DNA of 64,000 nucleotides from Cryphonectria parasitica EP155 (taxonomy: Eukaryota; Ascomycota; Sordariomycetes; Diaporthales; Cryphonectriaceae). The notes below the pieces were generated by a model. It had not been told where the DNA came from. It was given only the letters and a program-made list of their open reading frames with translations, and searched no databases. Positions 1-64,000 of this stretch are shown here, piece by piece. The stretch spans positions 5,443,172 to 5,507,171 of the forward strand of contig NW_024468910.1 in the NCBI RefSeq assembly GCF_011745365.1, in the 5' to 3' direction. How positions within the stretch are numbered: position 1 is the stretch's first letter; every line of letters starts with the position of its first letter. The position numbers were made by a program, and so were the translations under genes.

Positions 1-176
1 ACCTTTGGACAACGTCTTCTCAGCCTGATGCAACGCTGCAATCTGGTGCTGTTGTACAAATCGCGTCTCAATTTCTGGCTTGCCATTATGCCTGCATGCC
101 TGCCTGCCTGCATCCCATTCCTTCTCCTTGACTGCAATGCTGGATCCACCCCGAATGGCGACTTTGCGGGCCATCC

Positions 177-251
177 AACATGATCATCACCAACATGATC
201 ATCACTAACATGATCATTACTAACATCATGATCATCACTAACATGATCATC
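177..251. repeat. 15-bp minisatellite (AACATGATCATCACT-like)
   Basis: About five imperfect copies of a 15-bp unit built around the palindrome TGATCA lie head to tail; one copy has a 3-bp change in spacing. It falls in a gene-free stretch downstream of the NRPS-like gene. I see no coding role. Confidence 0.8.
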
Positions 252-1011
252 CTCCCCCATAGCCAATAAACGCACATCAGGGCGTCGCACTGTGTAAGGA
301 CGGGAATACCGTGCATGCAATGGTACTCTGTGGGCCCTGCATCGGAAGGATTTCTTAATTCGCGGTAAATACTGCGGCAATGGGCTGACCCGCATGCTCC
401 CTGCCCTGAATGGCTTAGCCCTCCACTTCCCTGGGGCTCTGCTGGTCGGTTCGATCCGGATTACCTTGTCCTCCTCTCCCGTAGAGCCCTCGTGGGATCC
501 AGAGGTTCCCTTGTAGTAAAACATGCCTTAGTTGGACATGATAGCTTGGAATTCCTTTCAAGGGCCATCAAAACATTTGGATAGAAAAAACTTGGATGCT
601 TCTCTTGTTATGTAGGGTGATCCCCAGACACAGACAAGAGGGACGTCTATCCTGGCTTCACGTCACGCCTCCTTCTTGAGGTTCCATGTGCGAGAAGGTC
701 TCGAGGGCTTTTGGTGCCTAGTTCTAAAATATTACATGTGACTGCTGGAGTAGCTAGAGCTCACTAGAGATTAGCTGGGAATGCAGATGATCTTTTCTTC
801 TTTTTTTGTTTTTCTTTTGGTCCTCTTTTATTTTGGCCTTACATAGAGCTGCGAAGCCATCTCACTGTACATCTGAGAGACTGACAGTAATACCTTAACT
901 ATACTAGGAGATTTTGAGTGATAGCTTTAATATGCTGTAGTTTTAAATAGTAAGCAGTATTACAGTCACCTCACATTCCAAGAAGCTCCATCGTGACCAA
1001 GGATTCGGCTC
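252..1011. other. Gene-free stretch beyond the 3' end of the NRPS-like gene
   Basis: No convincing exon, RNA gene or transposon end was found. The last 200 bases before the NRPS-like stop codon are T-rich and presumably hold its 3' UTR. The open frames here are short and of low complexity. Confidence 0.5.
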
Positions 1012-4000
1012 TCACGCCATCCACTCCTTCACCCACCTTTGCATCCACTCCGGGCCGACCCCCTCCACCCCACGAAGAGCCTCGCTGCGGGCCAGCGCCC
1101 GCTCGATCGCCATCGGCGGCGTCTTAGCGCGCTCATCCACACCCCGCACCTCGTCTCGGTAGAAATCGATGAGCCGGATGGCTGGGTTCGTCACGAGTAC
1201 CGCGTCGTCGGCGGACGTGGACGCCGCCTCCAGCCGCGCCAGCCACGCAGACGGCGGCACAACTTTGGGCACCTGCTGCTGGGGGCCGCGGCTCGCCTTC
1301 ACCGTCTCAATGATGCAAGGCAGCAGCGACGCCCAGGTCGTGGTGTGGGGGTTGCGCAGGTTGTAGACCTGCGCCCTGTGCGGCTCGCTGGGTTCTTCCG
1401 AGTCGGCTTGGTCTGCCGTGGCGAGGTCGGCCAGGACATCGGCCAGCAGGTCCACGGGCAGCCAGTCGATCTCCGAGAACTGAGGGCCAAGCTGCTCGGG
1501 GAGGCAGCCCATCGCAAGAGACCCGATGACGAGGCTGGGGAGCCACTCCTTGCGGTTCCACTCGCCGCCGCCTGCCCGCCGGACAGGGCCAGCTACCTGG
1601 CCGACGCGGGCGATGGTGATGGGGATCCCGAGGCGTCGTGCTGCAGTATCGCACAGCAGCTCGGACAGGAACTTGCTCCGTGCATAGCCGTTCGAGGTTG
1701 GGGCGTCGCTGAGGGGCAGCAACTTCTCGGGCGCAGGAGAGGCCGGCGCGGCTGTAGACAGGCGAGTGCCCACGGCGCCGACCGACGAGATGAAGACAAA
1801 AGAGGCGGTGCGCTCTGGGCTGGCGGCTGCGCAGAGGTGAAGCAGGTTGACGAGCCCGACCAGCTCCGGCCGGAAGGCGGTCAGCCCCAGATTGAAGTTG
1901 ACGGGCCACGCGTTATGCACAACGAGACCGACCTGTGAGCGCAGCCTCTCGTACGTCGCCTCATCGAGCCCGAGCAGCGGCCGCCGCAGGTCGGCCTGGA
2001 GGAACGTGGCCCGCTCGCCCAGATCAGCCAGCTCCAGCCCCCTCTCAGCCATCCGCGCCTTCTGTATAGCCTGGCCGCCATCTTCAGAGCGGTTCAGACA
2101 GTAGACGCGCCCAATCTCTGGTCGGTCGAGCAGGGCGCGCAGGAGGAATGTCCCCACCGTGCCAGTGGACCCTGTTAGGACGACTGTAAGAGGCTGCTTC
2201 TTTCTCTCCCCCTCGGAGCCAGACATATCCATCTTCGGCTTGGGTATCTGCTCGATAAGCGCACGATATGTCTTCAGCATAGGTTCTAGCTGCGAGGCGT
2301 CACTGTCCTCCTGTCCAGTCTTGTGCGCTGTGATCGCGTGGCTCAGCTGAGATACTGTCGGATTTGAGTAGACCGTGGACAGGCTAAGCTCAGGGCGCTG
2401 TAGGCTATGCCGCAGGCGCCTGACCAGCTGAAGCGCCATGAGGGAGTCCATACCGCGGTCAAAGAAAGTCTCAGCAGTCTCAGCTTGGTCAGGAGCAGGC
2501 CAGCCGGTCACATCACTGACAGTCTCTTGTATGAAACGGGCGATGCTCGCAGCATCCGTGAGGTCCCAAGACGCCTCGCCCGGGCGATTCTCGTCGTCTG
2601 TGATGACGTCGGCGTTGGCGTATAGGGCCTCGATCTCAGCACTAAACTGCTCGACGCTCGAGGCACGCTGGATTGTGCCTTTCCCAGCCCGTAGCACAGG
2701 GCGGTCCAGCACGAGGATCAGGGCCTTCTCAACTCGCGCATGGGCTGGCGCGACGGCATTAGCTTCTTGAACAGACGGCCAGACCCGCTCGATCAGTGCA
2801 GCCTGTTCGGATGTTGATAGGGGACCTCTCTCAGCGAGGGCAGCAGGCTCGATCAGTAGAGCAGTCTGGAAGCGCCGAGTACCAACCACCAAGACAGCAG
2901 CTAGTTCGTGGTTATGAGCAACGATATGCTGCTCCATGGAGACAGGGTTGGTCTTTTCACCATTCAGCAGGACAATAATATCGTCTGACCGGCTTCGCCA
3001 GCACCACGCGTCTGGAACGGTAGGATGAGGCTGGAACAAGTCTTTGGTACGGTATTCTTTGAGTCCTTCCTGGCCCCTGATAGTGAAGGATACCTGAGCC
3101 AGGGTTTCATCGCGCCGGATCACGAGCTCGTATGTATCGTCAGAGATCGGGTCAAATACTGCCCCGACTGAGGGGTGGAAGCGCACATATCGCCAGTCCT
3201 TGGAACTGAGGCCGGCCGGTATCAGCTGGTGTGGTATGCCCACCTCGGAAGCCCCCCACCAGCATCGCAGTGGGATCTGCGCTGCAACTATATTGCCGAC
3301 TGCCTGGGGCAGGTCGCCGCCGATATAGAGGATCAGCTTGAGATGGCCCGCGCAGTACGTCAGCAGATGTGGATGCTGGGCGAGGTCGGCCACCACCGAA
3401 GGCACGAGGATTGCGACCTCGGCGGGCGTGTGCTTGAGGGCCTCAGCGAGCCCGGAGGCTGTTACGATGCCGACGGCAGCAGGCGCAATTGGAATACAGC
3501 CCGCACAGACCGCCCAGCACATGTACTGCAATATGCCAGCTCCCTAGAAACAGTGAGCCGGCGTTCACGCCACCATGAGCACTTTCCTGGAGAGCGAGGA
3601 CAGGACTCACATGGAAGGACGGCACTGTTACTATCACCCGCTTTCCCCACAAGATATGCTCGACTGATGCCAGGCCTTGCTCGTTGGGGATCGCCTGGCT
3701 GGCACAAGCATGATGTCGCACGCACGACTCTTGTGTCCATATCAGGGGTTTGGGTATCCCAGTTGAGCCAGAGGTGTGTCTGCAAGAGAAAGGATGATAT
3801 CAATTTTTTGGTCAATGATACGAAAAGAACTCGGATATGTTTGATTCGATTTGTGAGACGTACAGCACAAAGAGTGGATCCCAACGTCCTGCCTCGAATG
3901 GTTTCTCGTAGGCAAAGGGCGAAGGTGGTACTGCCAGGAGGTCATCGATGGCAGGTACTGTGAGGCAGCGGGGCCCGATGCTCTCAAGAATCGGTAGCAC

Positions 4001-4474
4001 TGACGGGGGTTTGGGGTCAGTCGTGACCAGTGTCTTGCAGTTCAGGGCCGAAAACATGGATTGCTGCGCGGCGGGACTGTTGCGAGGCGACGTCAGGAAC
4101 AGCTGGGAAGCTTGTTAGCAGGCGAGGGAGGCTTTCTTACTGAAGGTAAGGGGGTCGGGGGGTCTCGTTCGTCTCACCACGTGGTTGGCCTTGACAGCAG
4201 CGATGATCATGGCAGTGAGGCGAACATCGTTGGGGCCCACATAGGTCAGGACGCCAGCTTCGCCCTGGCGCGGCCCGAGCTCCCTCGCAATCCACCACGC
4301 GAGGTTGTCGACGATAGTCGCAAGCTGACTGTATGTGATGGTGCGGAAGCCCGCATTGTATGAGTCAGTGGCCACTGGCCAGAGGCCGTAGGGCGCACTG
4401 GGCTGTTCTCGAGCGAGACGGTCGACGATCTGCGGCCACAGTTCGGTCTGCGTGCTGCCAACTTGAGAGGCCAT
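1012..4474 (-). CDS. NRPS-like carboxylate reductase (A-T-R), 1078 aa
   Basis: Exons on the minus strand are 4178-4474, 3864-4102, 3611-3779 and 1012-3543. Introns of 75, 84 and 67 bp all have GT..AG borders and the frame is kept. The adenylation domain (about 1-530) has the A3 core HTSGSTGIPKP at residues 180-190, split by intron 2, and a late Lys in RAGKGTIQR near residue 523. A carrier domain has the phosphopantetheine Ser at about 602 (GMDSLMA). A thioester-reductase Rossmann domain follows, with GSTGTVG near 694-700 and a YxxxK pair at 856/860 (YARSK). The order and length match fungal A-T-R enzymes that activate a carboxylic acid, load it on the carrier and release it as an aldehyde with NADPH. 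The start at 4474 gives the usual short leader; an in-frame GTG at 4594 also exists. Its place beside a highly reducing PKS suggests it reduces the polyketide or a partner acid. The substrate is not readable. Confidence 0.9.
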
Positions 4475-5572
4475 GGCGACGATAGCTAGACAGCGATGCT
4501 CGGCCAGAAAGTGAGCTACGAACGAAGGCAGCACATCTAATGGATAGATTCGTAGAGGTGCAGAGATCCTGAGTGAATCTGGACTGTCTGTCACGAGGGA
4601 GGTTGAGTTCTTTTCGAGGGATCAAGGGAAGGCGCGATGATGCTCTATGGCCCCCACCAACCGGAAAGGACGGCGTCACCCTCGGTCGTCACTGCCTCGA
4701 TCACACCGCATATACTAGTTTTGTACGATGCAACATTAGCGCAGGGTTGATGTACGGACTACTCGTCGCAATTCACTTTTGGTAAGGAGGTCAGACGGGG
4801 ACTCTTCAGCGCGGTTGGGCCCAGGAGCAGTGGTAAATTGATGTCGGAGGCGCTGAGTACTTGTGTAAGTACTTAGGATTCCTCGAGGTTTCACGGGATG
4901 ACGTTGCAGCGCACTTGGCGCTAGGGACTTTAATTGGATCTGCCTGGACAAGGGGCTGTATACCCTGTCCCTGTCACAGTGCGGCTCAAACCCACACTCC
5001 AGCGGCAGACAAGGGTGTGCTTCCTTCTCATGCGTTCAAGAGGCACGGGAGGAAAATACTAGCCGGGCAGCCGGGGTGAGAAGAAAGAGAGCTAGCTTGC
5101 TTGGGTATCGCTCATGTGTTGCTGATAGAGGCTGGAGAACGCCTGTTGCATCTCTCTGTCCCAGCCTGATAGAATACCCAAAGTACGTGCGGTACTTTCG
5201 TCGCCGAATTCTGTCCAAGATGTCCAGGAAGGGGAGAGAAAGGAAAAGAGAAACAAGAAAAAAACAAGAGAGAGAGAAGAGGGAAAGAATGTGAGCAACT
5301 TTAAATGTAGAAAAAAAGAAAGGCCTCGGAGCCTCGTTAATAGCCAAAGCAGACAAGCCTGTTCTGAGGTGTCTCAATCTCGACTCTATCTATCAATCTT
5401 GAATAGTAGGATTACAATATTTTGGTATATGCTCATGCCTGTGAATACGTCGCAGAGTCTGGCAGTCTCACAAGTACAACGAAGCCTATGCAAAAGTTGG
5501 CTCCAGCAAAGATCTGACAACATCTAATGAGCACCCGCACAATTATTAACACTGATCACGGCGAGCCAACCG
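4475..5572. other. Intergenic stretch, no gene seen
   Basis: This is the 5' flank of the NRPS-like gene and the 3' flank of the membrane-protein gene. It contains a purine-rich low-complexity run at about 5220-5290. Short open frames have no recognisable family or splice structure. Confidence 0.5.
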
Positions 5573-6854
5573 TCACCTAACCTCTTCCCAAGACATGCGA
5601 ATATTCGTCGTCTTGACGATTCCAGCGCTCGGTAACGCTGGGTCCTCCTCCGGGTCTGCCTCCGGGTCCGAGAGCCGCTCGAACCCCTGATCCCTCGCCC
5701 GGATGCTCGACAGCAGGATGCCCCGGTCGCTGCTGAACATGTAGTCGTCTGCAGACAGGCTGAGGGGCGCTCGGTTCGTCGATGTAGCGGGCGACTTTGC
5801 CGATGCCTTGGTCCGTGATGCAGCCAAGGAAGATGAAGGCTGCGAGGGGGTTTTCGACTGGCCAGCCTGTGTGCGAAGTCTTGCGCTAGCCCTGTCCAGG
5901 AGGGGACGGTAGGTCATGAGGCAGGCCGCTAATAAGTAGATCCCAGGCTCTGCAATCGTCCAGATGATGAGCTCGACGGCGTTCCATGTGGCATCCTCGA
6001 ACGAGTTGTTGTTCGAGAAGGAGATGAAACGCAGTATGGAGGAGATGAGGCCTCTGGAGGGCGCGTGTGGTCAGCAATATTTCATCTGGCCCGGCAATTC
6101 GTCGCCCTACTTACACGCTTCCAATGATAAACGTCAGGGTCAAGGCCAGTTTCATCTTGACTGTTGTGTGCAGCCCCCAGGTGATGGGCAGAGGCAGCAC
6201 GAGCAGCACCACATCCGTGACGATGTTTGGGAACGAAGCCCATATGTACAGCTTCTCCTTGTCCACACACTTCTCAGCCTGGACCGCCGTCGAGGCCCAG
6301 GCAGCCGAGAAGGGTTGGCACGCGGCCAAGTTGGCGACAGTCGTGGCTATAGCCGTGCAGATCAGGATGCTGGCAGTGATGCAGAGGATGACGAGAACGC
6401 CTCGTTGTGGGAACAGCGTCCGGTAGAAGACGCAGATAGCCAGCTTGGCTAGGCAGTTGGTCAGGAAATACCACGTTGCGATGGCGACGAGGAACTTCAG
6501 GAAGCTGGTGACCAGCTGTGGGCGGTTCTCTGCCAGCCAGCTAACGTGATACCCCACGCCACCTTCCTTTATGGCTCCTTTTATACAGAACCGGAGTCCA
6601 TCAGCCTTCTTTGTTGCAGTACTTCAGTATAATGCTCTTGTTGCCCGGTACTGACCTATCGATATACCCGTCTGTACGCACTGACTGACCAGGCACGCCA
6701 GGACCAGCCAGTCGTCCAAGCCACGGGGACGTGCAGTCATGCGACGCGAGATGAAGCGCAAAAGAACAACTAGGAACTGAAGAGGGGTAAAAAAGGCGAT
6801 AAAAATAACCAGTCTGTAACCAATAAAATCTGGCTGGGATGCATTGTCCGCCAT
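5573..6854 (-). CDS. Rhodopsin-like fungal integral membrane protein, 380 aa
   Basis: Exons on the minus strand are 6656-6854, 6115-6577 and 5573-6053, with introns of 78 and 61 bp. The first intron uses a less common AAG acceptor; phases fit. The protein has about seven hydrophobic helices in the first 290 residues, followed by a Ser/Thr/Ala-rich cytosolic tail. Family marks are a Gly-Leu-Asp-Asp-Trp segment after TM1, and a second exon with EGGVGYHV followed by TM segments ending in LPLPITWGL. This is the fungal rhodopsin-domain (SAT13/PTH11-relative) family, whose members often sit in secondary-metabolite clusters; most have no known ligand. It lies between the reductase and the PKS and is divergent from the PKS, so co-regulation is plausible. 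The function within the pathway is unknown. Confidence 0.85.
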
Positions 6855-7849
6855 GATTGAGTAAAAAGATGGATCTCTGGAAAGAGAGGCTGAACGAGCC
6901 TTGGGAGTCAACAAAAGCAAGAGAATAATGTTCCACGAAGAAAGAAGAAGGCAAAAAAAAACAAAAAAAAAAAAAAAAGAAAGATGAGAGAGGGATGCCT
7001 TTCAGGTGTTCTCGGCTGGTATGCCTCCTCGCACTCGAGGTTTTCACGTGGGTAGATGCCGGTTCATACCCCTTATTCTGAGATATGCAGTCGGTACCAA
7101 GGCAGATACCCAAGTAGTACCCTGGAGCTGTGAATGAAAGTACTAAGCGAAGACGAATCTGCACTGCAGGGCCGCGGGGCGCACACTAAAGATGGATTTT
7201 CCCTCATGTTACCTTTTGCTGACCTTCCGACGCTTCTCCTAAGAGGGTTGCAATGTCTCACGTATTTGTCTGGGAAGGATCAACCTGCAGTGTGTGGAAT
7301 CTTTAGCTGCTCCACACTCATTAGCTCAAAATGCTGCGACATGCACAGTTCCTAGTTGTGCATTACTTTTTCGTATTGCCACCCTCGATGTACTACATGG
7401 ATCCAGTAATGCCTGGCTATGGGGCTCGTCTTTTGACACGTGAAATCCGGTCGCCCACCTGCCGGCCACTGTGCTCCTTTCTTCCTACATAACACAAATC
7501 GTAGATACAGCTCATCCCGGCGAATCGCATGACCTTGTGGATACTATAATTTGATATAATGCTACGGTTTACGCAAGCGAATCCTCTGCATTTGGGGGCC
7601 AGAACCGGTACATGGGCTAGTCTATAGCATCTGGGACAGACACTGGCTACTGTGTATCCGCGGGTGCGATTGGTTTTGCAAAGAGCTTGTTGACTTAGTC
7701 TTGAAGTCGCATGGGAGGCGCAATACATAAAATGTAAAATATGTCTGACTTGGGGAAAAACATGCGGATAAGCCAGCGTCTCTGACTTGCTCTATTGAAG
7801 AAACCACCCGCCAGATCCAGCTATTCAACACCCGCACCGAACAACAAAC
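6855..7849. promoter_or_regulatory. Shared upstream region of the membrane-protein gene and the PKS
   Basis: A 995-bp spacer separates two divergent genes. It holds an A-rich run at about 6950-6980 just upstream of the membrane-protein gene. A CCGG..CCGG inverted pair lies at about 7447-7466, the kind of spacing Zn2Cys6 regulators can bind. No operator can be assigned with confidence. The sequence before the PKS ATG (ACAAACATGGCTG) is a good fungal start context. Confidence 0.4.
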
Positions 7850-10800
7850 ATGGCTGATCCAGGCCCTCCAGTCCCTATCGCCATCGTCGGCCTGTCATGC
7901 CGCCTGCCAGGCGGCGCGAACAGCCCAGAGCAGCTGTGGGAGCTGCTCGAGCGGTCGGGCGAGGCCTGGTCCCCGGTGCCAGCCGATAGGTTCAACGAGG
8001 CAGCCTTCTACCACCCGAGCGGCGACGACCCAAACGGCACCAACAACCATAGAGGCGGTCACTTCGTCGACGCAGACCTTGAGGAATTCGACCATGCCTT
8101 TTTCCGCTTATCACCACAACAGGCGGCAGCCATGGATCCGCAGCAGAGGATGCTGCTCGAGATGTCATATGAGGCTCTCGAGGATGCCGGCTGGACGCTC
8201 GAGTTGTGCGCTGGTTCCCAGATTGCCGTCTACGCGGCAAGTTTCACAGCGGACTTTGAGCGGAATCTCTACAGGGATCCCCTCAACTTGCCAGTATACT
8301 ATCTTACAGGTGTTGAAAAGGCCATACTATCAAATCGAATCTCACATTTCTTTGATTTGCATGGCCCTTCTATGACGATCGATACGGCTTGTTCTGGTGG
8401 CTTGGTGGCTGTACATCAGGCCTGCCTGAGTCTTTATGCTGGCGAGTCCGATGCAGCTATTGTTGCCGCTGCCAACTTGACAATGTAAGCATTTCTCTCT
8501 GCTTATAAGGTCTGCAGTTCTTTTTCCGCTTGGTATATAAGTAAAAGCTCTTAGATTTCTAGATGGATGGCTAGTCTTCTCTCGTCATTAGATTCTGAAG
8601 TCTCGATACTTCTTTAGTCTTCATTTTTTTACTCAGACTTTTCCAACATTGTTAGCAATTTTCCTTTTTTTTTTAAAAAAAAAAGGTTCTGATTTCCTTT
8701 ACGCTTATCGGAAATTTTTAATTTTTTTCTTTTGGGGAAAAACAAATACTTTTTATACTCTGAAACCTTCTTCCTATTTTCTCTGAAAACTTCTTGTCTC
8801 CTTAGAGATTTCTTGTTGACGCGAGATCAGGGGCCCAGACCAGCGCATTGGCATGAGCACACTCCATTTGACCAGTGGTGCCGGTCGTTGCTTTCCATTT
8901 GATAAGCGCGGTGATGGTTACGGGCGCGGAGAAGGGGGTGTCGTGCTTGTCATGAAGACTCTTGACAAGGCCCTGCGAGACCGCGATCCCATCCGGGCAG
9001 TCATCCGCAGCACGGCCGTGAACCAGGACGGCTACACACCCGCCAGTATCACGTACCCAAGTGTGAGTCATGAACTATTAAGAATTCTCAATTCGAGTGC
9101 TAGTATGTTGATGAAGTGTGTGCCATATCGGGGCATGTTTTGATGGCGCTTGCTGACCCAGAACCTTGGCTCTCAGGCAACTGCCCAGGAGCAGCTCATC
9201 CGCGAAGCATACGCAAAAGCGGGCTTGTCACCCCTGGTAAGCCACGACAGATATCACCAGAATAAGCACTCGTTATACTCTGTCATTCGATAGCTGATTT
9301 GGCAAACGAGTGTCCAGGACGTGTCTTATGTCGAGGCTCATGGGACTGGCACAAGAGCGGGTGATCTCGAGGAGCTCGCAGCCATCGCTAAGGTGTTCAC
9401 AAGTCCCGATATTGAGCGCTCAACGCCTCTTCATGTGGGCTCCATCAAGGGCAACATTGGGCATACTGAGAATACGAGTGGCCTTGCTGGTCTGGTCAAG
9501 GCCATACTTATGCTCGAGCACCTTCAAATTCCAGGTACAGCCGGCCTACGCGACCTCAAAGCCGGCCTACCCACTCAGAAGCTTGTTATTCCCAAGAAAC
9601 TCGTGCCGTGGCCGCAGGATCCGAGCAGCGAACGAGAGAAAGTGCCTCGTGTGTCTATAAACAGCTTTGGTTTCGGGGGCACAAATGCTCACGCAATACT
9701 CGAGCGTGCCCCGCACCAATGTGCTACTCTTGCGCCTTCTCTCCCCCCAAAGGCTATCCACCGTCCATTCCTCTTCACTCTCTCCGCTAATAGCCGTGAA
9801 TCCCTTCAGTCTTTGCTCAAATCTTATCACACTTGGCTGGGTCGCCCTGAGGAAGCGCTGCTACAAGATATCTCCTATACGCTATGCTGCCGTCGCTCTG
9901 CTCTGCCCTGGCGTTTCAGCTGCGTAGCCAGTGACCACGAGTCCTTTCGAGACCAAATTGAGGCTGGCTTGAAGGCTCCTGAAATACAGCCTGCCCGTAA
10001 GGCTCCTGTCGTAGTCTTTGTCTTTACAGGCCAAGGTGCTCAGTGGCTTGGCATGGCTCGCGAGCTGTTGTTGCAAGATACGCCTTCCTGTACTTTTCGC
10101 GATTCGCTCCGTGCCTCGCGGGATATGCTTCTCGACCTGGGTGCCGACTGGGACCTCGAAAAGGAGCTTCTCCGCCCATCCACGGAGGCCGCCCGACTGA
10201 ATACCGCACAGGTCTCCCAGCCAGCGACCACAGCCATACAGATTGCACTGGTTGCTCTTCTACAGAGCTTCAGCATCAAACCATGGGCCGTGGTCGGCCA
10301 CTCCAGCGGAGAGATCGCAGCAGCCTACACAGCCGGCCACTTGAGCGCACGACAGGCGCTCACGTTGGCCTACCACCGCGGCTTCATGGCGGACGCTGCA
10401 AAAGCCAAGGGTCTGGGCCCGGGGGCCATGCTATCAGTTGGTCTCGGCGAGGCCGACGCCCTGCCCTTGACAAGAGAGCTCAGAAGAGGCATCGCTAGCA
10501 TCGCTTGCGTCAACAGTCCTAGCAGTGTCACTATCTCTGGCGATGCTGACGCCGTCGACGAGGTCGTCTCACGCCTCGCAGCTACTGGCAGCCAGAACAG
10601 AAGCAGTCACACTTTCTACCGCAGGCTGATCGTTGACACTGCGTACCATTCTCATCACATGCAGGCTGTGGCTGATGACTATCGCTCAAGCCTTGCGGGC
10701 CTCAGCTGGGACGAGGAAGCACGTGCTAACCGCAAGGGAATCCTCTTCTTCTCTTCCGTGTCTGGAGATGTCAAGTCGGCCGGCTTCGGACCCGAGTACT

Positions 10801-13800
10801 GGGTCGACAACCTCGTGTCGCCGGTTCGATTCCACGATGCGATGCAGACGCTGGCAAGAACCGATTCTGGTACTCAACATACCGTCTTTCTCGAGATTGG
10901 GCCCCATTCGGCTCTCGCAGGGCCAGTCCGCCAGTGCCTCACGAATACGGAAAGGCCAAAGTTGTCTTTTGACTACTACTCAGTGCTGCAGAGGCACCTT
11001 GATGCCCTTACGAGTACACTCGGCACTGCCGGCCGTCTGTTTGAGCGAAACGTGGGTGTTAATCTAAAGGCTGTGTCAGCTTTGTCGATGAACTCGAGTA
11101 CTGGCGTCGTTCTACCAAACATGCCATCATACATCTGTGAGTAGTCTGCCTCTTTTCGTCTCTCCCTCCTGCTCTCCTCTTATTCTCCCCTCATCCACTC
11201 CCTTTGCTCCTTCTTCCCTCTTTCTCTGTCTGAAGCGGGGGCGCTGGTCATACTCCCATACATTACTGCCATGCTATGTCCCTGGTTTAGAAAGGATCAA
11301 TATTGACGATCCACTCCAGGGGACCATTCCCAGAAGCATCACTTCGAGTCGCGAATCAGCCGCGAGTACCGAATGCGCCGCGAACCGTACCACGACCTCC
11401 TAGGCGTGCGTTCCATGGACGACACGTCAATCGAACCCCGCTGGCGACACATGATCGGCCTCAACACACTGCCATGGCTCGGACATCACCTTATCGACTC
11501 ACAGCCAGTCTTTCCTGGCTCCGGCTACCTCTGCATGGTCATCGAGGCTGTCCGGCAGATCCACAGGGAACGCCACGCTGAGCATCCGCTGGAGATCATA
11601 GCGCTAAGAGATGTCTCCTTTCTGCGGGGGCTGGTGGTCCCTAACATCCAGGGGCAGCGGACCGAAGTGCAGCTGAGCTTGACGCCGCAACCGGATACGT
11701 TGCTCGCCTTCGATTTTCGGATCACGGCGGAGTGGGATGGAGAGTGGCGCGAACACTGCAGGGGAACTGTTGAAGGGAAATTGGCCACGGCAGAGTATGG
11801 CGGCGAGGGGATGGAGAGTGCTCAGTTGGGACGTCTGGCATTGGCTGACCCCAGCGATCTCTTGCTGGAGGACACATCCGTCGACACGGAAGAGCTCTAC
11901 CGTGAGCTCAGAGAGTCAGGGAATACGTACGGGGCGACGTTCGCCAGCATTCAGTCTTATATCCTGAAAGCTGATGCTTCAAGTGCAACTGCCACGGTCC
12001 GAATCCCCAACACCGCAGCTTTCATGCCAGCACAGCACCAACAGCCTCACCTCATCCACCCAGCAACACTCGATACCGTGCTCCACACAAGCCTGCCCAT
12101 GGCCTTGCAGCATCTAGGCCGGGCGTCGATCATGCCGGTTCATATCCAAGAGATCCTGCTGTGCGCATCGCCTGCGACGCCGCGCGAGCCGGGCTCCACG
12201 CTGGACGTGTTGACGGCGATGAGGTCCAGCCGATTTCACACCGCCGTTTCCGACATCTCTGTCACGGCACATGGTGAGGCGGTGCTGTCGGCCTCAGGGA
12301 TCGAGTTGCGAAGCCTCGCATCTCGATCAGACCGGGGCGTTGAGGACGCGGGCGGCTCTGGTATCTGTCACGAGCTCGACTGGCGCCCGGATGTGTCTTT
12401 CCTCCGTATCCAGGACTTCAAGACGGCTTCGAAGCTGACAGAACTGTTTAGTCACGTCCAGTACAAGAAGAAAAGCCCATCAGTGATTGAATTTGGCAGC
12501 AGCCGGGCCGAGCTGTCCCTTACCTTTCTGAATTGTCTCGGCGGCGACGAAAGCACCTGGCCCTCGCATGAATACGTGGGCGAGACTCCCGAGTCGCTCG
12601 AGAGAGTGCGTAGCCAGCTCGCTGGATACTCTGTGCGCTTCCGTACACTGGCTCCTGGGCTAGACATCTCTGAACAAGGGTTGGAGATGCATTCTTATGA
12701 TGTGGTTCTCATCTCGACGCCGCAGTCGTTAGAATGGGCTCATCTTCTCGCCAAGCCAGATGGGATTGTGATTGTGGAACTGAGAACAAGAATTTCAGAT
12801 GAAGACCTGGCCACACGCTTTCATGCAGCTAATCTTGTTACCCAGCTGTCAGTCCACGCCGATGCTCTTGACAGCTTGGTCGTTGTCGCACGGCCCAGGG
12901 CCACGGGCCAAGAGTTGCTGAAGTGGCCACTAGGGATTAGACTCCTCACCCGCCGCCACGACGATGCAGAGCAGAAATGGTTGGTCGATCTAGCGGGCCA
13001 GTTGCGTGAGCGTTTTGGTCCGGTATCACAGGAGAGCCTCCATGCGAGGACAACATGGCCCACAGCCAACTCTGACGAGCAGAGCACCTCACAGTGCTTT
13101 GTTGTGGTTGAGGATCCGATGAAACCCATCCTCTCAGATCCAGACTGCTTCGGTGCTGTTGTCTCCTTGTTAAAGCAGCCGGGACGTACTATCATCTGGC
13201 TCAGCCCAGACGAGCCTCTGCCCATGCATCAAATCACCGGCGTGGCACGCACGGCTCACGCCGAGCTCGAAATGCTGCGCCTCACGACCCTCCACGTCGC
13301 ACCGGACCTGTTGTACGCGGACCACGAGAGCATATGCAGCCGGTTGCTTGATGTGCTGGCCCGCGTCCTTGTCTCTGAGGGCGCTGATCAGGAGCGAGAG
13401 TACCGGGTGAACAAGGCTGGGACAGTTCTGGTGCCACGCCTTCTTCCTGAATATTCACTTAACCGGGCTGTTCGCGAAGACGCCACAGCACTCACTGGCG
13501 TTGCGTCTCGGCGGTTCCTCGACGATTCCCGGACCTTTGCCATCCTGTCGGGAGGCGATGCAGCTCCAACTCTACATGCGCCTCATGCAACTCAGTCACA
13601 TGTCTTCCAAGAAATCGAAAGGAGGCCGCTTCAACTTGCCGACAACCAGGTCGAATTCGAGACGGAAGCTTTTGCCTTGTCTGAAGACGGGCTCAGGGCA
13701 TCTCACCACAACACATACGCAGGCATCATCACCCGAACAGGCGCCACAGTCCATGGCTTGGCCCCAGGAGACCGTATCGTCGCCGTCGGGGAAAGGATCG

Positions 13801-16800
13801 GTGCCAACCGGCTGGTCGTTCCGCGCACAAAGGCCGGACGATTGCCGCCAGGCATTTCCCCATCATTGGGGTCAACCATGATCCTCCACGCCATAGCGGC
13901 GTCCCACGCTCTAAGACAACTAGCACGTTTGCCACGCAAAGGAAATGTCCTGATCCACGGCGCACTCACCGCTGTGGGTAGGGCAACAGTGGCCGTCGCC
14001 CGCCACTTGGAGGCAATAGTCAGCGTCAGCGCCGCCAGCTCTCAGGAAGCTCGCCGTATGGTGGATGAGCTCGGCGTCGCAGTCGACCGCGTCGTGGTGA
14101 TCCACCGGTCGAGATCACCCAAGAATGTCTCTGTCAGAAGCGTTGATATCATTGTACAGGCCCAAGAGGGCCAGGTTCCTACCCAGATCCTGGGCCACCT
14201 GAGGCCCTTTGGTTCCGTCGCGGTCCTTGGATCCCAAGACTCTCGTCCGAAGAAGCAGGAAGATCATTCACGCTGGGATATTCCACAAAACTTTACGGTA
14301 TTCTTCTGTAACGTCCTAGAGCTCCTGCGCGAGTGTCCAGAGGTCCTAGATTCCGACCTTGTGGCACAGGCTGCCGCCGCCCTGTGCTATCTGCCCGTCA
14401 CAGGCTTCGATTACTGCGTGCGCCCCGTCAAACACATGGCCAAAGCTCTCCGCCTCATCGAGGCAGGCACTTGTGCCACAGTTGCTGTAACAGCAGATGC
14501 AGACGCAGTCATACCGGTGGCGATGTGTCACGAGACGCAGGCTTCGGCCTGGAGCACAAGAGGCGCATCTTACCTTGTCTCCGGGGGGCTGGGCGACTTG
14601 GGTCGACGGCTGTTGTTTTTGATGGCTCGGCGTGGTGCAAAGCACCTGATAACACTTTCAAGGAGGTCTATCGGCGTCGAAGACCACAGCCGGCTACAGG
14701 CTGAGCTCAGGAACATCAGCAAAGACTGCAACCTGTATTGCGTGACTTGCGATATCACTGACTATGACAGCCTTGGACAGGCCGCTGCTCGTATAAACCA
14801 GCTCGGAATACCTCCCGTCAGAGGTGTCATTCAGTCCGCCGCTGTGCTTCAGGTGCGTTTCTACTAGAGCCTCTAAGCGATACAGGCCGCACGCATACCC
14901 CAAGCTGTACGCTGACCCGGATACTGCAGGACCTGACACTCGACTCGATGACGTACGAGGACTTCCTGCTGGCCACCTGCGTCAAGGTCCAGGGCACGAT
15001 CGCGCTTGAGAGGACCTTCGAGTCGCCCCACTTGGATTTCTTCATCATGCTGTCCTCGGCGGTCAACATCCTCGGCTCCAGCGGACAGGCTAACTACAAC
15101 GCCGGTAACAGTGTCCAGGATGCTCTGGCCTATGCCCGGCGGGGACGGAGATGTCGGTACATGTCACTGAGTCCCGGGTGGATCGAAGATGCTGCGTTCA
15201 CTGTCGATGTCGAATCTCGAATAAAGTAAGTCGATTCTCTCTCATCATACTGCCAGATGCCCTGCCCAGTCGCCTCCTGATCCCGAGAGTGTTGTAGCCT
15301 CTCTATTGTGTGAGATGCTGCATGCTCCGATGAGAACATCCTGCCTGGGCGTATTGCACATGGCGGTCTCATACGACGTGGCGCTCTTATGAAAAGAAGA
15401 ATAGAGCATTCCGTGCTGATATCAAGCGCTGCAGTGGTCTTCGCCGAGCCGGTCTCAGGCCCATCTCCCATGACGAGCTATCCCGCTATCTAGACCACGC
15501 CCTCAGCGCCGCTGACGGCGAACCGCGCCCGACACAAGCCGTCATCGGGTTCGACGCCGCCTCCCTCTCGACGGCTACCACCCACAACGGCACCCTGCAC
15601 TCTCCCCTATTCAGCCACGTCCGTGGTCCGCCTCCGTCCACAGCGGCCGGGCAAATATCCGTATCCTCTCCTACCGACCCGGCGCCCTCCTTCACACAGG
15701 CGCTCGCCAGTGGCGACCCGAGCCTGGCCGCGGACATCGCCGCCGCGGCCGTGGCGGGCCAGCTCGCGCGCCTGATCTCTGTGGACGCCAGGCGCATCGA
15801 TGTCCACAAGACCTCGGTGCTAGACCTGGGCGTGGACTCGCTCATCTCCATCGAGCTGCGCAACTGGGTCATGCGGGAGTTTGATGCGACTCTGCAGTCG
15901 TCAGAGATCCTGATGGAGCAGACCATGCATGGACTGGCTGAGAGGATTGTGGCCCGCACCGCGTTGGCGGCGGCGGCGTCTCCGTCTACAGGTCTGGAGA
16001 GCACCCAGGACACCGACGAGAAGAGGTCATTTGTTACGACGCTGTCTGGCACCACATCACCCTCGACAAAGTTGGCCGACGGAAAGTCACAGCAGGATGA
16101 TCCACCGGTGCAGCTGCCAAGTCTCCCTCGACCATCGCTGCAAGATCTGCTGAGCTCCTTCGCCGCATCTAGAGCAGCTGTCGACTCCCCAGAAGAACAA
16201 GCCATCACCAACGACGCCATACGCCAGCTCATCAACGAGCACGGCGAGTCCATCCAGCGTGCTCTGCATGATACCCCAGAAAACCTCCTCGACGAGGCCT
16301 ACGAGCGACAGATCTACCTTGCGCGCCGTGAGCCCCTTCAGGACTACAGCACCTTCTACCTGGCCCACCCGGTCGCCACCACACCCCACACTCAGGTCGA
16401 CCGCGCCACGCTTCTGACCACCGCAGCCACAAGCTTCGCACGTCGCCTTGCCCTCGGCGAGCTACCACCCGACGAGCTGCACGGCGCGCCGCTGGACCCT
16501 GAGGCTCGCCGCTGGCTGTTCCACGCCACCCGACGGCCTGGCCTCGAGGTGGACCACATGGAGCGCCACCCTCCGAGCTACAGCATCGTCGTCCTCCGGC
16601 GCGGACACGCCTTTCAGATGACCTTGCCTGGGGTCGAAGAAGCGCTGCAGCCCTCTGCTGTCCGAGCAGCCTACGAGGCTATCATTGACGCTTCGAACGA
16701 GCCCACGCCGGCCGTCGGCGCACTCACTGCAGACGACCGCCCGTCATGGGCGCGCGCCCGCGCCCAGCTCGAGCTCGACTCGACCCGGGCAGACGCTCTG

Positions 16801-17973
16801 GCGGCCATCGACAGGTGCGCCTTTGTCGTCTGCCTGGATGACGAGGCGCCGTCGACGAGCGGAGAGCGGCATATGCAGTTCCTGCTAAACGGCCCCAAGG
16901 CGCACCTGTCGAATCGGTGGCTAGACAAGCCGCTGCAGCTGGTCGTGGCCGCCAATGGCTGCTCAGCTGGTGTCTATGAGCATTCCAAGCTCGACGGCAT
17001 GGATGCTCGCCTGCTACACCACCATCTGACAGAGTCTGTTCTCGCCCACCAGACTCATGAGGAGGTCCAGCCCGACCTCGCCGGCCCAGAACCTCAGCCA
17101 GCACATTGCCAGGTCCGTGAGCTGGCCTGGACGCCAACCGATCAGACCCTTCTCCAGCAGATCGACCGCATCCGCCTCCGCGGCCCGTCCTCCTACGGCA
17201 CCGTCGACCACCGCAGCGTCGAGATCGAGGCCATGGGCTTCGAACGCCTCCGCACCCACCGCGCCGCGCCCAATGCGACGGCACACCTGGCCGCGCTGCT
17301 GGCGGTGCGCATCGTCGACAGCTGCGACGGCAGCCGTGAGGTGCTGCGCCCGGCGTGGGAGATCGTCTCGCTGGCTCCCTTCTCATGCGGGCGGATCGAC
17401 TGGGTGCAGACCGTTACACCGGCAGTGAGGGCTTTTCTCGAGGCGGCGGTGACGACGACAACTTCTGGTGCCAGAGATGCAATGCTGGGTGTTCATCCCC
17501 GGGTGGCACAGCTGCGGGCCTTGTTCTATGCCGCCGCCGCTGGGCACACCCGCTTGATATCCACTGCTGCGAGCGGGCGCGGGTACGTGAAGCATATGTA
17601 CTCGCTCCTCGCAGCCACGAGCGGCCCATCCACCAGCAAGCACGGCGACGACGACGACAACGGTGACGCCCAACTTCTCGCCCTGTTCCGCTCCCAGGCC
17701 TGGCAAGCGACGCGCCGCGGGGGCCCGGGCCAGGACCTCAAGATCGGCTTCATGGCTGCCGAGGGGGAGGAGGGCAGCAGTAATAACGAGTGGGACGAGG
17801 GCGGCTTCCTCATGCAGGGTGAGCGCGGCGTCTACATCCACTGCAACGTGGACCCGCACCGGGCCCGGTTCGCTGTCTCGGCCCGGCTTGGTTATGCAGC
17901 TCGCATCTGCGAGGCTCTGGAGACTGCTGCAGCTATCATTTCATCTGTTCTTAATCGTGACGACCCATCTTGA
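7850..17973 (+). CDS. Highly reducing PKS with C-terminal carnitine-acyltransferase-like domain, 3037 aa
   Basis: Exons are 7850-8484, 8831-9062, 9177-9236, 9318-11136, 11320-14852, 14930-15225 and 15435-17973; all phases fit. KS has Cys181 (DTACSGG), His317 (EAHGTGT) and His358 (KGNIGHTE). AT has Ser638 in GHSSG. DH has His972 and Asp1167 (HPATLDTVL). A short methyltransferase remnant (about 1274-1440) lacks the glycine-rich SAM loop. ER spans about 1690-1950 with a weakened cofactor motif (HGALTAVG). KR follows (SGGLGDLG; Tyr in QANYNAG). ACP Ser2327 is in LGVDSL. The last 600 residues are a choline/carnitine-acyltransferase fold with catalytic His2708 (VYEHSKLDG). In characterised fungal relatives such as Trichoderma virens Tv6-931, this domain moves the finished chain to an alcohol acceptor. 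The product is expected to be a reduced linear chain; its identity is unknown. Confidence 0.95.
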
Positions 17974-18189
17974 TAGGCTCAGAGTTAAGGGTTCAATCTA
18001 TTCCCTTGATTATGCGCTCCTGGCCTTTACCCACAGTTCGCTGCATAACACTCCTGCTACCATAATCAATAGGAAGCACATAGCTCGCGCCAACAGTGGC
18101 AGCCGTAACTACCTGATGTGAGGGATCAGAATATCAGCAAAGGTCGAACAATCATTTCAGTTGAGAACATCCTCGAGACTCTGACTCAC

Positions 18190-18354
18190 AAGTCCGGCAA
18201 CTGTTAAGTAGTCATCGATGGAAATAATTTTGCCTTGAAGATGTCGGGTATAGAAATGGGCAATCACTGCTAGGATGGCCAAGAAGAGAAAGGCCGTGCT
18301 GACGACAATCTCATTGATGCCGCCCTGCGGCATTTGATGCTCAGTAGACTCCAT
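18190..18354 (-). pseudogene. Orphan first exon of a rhodopsin-like membrane protein
   Basis: 55 codons from an ATG at 18354 encode a short hydrophilic start, one hydrophobic helix (VVSTAFLFLAILAVIAHFY), a basic turn and the SIDDYLTVAGL segment. This is the standard first TM and Asp-Asp turn of the fungal rhodopsin-like family. The exon ends at a good GTGAGT donor (18189). No second exon is found in the roughly 215 bases before the PKS stop codon, where the rest of the gene should lie, so it looks truncated. Whether it is a relic of a duplicated cluster gene or of a separate gene is open. Confidence 0.65.
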
Positions 18355-18632
18355 TTGATGTTATCGCTGTGGTACAGACGCGCAGAAGGTGGAGGGCTGG
18401 GTGTCTGTAACAGCACGAAGCTGCAAATCGGAAGTGGATTTAGGACTTGAACAGAAGGCTCTACAACGCAAGATAGAGGGAGAAGAACGCGAGGACTCGT
18501 TTATAGATTTCTGAACTGACCTCCAGGAGTATATAAAGGCAGCTCTAGATAATAAAAGCCCAAAGGAAAGAAGAAAAAAACTCTGCGCCGTTGAGTGACT
18601 TCTTGGTATTGTCAATATTCAGATAATGTGCG

Positions 18633-18655
18633 AGGGCCAGTGAGTCACTGGCCCT
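18633..18655. promoter_or_regulatory. Perfect 23-bp palindrome centred on TGAGTCA
   Basis: Two 11-base arms (AGGGCCAGTGA and its reverse complement) flank a single G. The centre is TGAGTCA, the consensus bound by the Gcn4/CPC1 family of bZIP regulators. It is 279 bp upstream of the orphan rhodopsin-like exon, so it may be a relic of that gene's promoter. Regulatory function is inferred only. Confidence 0.35.
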
Positions 18656-19674
18656 AGGCCGTGCACAGCCTAGCCAGCCAGCCAACAGCCAAGCCTGTTG
18701 ATAGCCTCAGATAGTTGCCCCTGTGGCTTTTCTCTTCCTTTCTCTTTTCTTCAGCGCCAGCAATACGAGCCCCTTTTGCCCTCGCATAGATAAAGTACCT
18801 GAAAAGCAGGCTCCTTACTCAATCCATACACAGGTACGTACGTGCGGTAAGCATAAGAAATGCCCCGTATCCCTCAGGTAGCACCCAAAGCAGCTCCGAC
18901 CGTATGATTTTCTTTTGCAAGATAGCACGAGTACATTGTTGCAACCATTTCATTCACGTCAACGGATTTTACTTATCTCCACGGACATCTAAAGAACCTC
19001 TGGATTCCTATAAGATCGCTGAATGTTGCTATAACTTTGTAAATATTTCCTACTGTCTTTCCTCTGGTAAGACTCTGGGCCCACCCTATATCGTCAGATC
19101 AATGCAGCAGTGTGCCATCTATGTAAGCACTGCAAGCGCAGCTATGAGTAGCTCAGCAGGAGCAACACTAAGTCACTACTAGTGATGGGACGAGAAGAGG
19201 ACATGCAGATACTCATCACAGGCGGTAGGCATTGCATAGCCGAACCTAGGAGCAAATTCCGAGTGCTCTTCTTGACTGCATCATAGTAAAAAACAGGATA
19301 TACATGTACGAAAAGCATCCTGCGGCCGCTCTTCACTCCCTTAGGTAGAAGACTGTTGGTGCTTGCTATCGAGGAAAAAAGCGATCGCCAGTCTCTCAGA
19401 ACTGGATGTACTTATATATTTTCCCATACACCCCCTAAGTTTTCAAAGACTCAGCTTTGGAAAATGAACTTCAAAGCAAATATTACATATTTCATTACAG
19501 CAGATCTCTCTGCCTTATATAAGCAATCAATCCTCTGTTTAAACCCTGATTTGAATCTATAATCTCTCGAAATTATAGGTAATGGTAGAGAATTTCCTAG
19601 TTACAATCAGATTCAGTTAGAGTGGAATTCCCTTACATCTCAGATGGTAGCGCTTTGCTACGGGCTTGTAGCTC

Positions 19675-19733
19675 ATGGGGGGTACAAAAAAGTTGATGGG
19701 GGGTACAAGAAGTTGGTGGGGAGTAGAAAACCT
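19675..19733. repeat. 21-bp G-rich tandem repeat, about 3 copies
   Basis: Units follow the pattern TGGGGGGTACAARAAGTTG; the third is degenerate. The 40 bases before it (CTCAGATGGTAGCGC...) resemble a tRNA A box, but no B box follows. The unit may be the tail of a small mobile element. Confidence 0.5.
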
Positions 19734-19893
19734 CGGGGATCTTACAAACAGTACCAAATACAGTAAAGATCTATATTTTCATTTTTCAGTAAATAAAAAA
19801 GTAATATATACTTAGCATATGCTGAATATATGCTAAAATATTTACTTAAAATTTCTTATAAATATATAAAAAAAAATTTAGTTTTATATTTAT

Positions 19894-20343
19894 TGTGATG
19901 ATGCACTGCAATATCCGAAGATCCTGAAGTACACAAAGGGTTTATGCTAGCAAGAGCGGTGTCAAAGTGTCAATCCCTGAATACGGAAATATAAACAAGT
20001 AATCTGTGCAAGTGCTTCAACTGCCTTTGGGGCTATTCAAGTGTATGACAAATGAATACTTAGATTGACGACTGAAGAGCTATGTCTGGTCTATCTAATG
20101 GTAATGAACGTGTCCTTATATATCCAGCTCTTCAGTGTGGACCGCCAGAGTCAATGGCGATAGTTGCGTTGTATCGACAGGACCGCTCGCGGTCCTCGCG
20201 GTCCATCCTTGCCATTGTGGAGCCTGTACCCTAACCCTGGATTACCTAATCCTTCTGTAAGCTTGTCTGGTGTTGGGTTGTGGTTACTGGTCTTCCGTTG
20301 GCGGGGCCTGTTTCGTGACCTGCGCGTTGGATGGGTCATAACA
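19894..20343 (-). mobile_element. Solo LTR of the Ty3/gypsy family seen at 46-63 kb, with target duplication TTTAT
   Basis: A 450-bp block starts TGTGATG and ends CATAACA on the plus strand. It is flanked on both sides by TTTAT (19889-19893 and 20344-20348), a perfect 5-bp duplication. It aligns along its length with the LTRs at 46180, 52599, 60626 and 62958. Orientation is minus, because the shared TATATAAGGA promoter motif reads on that strand. The copy is much less AT-skewed than those farther right, with GC-rich parts intact near 20180-20210. It ends 303 bp upstream of the gasdermin-like gene. Confidence 0.85.
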
Positions 20344-20646
20344 TTTATATATAAATTAAAACCTCGTTTCCCCTGTAGGAGGCAGTTCCGATAGCGGTGC
20401 AACCCCGCACTAGTTCGGATAACTGATTGCCTGGCTGAGTATGACGCAAGATCTCAGCTGTACTGCGCGGGTTTTAAACTGTTGTCTCCGAGATCAACAG
20501 CACTGCAGCCGAGCTAAGCTATATTATTATCTCATCAGGCTGCCATTTCTGACCGAATTCATAACTTTCCCAGTTATTCAAGATAATCACGATAGGCTGG
20601 AGAGCAAGCATCTTCTTAGGCTAATCCTCAGCTTGATTGCGCCAAC
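20344..20646. promoter_or_regulatory. 5' flank of the gasdermin-like gene
   Basis: 303 bp between the solo LTR and the ATG. There is no other feature, and the start codon follows a C-rich CCAAC context. The LTR therefore lies within the probable promoter range. Confidence 0.4.
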
Positions 20647-21525
20647 ATGACGACCAAATCGTATGTTATCTCCCCGGGCATGGGATTCTCGTTCCGCCGA
20701 GGACCTCCTATCGCCCTAGGCAACGTCTTCGAGGACCCCCTGAAGCTGGACGAGATCCCTATCTCCTTCCGGGACGCCAAAACTCTGCCGCCCAAAGTTG
20801 ACCCTCCGGCGACGGAAGGGCGCAGGGTCATCATCAAGGACTACAGCTCTCATTCCGGGCTCCAGGCCTGGGTCGAATATCTGAGCACATTCGGGGCCCG
20901 GCTCGGCGCCGAGCAGGCCAAGAATACCCTCGTATCATACGTTGTTGAGAGCCTCGAAACGGATGCGTTCACTGGAGAGGGTCTGCGCGCATACTTTACG
21001 AAAAGAGAGCGGGACGAGGAGGATCTGCGCCGATGGCTACGCAAGGGGCCGGTATACATGGTAACCGGGATCAAGTATTCAACCGGTCTCGAGTGGAGCG
21101 TTCTGCTCGCTAAGAAGAGTTCCGCAGACGGGAAGATTCAAGCAAAGCTGAAGGAAGATCTTCAGGCCGGCATTCAAGCCTGGGCTGCGAGCGACTGGAC
21201 TAACCTCCAGAGCGGCAGCGTCCCCGTGGAGGCCGTCTTTGCTTACCAAGTGCACCGCCTCTGGTACCGAGGCCTCCTCACAAAAACGCTGGAGTCGAAG
21301 CTGAACCGTGCAGGCGTGGGGCTGAGCGATGAGCCCGATGAGGAGGAGGAGGAGCAGGAGGAGGAGGAGGAGGAGGAAGAGGCAGCGGCGGCGGATAGAG
21401 AAGAAGCAGCAGCAGCAGAGATACCCGAGATCGAGTGCGAGCTTTTCAAGGACTTTGAAGATGTGGCGAAGGAGAGAGGGATTTCGGTTTTGGCCTCAGA
21501 CGAGGAATTTGTTTATGTAGTTTGA
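20647..21525 (+). CDS. Gasdermin-like pore-forming cell-death protein (HET-Q1/RCD-1 type), 292 aa
   Basis: Single exon. The N-terminal 220 residues have the layout of the gasdermin pore-forming domain: an early strand/turn (PPIALGNVFEDP), then strand-rich sequence. A helix-rich middle with alternating charged residues (about 105-133) leads to a strand GPVYMVTGIKY (134-144), a variable loop, and a strand starting VPVEAVFAYQVHRL (192-205). This order of elements matches the animal and fungal families, though overall identity is low. Residues 229-257 are a Glu/Ala run encoded by a GAG microsatellite, followed by a 35-residue acidic tail. In fungal gasdermins a short C-terminal tail is removed by a partner protease to release membrane killing activity. 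The neighbour on the opposite strand, 47 bp away, is a subtilisin-domain protein, as in the HET-Q1/HET-Q2 pair. The family call rests on pattern and context, not on a search. Confidence 0.72.
   Translation: MTTKSYVISPGMGFSFRRGPPIALGNVFEDPLKLDEIPISFRDAKTLPPKVDPPATEGRRVIIKDYSSHSGLQAWVEYLSTFGARLGAEQAKNTLVSYVVESLETDAFTGEGLRAYFTKRERDEEDLRRWLRKGPVYMVTGIKYSTGLEWSVLLAKKSSADGKIQAKLKEDLQAGIQAWAASDWTNLQSGSVPVEAVFAYQVHRLWYRGLLTKTLESKLNRAGVGLSDEPDEEEEEQEEEEEEEEAAAADREEAAAAEIPEIECELFKDFEDVAKERGISVLASDEEFVYVV
21340..21420 (+). repeat. GAG/GCA trinucleotide run inside the gasdermin-like gene
   Basis: A run of GAG/GAA codons followed by GCA/GCG codons encodes the acidic and Ala-rich linker between the pore-forming part and the tail. 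Such runs change length easily, so the hinge probably varies between strains without breaking the frame. Confidence 0.8.
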
Positions 21526-21572
21526 GCTGAAAAGGAGTTATTGAGAGAGTCTAGCTAGCTCAGGTACGAAAT

Positions 21573-24500
21573 CTACTCAATCCTCTCGACGTCCTCCGCT
21601 GTGGTCCGCGGGAGCAGGTTCCGGACAGAATGCACGAGGGAGGCGCACCACTTTTTCTCCATCATGATCCCTTTCGGCTTATAACTACAGAAGAGCTGGG
21701 TGGGTTCTACATAGCGTTCTTTGCCCATCCCCTCAGTTGTCGCGGAGAAGAGCCTCACCATGCCTTCTAGTTCGAAAAGCATCTCGACGCTTTGGAAATC
21801 GATCTCGTCGCTTCCCATAGCTAGCTTCCAGGACGCGTACTGCAGGTACGTAGCTGCGATGGCGGCCATGATGGGTGCAGCGGCGGAGCAGCCCGATATC
21901 GTGAGCGGCTTCACCACGATCGAGTTCTCGTTCCATTGGTGGGTGCAGGGGACCTTGTACCCTAGCGTGCCGAAGGCGTGGCTGTCGTGGATAGTGGGAT
22001 TGTAGTAGTTATGAAAAGCCCCGCTCGCATTGGTCCCGCGCACCGAGACGACGCGGTGTCGATACGAAGCTGGGAATCTTTCTGGTTCCCTCTTCCCGAT
22101 GTTATTCGCAGCGGCGAAGAAGATTAGCTTCTTATTCTTTCCCTCCCGGCCCAGAGCTTCGTCGATGGCATCTTCTATGCAGGTTGGCCGATTCAGATAC
22201 CCGAAGGAGAGCGAGACTATATCAGCCCCCCATCTGGCGGCGGCCAAAATACCCTAGGACACAGTATATTCAACGTTAGCCTCTGCTGCAATGCAACAGG
22301 GGATTCCTCCATCCGCGGCACAAATTGAGACGACGAGAACACTTGCCTCTGCGACAGCCTGCTGGGCCTTGGGTGACTCGAAGTCGGATGTTGTTCTAGC
22401 GACTCTGGCGATGAAAAGCTCGACGCGGGGGAGCAGCATCAGGAGAAGCGTGGTTATCTTGGTTCCATGGCGATTTGGATCCTCATCGATGGGACCGTCG
22501 GGGTGGTCGCCCAAGCAATCTTTCCAGTGTTCGCCCGCGACGCGGTCTTTATCGCCGTGGTGCCACTCCTTGTCGAAGAAGCCGGTATCCAAGCTGCATC
22601 CCGTATCGAGTATAGCTAGTTTTATGGGTCTGGGTGGCACTTTCGGTGCTTCTAGGAAGCGGAATACCAGCTCTTCGATCTCCACAAAGTCTTTCAGCCA
22701 ACTCGCCGCATCCTTGACGTCTGCGCTTTTGCTGTTCGTAATCGCGTTATTAGCTGACCTCTGCCGATGTTATGTGATTTCGTTGACTCACGTCATGCCG
22801 GCCAGATAGTCAAGATATTTGGTGTATTTGTACTTTATCCGCCCTTTCCTGGCAGTCCTCTCTACCGCTGTATCAGTTTCCTGGACAACCTTGGTCACAG
22901 CTCGGGATGGACTGTCGGAAGCGTGCTCCTCTCTTTGGGATGCGGCTGTATCGACTGCTCCGCGGCTCTCAGGTGGTAGACTAGTCCCCTGTGGGCTAAT
23001 CTTGTCCAAGACAGCCTCGGATTCTTCGCTATGGTTCACCTCTGCAGCGGCCGGAGACACATGGCTTGGGGTATTCGTCTTCGTGGCCGTATCTGCTGCT
23101 GTTGGAGCTGCATCGAGGCGCGAGTCGACTGACTTGGGCACCGTCCTTGTGCGGACAGTAGAGCCATTCGCCAGATTGGAATCAGATTCTTGCTGCCGAG
23201 TTGGCCGCTTAAGAGAACCGATGGGTGCTGAGAGAGGTGATATCGCTGGTGTAGAGATGGGCACAATTGCCTGTGGGAGTGCGATTGGAACGAGGACTTC
23301 TTGGAAGGTCAAGGTATCCAGTTTGTCGGGGCTGATATTCTCCGTCCTTTGGTCACTGAGAGAGTTTTCTCGTATTAGTTGCTCTTCGAGAGGGCTTATC
23401 ACGGTCTCGTAGAATGATTCACATTCTTCGAACTCTCCAGGCAGCGAATTAGTCCCCATATCGAAGCAGGCGTTGATGGCATCTACTACGAGCCCGAAAT
23501 TCTCTTCGTCCTTCCATTCCTCTAGAGTATCATCGATATCGAAGATGATGTTCCACAAGTCCTCCTTCGCTATGGCGCTGCCATCATCCGGCAGCTTTGT
23601 CGGATAGACAGTCTGGGTGAATAATTCGAACAGCAAGACACCCAGACCAACTCTTGCCGGCCGGCTGAGATCAAAGTCCATCCGCGGGAGGGGTTTTTTG
23701 CCCTCGAGGTCTTCCGTCCCAGGCGGGGAGAGCTGGCTGGGAACAAATGGCAGAAATGGGATGAGCAAGAGCCCGTCTGGGGTGCAGATAAACTGCACCA
23801 TGTCCGCGCCTAAGCGATGAGGCATCCACGGACCCCCGTAAAGGTGGAGAAACGATGTCGCCAGGTGGATAGCCAGTTGCGTGAGGTACCTGAAGGACAG
23901 CTTCGGACCGCCACTTAGTGTTTCCAATAGATGATTCAGAGTGACGATTGTCGGTGAAAAGAGGCTCTGCGTCCCGAGTCGCACTCGCTTGTTGGCTCTG
24001 TCTTCTACGAGGCTGCCCTCCTGGGCAAACAAGGTTGCCCGACGGACAGGGACCCCTGCCAGAAAGTTGAAGGAAGAACATATCGAGTCCAAGGTTTTCC
24101 TTGCAGCCTTTCTTTGGAACCGGTCGACGTTCCCTTCGGCTAATACTGGCACTTTGACCTGGGTGTCGCACCATCGACGCTCCATCGACTCGGGAGTGCT
24201 GATAAGCATGTCGAAGACGATGGTCGCGTCCCTCCCCTCCGAGAAGCCGCGGTGGTTCGCCATGAAGAGCAGGCTATGATGCGGCCGAGAGCAAGCGCAT
24301 TTCGACTTGAGTGCCTTCTCGAGCGCACGGTAGAGCGTGGTAGCAAGATCGTAAACGCTATGCGAAGGTCGTTGGTTCGAGGAGCGTCTCGGAAGCATAT
24401 GTTTCAGCTCCGAGATCCAGCCGTCGGTCGTCTCGATCCAGGCGCTGTGGATCCTCTCCTCGAAATGGGGCAGGAGAGCAACCGGGTCATCATGGTCACG

Positions 24501-24872
24501 GAGGGCCGCGAGACCCGGGAACGCCACCTTAGGGAACTGAGAGGAGGATGTCAGTCCGCAAGATATCCGAATTAGGGGATGGAGAGAACTCACCTTGGCT
24601 TGGGTTTTGTCCGCTATCAGAGAATTCAGGGCCTTGGAGATGCTGGTAAGGGTGTTCCGGCAGCCCGTCTCCGACTTGAGGTGCTTGGTCCCAAAATGCG
24701 GCCGCAAGCTCTCGATGGCATACATCAAGAGAGTGATGTTGGATTTGAGACGCTTAGGAAACTCCCATGATTCGCCCTGCCTCTGAGCTTCGACTGCCGA
24801 GGCTTCGGCTGCGGCCTCGAAGACAGGTAGCACGTCCGCGAGCCGATCGAGAAGGTTCTTGGACGTCTCCAT
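21573..24872 (-). CDS. DUF7580-like domain fused to a subtilisin (S8) protease, HET-Q2-like, 1029 aa
   Basis: Exons on the minus strand are 24594-24872, 22792-24536, 22347-22731 and 21573-22253. Intron 1 (57 bp) is in frame and stop-free, so it might be retained. Intron 2 is 60 bp. Intron 3 (93 bp) is of the GC-AG type with a CTAAC branch site. The first ~570 residues are helical and include a fungal DUF7580-like, kinase-resembling segment (ATSFLHLYGGPWMPHRL; RVGLGVLLFELF). A Ser/Thr/Pro-rich linker follows. The S8 domain (about 710-940) has Asp717 (AILDTGCS), His763 (NRHGTK), oxyanion Asn853 (FFAAANN) and Ser926 (ISGCSAAAP), so it looks active. It is convergent with the gasdermin-like gene. 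By analogy with HET-Q2 it should cut the acidic tail of that protein after sensing a non-self partner; that role is inferred. Confidence 0.87.
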
Positions 24873-25288
24873 GGAGAGAAGCAGTCAAGACTACACCACA
24901 TATAATAAGCAATCGCATGCCGCGCCAGATCCCTTGCAGATCGCGCTTGCTGTCGGCGCTGAATGAAGAATTGCGCATTTCCCCATCGCCTGCGCCTGAC
25001 CTCCCAGTTCAGCTCAGTACGGTTGCTCAGCCCGCCACGTGACATACAGTAAGTCTGCATGCTTTAACTGCTTCGGGCAATCACCAGAACGACTCCTCTT
25101 TCCATCAGCCGCTCGGCAATAATTCCACCGGCAGTCCGCAACGTCTCGTCATCGACGCCTCGTGCAGCAATTTACATCGTCGCTTCTTTCGCCTCGCGCT
25201 CGCCCCGTCTGATCTGGTCTGAGCTGGCCGCCCCCCTGGGTGCTTGGTTGTTCACTGTATCGTGCCTCGATGGTTTGGCGTCATACCC
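24873..25288. promoter_or_regulatory. Bidirectional promoter between protease and kinase-like genes
   Basis: A 416-bp spacer between two divergent start codons, GC-balanced, with no repeats. The sharing of one short spacer suggests that the two genes may respond together. Confidence 0.45.
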
Positions 25289-28200
25289 ATGGAAAAGGAG
25301 TTGGACGTCCGAGCATGGACGCTGAGGTGCCTCGCCGCCCTGCAGCAATGTGTGCCCCGGCTCGGAGGACACGGCCTCCAGATGGCACAATCTCTGTGCA
25401 AGAGGTTCGACAGCTGGATAAGCGGCATCGGTGTGCTTGCGGAATATCATGTTTCTCTGGATTATCGTCTACGAGAAGCTCCGAGGCTCGCCGGAGCCTT
25501 GCTGGACATGCTGCAGATCCTTGAACTTCAGATCACTCGCGGTTAGTCTTCCTTTTCCGGCCGGAGCCAGTCTCAGCGTAATTTGTGGCTGACCACTTGC
25601 ACGCCCAGTAAGCAAGGGGGCTGAGGCCTATGCTCTAGACGAGCCGGACAAACCCGCCGCCGATTACCAGCCGCTCCATGAACTGGACAGTATGAACAAT
25701 ACCATCGGATGGCTCCATAATTTCTCATACATAGTCAGGGGTTCTGGCGTCAGAGACCCTCTGTCTCGCGCTGCGAGATTTAAACTGAAAAAGGAAGAGA
25801 GGGAGGCGGTCGATGCACTCGAAAGCGCCGTGCGCGACATTTTAGACAGATTTCCCCTCTGCAGCAGCTTAGCTGACCGCATAGCGAATGCTGTGGTTCT
25901 CCGTCGAAAATATTTTCTGCACTGTCGCGCACACCAGGAGAGACTCTCACGTCGGCTGGAAGAATCCCACCACCAAGAGGAGCCTGGGATGTCGGAGCAG
26001 GCAGAAGAGCCAGATTCGGAACCCCAGCCACGCGAAGACGCCCAGTCTCCCCAAGCTGCGGCGGGCAGCTCTGGCAATCCGATATCAGCTAGAAACGTAT
26101 CGTCCACCCACGCAGATTCGAAGACCGAAGTAACTGACGTGCTGGAAGACGGCGCTTACGTGGATGATGCAGCACCCCAGCCGCCGCCAACTGATGCGTC
26201 CAGCTGGCTAGGCTACACTGGGGCGGTCGAAATCCCCCGAGCACCAGACATCGAGGGTTCGAAGGAGTACCGATGCCCGTACTGCTGTCTGACGCTACCG
26301 GCCGACGTTTTCACCGATGATGAGAGGTGGCGGCGACATATCGTAAAGGATCTGTGGCCCTATGTTTGTGTTCACGAAGACTGCCCATTCCCGGAGGAGC
26401 TCTTCAGCTCTTCCAGGGCGTGGCGCGGGCACTTACGCAAGCCTCACAAGTCTGAGTGGGTATGCCCTCTGCACCCTGATACCGGAGCCAACATGTCTGG
26501 AGCAGAGCAAGGGGAAGACCTGGCCGGGGTCTTCCGCAGCGAGGAGGCTTTCCAGGCACATATGGACACTCATCACGTCGGTGCTTTCTCTGAGAAGCAG
26601 ATCAATGCTCTGAAGCGCCGAAGTCATCGAACATTGCGAGCTGTAGTATCATGTCCATTCTGCGATCTCGAGGATCGGCGGGGGCCTGGGGAGACGCAGC
26701 ATCTTCCGGATGGCGTCAACATCTATCAGCACATCGGAGAGCATCTACTGGCCTTGGCTCTCATGTCGTTGCCACCGAGAGACGACTTGGCCGAGGACGA
26801 AAACGACCGGGTCGACCTCGAAGGGGCCAGCGATTTCAAGAGGGCTCTTGCGCAGCTATCTACTTACAATCCTCTGGATCAACTCTCCCTCCAGGGTTCC
26901 ATCGATCACCTTGCTGATCCATCCAAGGATGATGAGGAGTTTGGTCCAGGGCAGCCTATTGAGGATCCGACAGCCAACGCTTTCTCAGAGTTAGCTTTGT
27001 TAGCAACCACTGATAGCGAGCTTGCTCAGGAAGCACCAGCATTAGGAGCCGACGAGACCCCGGCGTCTACAATTGCTCCGCATAGTCCTCAGTGGTTAGA
27101 TGAAGACAACCAATCGGATGAGGAGGATCAGCACGACCTCAAGAAGAGTATCCTCGAGAGACTAGTCCCCAGCGCGCTTGACAATCTAGAGTTCTTGCCT
27201 GCGGGACTTATCGACAAACTTGTCTCTTATGAGGTAGTCACTCGTCATCTGGGATTTGACGACCTGTCTCATAGCTATGCCGAACGGCAGCTATACCAGG
27301 GTTCTAGTCCCCTTGCTGCTGCCCCGGAATCCCAGACTCTCCCCGAGAGAATCGAAGGCTCGTATCGTAAAAGACAGCTTGCGACAAGTACAAATCGGTT
27401 CACGAAGCAGAACTTTTCTCTCGCCTCTCTGGCCGAAGCCATGCAGCAGCCAGTCGAGAATGGAGGAATTCAATTACAGAACCGCCGATGGCATCTACGC
27501 CTGTACATGAATTGCTTCATCGGGTCGGACATGACTACCTGGCTTCTCGAAAACTTCGTAGACTTGGAAGATCGAAGAGAGGCAGAGGCTTTAGGCAACC
27601 GCCTGATGGTCCCGGAGGATGACGAGCCAGAAGGCGAGGGGAACGAGGCGACCAAGAAAGCCAAGAAAGAGAGCGATGGCCTCTTCATACATGTCGAAAG
27701 GCGGCATCAGTTCAGAGATGGGAACTACTACTACCAATTCAGCAGCGAATATGCTAAGCCAAACCCAGCGGGCTGGTTCACCAAGACGAAGAAAGCCATG
27801 GTTGTGCCATCGACGTCAGAGCAACAGGAGCTCGTTGGCTATGTCATCTATGAAGCCAAAAAATTATTCGCCACATGTGTCCTCGCGGGCCTTGGAGGTA
27901 AGAGCTTGCACAGAGCAATGTCTCAGTTCAGGCAGCTCGGTTTCAATGATTTATCGCTGCCCATCACCGACGAGATCATGCCCAGGATTCCCTTCTTTGG
28001 ATCTAAGATGTCCGAATACACGTGGCCGTGGGACAGCTCAAGCATTCTCAATTTCTGCAAGCAGCAGTGGGTATTTTTGGCACCCATCTTTCCGTCCGTC
28101 ACATACGAGCTAGATCTACAACCTGGCTACATACTGCCTTTTACATTTATCAGCGATATTTTGAATGACGGTACAAGCTCTATTCTGTATCAGGCAACCA

Positions 28201-31200
28201 TTCATCCTGCCCATTGCCGATATAATAGTCCCACGGTAAGCCGCAAACAATCTCCGACCTTTGTGTTTTCTCACAACTGACTGAACCAAAAAGGCTGCCG
28301 ATGGAAGCCTGAAGGTGGCGTTGAAAGAGATAAAACGTCGCCGCACCGGCGATGCTCAGCTGGCAATGTCGTTGGAACCCGACTGGCAACGAAGCCTCGC
28401 CGCACATCGGCAGGCTAGAAGCTTCAACCATCCGAACATCATTCGCCCCCTGGCTGCAATTGTGAGAAACCCCACCGCATACTTGATGTATGAGTGGGCA
28501 GACGGTGGAAATCTCCGAGACTACTGGCGTAGTAACAGAAGACCCGACCTCACCCCGAGGTTCATCAAGCTCATGGTAGAACAACTTCGAGGCCTTGCTG
28601 ATGCTCTCGAAACCCTCCACAATTCTGAAGGGGGCTCCTACCGACATGGAGATATAAAGCCGGAGAATATCCTCCGTCTCAGAGGCGAGGGTCTGGCCGA
28701 GGCCCAAGCTGATTTAGGGGTTCTGAAACTGTCTGGATTCGGCATTGCCAGATATCACGAAGAAGTAACCGCAGTGCGACATTCTGCTACTACCACGATG
28801 AGTAGCCCTAGAATGTACGAAGCCCCGGGGGCCGCCACTAGCTTCAATCAGCCAAGGTCTAGGCGGTATGATATCTGGTCTATGGGCTGTGTCATCCTTG
28901 AGTTTATCGCCTGGGCCTTGTATGGCCACGATGGCCTGGAAGTAATGGATTCCCGGATTGCTGGAGATTTCGGTAGACCGAGTCCCCTCTATGTTATCGA
29001 CAGGACGGGATTTGCCAACACTGCCAGACTCCACCCAGAAGTGAATACCATCATGAATGTCATAGCAGCCGACAGGGAGTGCCGAGGTCACACCGCCCTC
29101 GGAGATCTGCTTCGCCTGGTCAGAGACAGGCTTTTGGTAGTTAACCTAAGCTTGCAGCAGTCACTTCTCTCCGCAAGCAAATCTGAACAACTCCCTTCTA
29201 TAATTATCAGCGATCCTACTGGTCCTTCCGAGCGGCAGTCTGCCCCGGATTTCGAAGCTGTGCCGCCGGACAATGGAATCGCTCGAGCCGATGCCGGAGA
29301 ACTACGAGATGCTCTGGAGACAATCATTCGCCGAGGGAATGTAAGCGAAAACTACTGGTTCACCAGGACAAGTCGAGCCGGCACCAGCTTGTCCTTGGGA
29401 GTAGGTCCAGAACAGCTCCCAACGTGGTCAGTTAGCGAGAGCCTTCGCTCGGCTCCATCAGGAGGGAAAAGACCGCAGGCCTCGACAATTTCTCAAGGCG
29501 GTATTCCGGAGTTCACGTCTAGTGAAGACGTTGACGAACATCTAGACGACGGCTTAGAGCATCGACAAAGAGACCTCAGAGATCAGTTGTTCTCGGCACT
29601 TGTGACAACGAGGTCTGGAGAGGATCGGTTCCTACCAAATGGTCTACTTACCTCCCTAATCACCGAGAGTCGTGTGAGGAATGAGCTCTCTATATCTATA
29701 AAGCGTTACCAATCCGCTTTCAACATCCCCCAGCTCGCGAGGACTATATGTGAAGGCAACGCAGGGCGGGCTCCTCTCGAAATACATGCAGACCAGCGTG
29801 GGTTTCCATCCTTCCGCAGGGTGTTTGCCACGCTAGCTATGATCGATAAAACGAACGAGATTCTTGAGTTCATTACACACGATGTTCGGGACTCCCACCT
29901 TCCTCTAACCAGGCTGACGCAGTCTCTGGACTCCCAGGACGGAGAATTTGTTCTTGGAGACCGTGGAACCGCCCTTGAATTCACTCGGAAATGGGGTCCT
30001 GTAGCTATAGAACATTTCGAAAGGTTGCAGTGGGCAACGCTCTCTCCATTCTTTAGCAAAAGCGAAATGCGCAGTCAGACGAACCATTACGCTCTACAGG
30101 ACCAAATTATACTCCCTTTTGTCAAGCAAGACTTGTTCCGGCGAACCGCTTTGGAGGAAACGATGGGAGGTCACAGCGTTGTATTCAAGGTCTATATCCA
30201 TCCGGACCACCATAACTTCGGAGATGGTTCTCAGGTACTGAAATCCCCCGCTTACCCATGTTCAATATGAGATACACGTATACCGAGGTAAAAATGCTAA
30301 CATGGCTGACGCAGAAGTTTATGCCATTTGCGATCAAGCAATTGCTGACTGCAAACAAAGAGGCCTTCGAAAAAGAAGTATCAGTGCTTCGGAGATTCAG
30401 CCACGATGCCCACCCGCATCTGTTATCACTCTTAGCGACATATCAGCAGTCGGAAAAATTCAATATCATCCTCCCATGGGCTACCGCTGATTTGGAGGAA
30501 TACTGGCGCACAACCAATCCCCGGCCTCGTTTCGAGCAGGCTACAGTGACTTGGGTCGCCGAACAGTGCTATGGAATCGCCAATGGCCTAGTTCGGATCC
30601 ATCGCTACGCGGAGAGTGACTACTCCTCTGTGTACAAAGACGATCAATATGTATTCGGGCATCATGGAAACGTCATACCGCAAAATATTCTATGGTTCGC
30701 TGCCACCGAGTCCGGCAAGATCGGTGGCACACTTAAGCTGTCTAACTTTGGGACGACTGGGTGGGCGGCCGATGCGACGGAGACGTTAGTAGTCTCCCCC
30801 ACTTATCGTGCACCCGAGTCGGACCAAAGAGGCTTCCGAATTAGCCGAGCATACGACATGTGGTCCCTGGGCTGTTTGTATCTGGAGTTCGTGACCTGGC
30901 TGCTGGGAGGCTGGGAAATGGTCCAGCAGTTTGCAAAGTTGAGAATGTCTGTCGATGCAACGTGGTATGAAATGCAAATCGACACTTTCTTCGACCTCGT
31001 CAAGAGTGATGATGGGCACGAGATGGGAGCTCGTGTCAAACCTGCGGTGACTAAGGTTTGTCAAGTATTCAATCTTGGTATGGATGAGCCATTACTAACG
31101 TAAACATGTATAGTTCATCGAGCAGCTCCACGGGCACACTTTCTGCTCTGACTTTGTGCACGATTTCCTGGACATCATACAGCATCGCCTACTAGTGGTA

Positions 31201-31341
31201 TTGCCTCAGGATACCGCCAGAAACGATGCGCCAGGTACAGGGCGGGTGAGTTGCGAACAACTCGACCATGAGCTACGAAGGATAAGAAATTTGTGCCAAG
31301 AGGACGTCGAGTATGCCAGTAGACCTAGTCCGCGAGTGTAA
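25289..31341 (+). CDS. C2H2-like / DEP / tandem pseudokinase protein, 1929 aa
   Basis: Exons are 25289-25541, 25609-28235, 28294-30234, 30315-31055 and 31114-31341; introns are 58-80 bp and phases fit. The N-terminal 200 residues are helical, as in fungal acuF-like C2H2 proteins. Residues 305-480 hold Cys/His pairs ([27 protein letters not shown]). Residues 672-802 form a DEP domain closely resembling that of Iml1/DEPDC5 ([32 protein letters not shown]). Kinase-like domain 1 (about 930-1240) keeps Lys971 and HGD (1078-1080), but DFG reads SGFG. Kinase-like domain 2 (from about 1580) keeps Lys1615, but HRD reads HGN (1724-1726) and DFG reads NFG. Both look catalytically weak or dead. It is divergent from the protease gene and may act as a signalling or sensor scaffold in the same block; that is inference. 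Confidence 0.85.
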
Positions 31342-31690
31342 TGTTCATCTGCCAAGGAGAGGAAGTGAAGAAAGGAGAGTATTGATCGCAGATTGACAAA
31401 TAGTTGCACCGCCAAATCCAAATACATCCAGATTATGCGAACACAGACGATCAGCGGTAGCTCGTGTAGGATGTCCCTTCGTACACCCAAATGACTTCAG
31501 AGTCCCGGAAAATGGTCTCAATTCCACCATCCCCTGCCGAATTGCTTCACGAATGGGTAATAACACGCTATTCGTGGACTCAGGGATATGCAGTGAAACA
31601 TCGTTTCCGCAACTGGCTGTTTTCGCGCATTTTAGCTAGCTCGACTTGATAATAGTATTACATTTCCTTGCTTCAACAGGTTTGCATTGC
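31342..31690. other. Spacer after the kinase-like gene
   Basis: About 350 bp with no readable domain. It may include decayed N-terminal sequence of the CHAT relic that follows, but no frame supports this. Confidence 0.4.
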
Positions 31691-32262
31691 ATGGAGATCG
31701 AAGAAAAGGCAGAAGAAGGTGGTCTTGGAAACCCTAGAACTCTAGAATGGCTGTGGGATGTCATTGCAAAGCCAATCATGGACGCTCTTGGGTTTGTCCA
31801 GCGTTCGCCTGAGGACGACTGGCCACATATCTGGTGGATTCCGACAGGGTTTTCAGCAAATTTCCCCTCCACGCAGCCGGATACCACAACGCGTATTCCT
31901 CTGCGACAATGTTTGATAGAGCTGTATCGTCCTACACTCCTCTGTCAAAGCGATTCTACATAGCCGCCGAAAACCTGTCACGATATTAACCTCATCCCAA
32001 GCGCTCTTAATTGTTGTAGAGCACACACCAGACTCTTCTAGTCTCCTTTCTCCAACGAAGGAGATAGATAAAGTCTATGAACTTTATGTTAAAATGGGCT
32101 TCAAACCCGTAAAGCTGGGATAATGCAAGCAAGATGTTATAATGCATCTGCCAAACTCCAAAATCCTTCATTTTGCTAGCTATGGCTATACACACAACCC
32201 TAATCCTTCTCAGAGCCATTTGCGATTGGAGGGCTGGGGCAGCGATTCACTGACTGTAGCTA
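31691..32262 (+). pseudogene. CHAT-protease relic, left part
   Basis: Readable blocks follow the order of fungal CHAT domains. First comes LEWLWDVIAKPIMDALGF and a PHIWWIPTG block, then (in another frame) PLHAAGYH with its downstream segment. A third frame carries a HSRRKP block, EHTPDSSS, and MGFKPVKLG, followed by a stop. Further on are QDVIMHLPNSK, SYGY and LRLEGWGS. At least two frameshifts (near 31850 and 31945) and an in-frame stop near 32110 break the gene. It ends exactly at the TA where the Pogo-type element begins. CHAT proteins are caspase-like peptidases, and some are partners of gasdermin-like genes. No N-terminal repeat domain remains. It cannot make a working enzyme. Confidence 0.75.
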
Positions 32263-34466
32263 CTGTCTGACCCCCCCTTGCCAGACACCCGTACCCGCCG
32301 GACAGCTAATTTCCGACAGCGCCATACAAATACCAACATCCTCACTTACATATTATTTCCTCAATATTGAAGCTATTCAGAAACTGTTTTGATAGATAGA
32401 TAGCCCTTTAATTGACGAATCTATTGATATACTTATATCTATGCCTGGACGCCTTATGACGCAATTCTGGCAATGCCGGAAGCTAATATCTGTTCCTTCC
32501 TGTCTTCATATCCATGATCCTTTTCCTTCAACAATCTTCTACCTCAAGCAAGCTACAATGCCTTCCCACGCCTGGAATGAGGAGAATATGGCTGATGCTC
32601 TCTTCGATATTATAGATAACCATTTATCTTTACGAAAATCAGCTAAGAAACACGGAATCGCCCCCCAAATGCTGTTAGATCGGCTGCATGCAGGGTCCTC
32701 AGTTCAAGAAGCAAAGCAACCTCAACAACGCCTTTCTACTACTGAGGAAAAGAAGATATCGAGATGAATCATCAAGCAGGAGAGCCTAGGATATGCTCCA
32801 TCAGCTTCTGCTGTACGTGATGTTGTAGGAGCCCTCCTCAAGCAGAAGGGAGATCTCAATGCCCTTGGCCGCAAATGGATAGAGGGCTTCAAGAAGAGAA
32901 ATCCTCAAATTCGCCATAAAATAGGCACTCGCCAGGAAGCCACCAGATACGATGCCTTCATCCCGAAAGCTGTTAACTAGTATTTCGACATTCGCGAGAA
33001 GGAATATGGGTGGATCGAGCCACAGCTTACAGTGAATGTGGATGAGGGTGGCATTATGACTGGATATGGTAAATTTCTATGGAATCCTCATCTCAGAGCT
33101 CCTGAACTGATACTTTTGATAGGCCTGAACTCGCTGGTTCTTGGATCCTCTGAAAAAAAGAAGGCATTCCTCAAAAGCAGCCAGGACAGAAGCTGGGTTA
33201 CTCTCATTGAAAGCTGTACAGCCACAGGCCAGCTTCTCGACTCAGGCATCATCTTCAAGGGCAAAGATCTTCAAAAACAGTGGTTTTCTGAAGACATGGA
33301 GCAGTCTGTGCCAACCTGGCGCGTGATTACCGGTCAAAACGGCTGAACAAGCAATGAAATCGCGGTAGCGTGGCTTGAGGATCTTTTCCTTCTTCAGATG
33401 AATAATCTCCGTGAGAATGATATATCTCGGGCTATCCTCCTCATCCTAGATAGCCATAATAGCCATACATCAGTAAGTTAAGATCTTTTGAAGCTCAAGG
33501 TGGTATTTCTCGAGGATAATGTGCTGATATAAAACAGCCGGAGTTCATAGCTTCTTGCTACTTGAATAACGTTTTCCTTTGCTTTCTCCCCGCACACACC
33601 TCCCACAGCCTCCAGCCACTAGATAACAGCATATTTGCTATACTAAAAGCAGCCTATCAGAAAGAACTTCAAAAGTTGCAAGATCTCACAGACTCAGCCC
33701 CTATTAACAAGATCAACTTTCTACAGTGTCTCATCACAGCCAGAGCAGCAATCACTCCTAAAGTAGTAAAAGGAGGATGGAGACATAGTGGCAACTATCC
33801 AATTAATCGCCATAAAGCCCTATCTCATGAGGAAATCCAGGAGGATAAGCAAAAACAAGGAGCAGATGAGTTGGAGGAGAACGAGGAGAATAAGCCCATT
33901 TCCCATGAGTTTATTACTGCTATAGGCCGAGACCGAAGCTACAACGAACGCAGCAAGTTGAGGAGGATTGCAAATCACCTTGAAGACCTCCAAGCTGAGA
34001 TTATCTTGCTCCGACAGCGAAATGCCTCCCTTAAGGCTCAGAACAAGGCCATTTCGAAGACCCGAAAGCGCAAGAAGATCCCCAATCCTAACAAACGCTT
34101 TATAACTATTTCAGAGGCACTTTCGGCTGGAGAAGAAGCCAACACAGCCCAGGAAGAGGATAGTTTGCCTGCTGAGGATATTGTGGAGGTTCAAGACGAG
34201 GTTAACGAGGAGGACTCTGAGGACGATAATGCAGACATTCCACGTAAGGATTCACCACCAATTCGTCGATCTTCTGGGCGGACTAGCCGTATGCCAACTA
34301 GATATTTGGAATGAGGAAATTTAGATCATTTCGATGATATATTTATTATTATTATACGATTTGAAGTGAATTATTTCTATATACTTGAAAAGGTGGCAAT
34401 TGTGTGGGCCATTTCGCATTTTAGTGTCCGGCGGGTACGGGTGTCCGGCAAGGGGGGGTCAGACAG
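32263..34466 (+). mobile_element. Fot1/Pogo-type DNA transposon, 2204 bp
   Basis: Inverted terminal repeats of about 42 bp with one mismatch start CTGTCTGACCCCCCC at both ends, and TA flanks each side (32261-32262 and 34467-34468). One transposase gene with a DDD catalytic core lies inside. The element sits inside the CHAT relic, and the reading of CHAT sequence resumes right after it. Confidence 0.93.
32558..34314 (+). pseudogene. Pogo-family transposase, three premature stops
   Basis: From ATG 32558 the reading starts with an HTH (psq/CENP-B type) segment. The catalytic core shows NVDEGG near 33035, LLILDSHNSH near 33445 and SLQPLDNS near 33610, supplying three Asp residues. A 65-bp intron (33473-33537) joins the last two, and the C-terminus is basic/coiled then acidic. 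In-frame stops occur at 32765 (TGA for a probable CGA), 32978 (TAG for a probable CAG) and 33344 (TGA for a probable TGG). All three fit C-to-T or G-to-A changes of the kind RIP makes. The copy is therefore dead, but its ends are intact and could still be moved by an active transposase. Confidence 0.88.
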
Positions 34467-34611
34467 TACTCTTCTAGAGATGAATCTCCGTGAACATTCA
34501 CCATTTCTCGCCTAATACGTGTGTAATCGTAGAAATCAGAGCACTGACGAACCCGCTATTACCTGCGCGCTGGAGCTAATGGGAGGCAGCTTGGCAGCAG
34601 TCGAAATAGCT
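34467..34611 (+). pseudogene. CHAT-protease relic, right part
   Basis: Directly after the transposon, with the duplicated TA removed, CHAT sequence continues in frame as LLEMNLREHSPFLA and then a stop. A degraded TDE..I..ALELMGG segment resembles the block after the missing catalytic-Cys motif (ACGTG). The catalytic segment itself is deleted or scrambled. It ends at an LTR fragment. Confidence 0.7.
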
Positions 34612-34614
34612 AGA

Positions 34615-34830
34615 TGTAATGAGCACTGCAGTAATCCAAAGATTCCTAAGTAACTCAGGAGTTTATGCTAATAAGAGTAGTATCAAGTATAAGCCTTGAA
34701 TATGGAAATGTAACTGAAGTTTGAATGTAAGTATTTACTGCTTTTAGAGCCATCAGAGTATATATATAATCTGATACTGAGATTGATAACTAAAGAGCTA
34801 TATACAATAATCTATTTACTATAACTATCT
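34615..34830 (-). mobile_element. Truncated LTR of the gypsy family
   Basis: The TGTAATGAGCACTGCAG end and about 200 bp of LTR sequence are recognisable. The other end (TTATAACA) is missing. It is RIP-shifted toward TA. Confidence 0.75.
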
Positions 34831-34901
34831 TATAGCCTTTCTATAAGCGCGATATAATGGGAGTTTATTAGTAGCATCTGGGTATTCAAGATATCTAGTA
34901 T

Positions 34902-36707
34902 CTATCCAATCTTCCACTCCTTGTATAGCACTTTGACATGTTCTGCTTCTACTCCGCCTGCATACTGTCTTGACCATACTCCTTCCCGGCACTGTCTCCC
35001 TCCCACCAGTACAGCAGATGTTCCCTCCAGGATCGTAAGCAGATGTCGCCCGGGTTTTACCCAACCACCTGGGCAGCGTACTGACCATTCCTCGCCGGTT
35101 GCCATATTACGCACCACGGCGGAATGCTCACCCTTCAAAGCCACCACTTCCACCTCGGCAGCCTGCACCACCAACTCGCCGTGTACCCCTACTTCCACCG
35201 GCGGACCTCTAGTTTCTATCCCGTTGATCAGGTCCCTGAAACTCTTGTTCTGCCATCCCTTGCCGTGATCTGCTCGCACGGTATTGCCAGACATAATTCC
35301 AGCACCCAGTATTCCCTTGGCCGCTACCTCGTCCATGACCTCGCCCTCCGTCTTTTTGTAGTCGACCACTATCTCCATTCCGCGTACGACAAGCGCCCGC
35401 GTCGCAAAGATTCTGTCCAGTGGGATGCTGCACTGCCGCGTCGCAGCCAATCGCCATATTCGCAGCGGAGGATATACGCGGGCTTTTGCTCTGGCTGCAC
35501 AAACAAATGGTCTGGTGCTCGGCAACAACGTCTTGTTAATGTTGGTAAGACTTGACGTGGTGCAAGTAACGATCCTGCCGTTCGCAGCGGCCACTGTGGT
35601 CCCGACCTGTACCGTCCTCCTTCTCGACAATTCTGCCTCCTCAAAGCCTCCAACAGCAAGGAGACTGCAGAGGTTCGTCGTTCCATGTTCGGAACAGACA
35701 CAGACGTTGTGAGCTAGCATTGCTTCTTGCAACGTCCACATCCTCGAGTTCCACTTGCTTCCCTTAACTACCTGCGCGAGGCTCCACATCTGCTCCGTCT
35801 GCTCTGGAGCAAGTAGGACGTTGGCCGGTAAGACCACGGATGGTCGGAACTCAGGCACGTATGCCAATACGAGGGAGGCCCCGGTGTAGTATTCGGCAAA
35901 TCTGGCCACCTCCTCGGCCTTCTCGACCTCGTCGTCTTGCTTGATGCAAAGCTGATCAACCCAAAATCTTTCCACCACTCCCGTCAAAAGTTTCCTGAGC
36001 GTCGACAGCATAGAATCCAGGTTGCCACTAACGTCGGCCCAACGATAAGACACGGCTGCATATTCACCTTCTTGACCGGGCGTCGAAACTTCCAGCTGCC
36101 CTGTGCGGACGTCGATTGTCATCTTGGGCAACTTTGATCGCCGCAGGACGAGACACTCCCGCGTCGTCAGATCGAGTTCCAACTTGTCTGTGACTAACAT
36201 TCCGCGCGGAGGTGGACTAGTCCGTCGAAAAAGCTCCCATCTTTCCTGGTTCGTTCTTATCACCAGCCAGCCTGCCAAAACGCGAGTACCCGCCTTCGCA
36301 GTCCACACTCCCGTCTGGTGACATTCCTGTGCCAGCTGCTCGTCCATCTCCCCTTGGTCCTGGTCAATCGTGCGGTTATTCATAACCAATAGTCTCATGG
36401 CGCTGCCGACCCACACCGTCGTCTGCACATGATCGAGCGCTGCCATTGTGTTCAGATGCTCATCCCACTGGCGTACTCCAACAACTTCCTTGAAGGCCTC
36501 GATTGCCTGCTTCGACTCGTATGGAAGCGTCTTCAACCCAGCGGCCTGGTTCTCCCCGTCCGCTAATACCTGACAAAATTTGAGCTTTGACGCCGGGCTC
36601 AGAGCCTCGCAAACACGGTGGATCCCGAGAGTGAGGCTGGCCACGTGTTCGTGGCTTCTGCACTCGCTGTTGCACTCCGAGCTCTCCATCAGCGGATTCT
36701 CATACAT
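34902..36707 (-). CDS. HET-domain (heterokaryon incompatibility) protein, 601 aa
   Basis: Single exon; ATG at 36707 is the first Met in frame. The N-terminal 190 residues are helical and unassigned. The HET domain (about 215-370) shows its usual blocks: EYAAVSYRW, then RFWVDQLCIKQDDEVEKAE with the LCI-x-Q pattern, EYYTGASLVLAYV, and SRMWTLQEAMLA. The C-terminal 220 residues are hydrophobic/basic, as in many HET proteins. HET domains resemble TIR domains and trigger cell death when a non-self partner is sensed. The gene lies beside LTR debris, and its third positions remain GC-rich, so it has escaped RIP. The partner is unknown. Confidence 0.88.
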   Translation of the reverse strand: MYENPLMESSECNSECRSHEHVASLTLGIHRVCEALSPASKLKFCQVLADGENQAAGLKTLPYESKQAIEAFKEVVGVRQWDEHLNTMAALDHVQTTVWVGSAMRLLVMNNRTIDQDQGEMDEQLAQECHQTGVWTAKAGTRVLAGWLVIRTNQERWELFRRTSPPPRGMLVTDKLELDLTTRECLVLRRSKLPKMTIDVRTGQLEVSTPGQEGEYAAVSYRWADVSGNLDSMLSTLRKLLTGVVERFWVDQLCIKQDDEVEKAEEVARFAEYYTGASLVLAYVPEFRPSVVLPANVLLAPEQTEQMWSLAQVVKGSKWNSRMWTLQEAMLAHNVCVCSEHGTTNLCSLLAVGGFEEAELSRRRTVQVGTTVAAANGRIVTCTTSSLTNINKTLLPSTRPFVCAARAKARVYPPLRIWRLAATRQCSIPLDRIFATRALVVRGMEIVVDYKKTEGEVMDEVAAKGILGAGIMSGNTVRADHGKGWQNKSFRDLINGIETRGPPVEVGVHGELVVQAAEVEVVALKGEHSAVVRNMATGEEWSVRCPGGWVKPGRHLLTILEGTSAVLVGGRQCREGVWSRQYAGGVEAEHVKVLYKEWKIG

Positions 36708-37315
36708 GATAAACCTCTGTTGGCGCAATGTTTACGGCTGGTTTTCGGCAACTCGGCTGTTGATCTTGGCGCTGTATCTTGAAGCAAGCGCAGCGGTGCA
36801 TTAAACTCTTATGGAAAAGTTCCTCCGTTTGATTGTCTCATCGCGAAGGATTTAGGCAGCAGCCCTAGCAGGAAAGAAAAGCGGGGCCGAGAATGAAGTC
36901 GATGAGATTCAACCCCTTCTCATCACCTAGGTGCGGTGTGAGTACTGCACAGGAAGTCAATGAAGATTGCAACTGCTACTGTAGTCACTGGTGACAATTC
37001 CTCGGCATTCCATAAATTGGAAATGACTGAACAATCTGCAAATCTGCTGCGAAGGCAGGTACCTAGCTAGCGTTATAACAGGACAAAAATAGAAAGGGGA
37101 GGGAGGCTTACTCAGGTACTCACTCACCGAGAAAACATGCATGTGATTTGTGATGAAGGTATAACTCCTTATATGCAGAAAGAAGGATTTTCAAGCAGTA
37201 AGATATTATCAGATTAACTATACTAGCCAAAATGCAGCTTTAAGCACCTACACTGTAACTCAGCAAAATCTAGAAGCTCCTATCAAATGTACAGTAACAA
37301 GTGTTGCTAAATAAG
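36708..37315. other. 5' flank of the HET gene, no other gene seen
   Basis: GC-balanced sequence passes into AT-rich sequence near 37200. No exon or RNA gene is recognisable. Confidence 0.5.
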
Positions 37316-37577
37316 TATAATGAGCACTGTGTAATAAGCACTGCAGTAATCCAAAGATTTCTAAGCACTGAGGGGGTTTATGCTAACAAGAGCAGTGCTA
37401 AGTATAAGACCTTGAATACCGGAACGGGTTGAAGTCTGAATGCAAGTATTCACTATCTTTAGAGCTATCAGAGTATATAGATAATCCGATATTTAGATTG
37501 ATAACTAAAGAGCTATATACAATAGTTTATCTATTAGTAATAAATGTGAGATAATATATTTAGCTTTTCAGTTCTGA
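37316..37577 (-). mobile_element. Truncated LTR of the gypsy family, copy 1 of a tandem pair
   Basis: It begins TATAATGAGCAC, with an 18-bp local repeat of its first bases, and runs through the TATA-box side of the LTR to the CTTTTCAGTTC block. It breaks off where the next LTR starts. Confidence 0.75.
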
Positions 37578-37723
37578 TGTAATGAGCGCTGCAGTAATCC
37601 GAAGATTCCTAAGTACACAAAGAGTTTATGCTAATAAAAGCAATGTCAAGTATTAATTCTTGAATACGGAAATGTAACTGAGTAATTCGTGCAAGTATTC
37701 ACTGCTTTTGAAGCTATCAGAGT
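37578..37723 (-). mobile_element. Truncated LTR of the gypsy family, copy 2
   Basis: It begins TGTAATGAGCGCTGCAG and is cut after about 145 bp at the AGCTATCAGAGTA block, where unrelated sequence (TGTTGTTGTGG...) starts. The cut may mark an insertion by the next element. Confidence 0.75.
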
Positions 37724-37726
37724 AAG

Positions 37727-38400
37727 ATGTTGTTGTGGTGGCCAGGGTGGTAGTCCGTGGGACGTGGAGTACAGTGGGTCAAGGGTCCTCATACATATAA
37801 AGGATACCACCCACTTTTCAAATTCTTTAGCTATAAAAAAACAATAAAGCATCCTTTCTCTTCTTTTCAATTTTGAACCCTTTGAACAGGTCTAAGACAG
37901 GTTTTTCACCCTGTTCTTGTGCCCGTGTGGCCTTAGTTTGCTGTTCTCATCTGTACAGGCACGCTTGGGTTGCATGAGCTCTTGCTCATTGCTTCAGCAG
38001 CTGTTTGTTCCTTTTTCTTTCGAGAGTGATAGCGCCCTAGTTCTGGTTCAATGGTGCAGTGTGTGCGGACTTAGCTGTTCAGGCTGGTAGCTTAGAGCTG
38101 TTTGCGTTATAGTTTGTGAGGATTAGTAAGAGCAGCAAGTTTATTCTATGGATGGATGCATTCTTTTTCTCTGCTGAGCTCTTTTATTTCCTTTATCTAT
38201 TATGCTTATACAATAGGCTGTATATTATGTCTGAACTCTGGATTATGCCTGAGATCTCTTGTAGAGAAAAGATGGGTGGATAGAGGAGGAGTAATATGAG
38301 TTCTGGTTGTAAGCTGGTGAATGATATGCTAAGCTTGTAAGCTAATATTATAAAGAAACGAATTTCTTTTTCCAACATTTCCTATATTAATTAATAATTC
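37727..38400 (+). other. Possible 5' LTR and leader of the plus-strand gypsy relic
   Basis: Starts TGTTGTTGTGG at the break of the preceding LTR, has a TATA-like CATATAAAGG near 37795, and stays GC-balanced to about 38170 before turning AT-rich. No partner LTR is found before 46180, so the call is tentative. Confidence 0.4.
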
Positions 38401-41400
38401 TATATAGAAGCTAATACAGCTTAGATCTGTACAAGCTGCAGCGGAAAGTTTAATTATATTAGATGTGAATTTATAATTAAATTATAGAGTAGAATGCTTT
38501 TGATGAATAGTATTCTGCAGAGAAAAGTAGTATGATTAATAAGGTTTGTGCTTCTTGCAATAATCCAATTAGTATGCTTTATCTGAATATGTTTAACTAT
38601 ATTGATCTTTTGAATTAAAAGCTTATTAATTATATTATTTCAAAAGTAAAGAATATAAGAAGATAAAGATAAGAAACTATTAGTATATATAAGAAATAAA
38701 GATTGAAAATTATAATAATATCATCCAATATTAAACTTTAATCAATGCTTTATATCTAATCAGAAATACTTCTATTGATTAGTAGAATTATTAATAAAGA
38801 AAATCTCAGTATAATATAGAATAACTAATTCAATCTCTTGTTATTTATTACAAGACAGACTTTATATATGCTTTATTTACAGACTGAATCTCTTTCAAGC
38901 ATCTGAACTCTCTCAATTTCTACAGTATTATCTTCTGCAGGATATGGAAAGCATTCCAGCTGTAGCGCTCTTAATTCAAGGATTTCGAACTAGGAAGGCA
39001 AAGAAATATCGGAGGAAGCAATAATTAAGAAGGAAGATAGCTTCTATATCTGAAAGCTCTTTCAATCAGATATTCAGTTTAGCTAACTATTTAGCTAATA
39101 ATCACTATGATTAGAACTTCAGATTTCCTTTCTATAGTGAGCTTGCTGATGATGGGTTGATATTATTTGCTTGTATGAAAGTCTTCTTATAGCTGAAGCA
39201 ATTCGATTAGTAGTATTAGATTAAAGGAATTAATGATATTTAAGTATTTAATTTTATGAAAAGCTTCTATGCAGATATAATTGTTGCTAGAGAAGTGAAG
39301 AGATTTACTACAAGTGCTAAAACTTGAAATGAATAGAAGGAGTGATTGTTAGTTGCTTATTGCTCTTGGAATCATCTTTAGGCATATACTTCCAAGCAGA
39401 AGTATCTGAATATTATTAATAATTGTTTTATTATTAATGCTGCTAGCTTCTGATTATTCATTGTAAACTATAATAATGCTCTTATTTATCTTAAGATTAG
39501 AAATAATTAATTTATAGCAGAAGCATGAATAAAGCTTTCTTCAATCTGAATTAAGTGCTTCCGAGCTAATTATAGTATTACTGCTGAAAGCGTTAGCAAC
39601 AAGAAGTAGCTTTATCTTATGGAAAAGCTATTAGAGATTTATTATAAAGCACTTCAGAAGAAAACTCAAGACTAACTTGCTTCTGATGCTACTAATCTTC
39701 AATTTCATTAACAAGCTTAATTCCAAGATTCTTCTATACTTTCATCTTAGCTAGTTCTTAACTAAACACAGCTTATTCCTGTTTTATATCTAATACATAA
39801 TGCTTCCAATCAATCAATGAATTCATTGGAATAAGCAATAGAGCTATTATACTATTAACTGTTTCAATAATCAATTTATAATTAGCAAGCTTAGCCTGAA
39901 TTAACTAAGCAAATCTTAAAAGCTAAATCTGCTCAAAAGAGCAACTAAGAATATAATTAGTTAGCTTCAATAATAAAGCAACTCTATATTAACCAAATTG
40001 CAATAGCAAAATCCTTAAAGCTGCAAACTAATACTTTCAAACAAATATAGAATATTTTATATAACCAAACTAAGGCTCTACAGAAGATCTTACAACTAAT
40101 CAAGTATTCCCAAACTATTTCTGCAAGGAATTCTTTCCAGAGAAATGCAAATTCCTTGCAAATAAGTATTATCTATATAAGTTCGGAGAACGAGAGGGAG
40201 CAGTACTCTGAAGCATAGCAAGCAGAGATTAATAAAATCCTGAAGAAGAACAGAACTCTATGCAGATGCTACAGCTGTAGATTGAAATCCTATAAAGCTT
40301 ATAAGTATATAAAACTCTGTATTATTATAAACTGTAGCATTTGCTATACTCTAGCATTAGCAAAGCTAAAGTAGTATTTTAGCAATTATTTGGAGTTTCT
40401 GAATTCTAGATTAAAACTAGTATTATATAGCTAGATTATATCTGCTCGAGATAACTCCAAAAGCAATATAATTCATCTAATTTTTGATCTCTATAAGAAT
40501 CAGCAGCTGAAGAGTATTAAGAATTCTTGAATCTCTTAATATATTAGCTTAGTTCAAGAGAATGAGAAATAGCATGAAGATTCTAAGATAGCTAAGAATA
40601 AGATACTATGAGAAGAGACTAATTCTGTTTCCAAATGCAATAATTAGTATAGAACTAATAATATTGAGATTCTTAGCAATGCTGATAAGATTCAAGTAGG
40701 GAAGTTATATCTTATTTCAGCTTAAGCTGAACTATATTTATCAAAGCTTTTCAGCATTAATACTATAAGTATTGAGCCTGTTCAAGCTTAGATAAATGCA
40801 GATAAAGCAAAGAAGTGCTATATTGAGAAGACTGGATATGATAATAGTGAGATTAGAGAAGATGCAAGTATAAGAACTGTTGAGATTTCTATATATTTTA
40901 AGAATATTGGATTAGAGAAATCTAATAAGCAATTCAATAGTTTAGATAGAAAGCTAATAGTTCAAGCTATTAGTAATAAGCTTCTGAATTAGTTCCTAGA
41001 TTACTTGTTAAAGATTTCAGGCTGAGAAATAATAGTTATATTACTAGAATGAAGAGCTTGTCTGATTTACAGTTTTCAAGGAATTAGCTCTGAAGCTCGA
41101 AAAGTTATTAATCTTAATAATCAAATCAGCTCAAACCTATATAAGATAGATATTGCTGAATCAGCTAATTTATTGCAGCATAAATCCGGAATCTTGATGC
41201 TTTCCTAGCTTGAAAAGCTTATTAATAATCAGATTATTAATACTCGGAATATTACTGAGTATCTTTCGAGACTAGCTTAACTACTTGCAATTTAAGCTTT
41301 GTTTCTTATTGCTGAACCTAGCTATATTAAGCTTACTGTTAATATAATTCAAGCTTTTAACAAATCCTTATTTTCTCTTATAATAGCTTTCATAACTGCT

Positions 41401-42565
41401 TTTAGCAGCATTCGAGATAGAAGCATCGCTTCAGTAGCATATATTCTTCTGCAGCTGGAAAGTAAAGAGAATAAATCTATATAAGCAATGCTAAATACAG
41501 ATGCTGAAATAAGCTTAGTAGCTTTCTCTCTATATTTAAGTATATGCTTATCTTATATGCTAATATTAAATATTATCTTATATATATACAATGGATTAGA
41601 TATAATACTTATTAAAGTTCTTGAAACTAATATTTTCTATAGCAGCTTTTCTAAATAGATAATATTCTATATTATTAACAACAGATTAATATTGCTAAAT
41701 CATTCTGTATTATTAGAAATGCTATTTGTAATACAAACTAAGCTTTTCTTTGATTATTCCATTTCCGGATTTCTTCATATAAGCTTTGCTTTTGGAAGAG
41801 TACAACTGATTACTACAATCAGCAGTTAGAAACTCCTTGAAGAGAAGAGTTTATACAGAACTATATCAAAAAACTGAGTACTAGCAGCTATCCTGAGGGA
41901 TGCAGAGCTATCAGCGGAGAAGTTGTTTCAGAGTGAGTATTGTTGAAGGAGGGAGATATAGCTGTAATATTTATATCTGAACGAGATATTGCAGCTGTTG
42001 TGAATAAGTTAATGGTAGAACTGATGAGAAGGAAGTTGAAGAAGGGTTGCTTTATAGTGAATGAGAAAGAAGCGATTCAAGAGTTTTGCCTGTATGGAAT
42101 GTACAGCAGCTAGCGCTATTTATGCTAGCTATATTGTGTGAGAAAGGAAAGAAAAGATGTTTTAAGCCTGATTAATACTCTTTATAAGCTCAAAAATAAG
42201 AAGATTAAGCTAATTAATGATTTCCAGCTTAATGATTCAGTATTGAAAGGGATGATTGGATGGAAGCTTGCTAAGATTAAGAAGATGAAACGAGCTTAGC
42301 AATCTATAAAGCTTATTAAATATAATGAGTGAATTGAATCCAAGTTCAGCGATCTGAATTCTGATTAGTACTTAAGATCTAACTAATAAGCTGCTATATA
42401 AAAGAAAAACTATAAAGAGTTTTCTAAAGCTGAGAAGGAAATATTCAAATATATATTGAGAAACAGAATTAAAGCTTTTGTATAGAATTTTACTGAGATT
42501 GGAAAGATTATTGAGGAAGTAGCTTTCTTGCAAGAAATCAGAACTGTATTTCACAAGATCTTTCA

Positions 42566-43930
42566 AGCAAGATATATTTCAATTTCCAATGCTTTCAGGC
42601 TAAAGTTAATAAAGCTTCTAAAACAATGTATCAAGCGAGAGATTATTAAGAAAAGCTATATATTATACAGAAATAACTGATTTCTAGTTATTAAAAAGAA
42701 TAGTAGCTTATATCTGATTAATAATGCTTAAAAGTATAATAAGTATAGCTTTAAGAATGCTTTTATGCTGCCTGCTTCAGATAAATTCTCGGAGAAGTTT
42801 GCTATATGCAAGATTCTTTTATTGCTTAACTTCTTTTCCGAGTATAACTAAGTGCAACTATATTCTAATAGCAGAGATATAACAATCTTCTTAACACTCT
42901 TAAGCTTATTTAGAATGTATACTCTACTCTAGAGTGCTACTAACTCTGTTGCTCAGTTTATGAGAATAATAGTTAGATTTCTATATAATCTTATTTCTTA
43001 TATATGCTAGCTTTTTCTTAATAACATTTCTATTCGTAGTTCTACAACAATCTATAGAAATGAAGAGATTTTAAGCCTTCTCGAAATGCATAGATATATT
43101 GCTAAGCATATCAGAAATCTTAATAAGATTCTTGTAAATGTAGAGCTAGCTGGAGCTATGATCTTAGCATTTAAGTTAGAATAATACTAAGTAAAAGTTG
43201 ATATAATTGATTATATTATTAGTTCCAGCGAATAACAATCTCAGAATAGAAAGATAGAAAAGCTTCTAGCTTAAATAGAATACAAGAATATTAAAAATGT
43301 TTGCTTTTTTATTAGACTGATTATTTATTATGCAGCTTGGATTTGAAACTTCGCAATCATTGCTTAACTATTCTATAATCTTCTCAAGAAAGATACTATA
43401 TGAAGATAGGAGAAGAAATAGAAAGAAGCTATTGCTATACTTATTCAGATACTTACATCTCATCCAGTTATTATTTCAATTAATTACAGCATTAATACTA
43501 GAAAGATCATTCTTATAATAGATGCAAGCTTATTAAGCTGAAATGCTATATTAATGCAGATAGTAGAGAATAAACAAAAGCTAGCATATTTCATTAGCGA
43601 AATCTGAATAATTACAGCATAGAAATACAATGCTATCAAGAGAAAGTATTGTGCTATTCTCTATACTCTACAGTTTCTTTAATAGCATTTTTATAGTTAC
43701 TATTTTATTCTGAAAACCAATACTTGTATTCTAGTAAACTAACTTAATGAAGAAATAAATAATATATTTAATGCTCTTCTAAATAAATGAATAGCAGTAA
43801 TCAAAATATTTAACTTTATTATTAAATACATTTCCAAATCAAAGAATTCTGTAGCTAATGCTCTTTTTCAATCTTTATACTCAATGCTATTTAAGAAAGA
43901 TAAAGATAGCAATATTGAGAATTAGTATAA
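42566..43930 (+). pseudogene. Reverse transcriptase and RNase H of element E, dead
   Basis: The RT reads from SNAFRLKLIKLLKQ through LLLNFFSEYN (D to N at the first catalytic site), SVAQFM and LFLNN in place of the FLDD box. RNase H follows with IIDASL and NAIKRKYCAILYTL. Many TAG/TAA codons stand where Trp or Gln is expected. Both catalytic Asp pairs are lost by G-to-A type changes. Confidence 0.75.
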
Positions 43931-44119
43931 TGCTTAGCTTAATAATATAAACTCAGATAGAATTAATCTAATACTACTGCTAAATTCAATTCTTTAATGA
44001 ATAGAATAATTGAAATAGTATGCAGAGTTCTTATACTATAGAATTATTCTACTAAAACTCTTTAAGAGGAATTGCAAGAACTTTATAATAGAAGCATTAA
44101 AGCATTAAATACTTAACCA

Positions 44120-45250
44120 GACTCTATAGCGCTGCACTGATGCAAAACTTTCATACTAATAAGTAGTAAATAATTCTGATCTTCATTGCTGAATTATCAG
44201 AGAATATCATACTAAGTTTGAATATCGAGATTGAAACTCTATAATAGCTTATATTAAGCAACTCTACTACTGAAGAAATCTCTGAATAGATATAGCTAAT
44301 GCTATCTCGGATTGCAAGAAGTATACAAAATTCGATCCAAAGATATAAAAGAAAGAAATAATCTCAATTCTTCTAAATTAACTCTTTATAAGAATTAGCA
44401 TTAATATTCAATATATAGCTGAGAATAGCAGTTATAGATATCTTGCAGAAGCTTGCTATAATCTAACTAGCTATATGCTTGCAAGATTTCTTAAGAAAGC
44501 TATAGCTGCAGAAATAAGAAAGTTTATTTTGAAAGAAATCATTCTTGTATTCAAATGCTCTTTCAAAATTACTGTTGATAGAGAACTAGAAAACAAAGCT
44601 AAGATAGCTAAAACTATTAAAGCTCTTGAAATTCTGCTTATTCAGATCTCTAGTTATAATTCTTATACTTAAGAACAAATAGAAGCTGATTATCTTTTCT
44701 TAGCAAATGCTCTTGCTAAGCTAGCTAATGCTCAATTCTGAAAATAAAAACAGTACTTGAGATTTGCACTTTTCGCTAAAAGAATTACAATCCGCTAGTT
44801 GCATGAATACAGCTTCTTTTATTTAATTTTCGATTAAAAGCTGCTTATCTCAATTGAAACTGAAATTCTAATGTAGAGAGTTCTTATATAAACTGAAAAC
44901 CAATCCTTTCAGAAAGCATTTGAAATGCAGTTGAGAATAATTACAGCTAAGGAAGATAATGTACAGAAAGCAATTAAAGCTATCCAAGCATATTATTAAA
45001 AGATTGCAGCTAAAAATTAAATGCAAAATCTGATACGAAAATCTCAACTAAATATTGAAGATCTTATGCTTATCTATAATCATATTCGGAAAATAAGCTA
45101 CTTATGCAATACTAAGATTTCTTATAAGTAGAAGAATTCATATTTAATTGCTCAGATTCTAGATAAACATACTTATAAGCTCAAAATTATAGATGAAGTT
45201 CTGCTAAAAAGCATATATTCAGCTATTAATCTCAAAAAGTTTGTATAAAA
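44120..45250 (+). pseudogene. Integrase of element E, dead
   Basis: A zinc-binding-like stretch (HTKFEYRDW...CKKYTKFD) is followed by the core: SYRYLAEACYNLTSYMLARF, VDRELENKAK, and QISSYNSYT with RTIR and YSFFYLIFD further on. It ends with the usual C-terminal block (YKLKIIDEVLLKSIYSAINLKKFV, cut here to its outline). Several stops interrupt it. Confidence 0.75.
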
Positions 45251-45700
45251 TATGAATAGCATTTGAAAATCTGAGATGCTTATGCTCTGAAAAGAAGATA
45301 TTGAGCTTCAATCTAGCTAATTATTAGCAGAAAAGCTGGATTTAATAAGAGCTTTTTAGCAAGGAAAATCAAATAATAATATTTTCAAAGTTTAGAAAGC
45401 AGATTTAAGCAATAATGCTACATTCTGAGTTTCAGATATTATTGAATACAATTCTATGCTTAGCTAAACTAGTTCTGATTTAAAGATTATTAATCTAGCA
45501 ACTGAAGCGGATGATAATGCTGAGAATGGAAATGGAATTAATAATAGTAAATATTTCATATAAGTAGCAGAAAAGAAGAAGCAAGAACAGAAGAAAGCAG
45601 ATAGAAGTAAGATGTTTATACTAATTTCAACTAAATTAGCATTTCTAGCTTGTAAAGAAAGTTGATTTCTTTCTATTCATATTTCCTTTTTGTTTGCAAA

Positions 45701-46179
45701 ATACATTTTCTTTTCATCTTTTCTATTCTATCTCATATATTTTGCTGAAAGAGAAGGAATAAAGTATCATCTGCTACTACTCGCTACAGAACACTGTAAA
45801 CCTACTTAAAAATTTCAAAGTATTCAGCACAGAGCATGTTAATTAGCTCTGAAGCTATTTTCGTTATTCAAAAATTGCAATATATTGGAATGCAATGCAT
45901 GAAAAATGCAGAGTGCTGAAGAAATACTGCAATCTATGAAAATCTCTTACTTTTATATATTATTCTTATTATCAGAATATTTGTAAATATTATTCGATAG
46001 CTTTCTTCTTATTCTATTCAGATCTATATTATTTATATTATCTGCTAAAGAATCGTTATTAAAAATAGAGGAAGAATCTTGAGACTGAATAAATTTAGCT
46101 CGTTTTTCAATACGAGATTCTACTACAGCTTTGCTCTTGCCTTTATTCTTGCTGCAAGATACAGATTATAGAGCTGCTT
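45701..46179. other. AT-rich sequence without recognisable content
   Basis: About 480 bp left of element C. It does not match the RT fragment found right of element C, so the two flanks of C are not halves of one target. Confidence 0.5.
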
Positions 46180-46632
46180 TGTAATGAGCACTGCAGCAAT
46201 CCGAAGATTCCTAAGTACACAAAGGGGTTTATGCTAACAAGAGCGGTGTCAAAATGTCAAGTCCTTGAATACGGAACCGTACAAGTCTCAATAAGCGATG
46301 CAAGTGTTTACTGCCTTTGGAGCTATTCAGTATATAAAACTGAATACTTAGATTGACAACTGAAGAGCTATATACTGAATCTATCTAATGGTAATAAACG
46401 TATCCTTATATATCTAGCTCTTCAGTATGAATAGGTTGAATAGCAACATATCCAAGTTATCCTGCTAGCTCTGAATAGCATATATCCGAAGCTATTCTTC
46501 CTGATTAGCTGTACTCATAACCCTAATCCTGGATTATATAACCAATGCTTTGTTAGAACGTTAAGTCCTTAATACCTGATCCCTGTTACTCGTAACCTGT
46601 TCTGTAACCTGCATGTTGGATGAGTTATAACA
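46180..46632 (-). repeat. 3' LTR of element C
   Basis: 453 bp, the same length as its partner at 60626-61078. It carries TATATAAGGA on the minus strand near 46400. Confidence 0.88.
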
Positions 46633-46817
46633 TCATTCCCCTTCTATCAATCGTTATTCTCAACAATCTTTTATAAGTATTCTAGCAAATCCTCCGTATA
46701 CATAATCTTGCTTTTCTAATTGAGATATTGAACAGAATCAACAAATCTCATTCTCGTACCGAGAAGATTAGATAAAAGGATTCTCTCCTTTCCTTAATTC
46801 TTCAAAATGCTATTACC

Positions 46818-47342
46818 ATGCCTTCTTATTCCTTCTGTAAAGATTGTAGTATTCAGTCTTATCAAGTCTCTATTGAGAATTCCTCTCGCTGCGCTGAATA
46901 TATCCGCCTGGGTTGCTCTCGGTGCAACGTTCAAGGGTTGAATGCAGCAGAAATTCGTTGGATAAGCGTTCAATATTAACGCCTGAAGAACCAACTCAAG
47001 AGTGCTGAGAAGCAGCTGCGCGATGCTGCTGCGGAGATAGAACGTTTGCGAAAGCAGAAGCGTCTGTAGTTTGAGAGGATGATGAAAGCTATTCATCGAA
47101 GCCTTTCTAGTGTAAAGGAGTTGGAACGTGAGAAAGCTGAGGAGGAGTAGGCTTGCATTGCTGCTAGGGTTCGTTCTATGGTTGCAGAGGAATCTGCTAT
47201 AGTTGCTGGAGATCCTTCTTTTGAGAGTTTTGACTGGAATTCCGTAGATATGAGGAATGCGGTAGTAGATTAGTTGGATTTTCTGGAGGGCGAGATCTCT
47301 GAGATTCCTGAGCTTTGGTTCGGGGTGGAGCGATTGTCTTAG
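46818..47342 (+). pseudogene. Opposite-strand accessory gene of element C (Cys-rich, coiled coil)
   Basis: A 175-codon frame from ATG 46818 to TAG 47342 with four internal stops, each explained by a CAA/CAG or TGG codon changed by C-to-T or G-to-A. The start has FCKDCSIQ, SRCAEYIR and CSRCNVQG (paired Cys suggesting zinc binding). A heptad-like charged segment with many Lys/Glu/Leu follows, and a C-terminal tail VVD-LDFLEGE..WFGVERLS that also ends the copy in element B. It is antisense to the element's own genes. Confidence 0.7.
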
Positions 47343-47399
47343 ATGCTAGCTTTTCTTTTCCAATATTCAGCTATCTTTTCCTGAGCGTTTTCAATGTTT

Positions 47400-50300
47400 C
47401 TCCGTGATTCCCATGAGTTTTCGCTTGCTAGATAGCCTTTCTATTTGATGAGATATTCCCTTGTATTATCTATGCTTCTATGCTTAAGAATCTTCTCTAC
47501 TTCATATTCTAATTCATTATTTTCTATTTCTGCTGTATTATCTATTGATATTTCCTATACTGCTAGTTCTAGCAATAAGATATGAAAAACTGAGTATATT
47601 CTCATCCTATAAGGTAATGCTAATTCATAGTTAACTGGGAAAATCTGTTGCAAGATTCTGAATAGTTCCAACTTCTTGTAATCAAGTTTATTGCTAAGTT
47701 TGATTATTTTAATATTTTTTCGAAGTAGATAGATCTTATCTCCTTTCTATAGAATTAGTTTCTCAATTCTTTTAGAGTTTGCATATTATACTATTTATTT
47801 CTGAACGAATTGTAGTTCTAATCGGAATTCCTTCTAAACTTTCTTGATCTTTTTAATTCTTTTTTCTGCAGCTTCTGCATTTGCTTCCAGCAATGCTTTA
47901 TAATAAGCTGTTGAATTATATTTATAGAGTATAAAGAATAATAATTTCTTTATTATGCTTATATCTGCGCTATTATAAGCAAACTGTATGAGAAGCAATA
48001 GATCAATTTAGTTGTTCTATTCCTAATTAATGTAATATCGAAAGTATTATTCGATAATCTGATTCATTCTTTCTATTTATTCATTTATCTATAGATGAAA
48101 TGCTATAAACATTCTATAATGTATTTCAAGCTATTTTATAAGCAAAGTTCAAAACTTTGAATTAAACTTTCTATCTCTATCAGAGATTACTTCTTCTAAT
48201 ATGCTATGATTAGCAATAATCATTCTAAGAAATGCATATGCGAGTTTCTCTGCTATACTGCTTTCCTTATAAAGAAGAAAATAAGCATACTTGCTTAATT
48301 TACAAACTATTACTAAAATGCTATTATATTGCATCTTAGTTAAGAATTCTTGTAAAAGAAATAGCTTGATAATGAAATCTAGATTGATAAATTGCTAAAT
48401 AATTATAAATACTAATAAAGAATGCAGTAGTTCATAAAGCTTGTATCTTTCTACTTTATTCTTCTTATAGCTATTGCATTGTTATAGAATATTCTCAATT
48501 CTTTTTCTAAAGCTTAGTAGATTCCAATATCTTTTGATGCATTTATAGATTGCTCTAACTCCCTGATGCTCATATACTGATGCACTATATACATTCTTGA
48601 TATAATTATCTTATTCATTTGGAATCATCAATTCTGAATCCTTCTCTAAGAGTTCAATTCTGAAGATAGCATTCAGTTCTCTATATATATTAACGAGATT
48701 TCCTAACTCATCTTAAGCAAAGATATTCTATATATCTGAGAAGTCTGCATTTCAATAGTCTGATCTTCTACTAAAAGCATCTACTTATCTGTTTTCTAAG
48801 CTTTTGCAGTATACAATCTTGAAATCGAACTGTAAAAGAAATTCTGCTTATCTGATTTGTTGCTTATTCAAGATTTTGATTATTATGAATATAATCAAGT
48901 TCTTATAATCCGAGTAAATTATAATCGAATGCTATACGCTAATAAAGTAGTATTGCTACTTTTCGAAAGTTTTTACTATTGCTATAAGCTTCTGATCAGG
49001 AATTCTGTAATTGATTTCTAAGCTATTCAACTTCTTTGAAAAGTTGCTTATAATCCTTAGATATTCTTGGTTATCTTGCTAGCTAAGTTGTTCTCCAAGT
49101 GTATATTCCAATATATTAATCTTAATTTCAAAGGATTTGTAGAAATCTGCTTCATACAGAACTAGCTCTGAGATAATATATTTGATGATCTCATCAAAAG
49201 CTCTCTATGCCTTGAGGATCTATTCAAAAGGCTATTTCTTCTTAGTAAGATTTGTAAGAGAGTATGCAATCCAGCTGTAGTTCTTAATAAACTGCTTGTA
49301 GAAGTTGATATATCTGAGGAAAAATCTAACATTCCTAACATTTCTAGGAACTGGCTAATTCCTAACAGCTTCTATCTTGTCTTTCTGTAGCTTAATGCAT
49401 TCTAGCTTGATTGTAAATCCGAGATAATCAACCTTTTATATATGAAAGTGGCTCTTTGCAGGTTTCATAAGAAGTTTTGCATCTTGAAGCATTTGCAATA
49501 CTATTTCCACATATTTTTTGTATTCTTCCAATATTCGAAAGAAAATAAGGATATTATTGAGATAAGCAATAATGAACTGATTCAGATACTCGCATAGAAC
49601 GTAATTAATCATTTCCTGAAATAAAGCTAAGGCATTCGTTAAACCAAAGAGTATAACCAAATATTCGTAGTATTTATAGCATATCCTGAAAGCAGTTTTC
49701 CATTCTTCTTCTTCTTTTACTCTAATCAGATTGTAAGCTTCTTTCAGATCTAGAACTGTAAACTATTATACTTCTTGCAATCTATCTTGTAATTTCTTAA
49801 TAAGTAGCAATGGATATCAGTTCTTGATTGTAATATTATTGAGTTATCTATAATTAATATATAGCTTAAGCTTGCTATTTTTCTTAGATACAAACAGAAT
49901 AGGATATTCTGCTGATAATTGTAATAATTGTATATATTTTTTCTTAAGATTCTCATTGAGATACTTCCTAAGTGCTTCTAGCTGTATCTTATCTAGTTCA
50001 TAGATAAGAAAGAATTTGAGCTATTTCTCTTCTTGTAGCAGAATCTTGTAGTTGTATAAGCTGTATTCTAGCAATTCTATATTCAATTCTTTCTGGAATA
50101 GTTTCTTAAACTTATAATATTCTTATAATATGTTCGCAAGTATTAATTCTGATTCTTATACTATTTCTGCTATCTGGAGGAATAGTAGGTACTATTGAGC
50201 ATGCTTCTTTTCATTCATTGTTTTTAGTAACGTTTTTGAAAGCTTTAAGCATTTGCTCCGGATCAGACTGAGCGCTCGAGAGCCTGGTTTCGAGATTTTT

Positions 50301-50700
50301 CTTGTATAGTTTTACAATTCATATTCTAAAGCTTTTCCTTATTGCTCTAAAGCGAACCAACTTGCTAAGAGTCTTGCTTTCATTATTTTGCTAATCTATT
50401 AGCGCTCTAGCACTATTTGAGTTCGCTTATTACTAGATTCTTCTTCTTGAACTGCTAGCTCTGCTAGTTTGAAAGTATGTATAAAATCGTCTGAAGCTTC
50501 TTTTTCTGAGTATTCTTTAATAACTAGCTTCGATTCTGCGTTATTGATTGCAACTATCTTCTTGAGTATAGCTTGTTCTTATAAGATCTGGCTAGTAGTT
50601 CAATCAATTCGAGAATTATGCTTTTTAAGCTATGAAAGCTTCATAATCAGCTCATGCTATGCTATATTCATAATATCAAAGGAAGCTTTAGTTATGCATT
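47400..50700 (-). pseudogene. Pol of element C (RT-RNase H-integrase-chromodomain), dead
   Basis: Recognisable minus-strand blocks are a chromodomain end near 47440-47700, an integrase core at 48149-48334 (LVIVCKLSKYAYF; LEEVISDRDRKFNSKF) and RT at 49436-49660 (ILFGLTNALALFQEMINYVL). The active site reads YLNNILIFF where YLDD is expected, so both catalytic Asp are changed to Asn. Stops in between exclude function. Confidence 0.82.
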
Positions 50701-51799
50701 CTTGAATTAAAATAGATAAATAATTAGTTTTCTTATTAATTACTTCTTGATTATATGCAACAGATTGTTCTTTTATAATACTGAGAGTATATGAGCATCT
50801 TTTTTATCTCTATTGTAATTGTATCTGATTGATGATATATAGGGATATAAAGTTTCTCTAAGCGCTACTGTTTAATAGTATGCTATACTTGTATTCTTGA
50901 ATATATATATTGAACTTAATATAAGCATAATTTGTTCTAGAAGCTTTATATAAAAACTATTCTAATCTAATCATCTGCAATCTCTTTATAAGCAATTCTA
51001 TTCTTTTAAGTTTATCAGAAACTATTTATTCTTCTAAGCTTGCTTTGCTGCTTCTTAAGCAAGCTTTTTAGCTTGCTTCTGCTTATATTATTATTATTTC
51101 TAATCTTTCTTCTATTAATGCTAATTGCAAATTTTGTTATTAATATGAATCATACAGAGTATTGTTTTGTACTACTATCATTTTATTTTCTTATTTATAT
51201 ATTGTATAAAGCAGTTATTTAGTAGCTTGATGTATGCATTGTAGTATTGCTTATTGAAAATCTTTCTGAAGCAGAGTTCCTATTCTTCAACAGCTTAAAG
51301 GATTTGTTCTGATTCTCTAATAGAGAATTATTCGTATTGCATCTTATCTGAGAAATGTATTCTGTAGCTATAATAAATGCAGGAGATTTAAGCTAATTCA
51401 TGATATAGATTGTAAAGTGAACTAACTTGAGAATTCTTATTTTCTTGTATCTTAATATTCTGCAAGAGAATGCAGATAAAGAGCTTCTCTAACTCTATTC
51501 TATAGATAAGATATTCAATTTATATTGTTTCCTTGTTTTATCTAATACTAAAGAGAAATCTTTCTATAAGTTTCTTGGATTTATTATTCATAAGAAACTC
51601 TGATGAACTATTGAATCGCTTATTTTAGCTTGATCTTTCTATTGTTTGAGAAGTATTCTTAGTATTATTTAGGTATTTATATTAATAATTAAGAGAGTAT
51701 CATCTTTTATTCATTTCTCTGATTATGGTATCTGGTATAAGTAATAAGGAATAGCGAAGAGCATTGTTATTAAGCTCTTTTTTCAGCATCTGAATGCTT

Positions 51800-52598
51800 C
51801 GTTCAGTGATATTGAAATAGTTTGAGTTGTTGCTACTTGTAGTTGTGCTGAGCGTATATCCTTGCTCTGCTGTTGCTATCTGCTTGTAGCGCCTAGGTTT
51901 CTGAGAGAACTATTCTAAATCTTTCTTACTCGAGAGATATATTAAGCAGTTATTGTTATAGCAGAATGTTCAACTGAGACTTCCGTAATCAATAGAGTTC
52001 GATATTTGCTCTGAGGGAGTATTTTTGCTCAGTTAATTGAGTTTCTGTTGCTAAGCAATATTCATCTAGCATTCTTTCTGAACTGATTGCTATTTATTCT
52101 TTCGGGATTGATAGCAGTTGCATGCAATGTATTCTTATTTGTTGCAGTTATAGCAAGTAATGCTATTCTTCTTGCTATACTGCTTATTAGCTGCATTAAG
52201 TTCTATAGAACTAGCATGTATAGTGCTGCTTTGAGCTATACTGCTATATTGACTGCTATTCTTGTTTTGAAGTTTCTTATTTATATTAGCTAGAAATCTC
52301 TAAATCTGATTTTCTTTCTTCTTGAACTTCTTTATCTATTATTCATACAGATAATTGTTAATGCAGATAGCTTGATTAGAGAATATCGCAAAGTTCTCCA
52401 GCTAATTCTGCTTAGAGATTTCATCTTTAATGTTATTCTTAAGTTCCTTGTAATAGTATTTCATAAGATTTTTATCTTCCTATGGAAATTATACTGAAAG
52501 TTGCTTGAATCTGATTGTATAAGCAGAAGCTGATTTGATCTGCTTGAGATTCATAAGCTGCTAAGCTGTAGTGCATTCTTCGTTAGGATTACCAAAGA
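51800..52598 (-). pseudogene. Gag of element C, C-terminal part
   Basis: Minus-strand gag sequence homologous to that of element B at 58800-59150. It is cut at 52598 by element B and continues at 60071 on the far side. Several stops are present. Confidence 0.65.
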
Positions 52599-53062
52599 TG
52601 TAATGAGCACTGCAGCAATCCGAAGATTCCTAAGTATATGAAGAGGTTTATGCTAACAAGAGCGGTATTAAAATATTAAGTCCTTGAATACGGAATCATA
52701 CAAGTTTTAGTAAGCAATGCAAGTATTCACTGCCTTTGAAGCTACTCAATATATGAAACTGAATACTTAGATTAACAACTGAAGAGCTATATACGAGATC
52801 TATCTAATGAAAATGAACATATCCTTATATATTCAGCTCTTCAGTTCTGTTAGTAATATTGATTATTGGATCTCTTGGATTACCTAAGTAATCCAACTAA
52901 TCCGGATTACTATAAATCAGCTACTAATCCATCCTGATCCTATAATCCTAATCCTTGCTTATGTAAGCCTTAGTCCTTGAGATATTGAATCCTTTCCTAT
53001 CTTTCCGAATAGTTATTCCGAGTATTCTAGCTAGTGATTTGCATATTGAATAAGTTATAACA
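52599..53062 (-). repeat. 3' LTR of element B
   Basis: 464 bp, TGTAATG..TTATAACA on plus. The last third differs from the C LTRs and matches the other B LTR, marking a separate subfamily. Confidence 0.9.
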
Positions 53063-53127
53063 TCATTTCTCTTCTATTGATTATTGTTTCTAACGATCTT
53101 TCGTAAGTATTCTAGCAAGTTATTTGC

Positions 53128-53804
53128 ATGCATAATTATGCTTTCCTAATCGAGATATTAAACAGAATCAACAAATTGCATTCTAGCTATTCAGTGAAAA
53201 CTTCAGAGCATTATCATCTTGCTAAGCTTATTTCTGCTTTTGGTATTGAAATGCCTGCTTATGCTTATTGTTGGGAGATGAGAGCTTTCTGTTGTTTCGC
53301 TGAAAACTCTTCTCGTTATAAGAAGTGTATTTCTCTGAATCAAAGCTGTAATACTGGTTGTTTTTCAGCTTCTGCTAATTAGTTTCTTTATTCCTTAGTA
53401 TTCTTCGTAATTACTGATTTTCTTCTTTAGCAGAGCGTTTGATTCATGAAAAGTGCAAGATTTTAAGCAAGGAAGCTGAAGCAGAGTTAGCAAACGCTGC
53501 TGCTCTACAAGCCTTGCTAGCATTGCAAGCTCATCTTGATTGTATACGGAAACAGCGAAAGCTATTGGAGAAACATGCTGCAGAAATGATTCGTTATAGC
53601 TTCAATTCCTTGAAGAGATTTGCAGATGAGAAGGATTGCAGTCTTTGTAAAGAGGAGATCTGCCTGATGTTTCAGGAATATCTTGAGATTATCGACTGGA
53701 GTTCCTTGGATTTAGGAGGTTCTGTGGTAGATTGGTTGGGCTTTCTGGAGAGTGAGGTTTCTGAGGCTTCGGGGTCTTGGTTCGGAGCGGAGCGATTGTC
53801 TTAG
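53128..53804 (+). CDS. Opposite-strand accessory gene of element B (Cys-rich, coiled coil)
   Basis: Exon 1 runs from ATG 53128 (MHNYAFLIE) to near 53380. It has Cys residues in YCWEMRAFCCF and KKCISLNQSCNTGC, a degraded form of the paired-Cys module seen in element F. A short intron ends at the CTTTAG acceptor near 53431. Exon 2 (to 53804) is open: a helical, Glu/Lys/Ala-rich segment with heptad-like Leu spacing, then a tail IIDWSSLDLGGSVVDWLGF and a WFGAERLS end. The exact donor is unclear. It lies between the chromodomain stop (53906) and the 3' LTR, pointing against the element's own genes. Proteins of this general form are common as hypothetical proteins in Pezizomycotina; a function is not known to me. 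Confidence 0.6.
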
Positions 53805-53905
53805 ATACTGGTTTCCTTTCTTTTCCAATACTCAGCTACTTTTTCTTGAGCATTCTCAATATTCTCTTATGATTTCCATGAATTTTCACTTGCTGAGTAA
53901 TCTTT

Positions 53906-56900
53906 TCACTTGATAAGATATTCCCTTGTGCTATCTATGCTTCTATACTTGAGAATCTTTTCTATCTTATACTCTGATTCATTGTTTTCTACTTCTGCTG
54001 TATTATCTGCTAATATTTCCTGTGCTACTGATTTCAGCAGTAAGATATGAAAAACTGAGTATATTCTCATCTTATAAGATAATACTAGCTTATAATTAAC
54101 TGGGAAAATCTGTTGCAAGATTTTGAATGGTTCCAACTTCTTATAATCGAGTTTGTTGCTGAGCTTGATTGTTTTAATGTTTTTTCGAAATAGATAAGCT
54201 TTATCTCCCTTTTGTAGGATTGGTCTCTCAATTCTCTTGGAGTTTGTATAATGTGCTATTTATTCCTGAATGAATTATAATTCTGACTGGAGTTCTTTCT
54301 GAACTTTCTTGATCTTCTTAATCCTTTTATCTGCAGCTTCTGCATCTGCTTTTAGCAGTACTTTATAGTAAGCTATTGGATTGTATTTATAGAGTATGAA
54401 GAATAATAACTTCTTTATTATGCTTATATCTGCGCTATTATAAGTAAACTGTATAAGGAGCAACAGATTAATTCAGTTATTCTATTTCTAGTTGATATAG
54501 TATTGAAAATACTATTCAATAATCTGATTTATTCTTTCTATCTATTTATCTATTTGTAAGTGAAATGCTGTAAACATTCTATAATGTATTCCGAGCTGTT
54601 TTATAAGCAAAGTTCAAAACTTTGAGTTGAACTTTCTATTTCTATTAGAAATTACTTTCTCTAGTATGCTATAGTTAGCAATAATCGTTCTAAGAAATGC
54701 ATATACGAATTCCTCTGCTATACTGCTTTCCTTATAGAAGAGAAAATAAGCATATTTGCTTAGTTTACAAATTACTACTAGAATGCTATTATATTATATC
54801 TTAGTTAAGAATTCTTATAAGAAAGATAGCTTAATAATAAAGTTTAGACTAATAGATTGCTAAATAGTTGTAAGTACTGATAAGGAATACAATAGTTCAT
54901 AAGGCTTATATCTTTCTGCTTTATTCTTCTTGCAGCTATTGCATTATTATAAAATATTTTCAATTCTTTTCCTAAGGCTTAATAAATTCCAGTATTTTTT
55001 AATGCATTCATAGATTGCTCTAATTCTCTGATATCTATATGCTGATGCACTATATATATTCTTAATGTAATTATCTTATTCATCTGGAATTATTAATTCT
55101 GAATTCCTTTCTAAGGATTCAATTCTGAGAGCAGTATTCAGTTCTTTATATGCATTAATAAGATTTTCTAACTTATCTTAAGCAAAGATATTCTGTATAT
55201 CCGAAGAGTCTGCATCTTAATAATCTAATCTTCTATTAAAAGCATCTGCTTATTCATTCTCCAAGCTTTTGCAGTATACAATCTTGAAGTTGAACTGTAA
55301 AAGGAATTCTGCTTATCTAACTTATTGCTTATTCAAAATCTTGATTGTTATGAATGTAATCAGATTCTTATAATCTGAATGAATTATAATTGAGTATTAT
55401 ATGCTAATGAAATAGTATTGCTACTTCTCGAAAGCTTTTACTATTGCTATGAGTTTCTAATCAGGAATTCTATAGTTGATTTCTAAGCTATTCAACTTCT
55501 TTGAAAAATTGCTTATAATTCTTAAATATTCTTAGTTATTTTGCTAGCTAAGTTATTCTCTGAATATATATTCTGATGCATTAGTTTTAATTTCAAAGGG
55601 TTTGTAGAGATTTGCTTTATACAGAACTGGTTCTGAAGTAATATGCTTGATGATTTCATCGAAGGCTTCTTGTGCCTTGGAAATTCATTCGAAAGGCTAT
55701 TCTTTTTTAATGAGATTTGTAAGAAAGTATGCAATCCAGCTATAGTTCTTAATAAACTGCTTGTAAAAGTTGATATATTCAAAGAAAGATCTAATATCTC
55801 TAATATTCCTAGGAATTAGCTAGTTTCTAACAGCTTTTATCTTATTCTTCTGTAGCTTAATGCATCCTAGCTCGATTGTGAATTCGAGGTAATTAACTTT
55901 TTGTATATGAAAGTAGCTCTTTGCAAGTTTCACAAGAAGCTTCACATTCTAAAGCATTTGTAATACTATTTCCATATATTTCTTATATTCTTCTAATGTT
56001 TAAGAGTAAATAAAAATGTTATTAAGATAAGCAATAATGAACTAATTCAGATGCTTGTATAGAATATGATTGATTATTTCCTAGAATAAAGCTGGAGTAT
56101 TCATTAAACCAAAGAGTATAATCAAATATTCATAGTATTTATAGCATATTCTGAAAGCAGTTTTCCATTCTTCTTCTTTCTTTACTCTGATTAGATTATA
56201 AGCTTCTTTTAGATTTAGAATTGTAAATCATTATACTTCTTGCAATCTATTTCGTAGTTCCTTAATAAGTAGCAACAGATATCAGTTTTTAATTGTAATA
56301 TTATTGAATTGCTTATAGTTAATGCATAGCTTGAGCTTACTATTTTTTTTGAATATAAATAGAATAGAGTATTCTGCTAGTAATTATAATAATTATATAT
56401 ATCTCTTCTTAAGATTCTTATTGAGATATTTCTTAAGTGCTTTTAGTTATACTTTGTCTAATTCATAGATAGGAAAGAACTTGGGCTATTTTCCTTTTTG
56501 TAGCAGGATTTCATAGTTGTATGAGCTGTATTCTGGCAATCTTGTATTCAATTCTTCTTGGAATAGTTTCTTGAACTTATAATATTCTTATAATATATTC
56601 GCAAGTATTAGTTCTGATTCTTGTACTGTTTCTGCTATTTGAAGAAACAGTAGGTACTGCTAAGCATGCTTCTTTTCATTCGTTGTTTTTAGTAATATTT
56701 TTGAGAGCTTTGAGCATTTGCTTCAGGCTGGATTGAGCGCTTGAAAGCCTAGTTTCGAAGTTTTTCCTGTATGAATCTACAATTCACTTTCTAAAGCTTT
56801 TCCTTATCGCTCCAAAGCGAACTAACTTGCTAAGAATCTTGCTTCTGTTATTTTGCTAACTTATTAGCATTCTAGCACTATTTGAGTTTGCTTATCACTA

Positions 56901-58700
56901 GATTCTTCTTCTTGAGCTATTAGCTCTGCTAACTTGAAAGTATGTATAAAGTTATATAAAGCTTCTCTTTCTAAGTATTCTTCAATTACTAGCTTCGATC
57001 TTGCACTATTGATTGTAACTATTTCTCTGGATACAGCTTGTTCTTATGAAAGCTAGCTAGTAGTTCAATCGATTCAAGAATTATACTTCTTGAGCTATAA
57101 AAGCTCTATAATCAGCTTATGCTATACTATATCCATAATATCAAAGGAAGCTCTGATTATATATTCTTGAATCAAAATAGATAGATAATTAGTCTTCTTA
57201 TCAATTACTTCTTAGTTATATGCAATAGATTATTCTTTTATAGTGCTGAGAATATATAAGCATTTCTTTCATCTTTATTGTAATTATATCTGATTAATGA
57301 TATATGAGAATATAAAGTTTCTCTGAGCATTACTATTCAATAGTGCGCTATACTTATATTCTTGAATATATATATTGAACTTGATATAAGCATAATCTAT
57401 TCTAAAAGCTTCATATAGAAACTGTTTCAGTCTGATTATCTGCAGTTCCTTTACAAGCAATTCTATTCTTTTAAATCTATTGAGAACTGCTTATTCTTTT
57501 AAGCTTGCTTCACTGCTTCTTAAGCAAGCTTCTTAGCTTGCTTTTGCTTGTATTATTATTATTTCTAATCTTTCTTCTATTAATGCTAATTGCAAATCTT
57601 ATTATTGATATGAATCGTACAGAGTATCGTCTTGCACTGTTATCATTTTATCTTCTTATTTATATATTGTATGAAATAGTTATCTGATAGCTCAATATAT
57701 GTATTGTAATGCTATTTATTAAGAACTTCTCTAAAGCAAAGTTTCTTTTCTTCAATAGCTTAAAGGATTTGTTCTAATTCTTTAATGGAAAACTATTTGT
57801 ATTATATCTTGTTTAAGAAATGCATTCTGCAGCTATAATAGATACAGAAGATTTAAGCTAATTCGTAATATAGATTGTAAAGTAAGCTAATTCGAGAATT
57901 CTTATCTTCTTGTATCTTAATGTTTTGCAAGGAGATGCAGATGAAGAGCTCTTCCAGCTCTATTCTGTAAATAAGATATTCGATTTATATTGTTTTCTTA
58001 TTTTATCTAATGCTGAAGAGAAATCTTTCTTTAAGCTTATTAAGTATGTTGTTTGCAGAGAGCTTCTGCAAGCTGCTAGATTGTTTGTTCTAGCTTAATC
58101 CTTCTGTTGCTTAAGAAGCATTCTCTATATTGCTTAGATATTCATATCAGTAGCTAAGAAGGTATTATCTCTTATTCATATTCCTGATTATAGTGCTTAA
58201 TATAAGCAATAAAGAATATTAAAGGATATTGTTGCTAAGCTCTTCTTTCAATGCTTGAATGCTCTGTTCCATGATATTAGAGCAGTCCGAGTTGCTACTT
58301 GTAGAAATGCTGAGCGTGCATTCTTGTTCTGCTGTTGCTATTTGTTTGCAGCGCTTAGGTTTCTGAGGGAACTATTCTGAGCTTTCCTTACTTGAGAGAT
58401 ATATTAAGCAGTTATCATTATAGCAGAATGTTCAGCTGAAACTTCTGTAATCAATAGAGTTCAATACTTGCTCTGAGAGAGTGTTGCTCAGTTGATTGGA
58501 TTTCTATTGTTGAGCAATATTTATCTAGCATTCTTTCTGAATTAGTTGCTATTTGTTCTTCCGGAATTAATAGCAGTTGTATGCAATATATTCTTGTTTG
58601 TTGCAGTTGTAGCAAGTAATGCTATTCCTCTTGCTATACTGTTTATTAGCTGTATTAAGTTTTATAAAATCAGCATGCATAGTGCTGCTCTGAGCTGTAC
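53906..58700 (-). pseudogene. Pol of element B, dead
   Basis: Chromodomain at 53906-54136 (EYKIEKILKYR; REYLIK). The end of integrase is near 54275-54463 (LIQFTYNSADIS). RNase H and RT lie about 55200-56480, in minus-strand order. Frameshifts and stops are scattered through it, but the domain order is complete. Confidence 0.8.
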
Positions 58701-58799
58701 TGCTATATCAACTGCTATTCTTGTTTTGGAGTTTCTTGCTTATATTAGCTGAAAATCTCCAAGTCTAGCTTTCTTTCTTCTTGAATTTCTCTACTTATT

Positions 58800-59600
58800 A
58801 TTCATATAAACAGTTATTAATATGAATAGCTTGATTAGAGAATATTGCAAAGTTCTTCAGCTAATTCTGCTTGAAGATTTTATCTTTAATATCGTTCTTA
58901 AGTTCCTTGTAATAGTATTCCATAAGATTCTTATCTTTCTATAGGAGTTGCGCTGAGAGTTGCTTGAATCTGATTATATAAGCAGAAGCTGATTTGGTCT
59001 GTTTGAGATTCATGAGCTGCTGAGCTGTAGTGCGTTCTTCGTTAGGATTACTAAAGATTTCTTTGAGAGCTTTCTTGAAGCTCTTAAAGGAATCGAATAT
59101 GTTCTTGATACTCTGAATATATGTGCTAAGGTTATTCTGATGCTTCAAGTAGTTGTATAGAAAAGGCTTATATTAGATAAGAGCATTCTTTTTGAGATAA
59201 GTTTCTGCAAGGATAACTTTCTCAGATTCTCTGATAAACTGAGTCTTATAATATAAGAAATATGCTCTGCAGTAGATAAGAAATCCATATAGCGTTTTCT
59301 GATTACTATTATATATAGCAAGCTTATTCATCTTATATGCCTTTCTAGCGCTACTGATAGTTGCAGAGATGAACTGCGCTTGTTGAGCTTATTAAGCTAG
59401 CTAAGCTTATTAGTTAGCAATAATAGCGCTCTGAGCTTGCTGTTATTCATATAAGTTCTGAATATGCTAAGTAAGCTGATATATCTGATTAATCAGTTCT
59501 TTCTGAGTAGAAGCATGCGAGAATAAAGGAGTTTCTAAAGAAGCTATTATATTCCATATTGCTTAAGAAATAATACTGAATTATTCTTGAATAAGAATTA
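58800..59600 (-). pseudogene. Gag of element B
   Basis: The open part at 58939-59148 reads as a retrotransposon gag segment (KNIFDSFKSFKKALKEIF, EERTTAQQLMNLKQTKSA). The rest is broken by stops. It begins close to the 5' LTR. Confidence 0.75.
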
Positions 59601-59606
59601 TCAAAA

Positions 59607-60070
59607 TATAATGAGTATTGCAGCAATCTGAAGATTTCTAAGTATACAAAGAGGTTTATGCTAACAAGAGCAGTATCAAAGTATTAAGTTTTTGAATACA
59701 GAACTATACAAGTTCTAGTAAGCAATACAAGTATTCACTATCTTTGAAGCTACTCAGTATATGAAACTGAATACTTAGATTAACAACTGAAGAGCTATAT
59801 ATGAGATCTATCTAATGGAAATAAATGTGTTCTTATATATTCAGCTCTTCAGTCCTGTTGATAGTATTAGTTGTTGGATTTCTTGGATTATCTGGATAAT
59901 CCAACTGATCCGGATTATCATGAATCAGCTACTGATCCATCCTAATCCTGTAATTCTAATCCTTGCTTATGTAAGCCTTAGTTCTTGAGATGTTGAATCC
60001 TTCCCTGTCTTTCCGGACAGTTGTTCCGGGTGTTCTGGCTGGTGATCTGCATGTTGAATGAGTTATAACA
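59607..60070 (-). repeat. 5' LTR of element B
   Basis: 464 bp. The minus-strand TATA box is near 59830. The plus-strand first bases read TATAATG, one RIP-type change from TGTAATG. Confidence 0.9.
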
Positions 60071-60625
60071 AAAGATCTCTTTGAGAGCTTTTTCAAAGCT
60101 TTCAAAGGAATCGAATATGTTCTTAGTATCCTGAATATGTGCATTGGGATTATTCTGATGCTCCAAATGATTGCATAGAAAAGGCTTGTACTAGATAAAA
60201 GTATTTTTCTTAAAGCGAGTTTCTGCAAGGATAATCTTCTTAGATTTCTTAGTAAACTGAGTCTTATAATGCAGGAAATACGCTCTGCAGTGGATAAGAA
60301 ATCCATGCAGCGTTTTTTAGTTGCTATTATATATAGCAAGCTTATTTATCTTGTATGCCTTTTCAGCACTATTAGTAGCTATAGAAATGAATTGCGCTTA
60401 TTAAGCTTATTAGGCTAGCTAAGCCTGTTAGTTAGCAATGGTAGCGCTTTAAGCCTGCTATTATTCGCACAGATTCTGAATATGCTGAATAAGCTGATAT
60501 ATCTGATTAACTAATTCCTTCTGAGTAGAAGCATGCAAGAATGAAGGGATTCCTGGAGAAGCTATTGTATTCTGTATTGCTTAAGGGAGTAATACTGAAT
60601 TGTTCTTGAACAAGAATTGTTAAAA
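60071..60625 (-). pseudogene. Gag of element C, N-terminal part
   Basis: Homologous to the B gag (IFDSFESFEKALKEIF), which breaks exactly at the AAAGA target site. The region preceding the 5' LTR (TTGTTCTTGAACAAGAATT) matches that of B. Confidence 0.75.
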
Positions 60626-61078
60626 TGTAATGAGCACTGCAGCAATCCGAAGATTCCTAAGTATATGAAGAGATTTATGCTAATAAGAGCAGTATCAAAA
60701 TATCAAGTTCTTGAATACGGAACTGTACAAGTCTTAATAAGCGATGCAAGTATTCACTGCCTTTAGAGCTATTCAGTATATGAAACTGAATACTTAGATT
60801 GATAACTGAAGAGCTATATACTGAATCTATCTAATGATAATAAACGTATTCTTATATATTCAGCTCTTTAGTATGAATAGATTGGATAGCAACATATTCA
60901 AGTTATCCTGCTAGCTCTGAATAGCACATATCCGAAGCTATCCTTCCTGATTGGCCGTGCTCATAACCCTAACCCTGGGTTATGTAACCAATGCTTTGTC
61001 AGGATGTTGAGTCCTTGACACCTGATCCCTGTTACTCGTAACCTGTTCTGTAACCTGCATGTTGGATGGGTTATAACA
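60626..61078 (-). repeat. 5' LTR of element C
   Basis: 453 bp, TGTAATG..TTATAACA, less RIP-shifted than the B LTRs. Confidence 0.88.
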
Positions 61079-61082
61079 CTCA

Positions 61083-62000
61083 GCTACATTTCAGGCATAT
61101 ATTAATAAAGCGCTAATAAGCTTAATAAATATAATCTGCATCATTTATCTGAATAATATCCTAATTTATAGTAATAATGCTAAGCAGTATACAAGCTATA
61201 TTCGAGAGATCTTGAAGCAGCTATAGCAATAAGAGCTATATCTCAATCTGAGAAAGTATAAGTTTAATATACAATAGATAGAATTCCTGAGCTTTGTAGT
61301 ATTCTTAGAAGAAATCAGTATGAACAAGAAGCGTATTGCAGCTATTGCACAGTAGCTGCTCCTGCATATTATCTGCAATATTCAGATATTTCTTGGATTT
61401 ACTGAATTCTATTATCAATTTATACGAAACTACTTCAAGATTGCTATATCATTAATCAATCTTTTGCAAAGCAGCAGCATAAGCATAATTGCGCTCTCGA
61501 ACTGCATTTAAGTAGCTTTTAAGACTCTAATTATGCTCTTTATAATAGCTTTATTGCTATGCTACTATAATGCTGCATTACTAATAAGGATTGAAACGAA
61601 TGCTTCTGCTTTTGCTATAGAAGCTATGCTAGCTCAGCTATTTCAAAGCTGCTAGCATTTAATTGCTTTTCGTTCAAAAAAGCTCTTTCTAACAGAAATA
61701 TAATATAGCATGAGAGATATTAAGCTATTAGCTATTATAAATACTATATTAAACTAGCAGCATTATTTATTATATCTATCTAAGCTTATACTCATTCTTA
61801 CAAATCATTTCAACTTGCAATACTAAGAGATTAAACAGAAGCTATCTGCTTGCTAGTTATGCTAGCTAAATAATCTCAGCATGTATAATCTCATCATTCA
61901 GTACCATCTCAGCAAATCCAACCCAGCTAATAGGTTGTTCAGATAGCCAGATCACCAGAGAGGAAAGAAAGCTAAGCAGAAGCTGCAAAGCTCCAGCAAT
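61083..62000 (+). pseudogene. Fragment of a second gypsy pol (element D): RT palm, connection, RNase H
   Basis: It opens in mid-domain with ATFQAYINKAL and the box IYLNNILIYS (YLDD changed to LNN). It then runs through VEFL-like IEFLSFVVFLEE, IQIFLGFTEFYYQFIRNYFK and the RNase H block RIETNASAFAIEAMLAQLF. Stops replace Trp/Gln at several sites. The upstream half of RT is missing; the LTR of C abuts it. Confidence 0.75.
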
Positions 62001-62079
62001 TTCGTTACAATAAAGAATCTGGAGAATCAGAGAGAACTTTGTATTGATTATATTCAAAGAATAAGAATGAAACAAGCAG

Positions 62080-62227
62080 CAGATCTAAATATCTCCTGTT
62101 TTCGAGTATATGCTCTTCGCTATTCGAGTAAGAGTGCAGAGTTTGAGCAGACAGCAGACCTGAGTATCTCCTGTTTTCGAGAGTGCGCTCTTTGCTATTC
62201 AAGCGAGAATGCAGAGTTGAAGCGGAG
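62080..62227 (+). repeat. Two-copy tandem repeat, 74-bp period
   Basis: The copies 62080-62153 and 62154-62227 share the core TATCTCCTGTTTTCGAG and CAGAGTT. They are about 85% alike by eye. The repeat falls in the spacer after the RNase H fragment. Confidence 0.75.
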
Positions 62228-62422
62228 TATTTGCTTAGCAACTGATATTGCTTGAATATCGGGTTGCGAACTAATTATCCTTCTGCGCTTAGCAGTAGAG
62301 CAAAGCGTAGCAATAGTACTGGAGTAGCTTGCAGAGCTAATAAGAGCGCATCTGCTACAACTGCAACAAGAAAATGTTTTTGTTCAGATGGAAGCTTGGT
62401 ATAAGAAGCGAATATGCAGCTC

Positions 62423-62604
62423 TATCCTAAAGTCAAAGTGTCCTCAAGGTAGAGAACAGTTTTTTTGAGTGAGAAATTTTTTGGCGCTAGCAAAAACAGG
62501 GGTAAGAGGATCGTTTTTTTCTTCTGTAAACTGTTCTCAACTCAAATTTTAAGCTTTCTGTCTCATTTCAATTTGAAGTCTGATTGCTTTTCTTAAAACT
62601 CTAT
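62423..62604 (+). repeat. Direct repeat, copy 1 (182 bp)
   Basis: Begins TATCCTAAAGTCAAAGTG and ends TTAAAACTCTAT. It matches copy 2 at 62777-62957 with few differences, mostly C/T and G/A. No coding content. Confidence 0.85.
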
Positions 62605-62776
62605 CATTTCTGAATTTCAAGTTCTCATCATCTTTCTTTCTATTTTAATTGCAGGATTTGTATTTCTAGGGTAAAGGATTGAGGTGATCAGACCCGCATT
62701 TTTATCCGCATTAAAAACAACCAATTACCTTGCCTTATTTCTAGAGCATATCCTTATCCTAAAGTCAAAGTGTCCT

Positions 62777-62957
62777 ATTCTAAAGTCAAAGTGTTCTCAA
62801 GGTAGAGGATAGTTTTTTTGAGTGAGAAATTTTTTAGCGCTAGCAAAAACAGAGGTAAGAGGATTGTTTTTTTCTTCTGTAAACTGTCCTCAACTCAATT
62901 TTTAAGCTTTCTATTTCATTTTAATTTGAAGTCTGATCGCTTCCCTTAAAACTCTAT
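62777..62957 (+). repeat. Direct repeat, copy 2 (181 bp), cut by an LTR
   Basis: Same unit as copy 1; a further short copy of its first 20 bases lies just before it at 62755. The LTR of element F begins at its last base. Confidence 0.85.
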
Positions 62958-63411
62958 TGTAATGAGCACTGCAGCAATCCGAAGATTCCTAAGTACACAA
63001 AGGGGTTTATGCTAGCAAGAGCGGTGTCAAAGTGTTAAGTTCTTGAATACGGAACTGTACAAGTCCTAATAAGCGATGCAAGTATTCACTGCCTTTAGAG
63101 CTACTCAGTATATGAGACTGAATACTTAGATTGATAACTAAAGAGCTATATACTGAATCCATCTAATAGTAATAATCATATCCTTATATACCTAGCTCTT
63201 TAGTATGAATTACTGTTTAGCAGTGCCTTGCGGATCACCGCAGTGATTCGGATAAGCTTAGTAAGCTGTGCTCCTGGTGCTTCTAGTGATCCATTCCTAT
63301 CTCCTTCCTAGATTATGTAATCAATGCTTTATCAGAACGTTGGATTCTTAACACCTAATCCCTATTACTTGTGATCTGTTTTATAACCTGTATGTTGAAT
63401 GGGTTATAACA
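62958..63411 (-). mobile_element. 3' LTR of element F (third member of the B/C family)
   Basis: 454 bp, TGTAATG..TTATAACA on plus. The same leader sequence as in B and C follows (TCATCCCTCTTCTATCA...), so the rest of the element extends past the window end in minus orientation. Confidence 0.85.
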
Positions 63412-63477
63412 TCATCCCTCTTCTATCAGTTGTTATTCTCAATGATCTTCTGTAAGTATTCTAGCAAGTTTTTCCAT

Positions 63478-64000
63478 ATGCATAATCTTGCCTTTCTAAT
63501 TGAGATGTTGAACAGAATTGAGAAATCTTTTTCTAAGAAAACTGAACAGCATAATCGTCTTTTCCTAGCTGTTGATCAGTTTGGTTTTGAGATCATGCCT
63601 TGCACCGCCTGCGCTTCCCGGGGCCTGGTATGCAAGATAATGGATAATACAAAGCGTTGTTCTCAGTACATCCATCATGCTTGTTCTTGTAATGGTTGTA
63701 GGGTTTCTGTTTCTGCTTATAAGTCTCCTTTTCTCCTTTTCTAACCTCTTTGCTGATATCCCTCTTTCTTTTCCTTAGTTTCGCACATTATAGCGGAGGA
63801 TAAGAAGCTGGAATCGAAGGAGCGGAAGGCAGAGGCAGAGTTAGAAGGGGCTCATTGTCGAGCGTTAGAGGTTCTTAACGAAGCTTGCACGAAGATCTCG
63901 GAATCCGCTGCCCGTCTTGCTCGCCTGCACACCCAGCATAGATCTCTTGCCTCCCAGGATGCTCAAATAGTAAATGCGAGCCTTAAATCCCTTGATAAGC
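63478..64000 (+). CDS. Opposite-strand accessory gene of element F, partial (runs off the window)
   Basis: Exon 1 from ATG 63478 (MHNLAFLIEMLNRIEK) carries the clearest Cys module of the three copies: CTACASRGLVC, then RCSQYIHHACSCNGC, i.e. C-x2-C-x6-C and further Cys pairs that suggest zinc binding. An intron ends at the CCTTAG acceptor at 63778. Exon 2 is open for at least 73 codons to the window end and is helical and strongly charged, with coiled-coil-like spacing (KKLESKERKAEAELEG; ARLARLHTQHRSL). The donor is not resolved. Codons are much less TA-skewed than in B and C, so this copy may be younger or under constraint. Confidence 0.65.

Follow-up and report, generated by a model that had tools for sequence, protein, structure and literature searches.

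A likely gasdermin cell-death unit in Cryphonectria parasitica with a DUF7580-subtilase as its probable sensor-protease

Analysis of a 64,000-nucleotide stretch of the Cryphonectria parasitica EP155 genome (hereafter the window) leads us to consider it likely that the locus described here is a fungal gasdermin cell-death unit, in which gene A would be the pore-former and gene B a HET-Q2-like (Q2L) multidomain sensor-protease. The two genes converge, gene B encodes a DUF7580 domain and a Peptidase_S8 (S8) domain with its catalytic residues, and gene A has a homologous paralogue that is clearly a gasdermin and likewise lies beside an S8 gene with DUF7580-like sequence. A third gene, gene C, which the preliminary description of this DNA did not include, stands head to head with gene B and, as its recurrence at three loci suggests, probably functions together with it. 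The features are as follows.

20647..21525, + strand: gene A, gasdermin-like protein of 292 aa, intronless (ORF; homology through the C6 paralogue)
20647..21273, + strand: gene A core, residues 1-209, proposed pore-forming part (residue counts)
21274..21522, + strand: gene A acidic tail, residues 210-292, with a proposed inhibitory role (composition)
21340..21382, + strand: (GAG)14 trinucleotide repeat inside the gene A tail (found in the sequence)
21573..24872, - strand: gene B, DUF7580-subtilase of 1029 aa; exons 24872-24594, 24536-22792, 22731-22347 and 22253-21573 (splice model)
21828..22625, - strand: Peptidase_S8 (subtilase) domain of gene B, split by the intron 22346-22254 (profile match)
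23376..24368, - strand: DUF7580 domain of gene B (E 4.3e-20, 8.9e-20)
24873..25288, no strand: shared 5' region between genes B and C, 416 bp (measured gap)
25289..31103, + strand: gene C, approximate extent, with an N-terminal domain, a C2H2-like region, a DEP domain and two kinase-like domains; first intron 25542-25608 (ORFs, profile matches)
26265..26474, + strand: C2H2-like region of gene C (conserved Cys/His; weak Pfam zinc-finger match)
27366..27800, + strand: IML1-type DEP segment of gene C (profile match, alignment to the genome's own IML1)
28417..28911, + strand: first kinase-like domain of gene C, motifs HGD and GFG (E 1.4e-18)
30324..30896, + strand: second kinase-like domain of gene C, motifs HGN and NFG (E 2e-13)

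The reading frame of gene A runs uninterrupted through its 292 codons. We placed its core/tail boundary after a conserved WYRG/RYRG block, beyond which the protein has a short acidic C-terminal part where metazoan gasdermins carry a long inhibitory domain; these last 83 residues hold 31 Asp/Glu against 7 Lys/Arg, compared with 25 against 28 in the first 209, and part of them is encoded by the (GAG)14 microsatellite. Gene B starts at the ATG at 24872, and its stop ends at 21573; the 1029-aa model, predicted from sequence, removes introns at 24593-24537 (57 nt, GT-AG), 22791-22732 (60 nt, GT-AG) and 22346-22254 (93 nt, GC-AG), and a stop-to-stop gap of 47 bp (21526-21572) separates it from gene A. 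The preliminary description had reported a 292-aa protein with an acidic tail, a 47-bp spacing and a 1029-aa protease; the tail composition agrees with this, and the two latter figures are exact in the splice model.

The domain assignments proposed for the protease were likewise borne out. A search of its N-terminus for DUF7580 (PF24476) gave a match at residues 169-499 of the unspliced first ORF (E 4.3e-20), with a score of 73 bits against a curated cut-off of 27. The subtilisin domain, which had been called complete, matched Peptidase_S8 when the last 354 aa of the spliced protein were scanned (E 7.2e-15, covering positions 4-259 of the 288 in the profile), and Asp717, His763 and Ser926, which we take to be the catalytic residues, are present together with Asn853/854 at the presumed oxyanion position. 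The linker between the two domains (residues 501-690) had been termed Ser/Pro-rich, which is loose wording for a real enrichment, since Ser/Thr/Pro/Ala make up 43% of it and 27% elsewhere.

Support for a kinase-like nature of the gene B DUF7580 domain is only indirect, and the profile comparisons point both ways. In the relatives at C8 and C3, DUF7580 and kinase profiles match overlapping residues, the C3 kinase matches lying below the cut-off. A five-row DUF7580 profile matched B-Raf best (E 0.0015) and MLKL at E 0.008, no kinase was found with a three-row profile (window, C1 and C6), and profile-profile comparison with kinases gave E 0.58 for three rows and E 0.018 at 2.5% probability for five. 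The HRD loop carries the catalytic Asp of protein kinases; when WMPHRLGADMVQF of the gene B domain is aligned with WTHKGLRSENIMF of the C8 relative, this Asp is absent from both, and the gene B domain thus looks catalytically dead.

The assignment of gene A to the gasdermins runs through one intermediate, because gene A on its own matched no gasdermin in the PDB (phmmer, up to E 10; seven sequences, none of them a gasdermin, the alignments shown lying on the acidic stretch) and nothing above the cut-off in a Pfam scan. When the 43.8-Mb genome was searched, the first match besides gene A itself was at C3 (E 0.0036), over residues 190-257 and mostly on the acidic tail; the next, C6:1373243-1373509 (E 0.0068), aligned with residues 126-213, and the reverse search with this C6 gene returned gene A as its best non-self match (E 0.0067). 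Judged by these matches, the C6 gene is the best relative of gene A in the genome, apart from the one on the acidic tail. Its protein matched RCD-1-1 (8jyz) at E 3e-6, RCD-1-2 at E 7e-5 and the HET-Q1 pore (9uv9) at E 0.005, and is by this comparison clearly RCD-1/HET-Q1-like. A joint profile of the two proteins matched RCD-1/HET-Q1 structures at E about 0.002, a value to which the C6 row may contribute most. Residues 1-215 of the two proteins align with 21.1 bits, exceeding every scored shuffle (top score 6.6; 1447 of 2000 shuffles gave a score). Among the genome matches, those at C3:768597, C1:6898866 and C9:2534198 were set aside as lying mostly or wholly on the acidic tail, and C5:3836913, considered as a third gasdermin, had E 0.34, an internal stop and no sensible frame by eye.

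The surroundings of the C6 gene repeat the combination seen in the window. An S8 match (Pfam E 6e-24) lies 1 kb from the gasdermin match, and directly upstream of it is a DUF7580-like ORF (E 1.2e-4, below the cut-off), the two ORFs being joined by position only. The existence of this second, strongly diverged copy argues that the gasdermin/S8/DUF7580 pairing is more than coincidence, and it backs the earlier proposal of a gasdermin-like gene beside a DUF7580-subtilase. The C6 genes follow one another in tandem, the gasdermin starting 441 bp after the protease stop, whereas the window pair is convergent with 47 bp. In the C6 protease, the strong donor at the first splice would lead to a stop, and this gene may not be intact. 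S8 matches fall at 20 places in the genome, some of which are pieces of one gene and one of which is the window; for five places other than the window, the wider neighbourhood was checked, and the others were covered by whole-genome gasdermin searches and a profile scan of 1.5-kb flanks. The S8 genes at C6:1593642 and C3:130526 had no gasdermin-profile match in the surrounding stretches, and those at C8:672140 and C5:246870 appeared by eye to be a different, secreted kind of serine protease. Taken together, an RCD-1/HET-Q1-like C6 paralogue, the reciprocal match and an S8 neighbour with DUF7580-like sequence make it very probable that gene A encodes a fungal gasdermin and that gene B is the corresponding sensor-protease. 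What had been claimed for gene A as a "gasdermin order of elements" is invisible when gene A alone is searched, but is supported through this paralogue.

We therefore propose the following model for the locus, whose steps we infer from the composition and arrangement of the genes. Gene A would be kept inactive by its own acidic C-terminal tail, to which we ascribe an inhibitory role, while the helical and DUF7580 part of gene B, acting as a sensor, would silence the subtilase until a trigger arrives. The triggered subtilase would then cut the tail off gene A, and the freed basic core would assemble in the membrane and lyse the cell. The setting would be allorecognition, or antiviral or anti-parasite defence. 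No cleavage site was identified in gene A, which counts against the model. The differing orientation of the window and C6 pairs was also counted against it.

Gene C adds a possible further layer to this unit. Its end at about 31103 and its later splice junctions are approximate; Cys35, Cys40, His56 and His61 of the C2H2-like region (A3 positions) are invariant in all four rows, and its linker-kinase order is also present at C4. Gene C in the window and its relatives at C1 and C6 stand head to head with DUF7580-type genes, with gaps of 416, 395 and 355 bp, that is, at three of the five DUF7580-like loci of the genome, and their N-terminal homology lies beyond each of 2000 shuffles in all three pairs. 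A serious alternative, which in our judgement falls a little short of an even chance, is that gene C is an unrelated neighbour whose position was inherited from one ancestral arrangement and which has no role in gasdermin control. Relatives of gene C at C4 (C4:3804683), C7 and C9 have no adjoining DUF7580 gene (ORF listings by eye and a profile scan of 66 sequences), the weak match at C5:2945978 had none in the profile scan, the DUF7580-like loci at C3 and C8 lack a gene C match, and the loci could be old duplicates; yet three loci, with proteins that share only about 22-25% identity, have retained the close divergent spacing.

The most distinctive part of gene C is its DEP segment, which is closest to the genome's own IML1 (identified by 8adl, E 9e-103, and DEPDC5_CTD, E 2e-15), with 56% identity (100 of 179 columns), and which a genome search with gene C found elsewhere only in IML1. 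Since 89 of 129 residues agree but only 43% of third codon positions do, this copy is old and its protein has been held constant. IML1 and SEACIT are TORC1 regulators, and gene C, which we take to be a receptor-like protein, resembles integrated decoys in containing a copy of a housekeeping domain. The model above could be extended to a three-gene switch, in which gene C would be the sensor, gene B the executor and the IML1-like DEP a captured TORC1-pathway bait for viruses or parasites that attack SEACIT/TORC1, tampering with which would free gene B and fire the gasdermin. The head-to-head recurrence, the conservation of the DEP protein and the integrated decoys proposed in Sordariales NLRs (PMC12258605, in its available parts) speak for this extension, and the bait role is an attractive, if unproven, candidate. 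We nevertheless regard the switch as unlikely, as the scanned pieces of the C1 and C6 relatives contain no DEP match, the genome search found the segment elsewhere in IML1 alone, the bait is known from one genome, the scanned ORFs have no nucleotide-binding domain, the DEP may instead serve membrane or complex localisation, and at C1 neither a gasdermin match (in the stretches scanned) nor an S8 match was found. More doubtful still is a general pyroptosis-like module of three genes, in which gene C with its captured DEP would guard SEACIT/TORC1 and release the DUF7580-subtilase onto the gasdermin, and the same DUF7580/C2H2 head-to-head chassis would be wired to a gasdermin at the window and C6. 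At C1, which has no gasdermin match nearby, this chassis would be wired to a DUF7580 protein that carries a hydrophobic helix at its N-terminus, so that one receptor pair would serve different death outputs.

The least probable alternative concerns gene A itself, namely that it is no gasdermin but a fast-evolving acidic protein lying by chance beside a subtilase, its resemblance to the C6 protein being convergent or too weak to speak for a fold; the lack of a direct match to a solved gasdermin or Pfam family and a C6 match of E 0.007 over about 90 residues would fit this, but core homology above all scored shuffles, reciprocal best matches in 43.8 Mb and S8 genes with DUF7580-type sequence adjoining both genes make it improbable.

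The stimuli of gasdermin-controlling sensors are named as a major open question in the available part of a recent review (PMC12881547). Should gene C partner gene B, its IML1-type DEP would offer a testable candidate for the guarded target, the TORC1 regulator SEACIT, and a fungal gasdermin unit would be able to use a divergent sensor/executor pair upstream of the gasdermin. Should gene C be unrelated, the locus would still provide a clean case of a gasdermin with its full-length sensor-protease next to it.

Gasdermin/S8 pairs, and S8 proteases fused to kinase-like domains, are already known from reviews, and our locus can be placed among them. In the accessible sections of the literature, about 80% of the gasdermin genes of fungi lie in clusters with protease genes and about 63% in clusters with S8 genes (PMC10197012; PMC12881547, section 21), and the activators of fungal gasdermins frequently have their protease domains fused to repeats or "other predicted kinase-like domains" (2025 review, PMC12881547); the fused sensor domain, presented in the preliminary description as what made this locus a variant, had therefore been described before. 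Integrated decoys, for example of the CHK-2 kinase, are proposed in the Sordariales NLRs, which resemble our locus in the copying of a housekeeping domain into a receptor-like protein and in head-to-head pairs, found in 13 of 225 two-NLR clusters in the part of PMC12258605 available; unlike these NLRs, the output here is a protease and a gasdermin, and Pfam scans of single ORFs of genes B and C (up to E 10 or E 1), as opposed to whole spliced proteins, found no NACHT or NB-ARC domain. RCD-1 of Neurospora crassa, of which both RCD-1-1 and RCD-1-2 are matched by the C6 paralogue directly and by gene A through it, is, as the review outlines it, controlled by the meeting of two allelic variants and not by cleavage (PMC12881547), whereas gene A lies next to a protease gene and ends in an acidic tail.

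Closer to our locus is HET-Q1/HET-Q2 of Podospora anserina, in which, according to the available parts of PMC10989679 and PMC12881547, an S8 serine protease controls a gasdermin of 278 aa, close in size to the 292 aa of gene A, as gene B would control gene A. On cleavage HET-Q1 loses about 5 kDa at its C-terminus, a short part to which the gene A tail would correspond. In contrast to HET-Q1, the gene A tail has about 80 residues and is partly built from the GAG repeat, and HET-Q2 acts on HET-Q1 upon the fusion of different strains, whereas genes A and B adjoin in one genome. The Q2L sensor-proteases share with gene B a terminal S8 domain in a multidomain protein encoded beside a gasdermin gene, and kinase-like fusions are mentioned among them; neither DUF7580 by name nor a divergent partner like gene C was found in the available parts of the papers concerned (PMC12881547, PMC10197012). 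Because HET-Q2 has only 388 aa (PMC10989679), compared with 1029 aa including a DUF7580 domain and a linker in gene B, and because het-Q1/het-Q2 has been modelled as arising once a sensor turned constitutively active (PMC10197012), full-length gene B resembles such a sensor more than it resembles HET-Q2.

A gasdermin-like gene (gene A), a DUF7580-subtilase gene (gene B) and a third gene that stands head to head with gene B (gene C) lie in the window (contig C2:5443172-5507171 of a 43.8-Mb assembly), whose DNA is of fungal type, with introns and with HET-domain and PKS-type genes. Genes A and B are convergent, with a stop-to-stop spacing of 47 bp, and ORF translation and the splice model confirm the coordinates and sizes that the preliminary description had assigned to both.

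Genes of the locus and their counterparts on contigs C6 and C1 of the same genome
20647-21525, + strand: gene A, 292 aa, intronless
24872 to 21573, - strand: gene B, 1029 aa, three introns (splice model)
25289 to ~31103, + strand (opposite to gene B): gene C, start 416 bp upstream of gene B, extent approximate
L030 1392-5690 (C6): second DUF7580-like/Peptidase_S8 (S8) gene, in tandem with a gasdermin gene
L002 434-2217 with L039 781-2844 (C1): DUF7580 protein and C2H2-TPR gene, head to head

The gene B model contains two GT-AG introns and one GC-AG intron, the last (22254-22346, donor GCAAGT); that of gene C is firm for the first intron only. Polyketide-synthase-like ORFs, recognized by eye, and a carnitine acyltransferase domain (Pfam E 3e-84) at 1012-17973 probably form a secondary-metabolite cluster. 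A HET-domain gene at 34902-36707 (Pfam E 4e-13), separated by ~3.8 kb from the point where gene C is estimated to end, is a further cell-death-type gene in that neighbourhood. Between 38000 and 64000, GC content drops to 28-39% and TpA/ApT rises to 0.94-1.06, as after RIP-type mutation, and the contig ends 20.5 kb beyond the window.

Searched alone, gene A matched no Pfam family above the cut-off and no gasdermin in the PDB. A whole-genome search with it returned four matches besides itself: residues 126-213 matched C6:1373243-1373509 (E 0.0068), a match on C3 covered residues 190-257 (E 0.0036) and two more fell on the acidic stretch (E 0.07 and 0.28). In the reverse search, the C6 gene found gene A as its top non-self match (E 0.0067), and over their first 215 residues the proteins scored 21.1 bits against a shuffle maximum of 6.6 (2000 shuffles, 1447 of which returned a score). 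The C6 protein itself matched RCD-1-1 (E 3e-6), RCD-1-2 (E 7e-5) and the HET-Q1 pore (E 0.005) in the PDB; a joint profile of gene A and the C6 protein matched RCD-1 and HET-Q1 at E ~0.002, a score of which the C6 row must supply part. A gasdermin-profile scan of 66 stretches of the genome found nothing beyond the window and C6 genes. The core of gene A (residues 1-209) is basic, with 28 Lys/Arg and 25 Asp/Glu, and its tail (residues 210-292) is acidic, with 7 and 31, respectively. Because a (GAG)14 repeat (21340-21382) encodes part of this tail, its length may vary between strains.

Gene B carries DUF7580 at residues 169-499 of its first ORF (Pfam E 4.3e-20), a stretch at residues 501-690 with 43% Ser/Thr/Pro/Ala versus 27% elsewhere, and Peptidase_S8 in its spliced C-terminal part (Pfam E 7.2e-15), with D717, H763, S926 and an oxyanion Asn; its first exon (residues 1-93) had zero matches in a Pfam scan up to E 10. 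We suggest that the most likely order of events at this locus is one in which the acidic tail would hold the gene A core, the N-terminal part of gene B would sense a trigger, the subtilase would then cut the tail away and the freed core would form pores; here, as for every statement on function, we infer from the sequence of one genome. Reviews give the same order both for HET-Q1/HET-Q2 and for fungal gasdermins that cluster with proteases (in passages of PMC10989679, PMC12881547 and PMC10197012).

The gasdermin gene on C6 also has a protease beside it, with an S8 match 1 kb away (Pfam E 6e-24) and, immediately upstream of the S8 and on the same strand, an ORF that is DUF7580-like at E 1.2e-4, below the cut-off. 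S8 matches occur at 20 places in the 43.8 Mb, and by our own arithmetic the chance of such closeness is, in order of magnitude, one in a thousand. At C6 the two genes follow each other in tandem across 441 bp; those of the window are convergent. The C6 copy is possibly, but not certainly, intact: the strong donor of the first intron of its protease would create a stop codon, which leaves the gene model ambiguous. Two further intracellular-looking S8 proteins (L031 3343-4683 and L032 2263-3698) have neighbour ORFs that look repeat-like by eye, and a gasdermin-profile scan near their genes gave no match.

The DUF7580 of gene B is probably a catalytically dead derivative of a kinase C-lobe, a reading of the alignments that we hold with moderate confidence. 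In its relatives on C8 (L004) and C3 (L003), DUF7580 and protein-kinase profiles match overlapping residues, those kinase matches of L003 falling below the cut-off, and at the position of the catalytic Asp the aligned window protein has no Asp. Of the 92 PDB sequences that a five-row DUF7580 alignment matched within E 1, the 60 listed include B-Raf (best, E 0.0015) and MLKL (E 0.008). Two results speak against a kinase relation: a three-row profile (window, C1 and C6) found no kinase, and in profile comparison with the gene C and C4 kinases the three-row profile gave E 0.58 and the five-row profile E 0.018 at a probability of just 2.5%.

Gene C encodes, in order, an N-terminal domain, a C2H2-like region that is weak by Pfam and has a Cys/His pattern invariant across four relatives, a DEP domain (E 5e-20) followed by a pair of kinase-like domains (E 1.4e-18 and 2e-13), both of which look degenerate because their motifs read HGD...GFG and HGN...NFG. 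Genome searches that used segments of gene C or its C1 relative as queries found zinc-finger or N-terminal matches, at E values up to 0.07, at no fewer than nine places, a lower bound (C1, C2 in the window, C4, C5, C6, C7 and three on C9). Head-to-head placement with a DUF7580-type gene is shared by the relatives on C1 and C6, across gaps of 395 (425 with an alternative ATG) and 355 bp, so that three of five DUF7580-like loci have such a partner, counting C6 from its below-cut-off match; the loci on C3 and C8 have none of the nine places in their vicinity. Against 2000 shuffles, N-terminal homology scored 71 for window-C6 (shuffle maximum 45), 92 for window-C1 (49) and, in narrow excess, 63 for C6-C1 (58). 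The recurrence of this layout could reflect either selection or descent from one ancestral pair, and one genome is compatible with both. At the C1 locus no gasdermin-profile match was found nearby, the contig gave no S8 match, and the C1 pair may be the same receptor pair coupled to another death output. The N-terminal helix of the C1 DUF7580 protein is hydrophobic (highest mean hydropathy of a 19-mer, 1.93), and no Pfam match above the cut-off was found.

In the PDB, the DEP domain of gene C matches yeast IML1 best (E 7e-17). Within the genome, it shares 56% of 179 aligned columns with a gene on C3 (L037) that is IML1 itself (8adl, E 9e-103, plus a DEPDC5_CTD match). Across 129 aligned codons, 89 residues are the same and the first, second and third positions match at 76, 84 and 43%, which marks the copy as old, with a conserved protein sequence. 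TORC1 is restrained by SEACIT/GATOR1. That complex includes IML1 (in passages of PMC8534245), and integrated decoys, a CHK-2 kinase among them, have been proposed in Sordariales NLRs, in which head-to-head pairs are rare (13 of 225 two-NLR clusters; both in passages of PMC12258605). By analogy, gene C could partner gene B and carry a bait of this kind. Among the pieces of the C1 and C6 relatives that were scanned, none showed a DEP domain, an absence as compatible with a variable bait slot as with no bait role.

A literature search for DUF7580 by name, mostly outside subscription papers, found no paper. Where gasdermin was paired with C2H2, kinase-like, integrated decoy, DEP domain or IML1, none of the 6-30 mostly non-subscription titles listed each time described a partner resembling gene C. 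Fungal gasdermin/S8 pairs are common, and proteases fused to kinase-like domains are already mentioned in passages of PMC12881547; the gene A/gene B pair adds a member to these known pairs. The same review also mentions death clusters of two or three genes in general. The arrangement of genes A, B and C, with its DEP domain of IML1 type, would, if functional, be a new version of the known kind.
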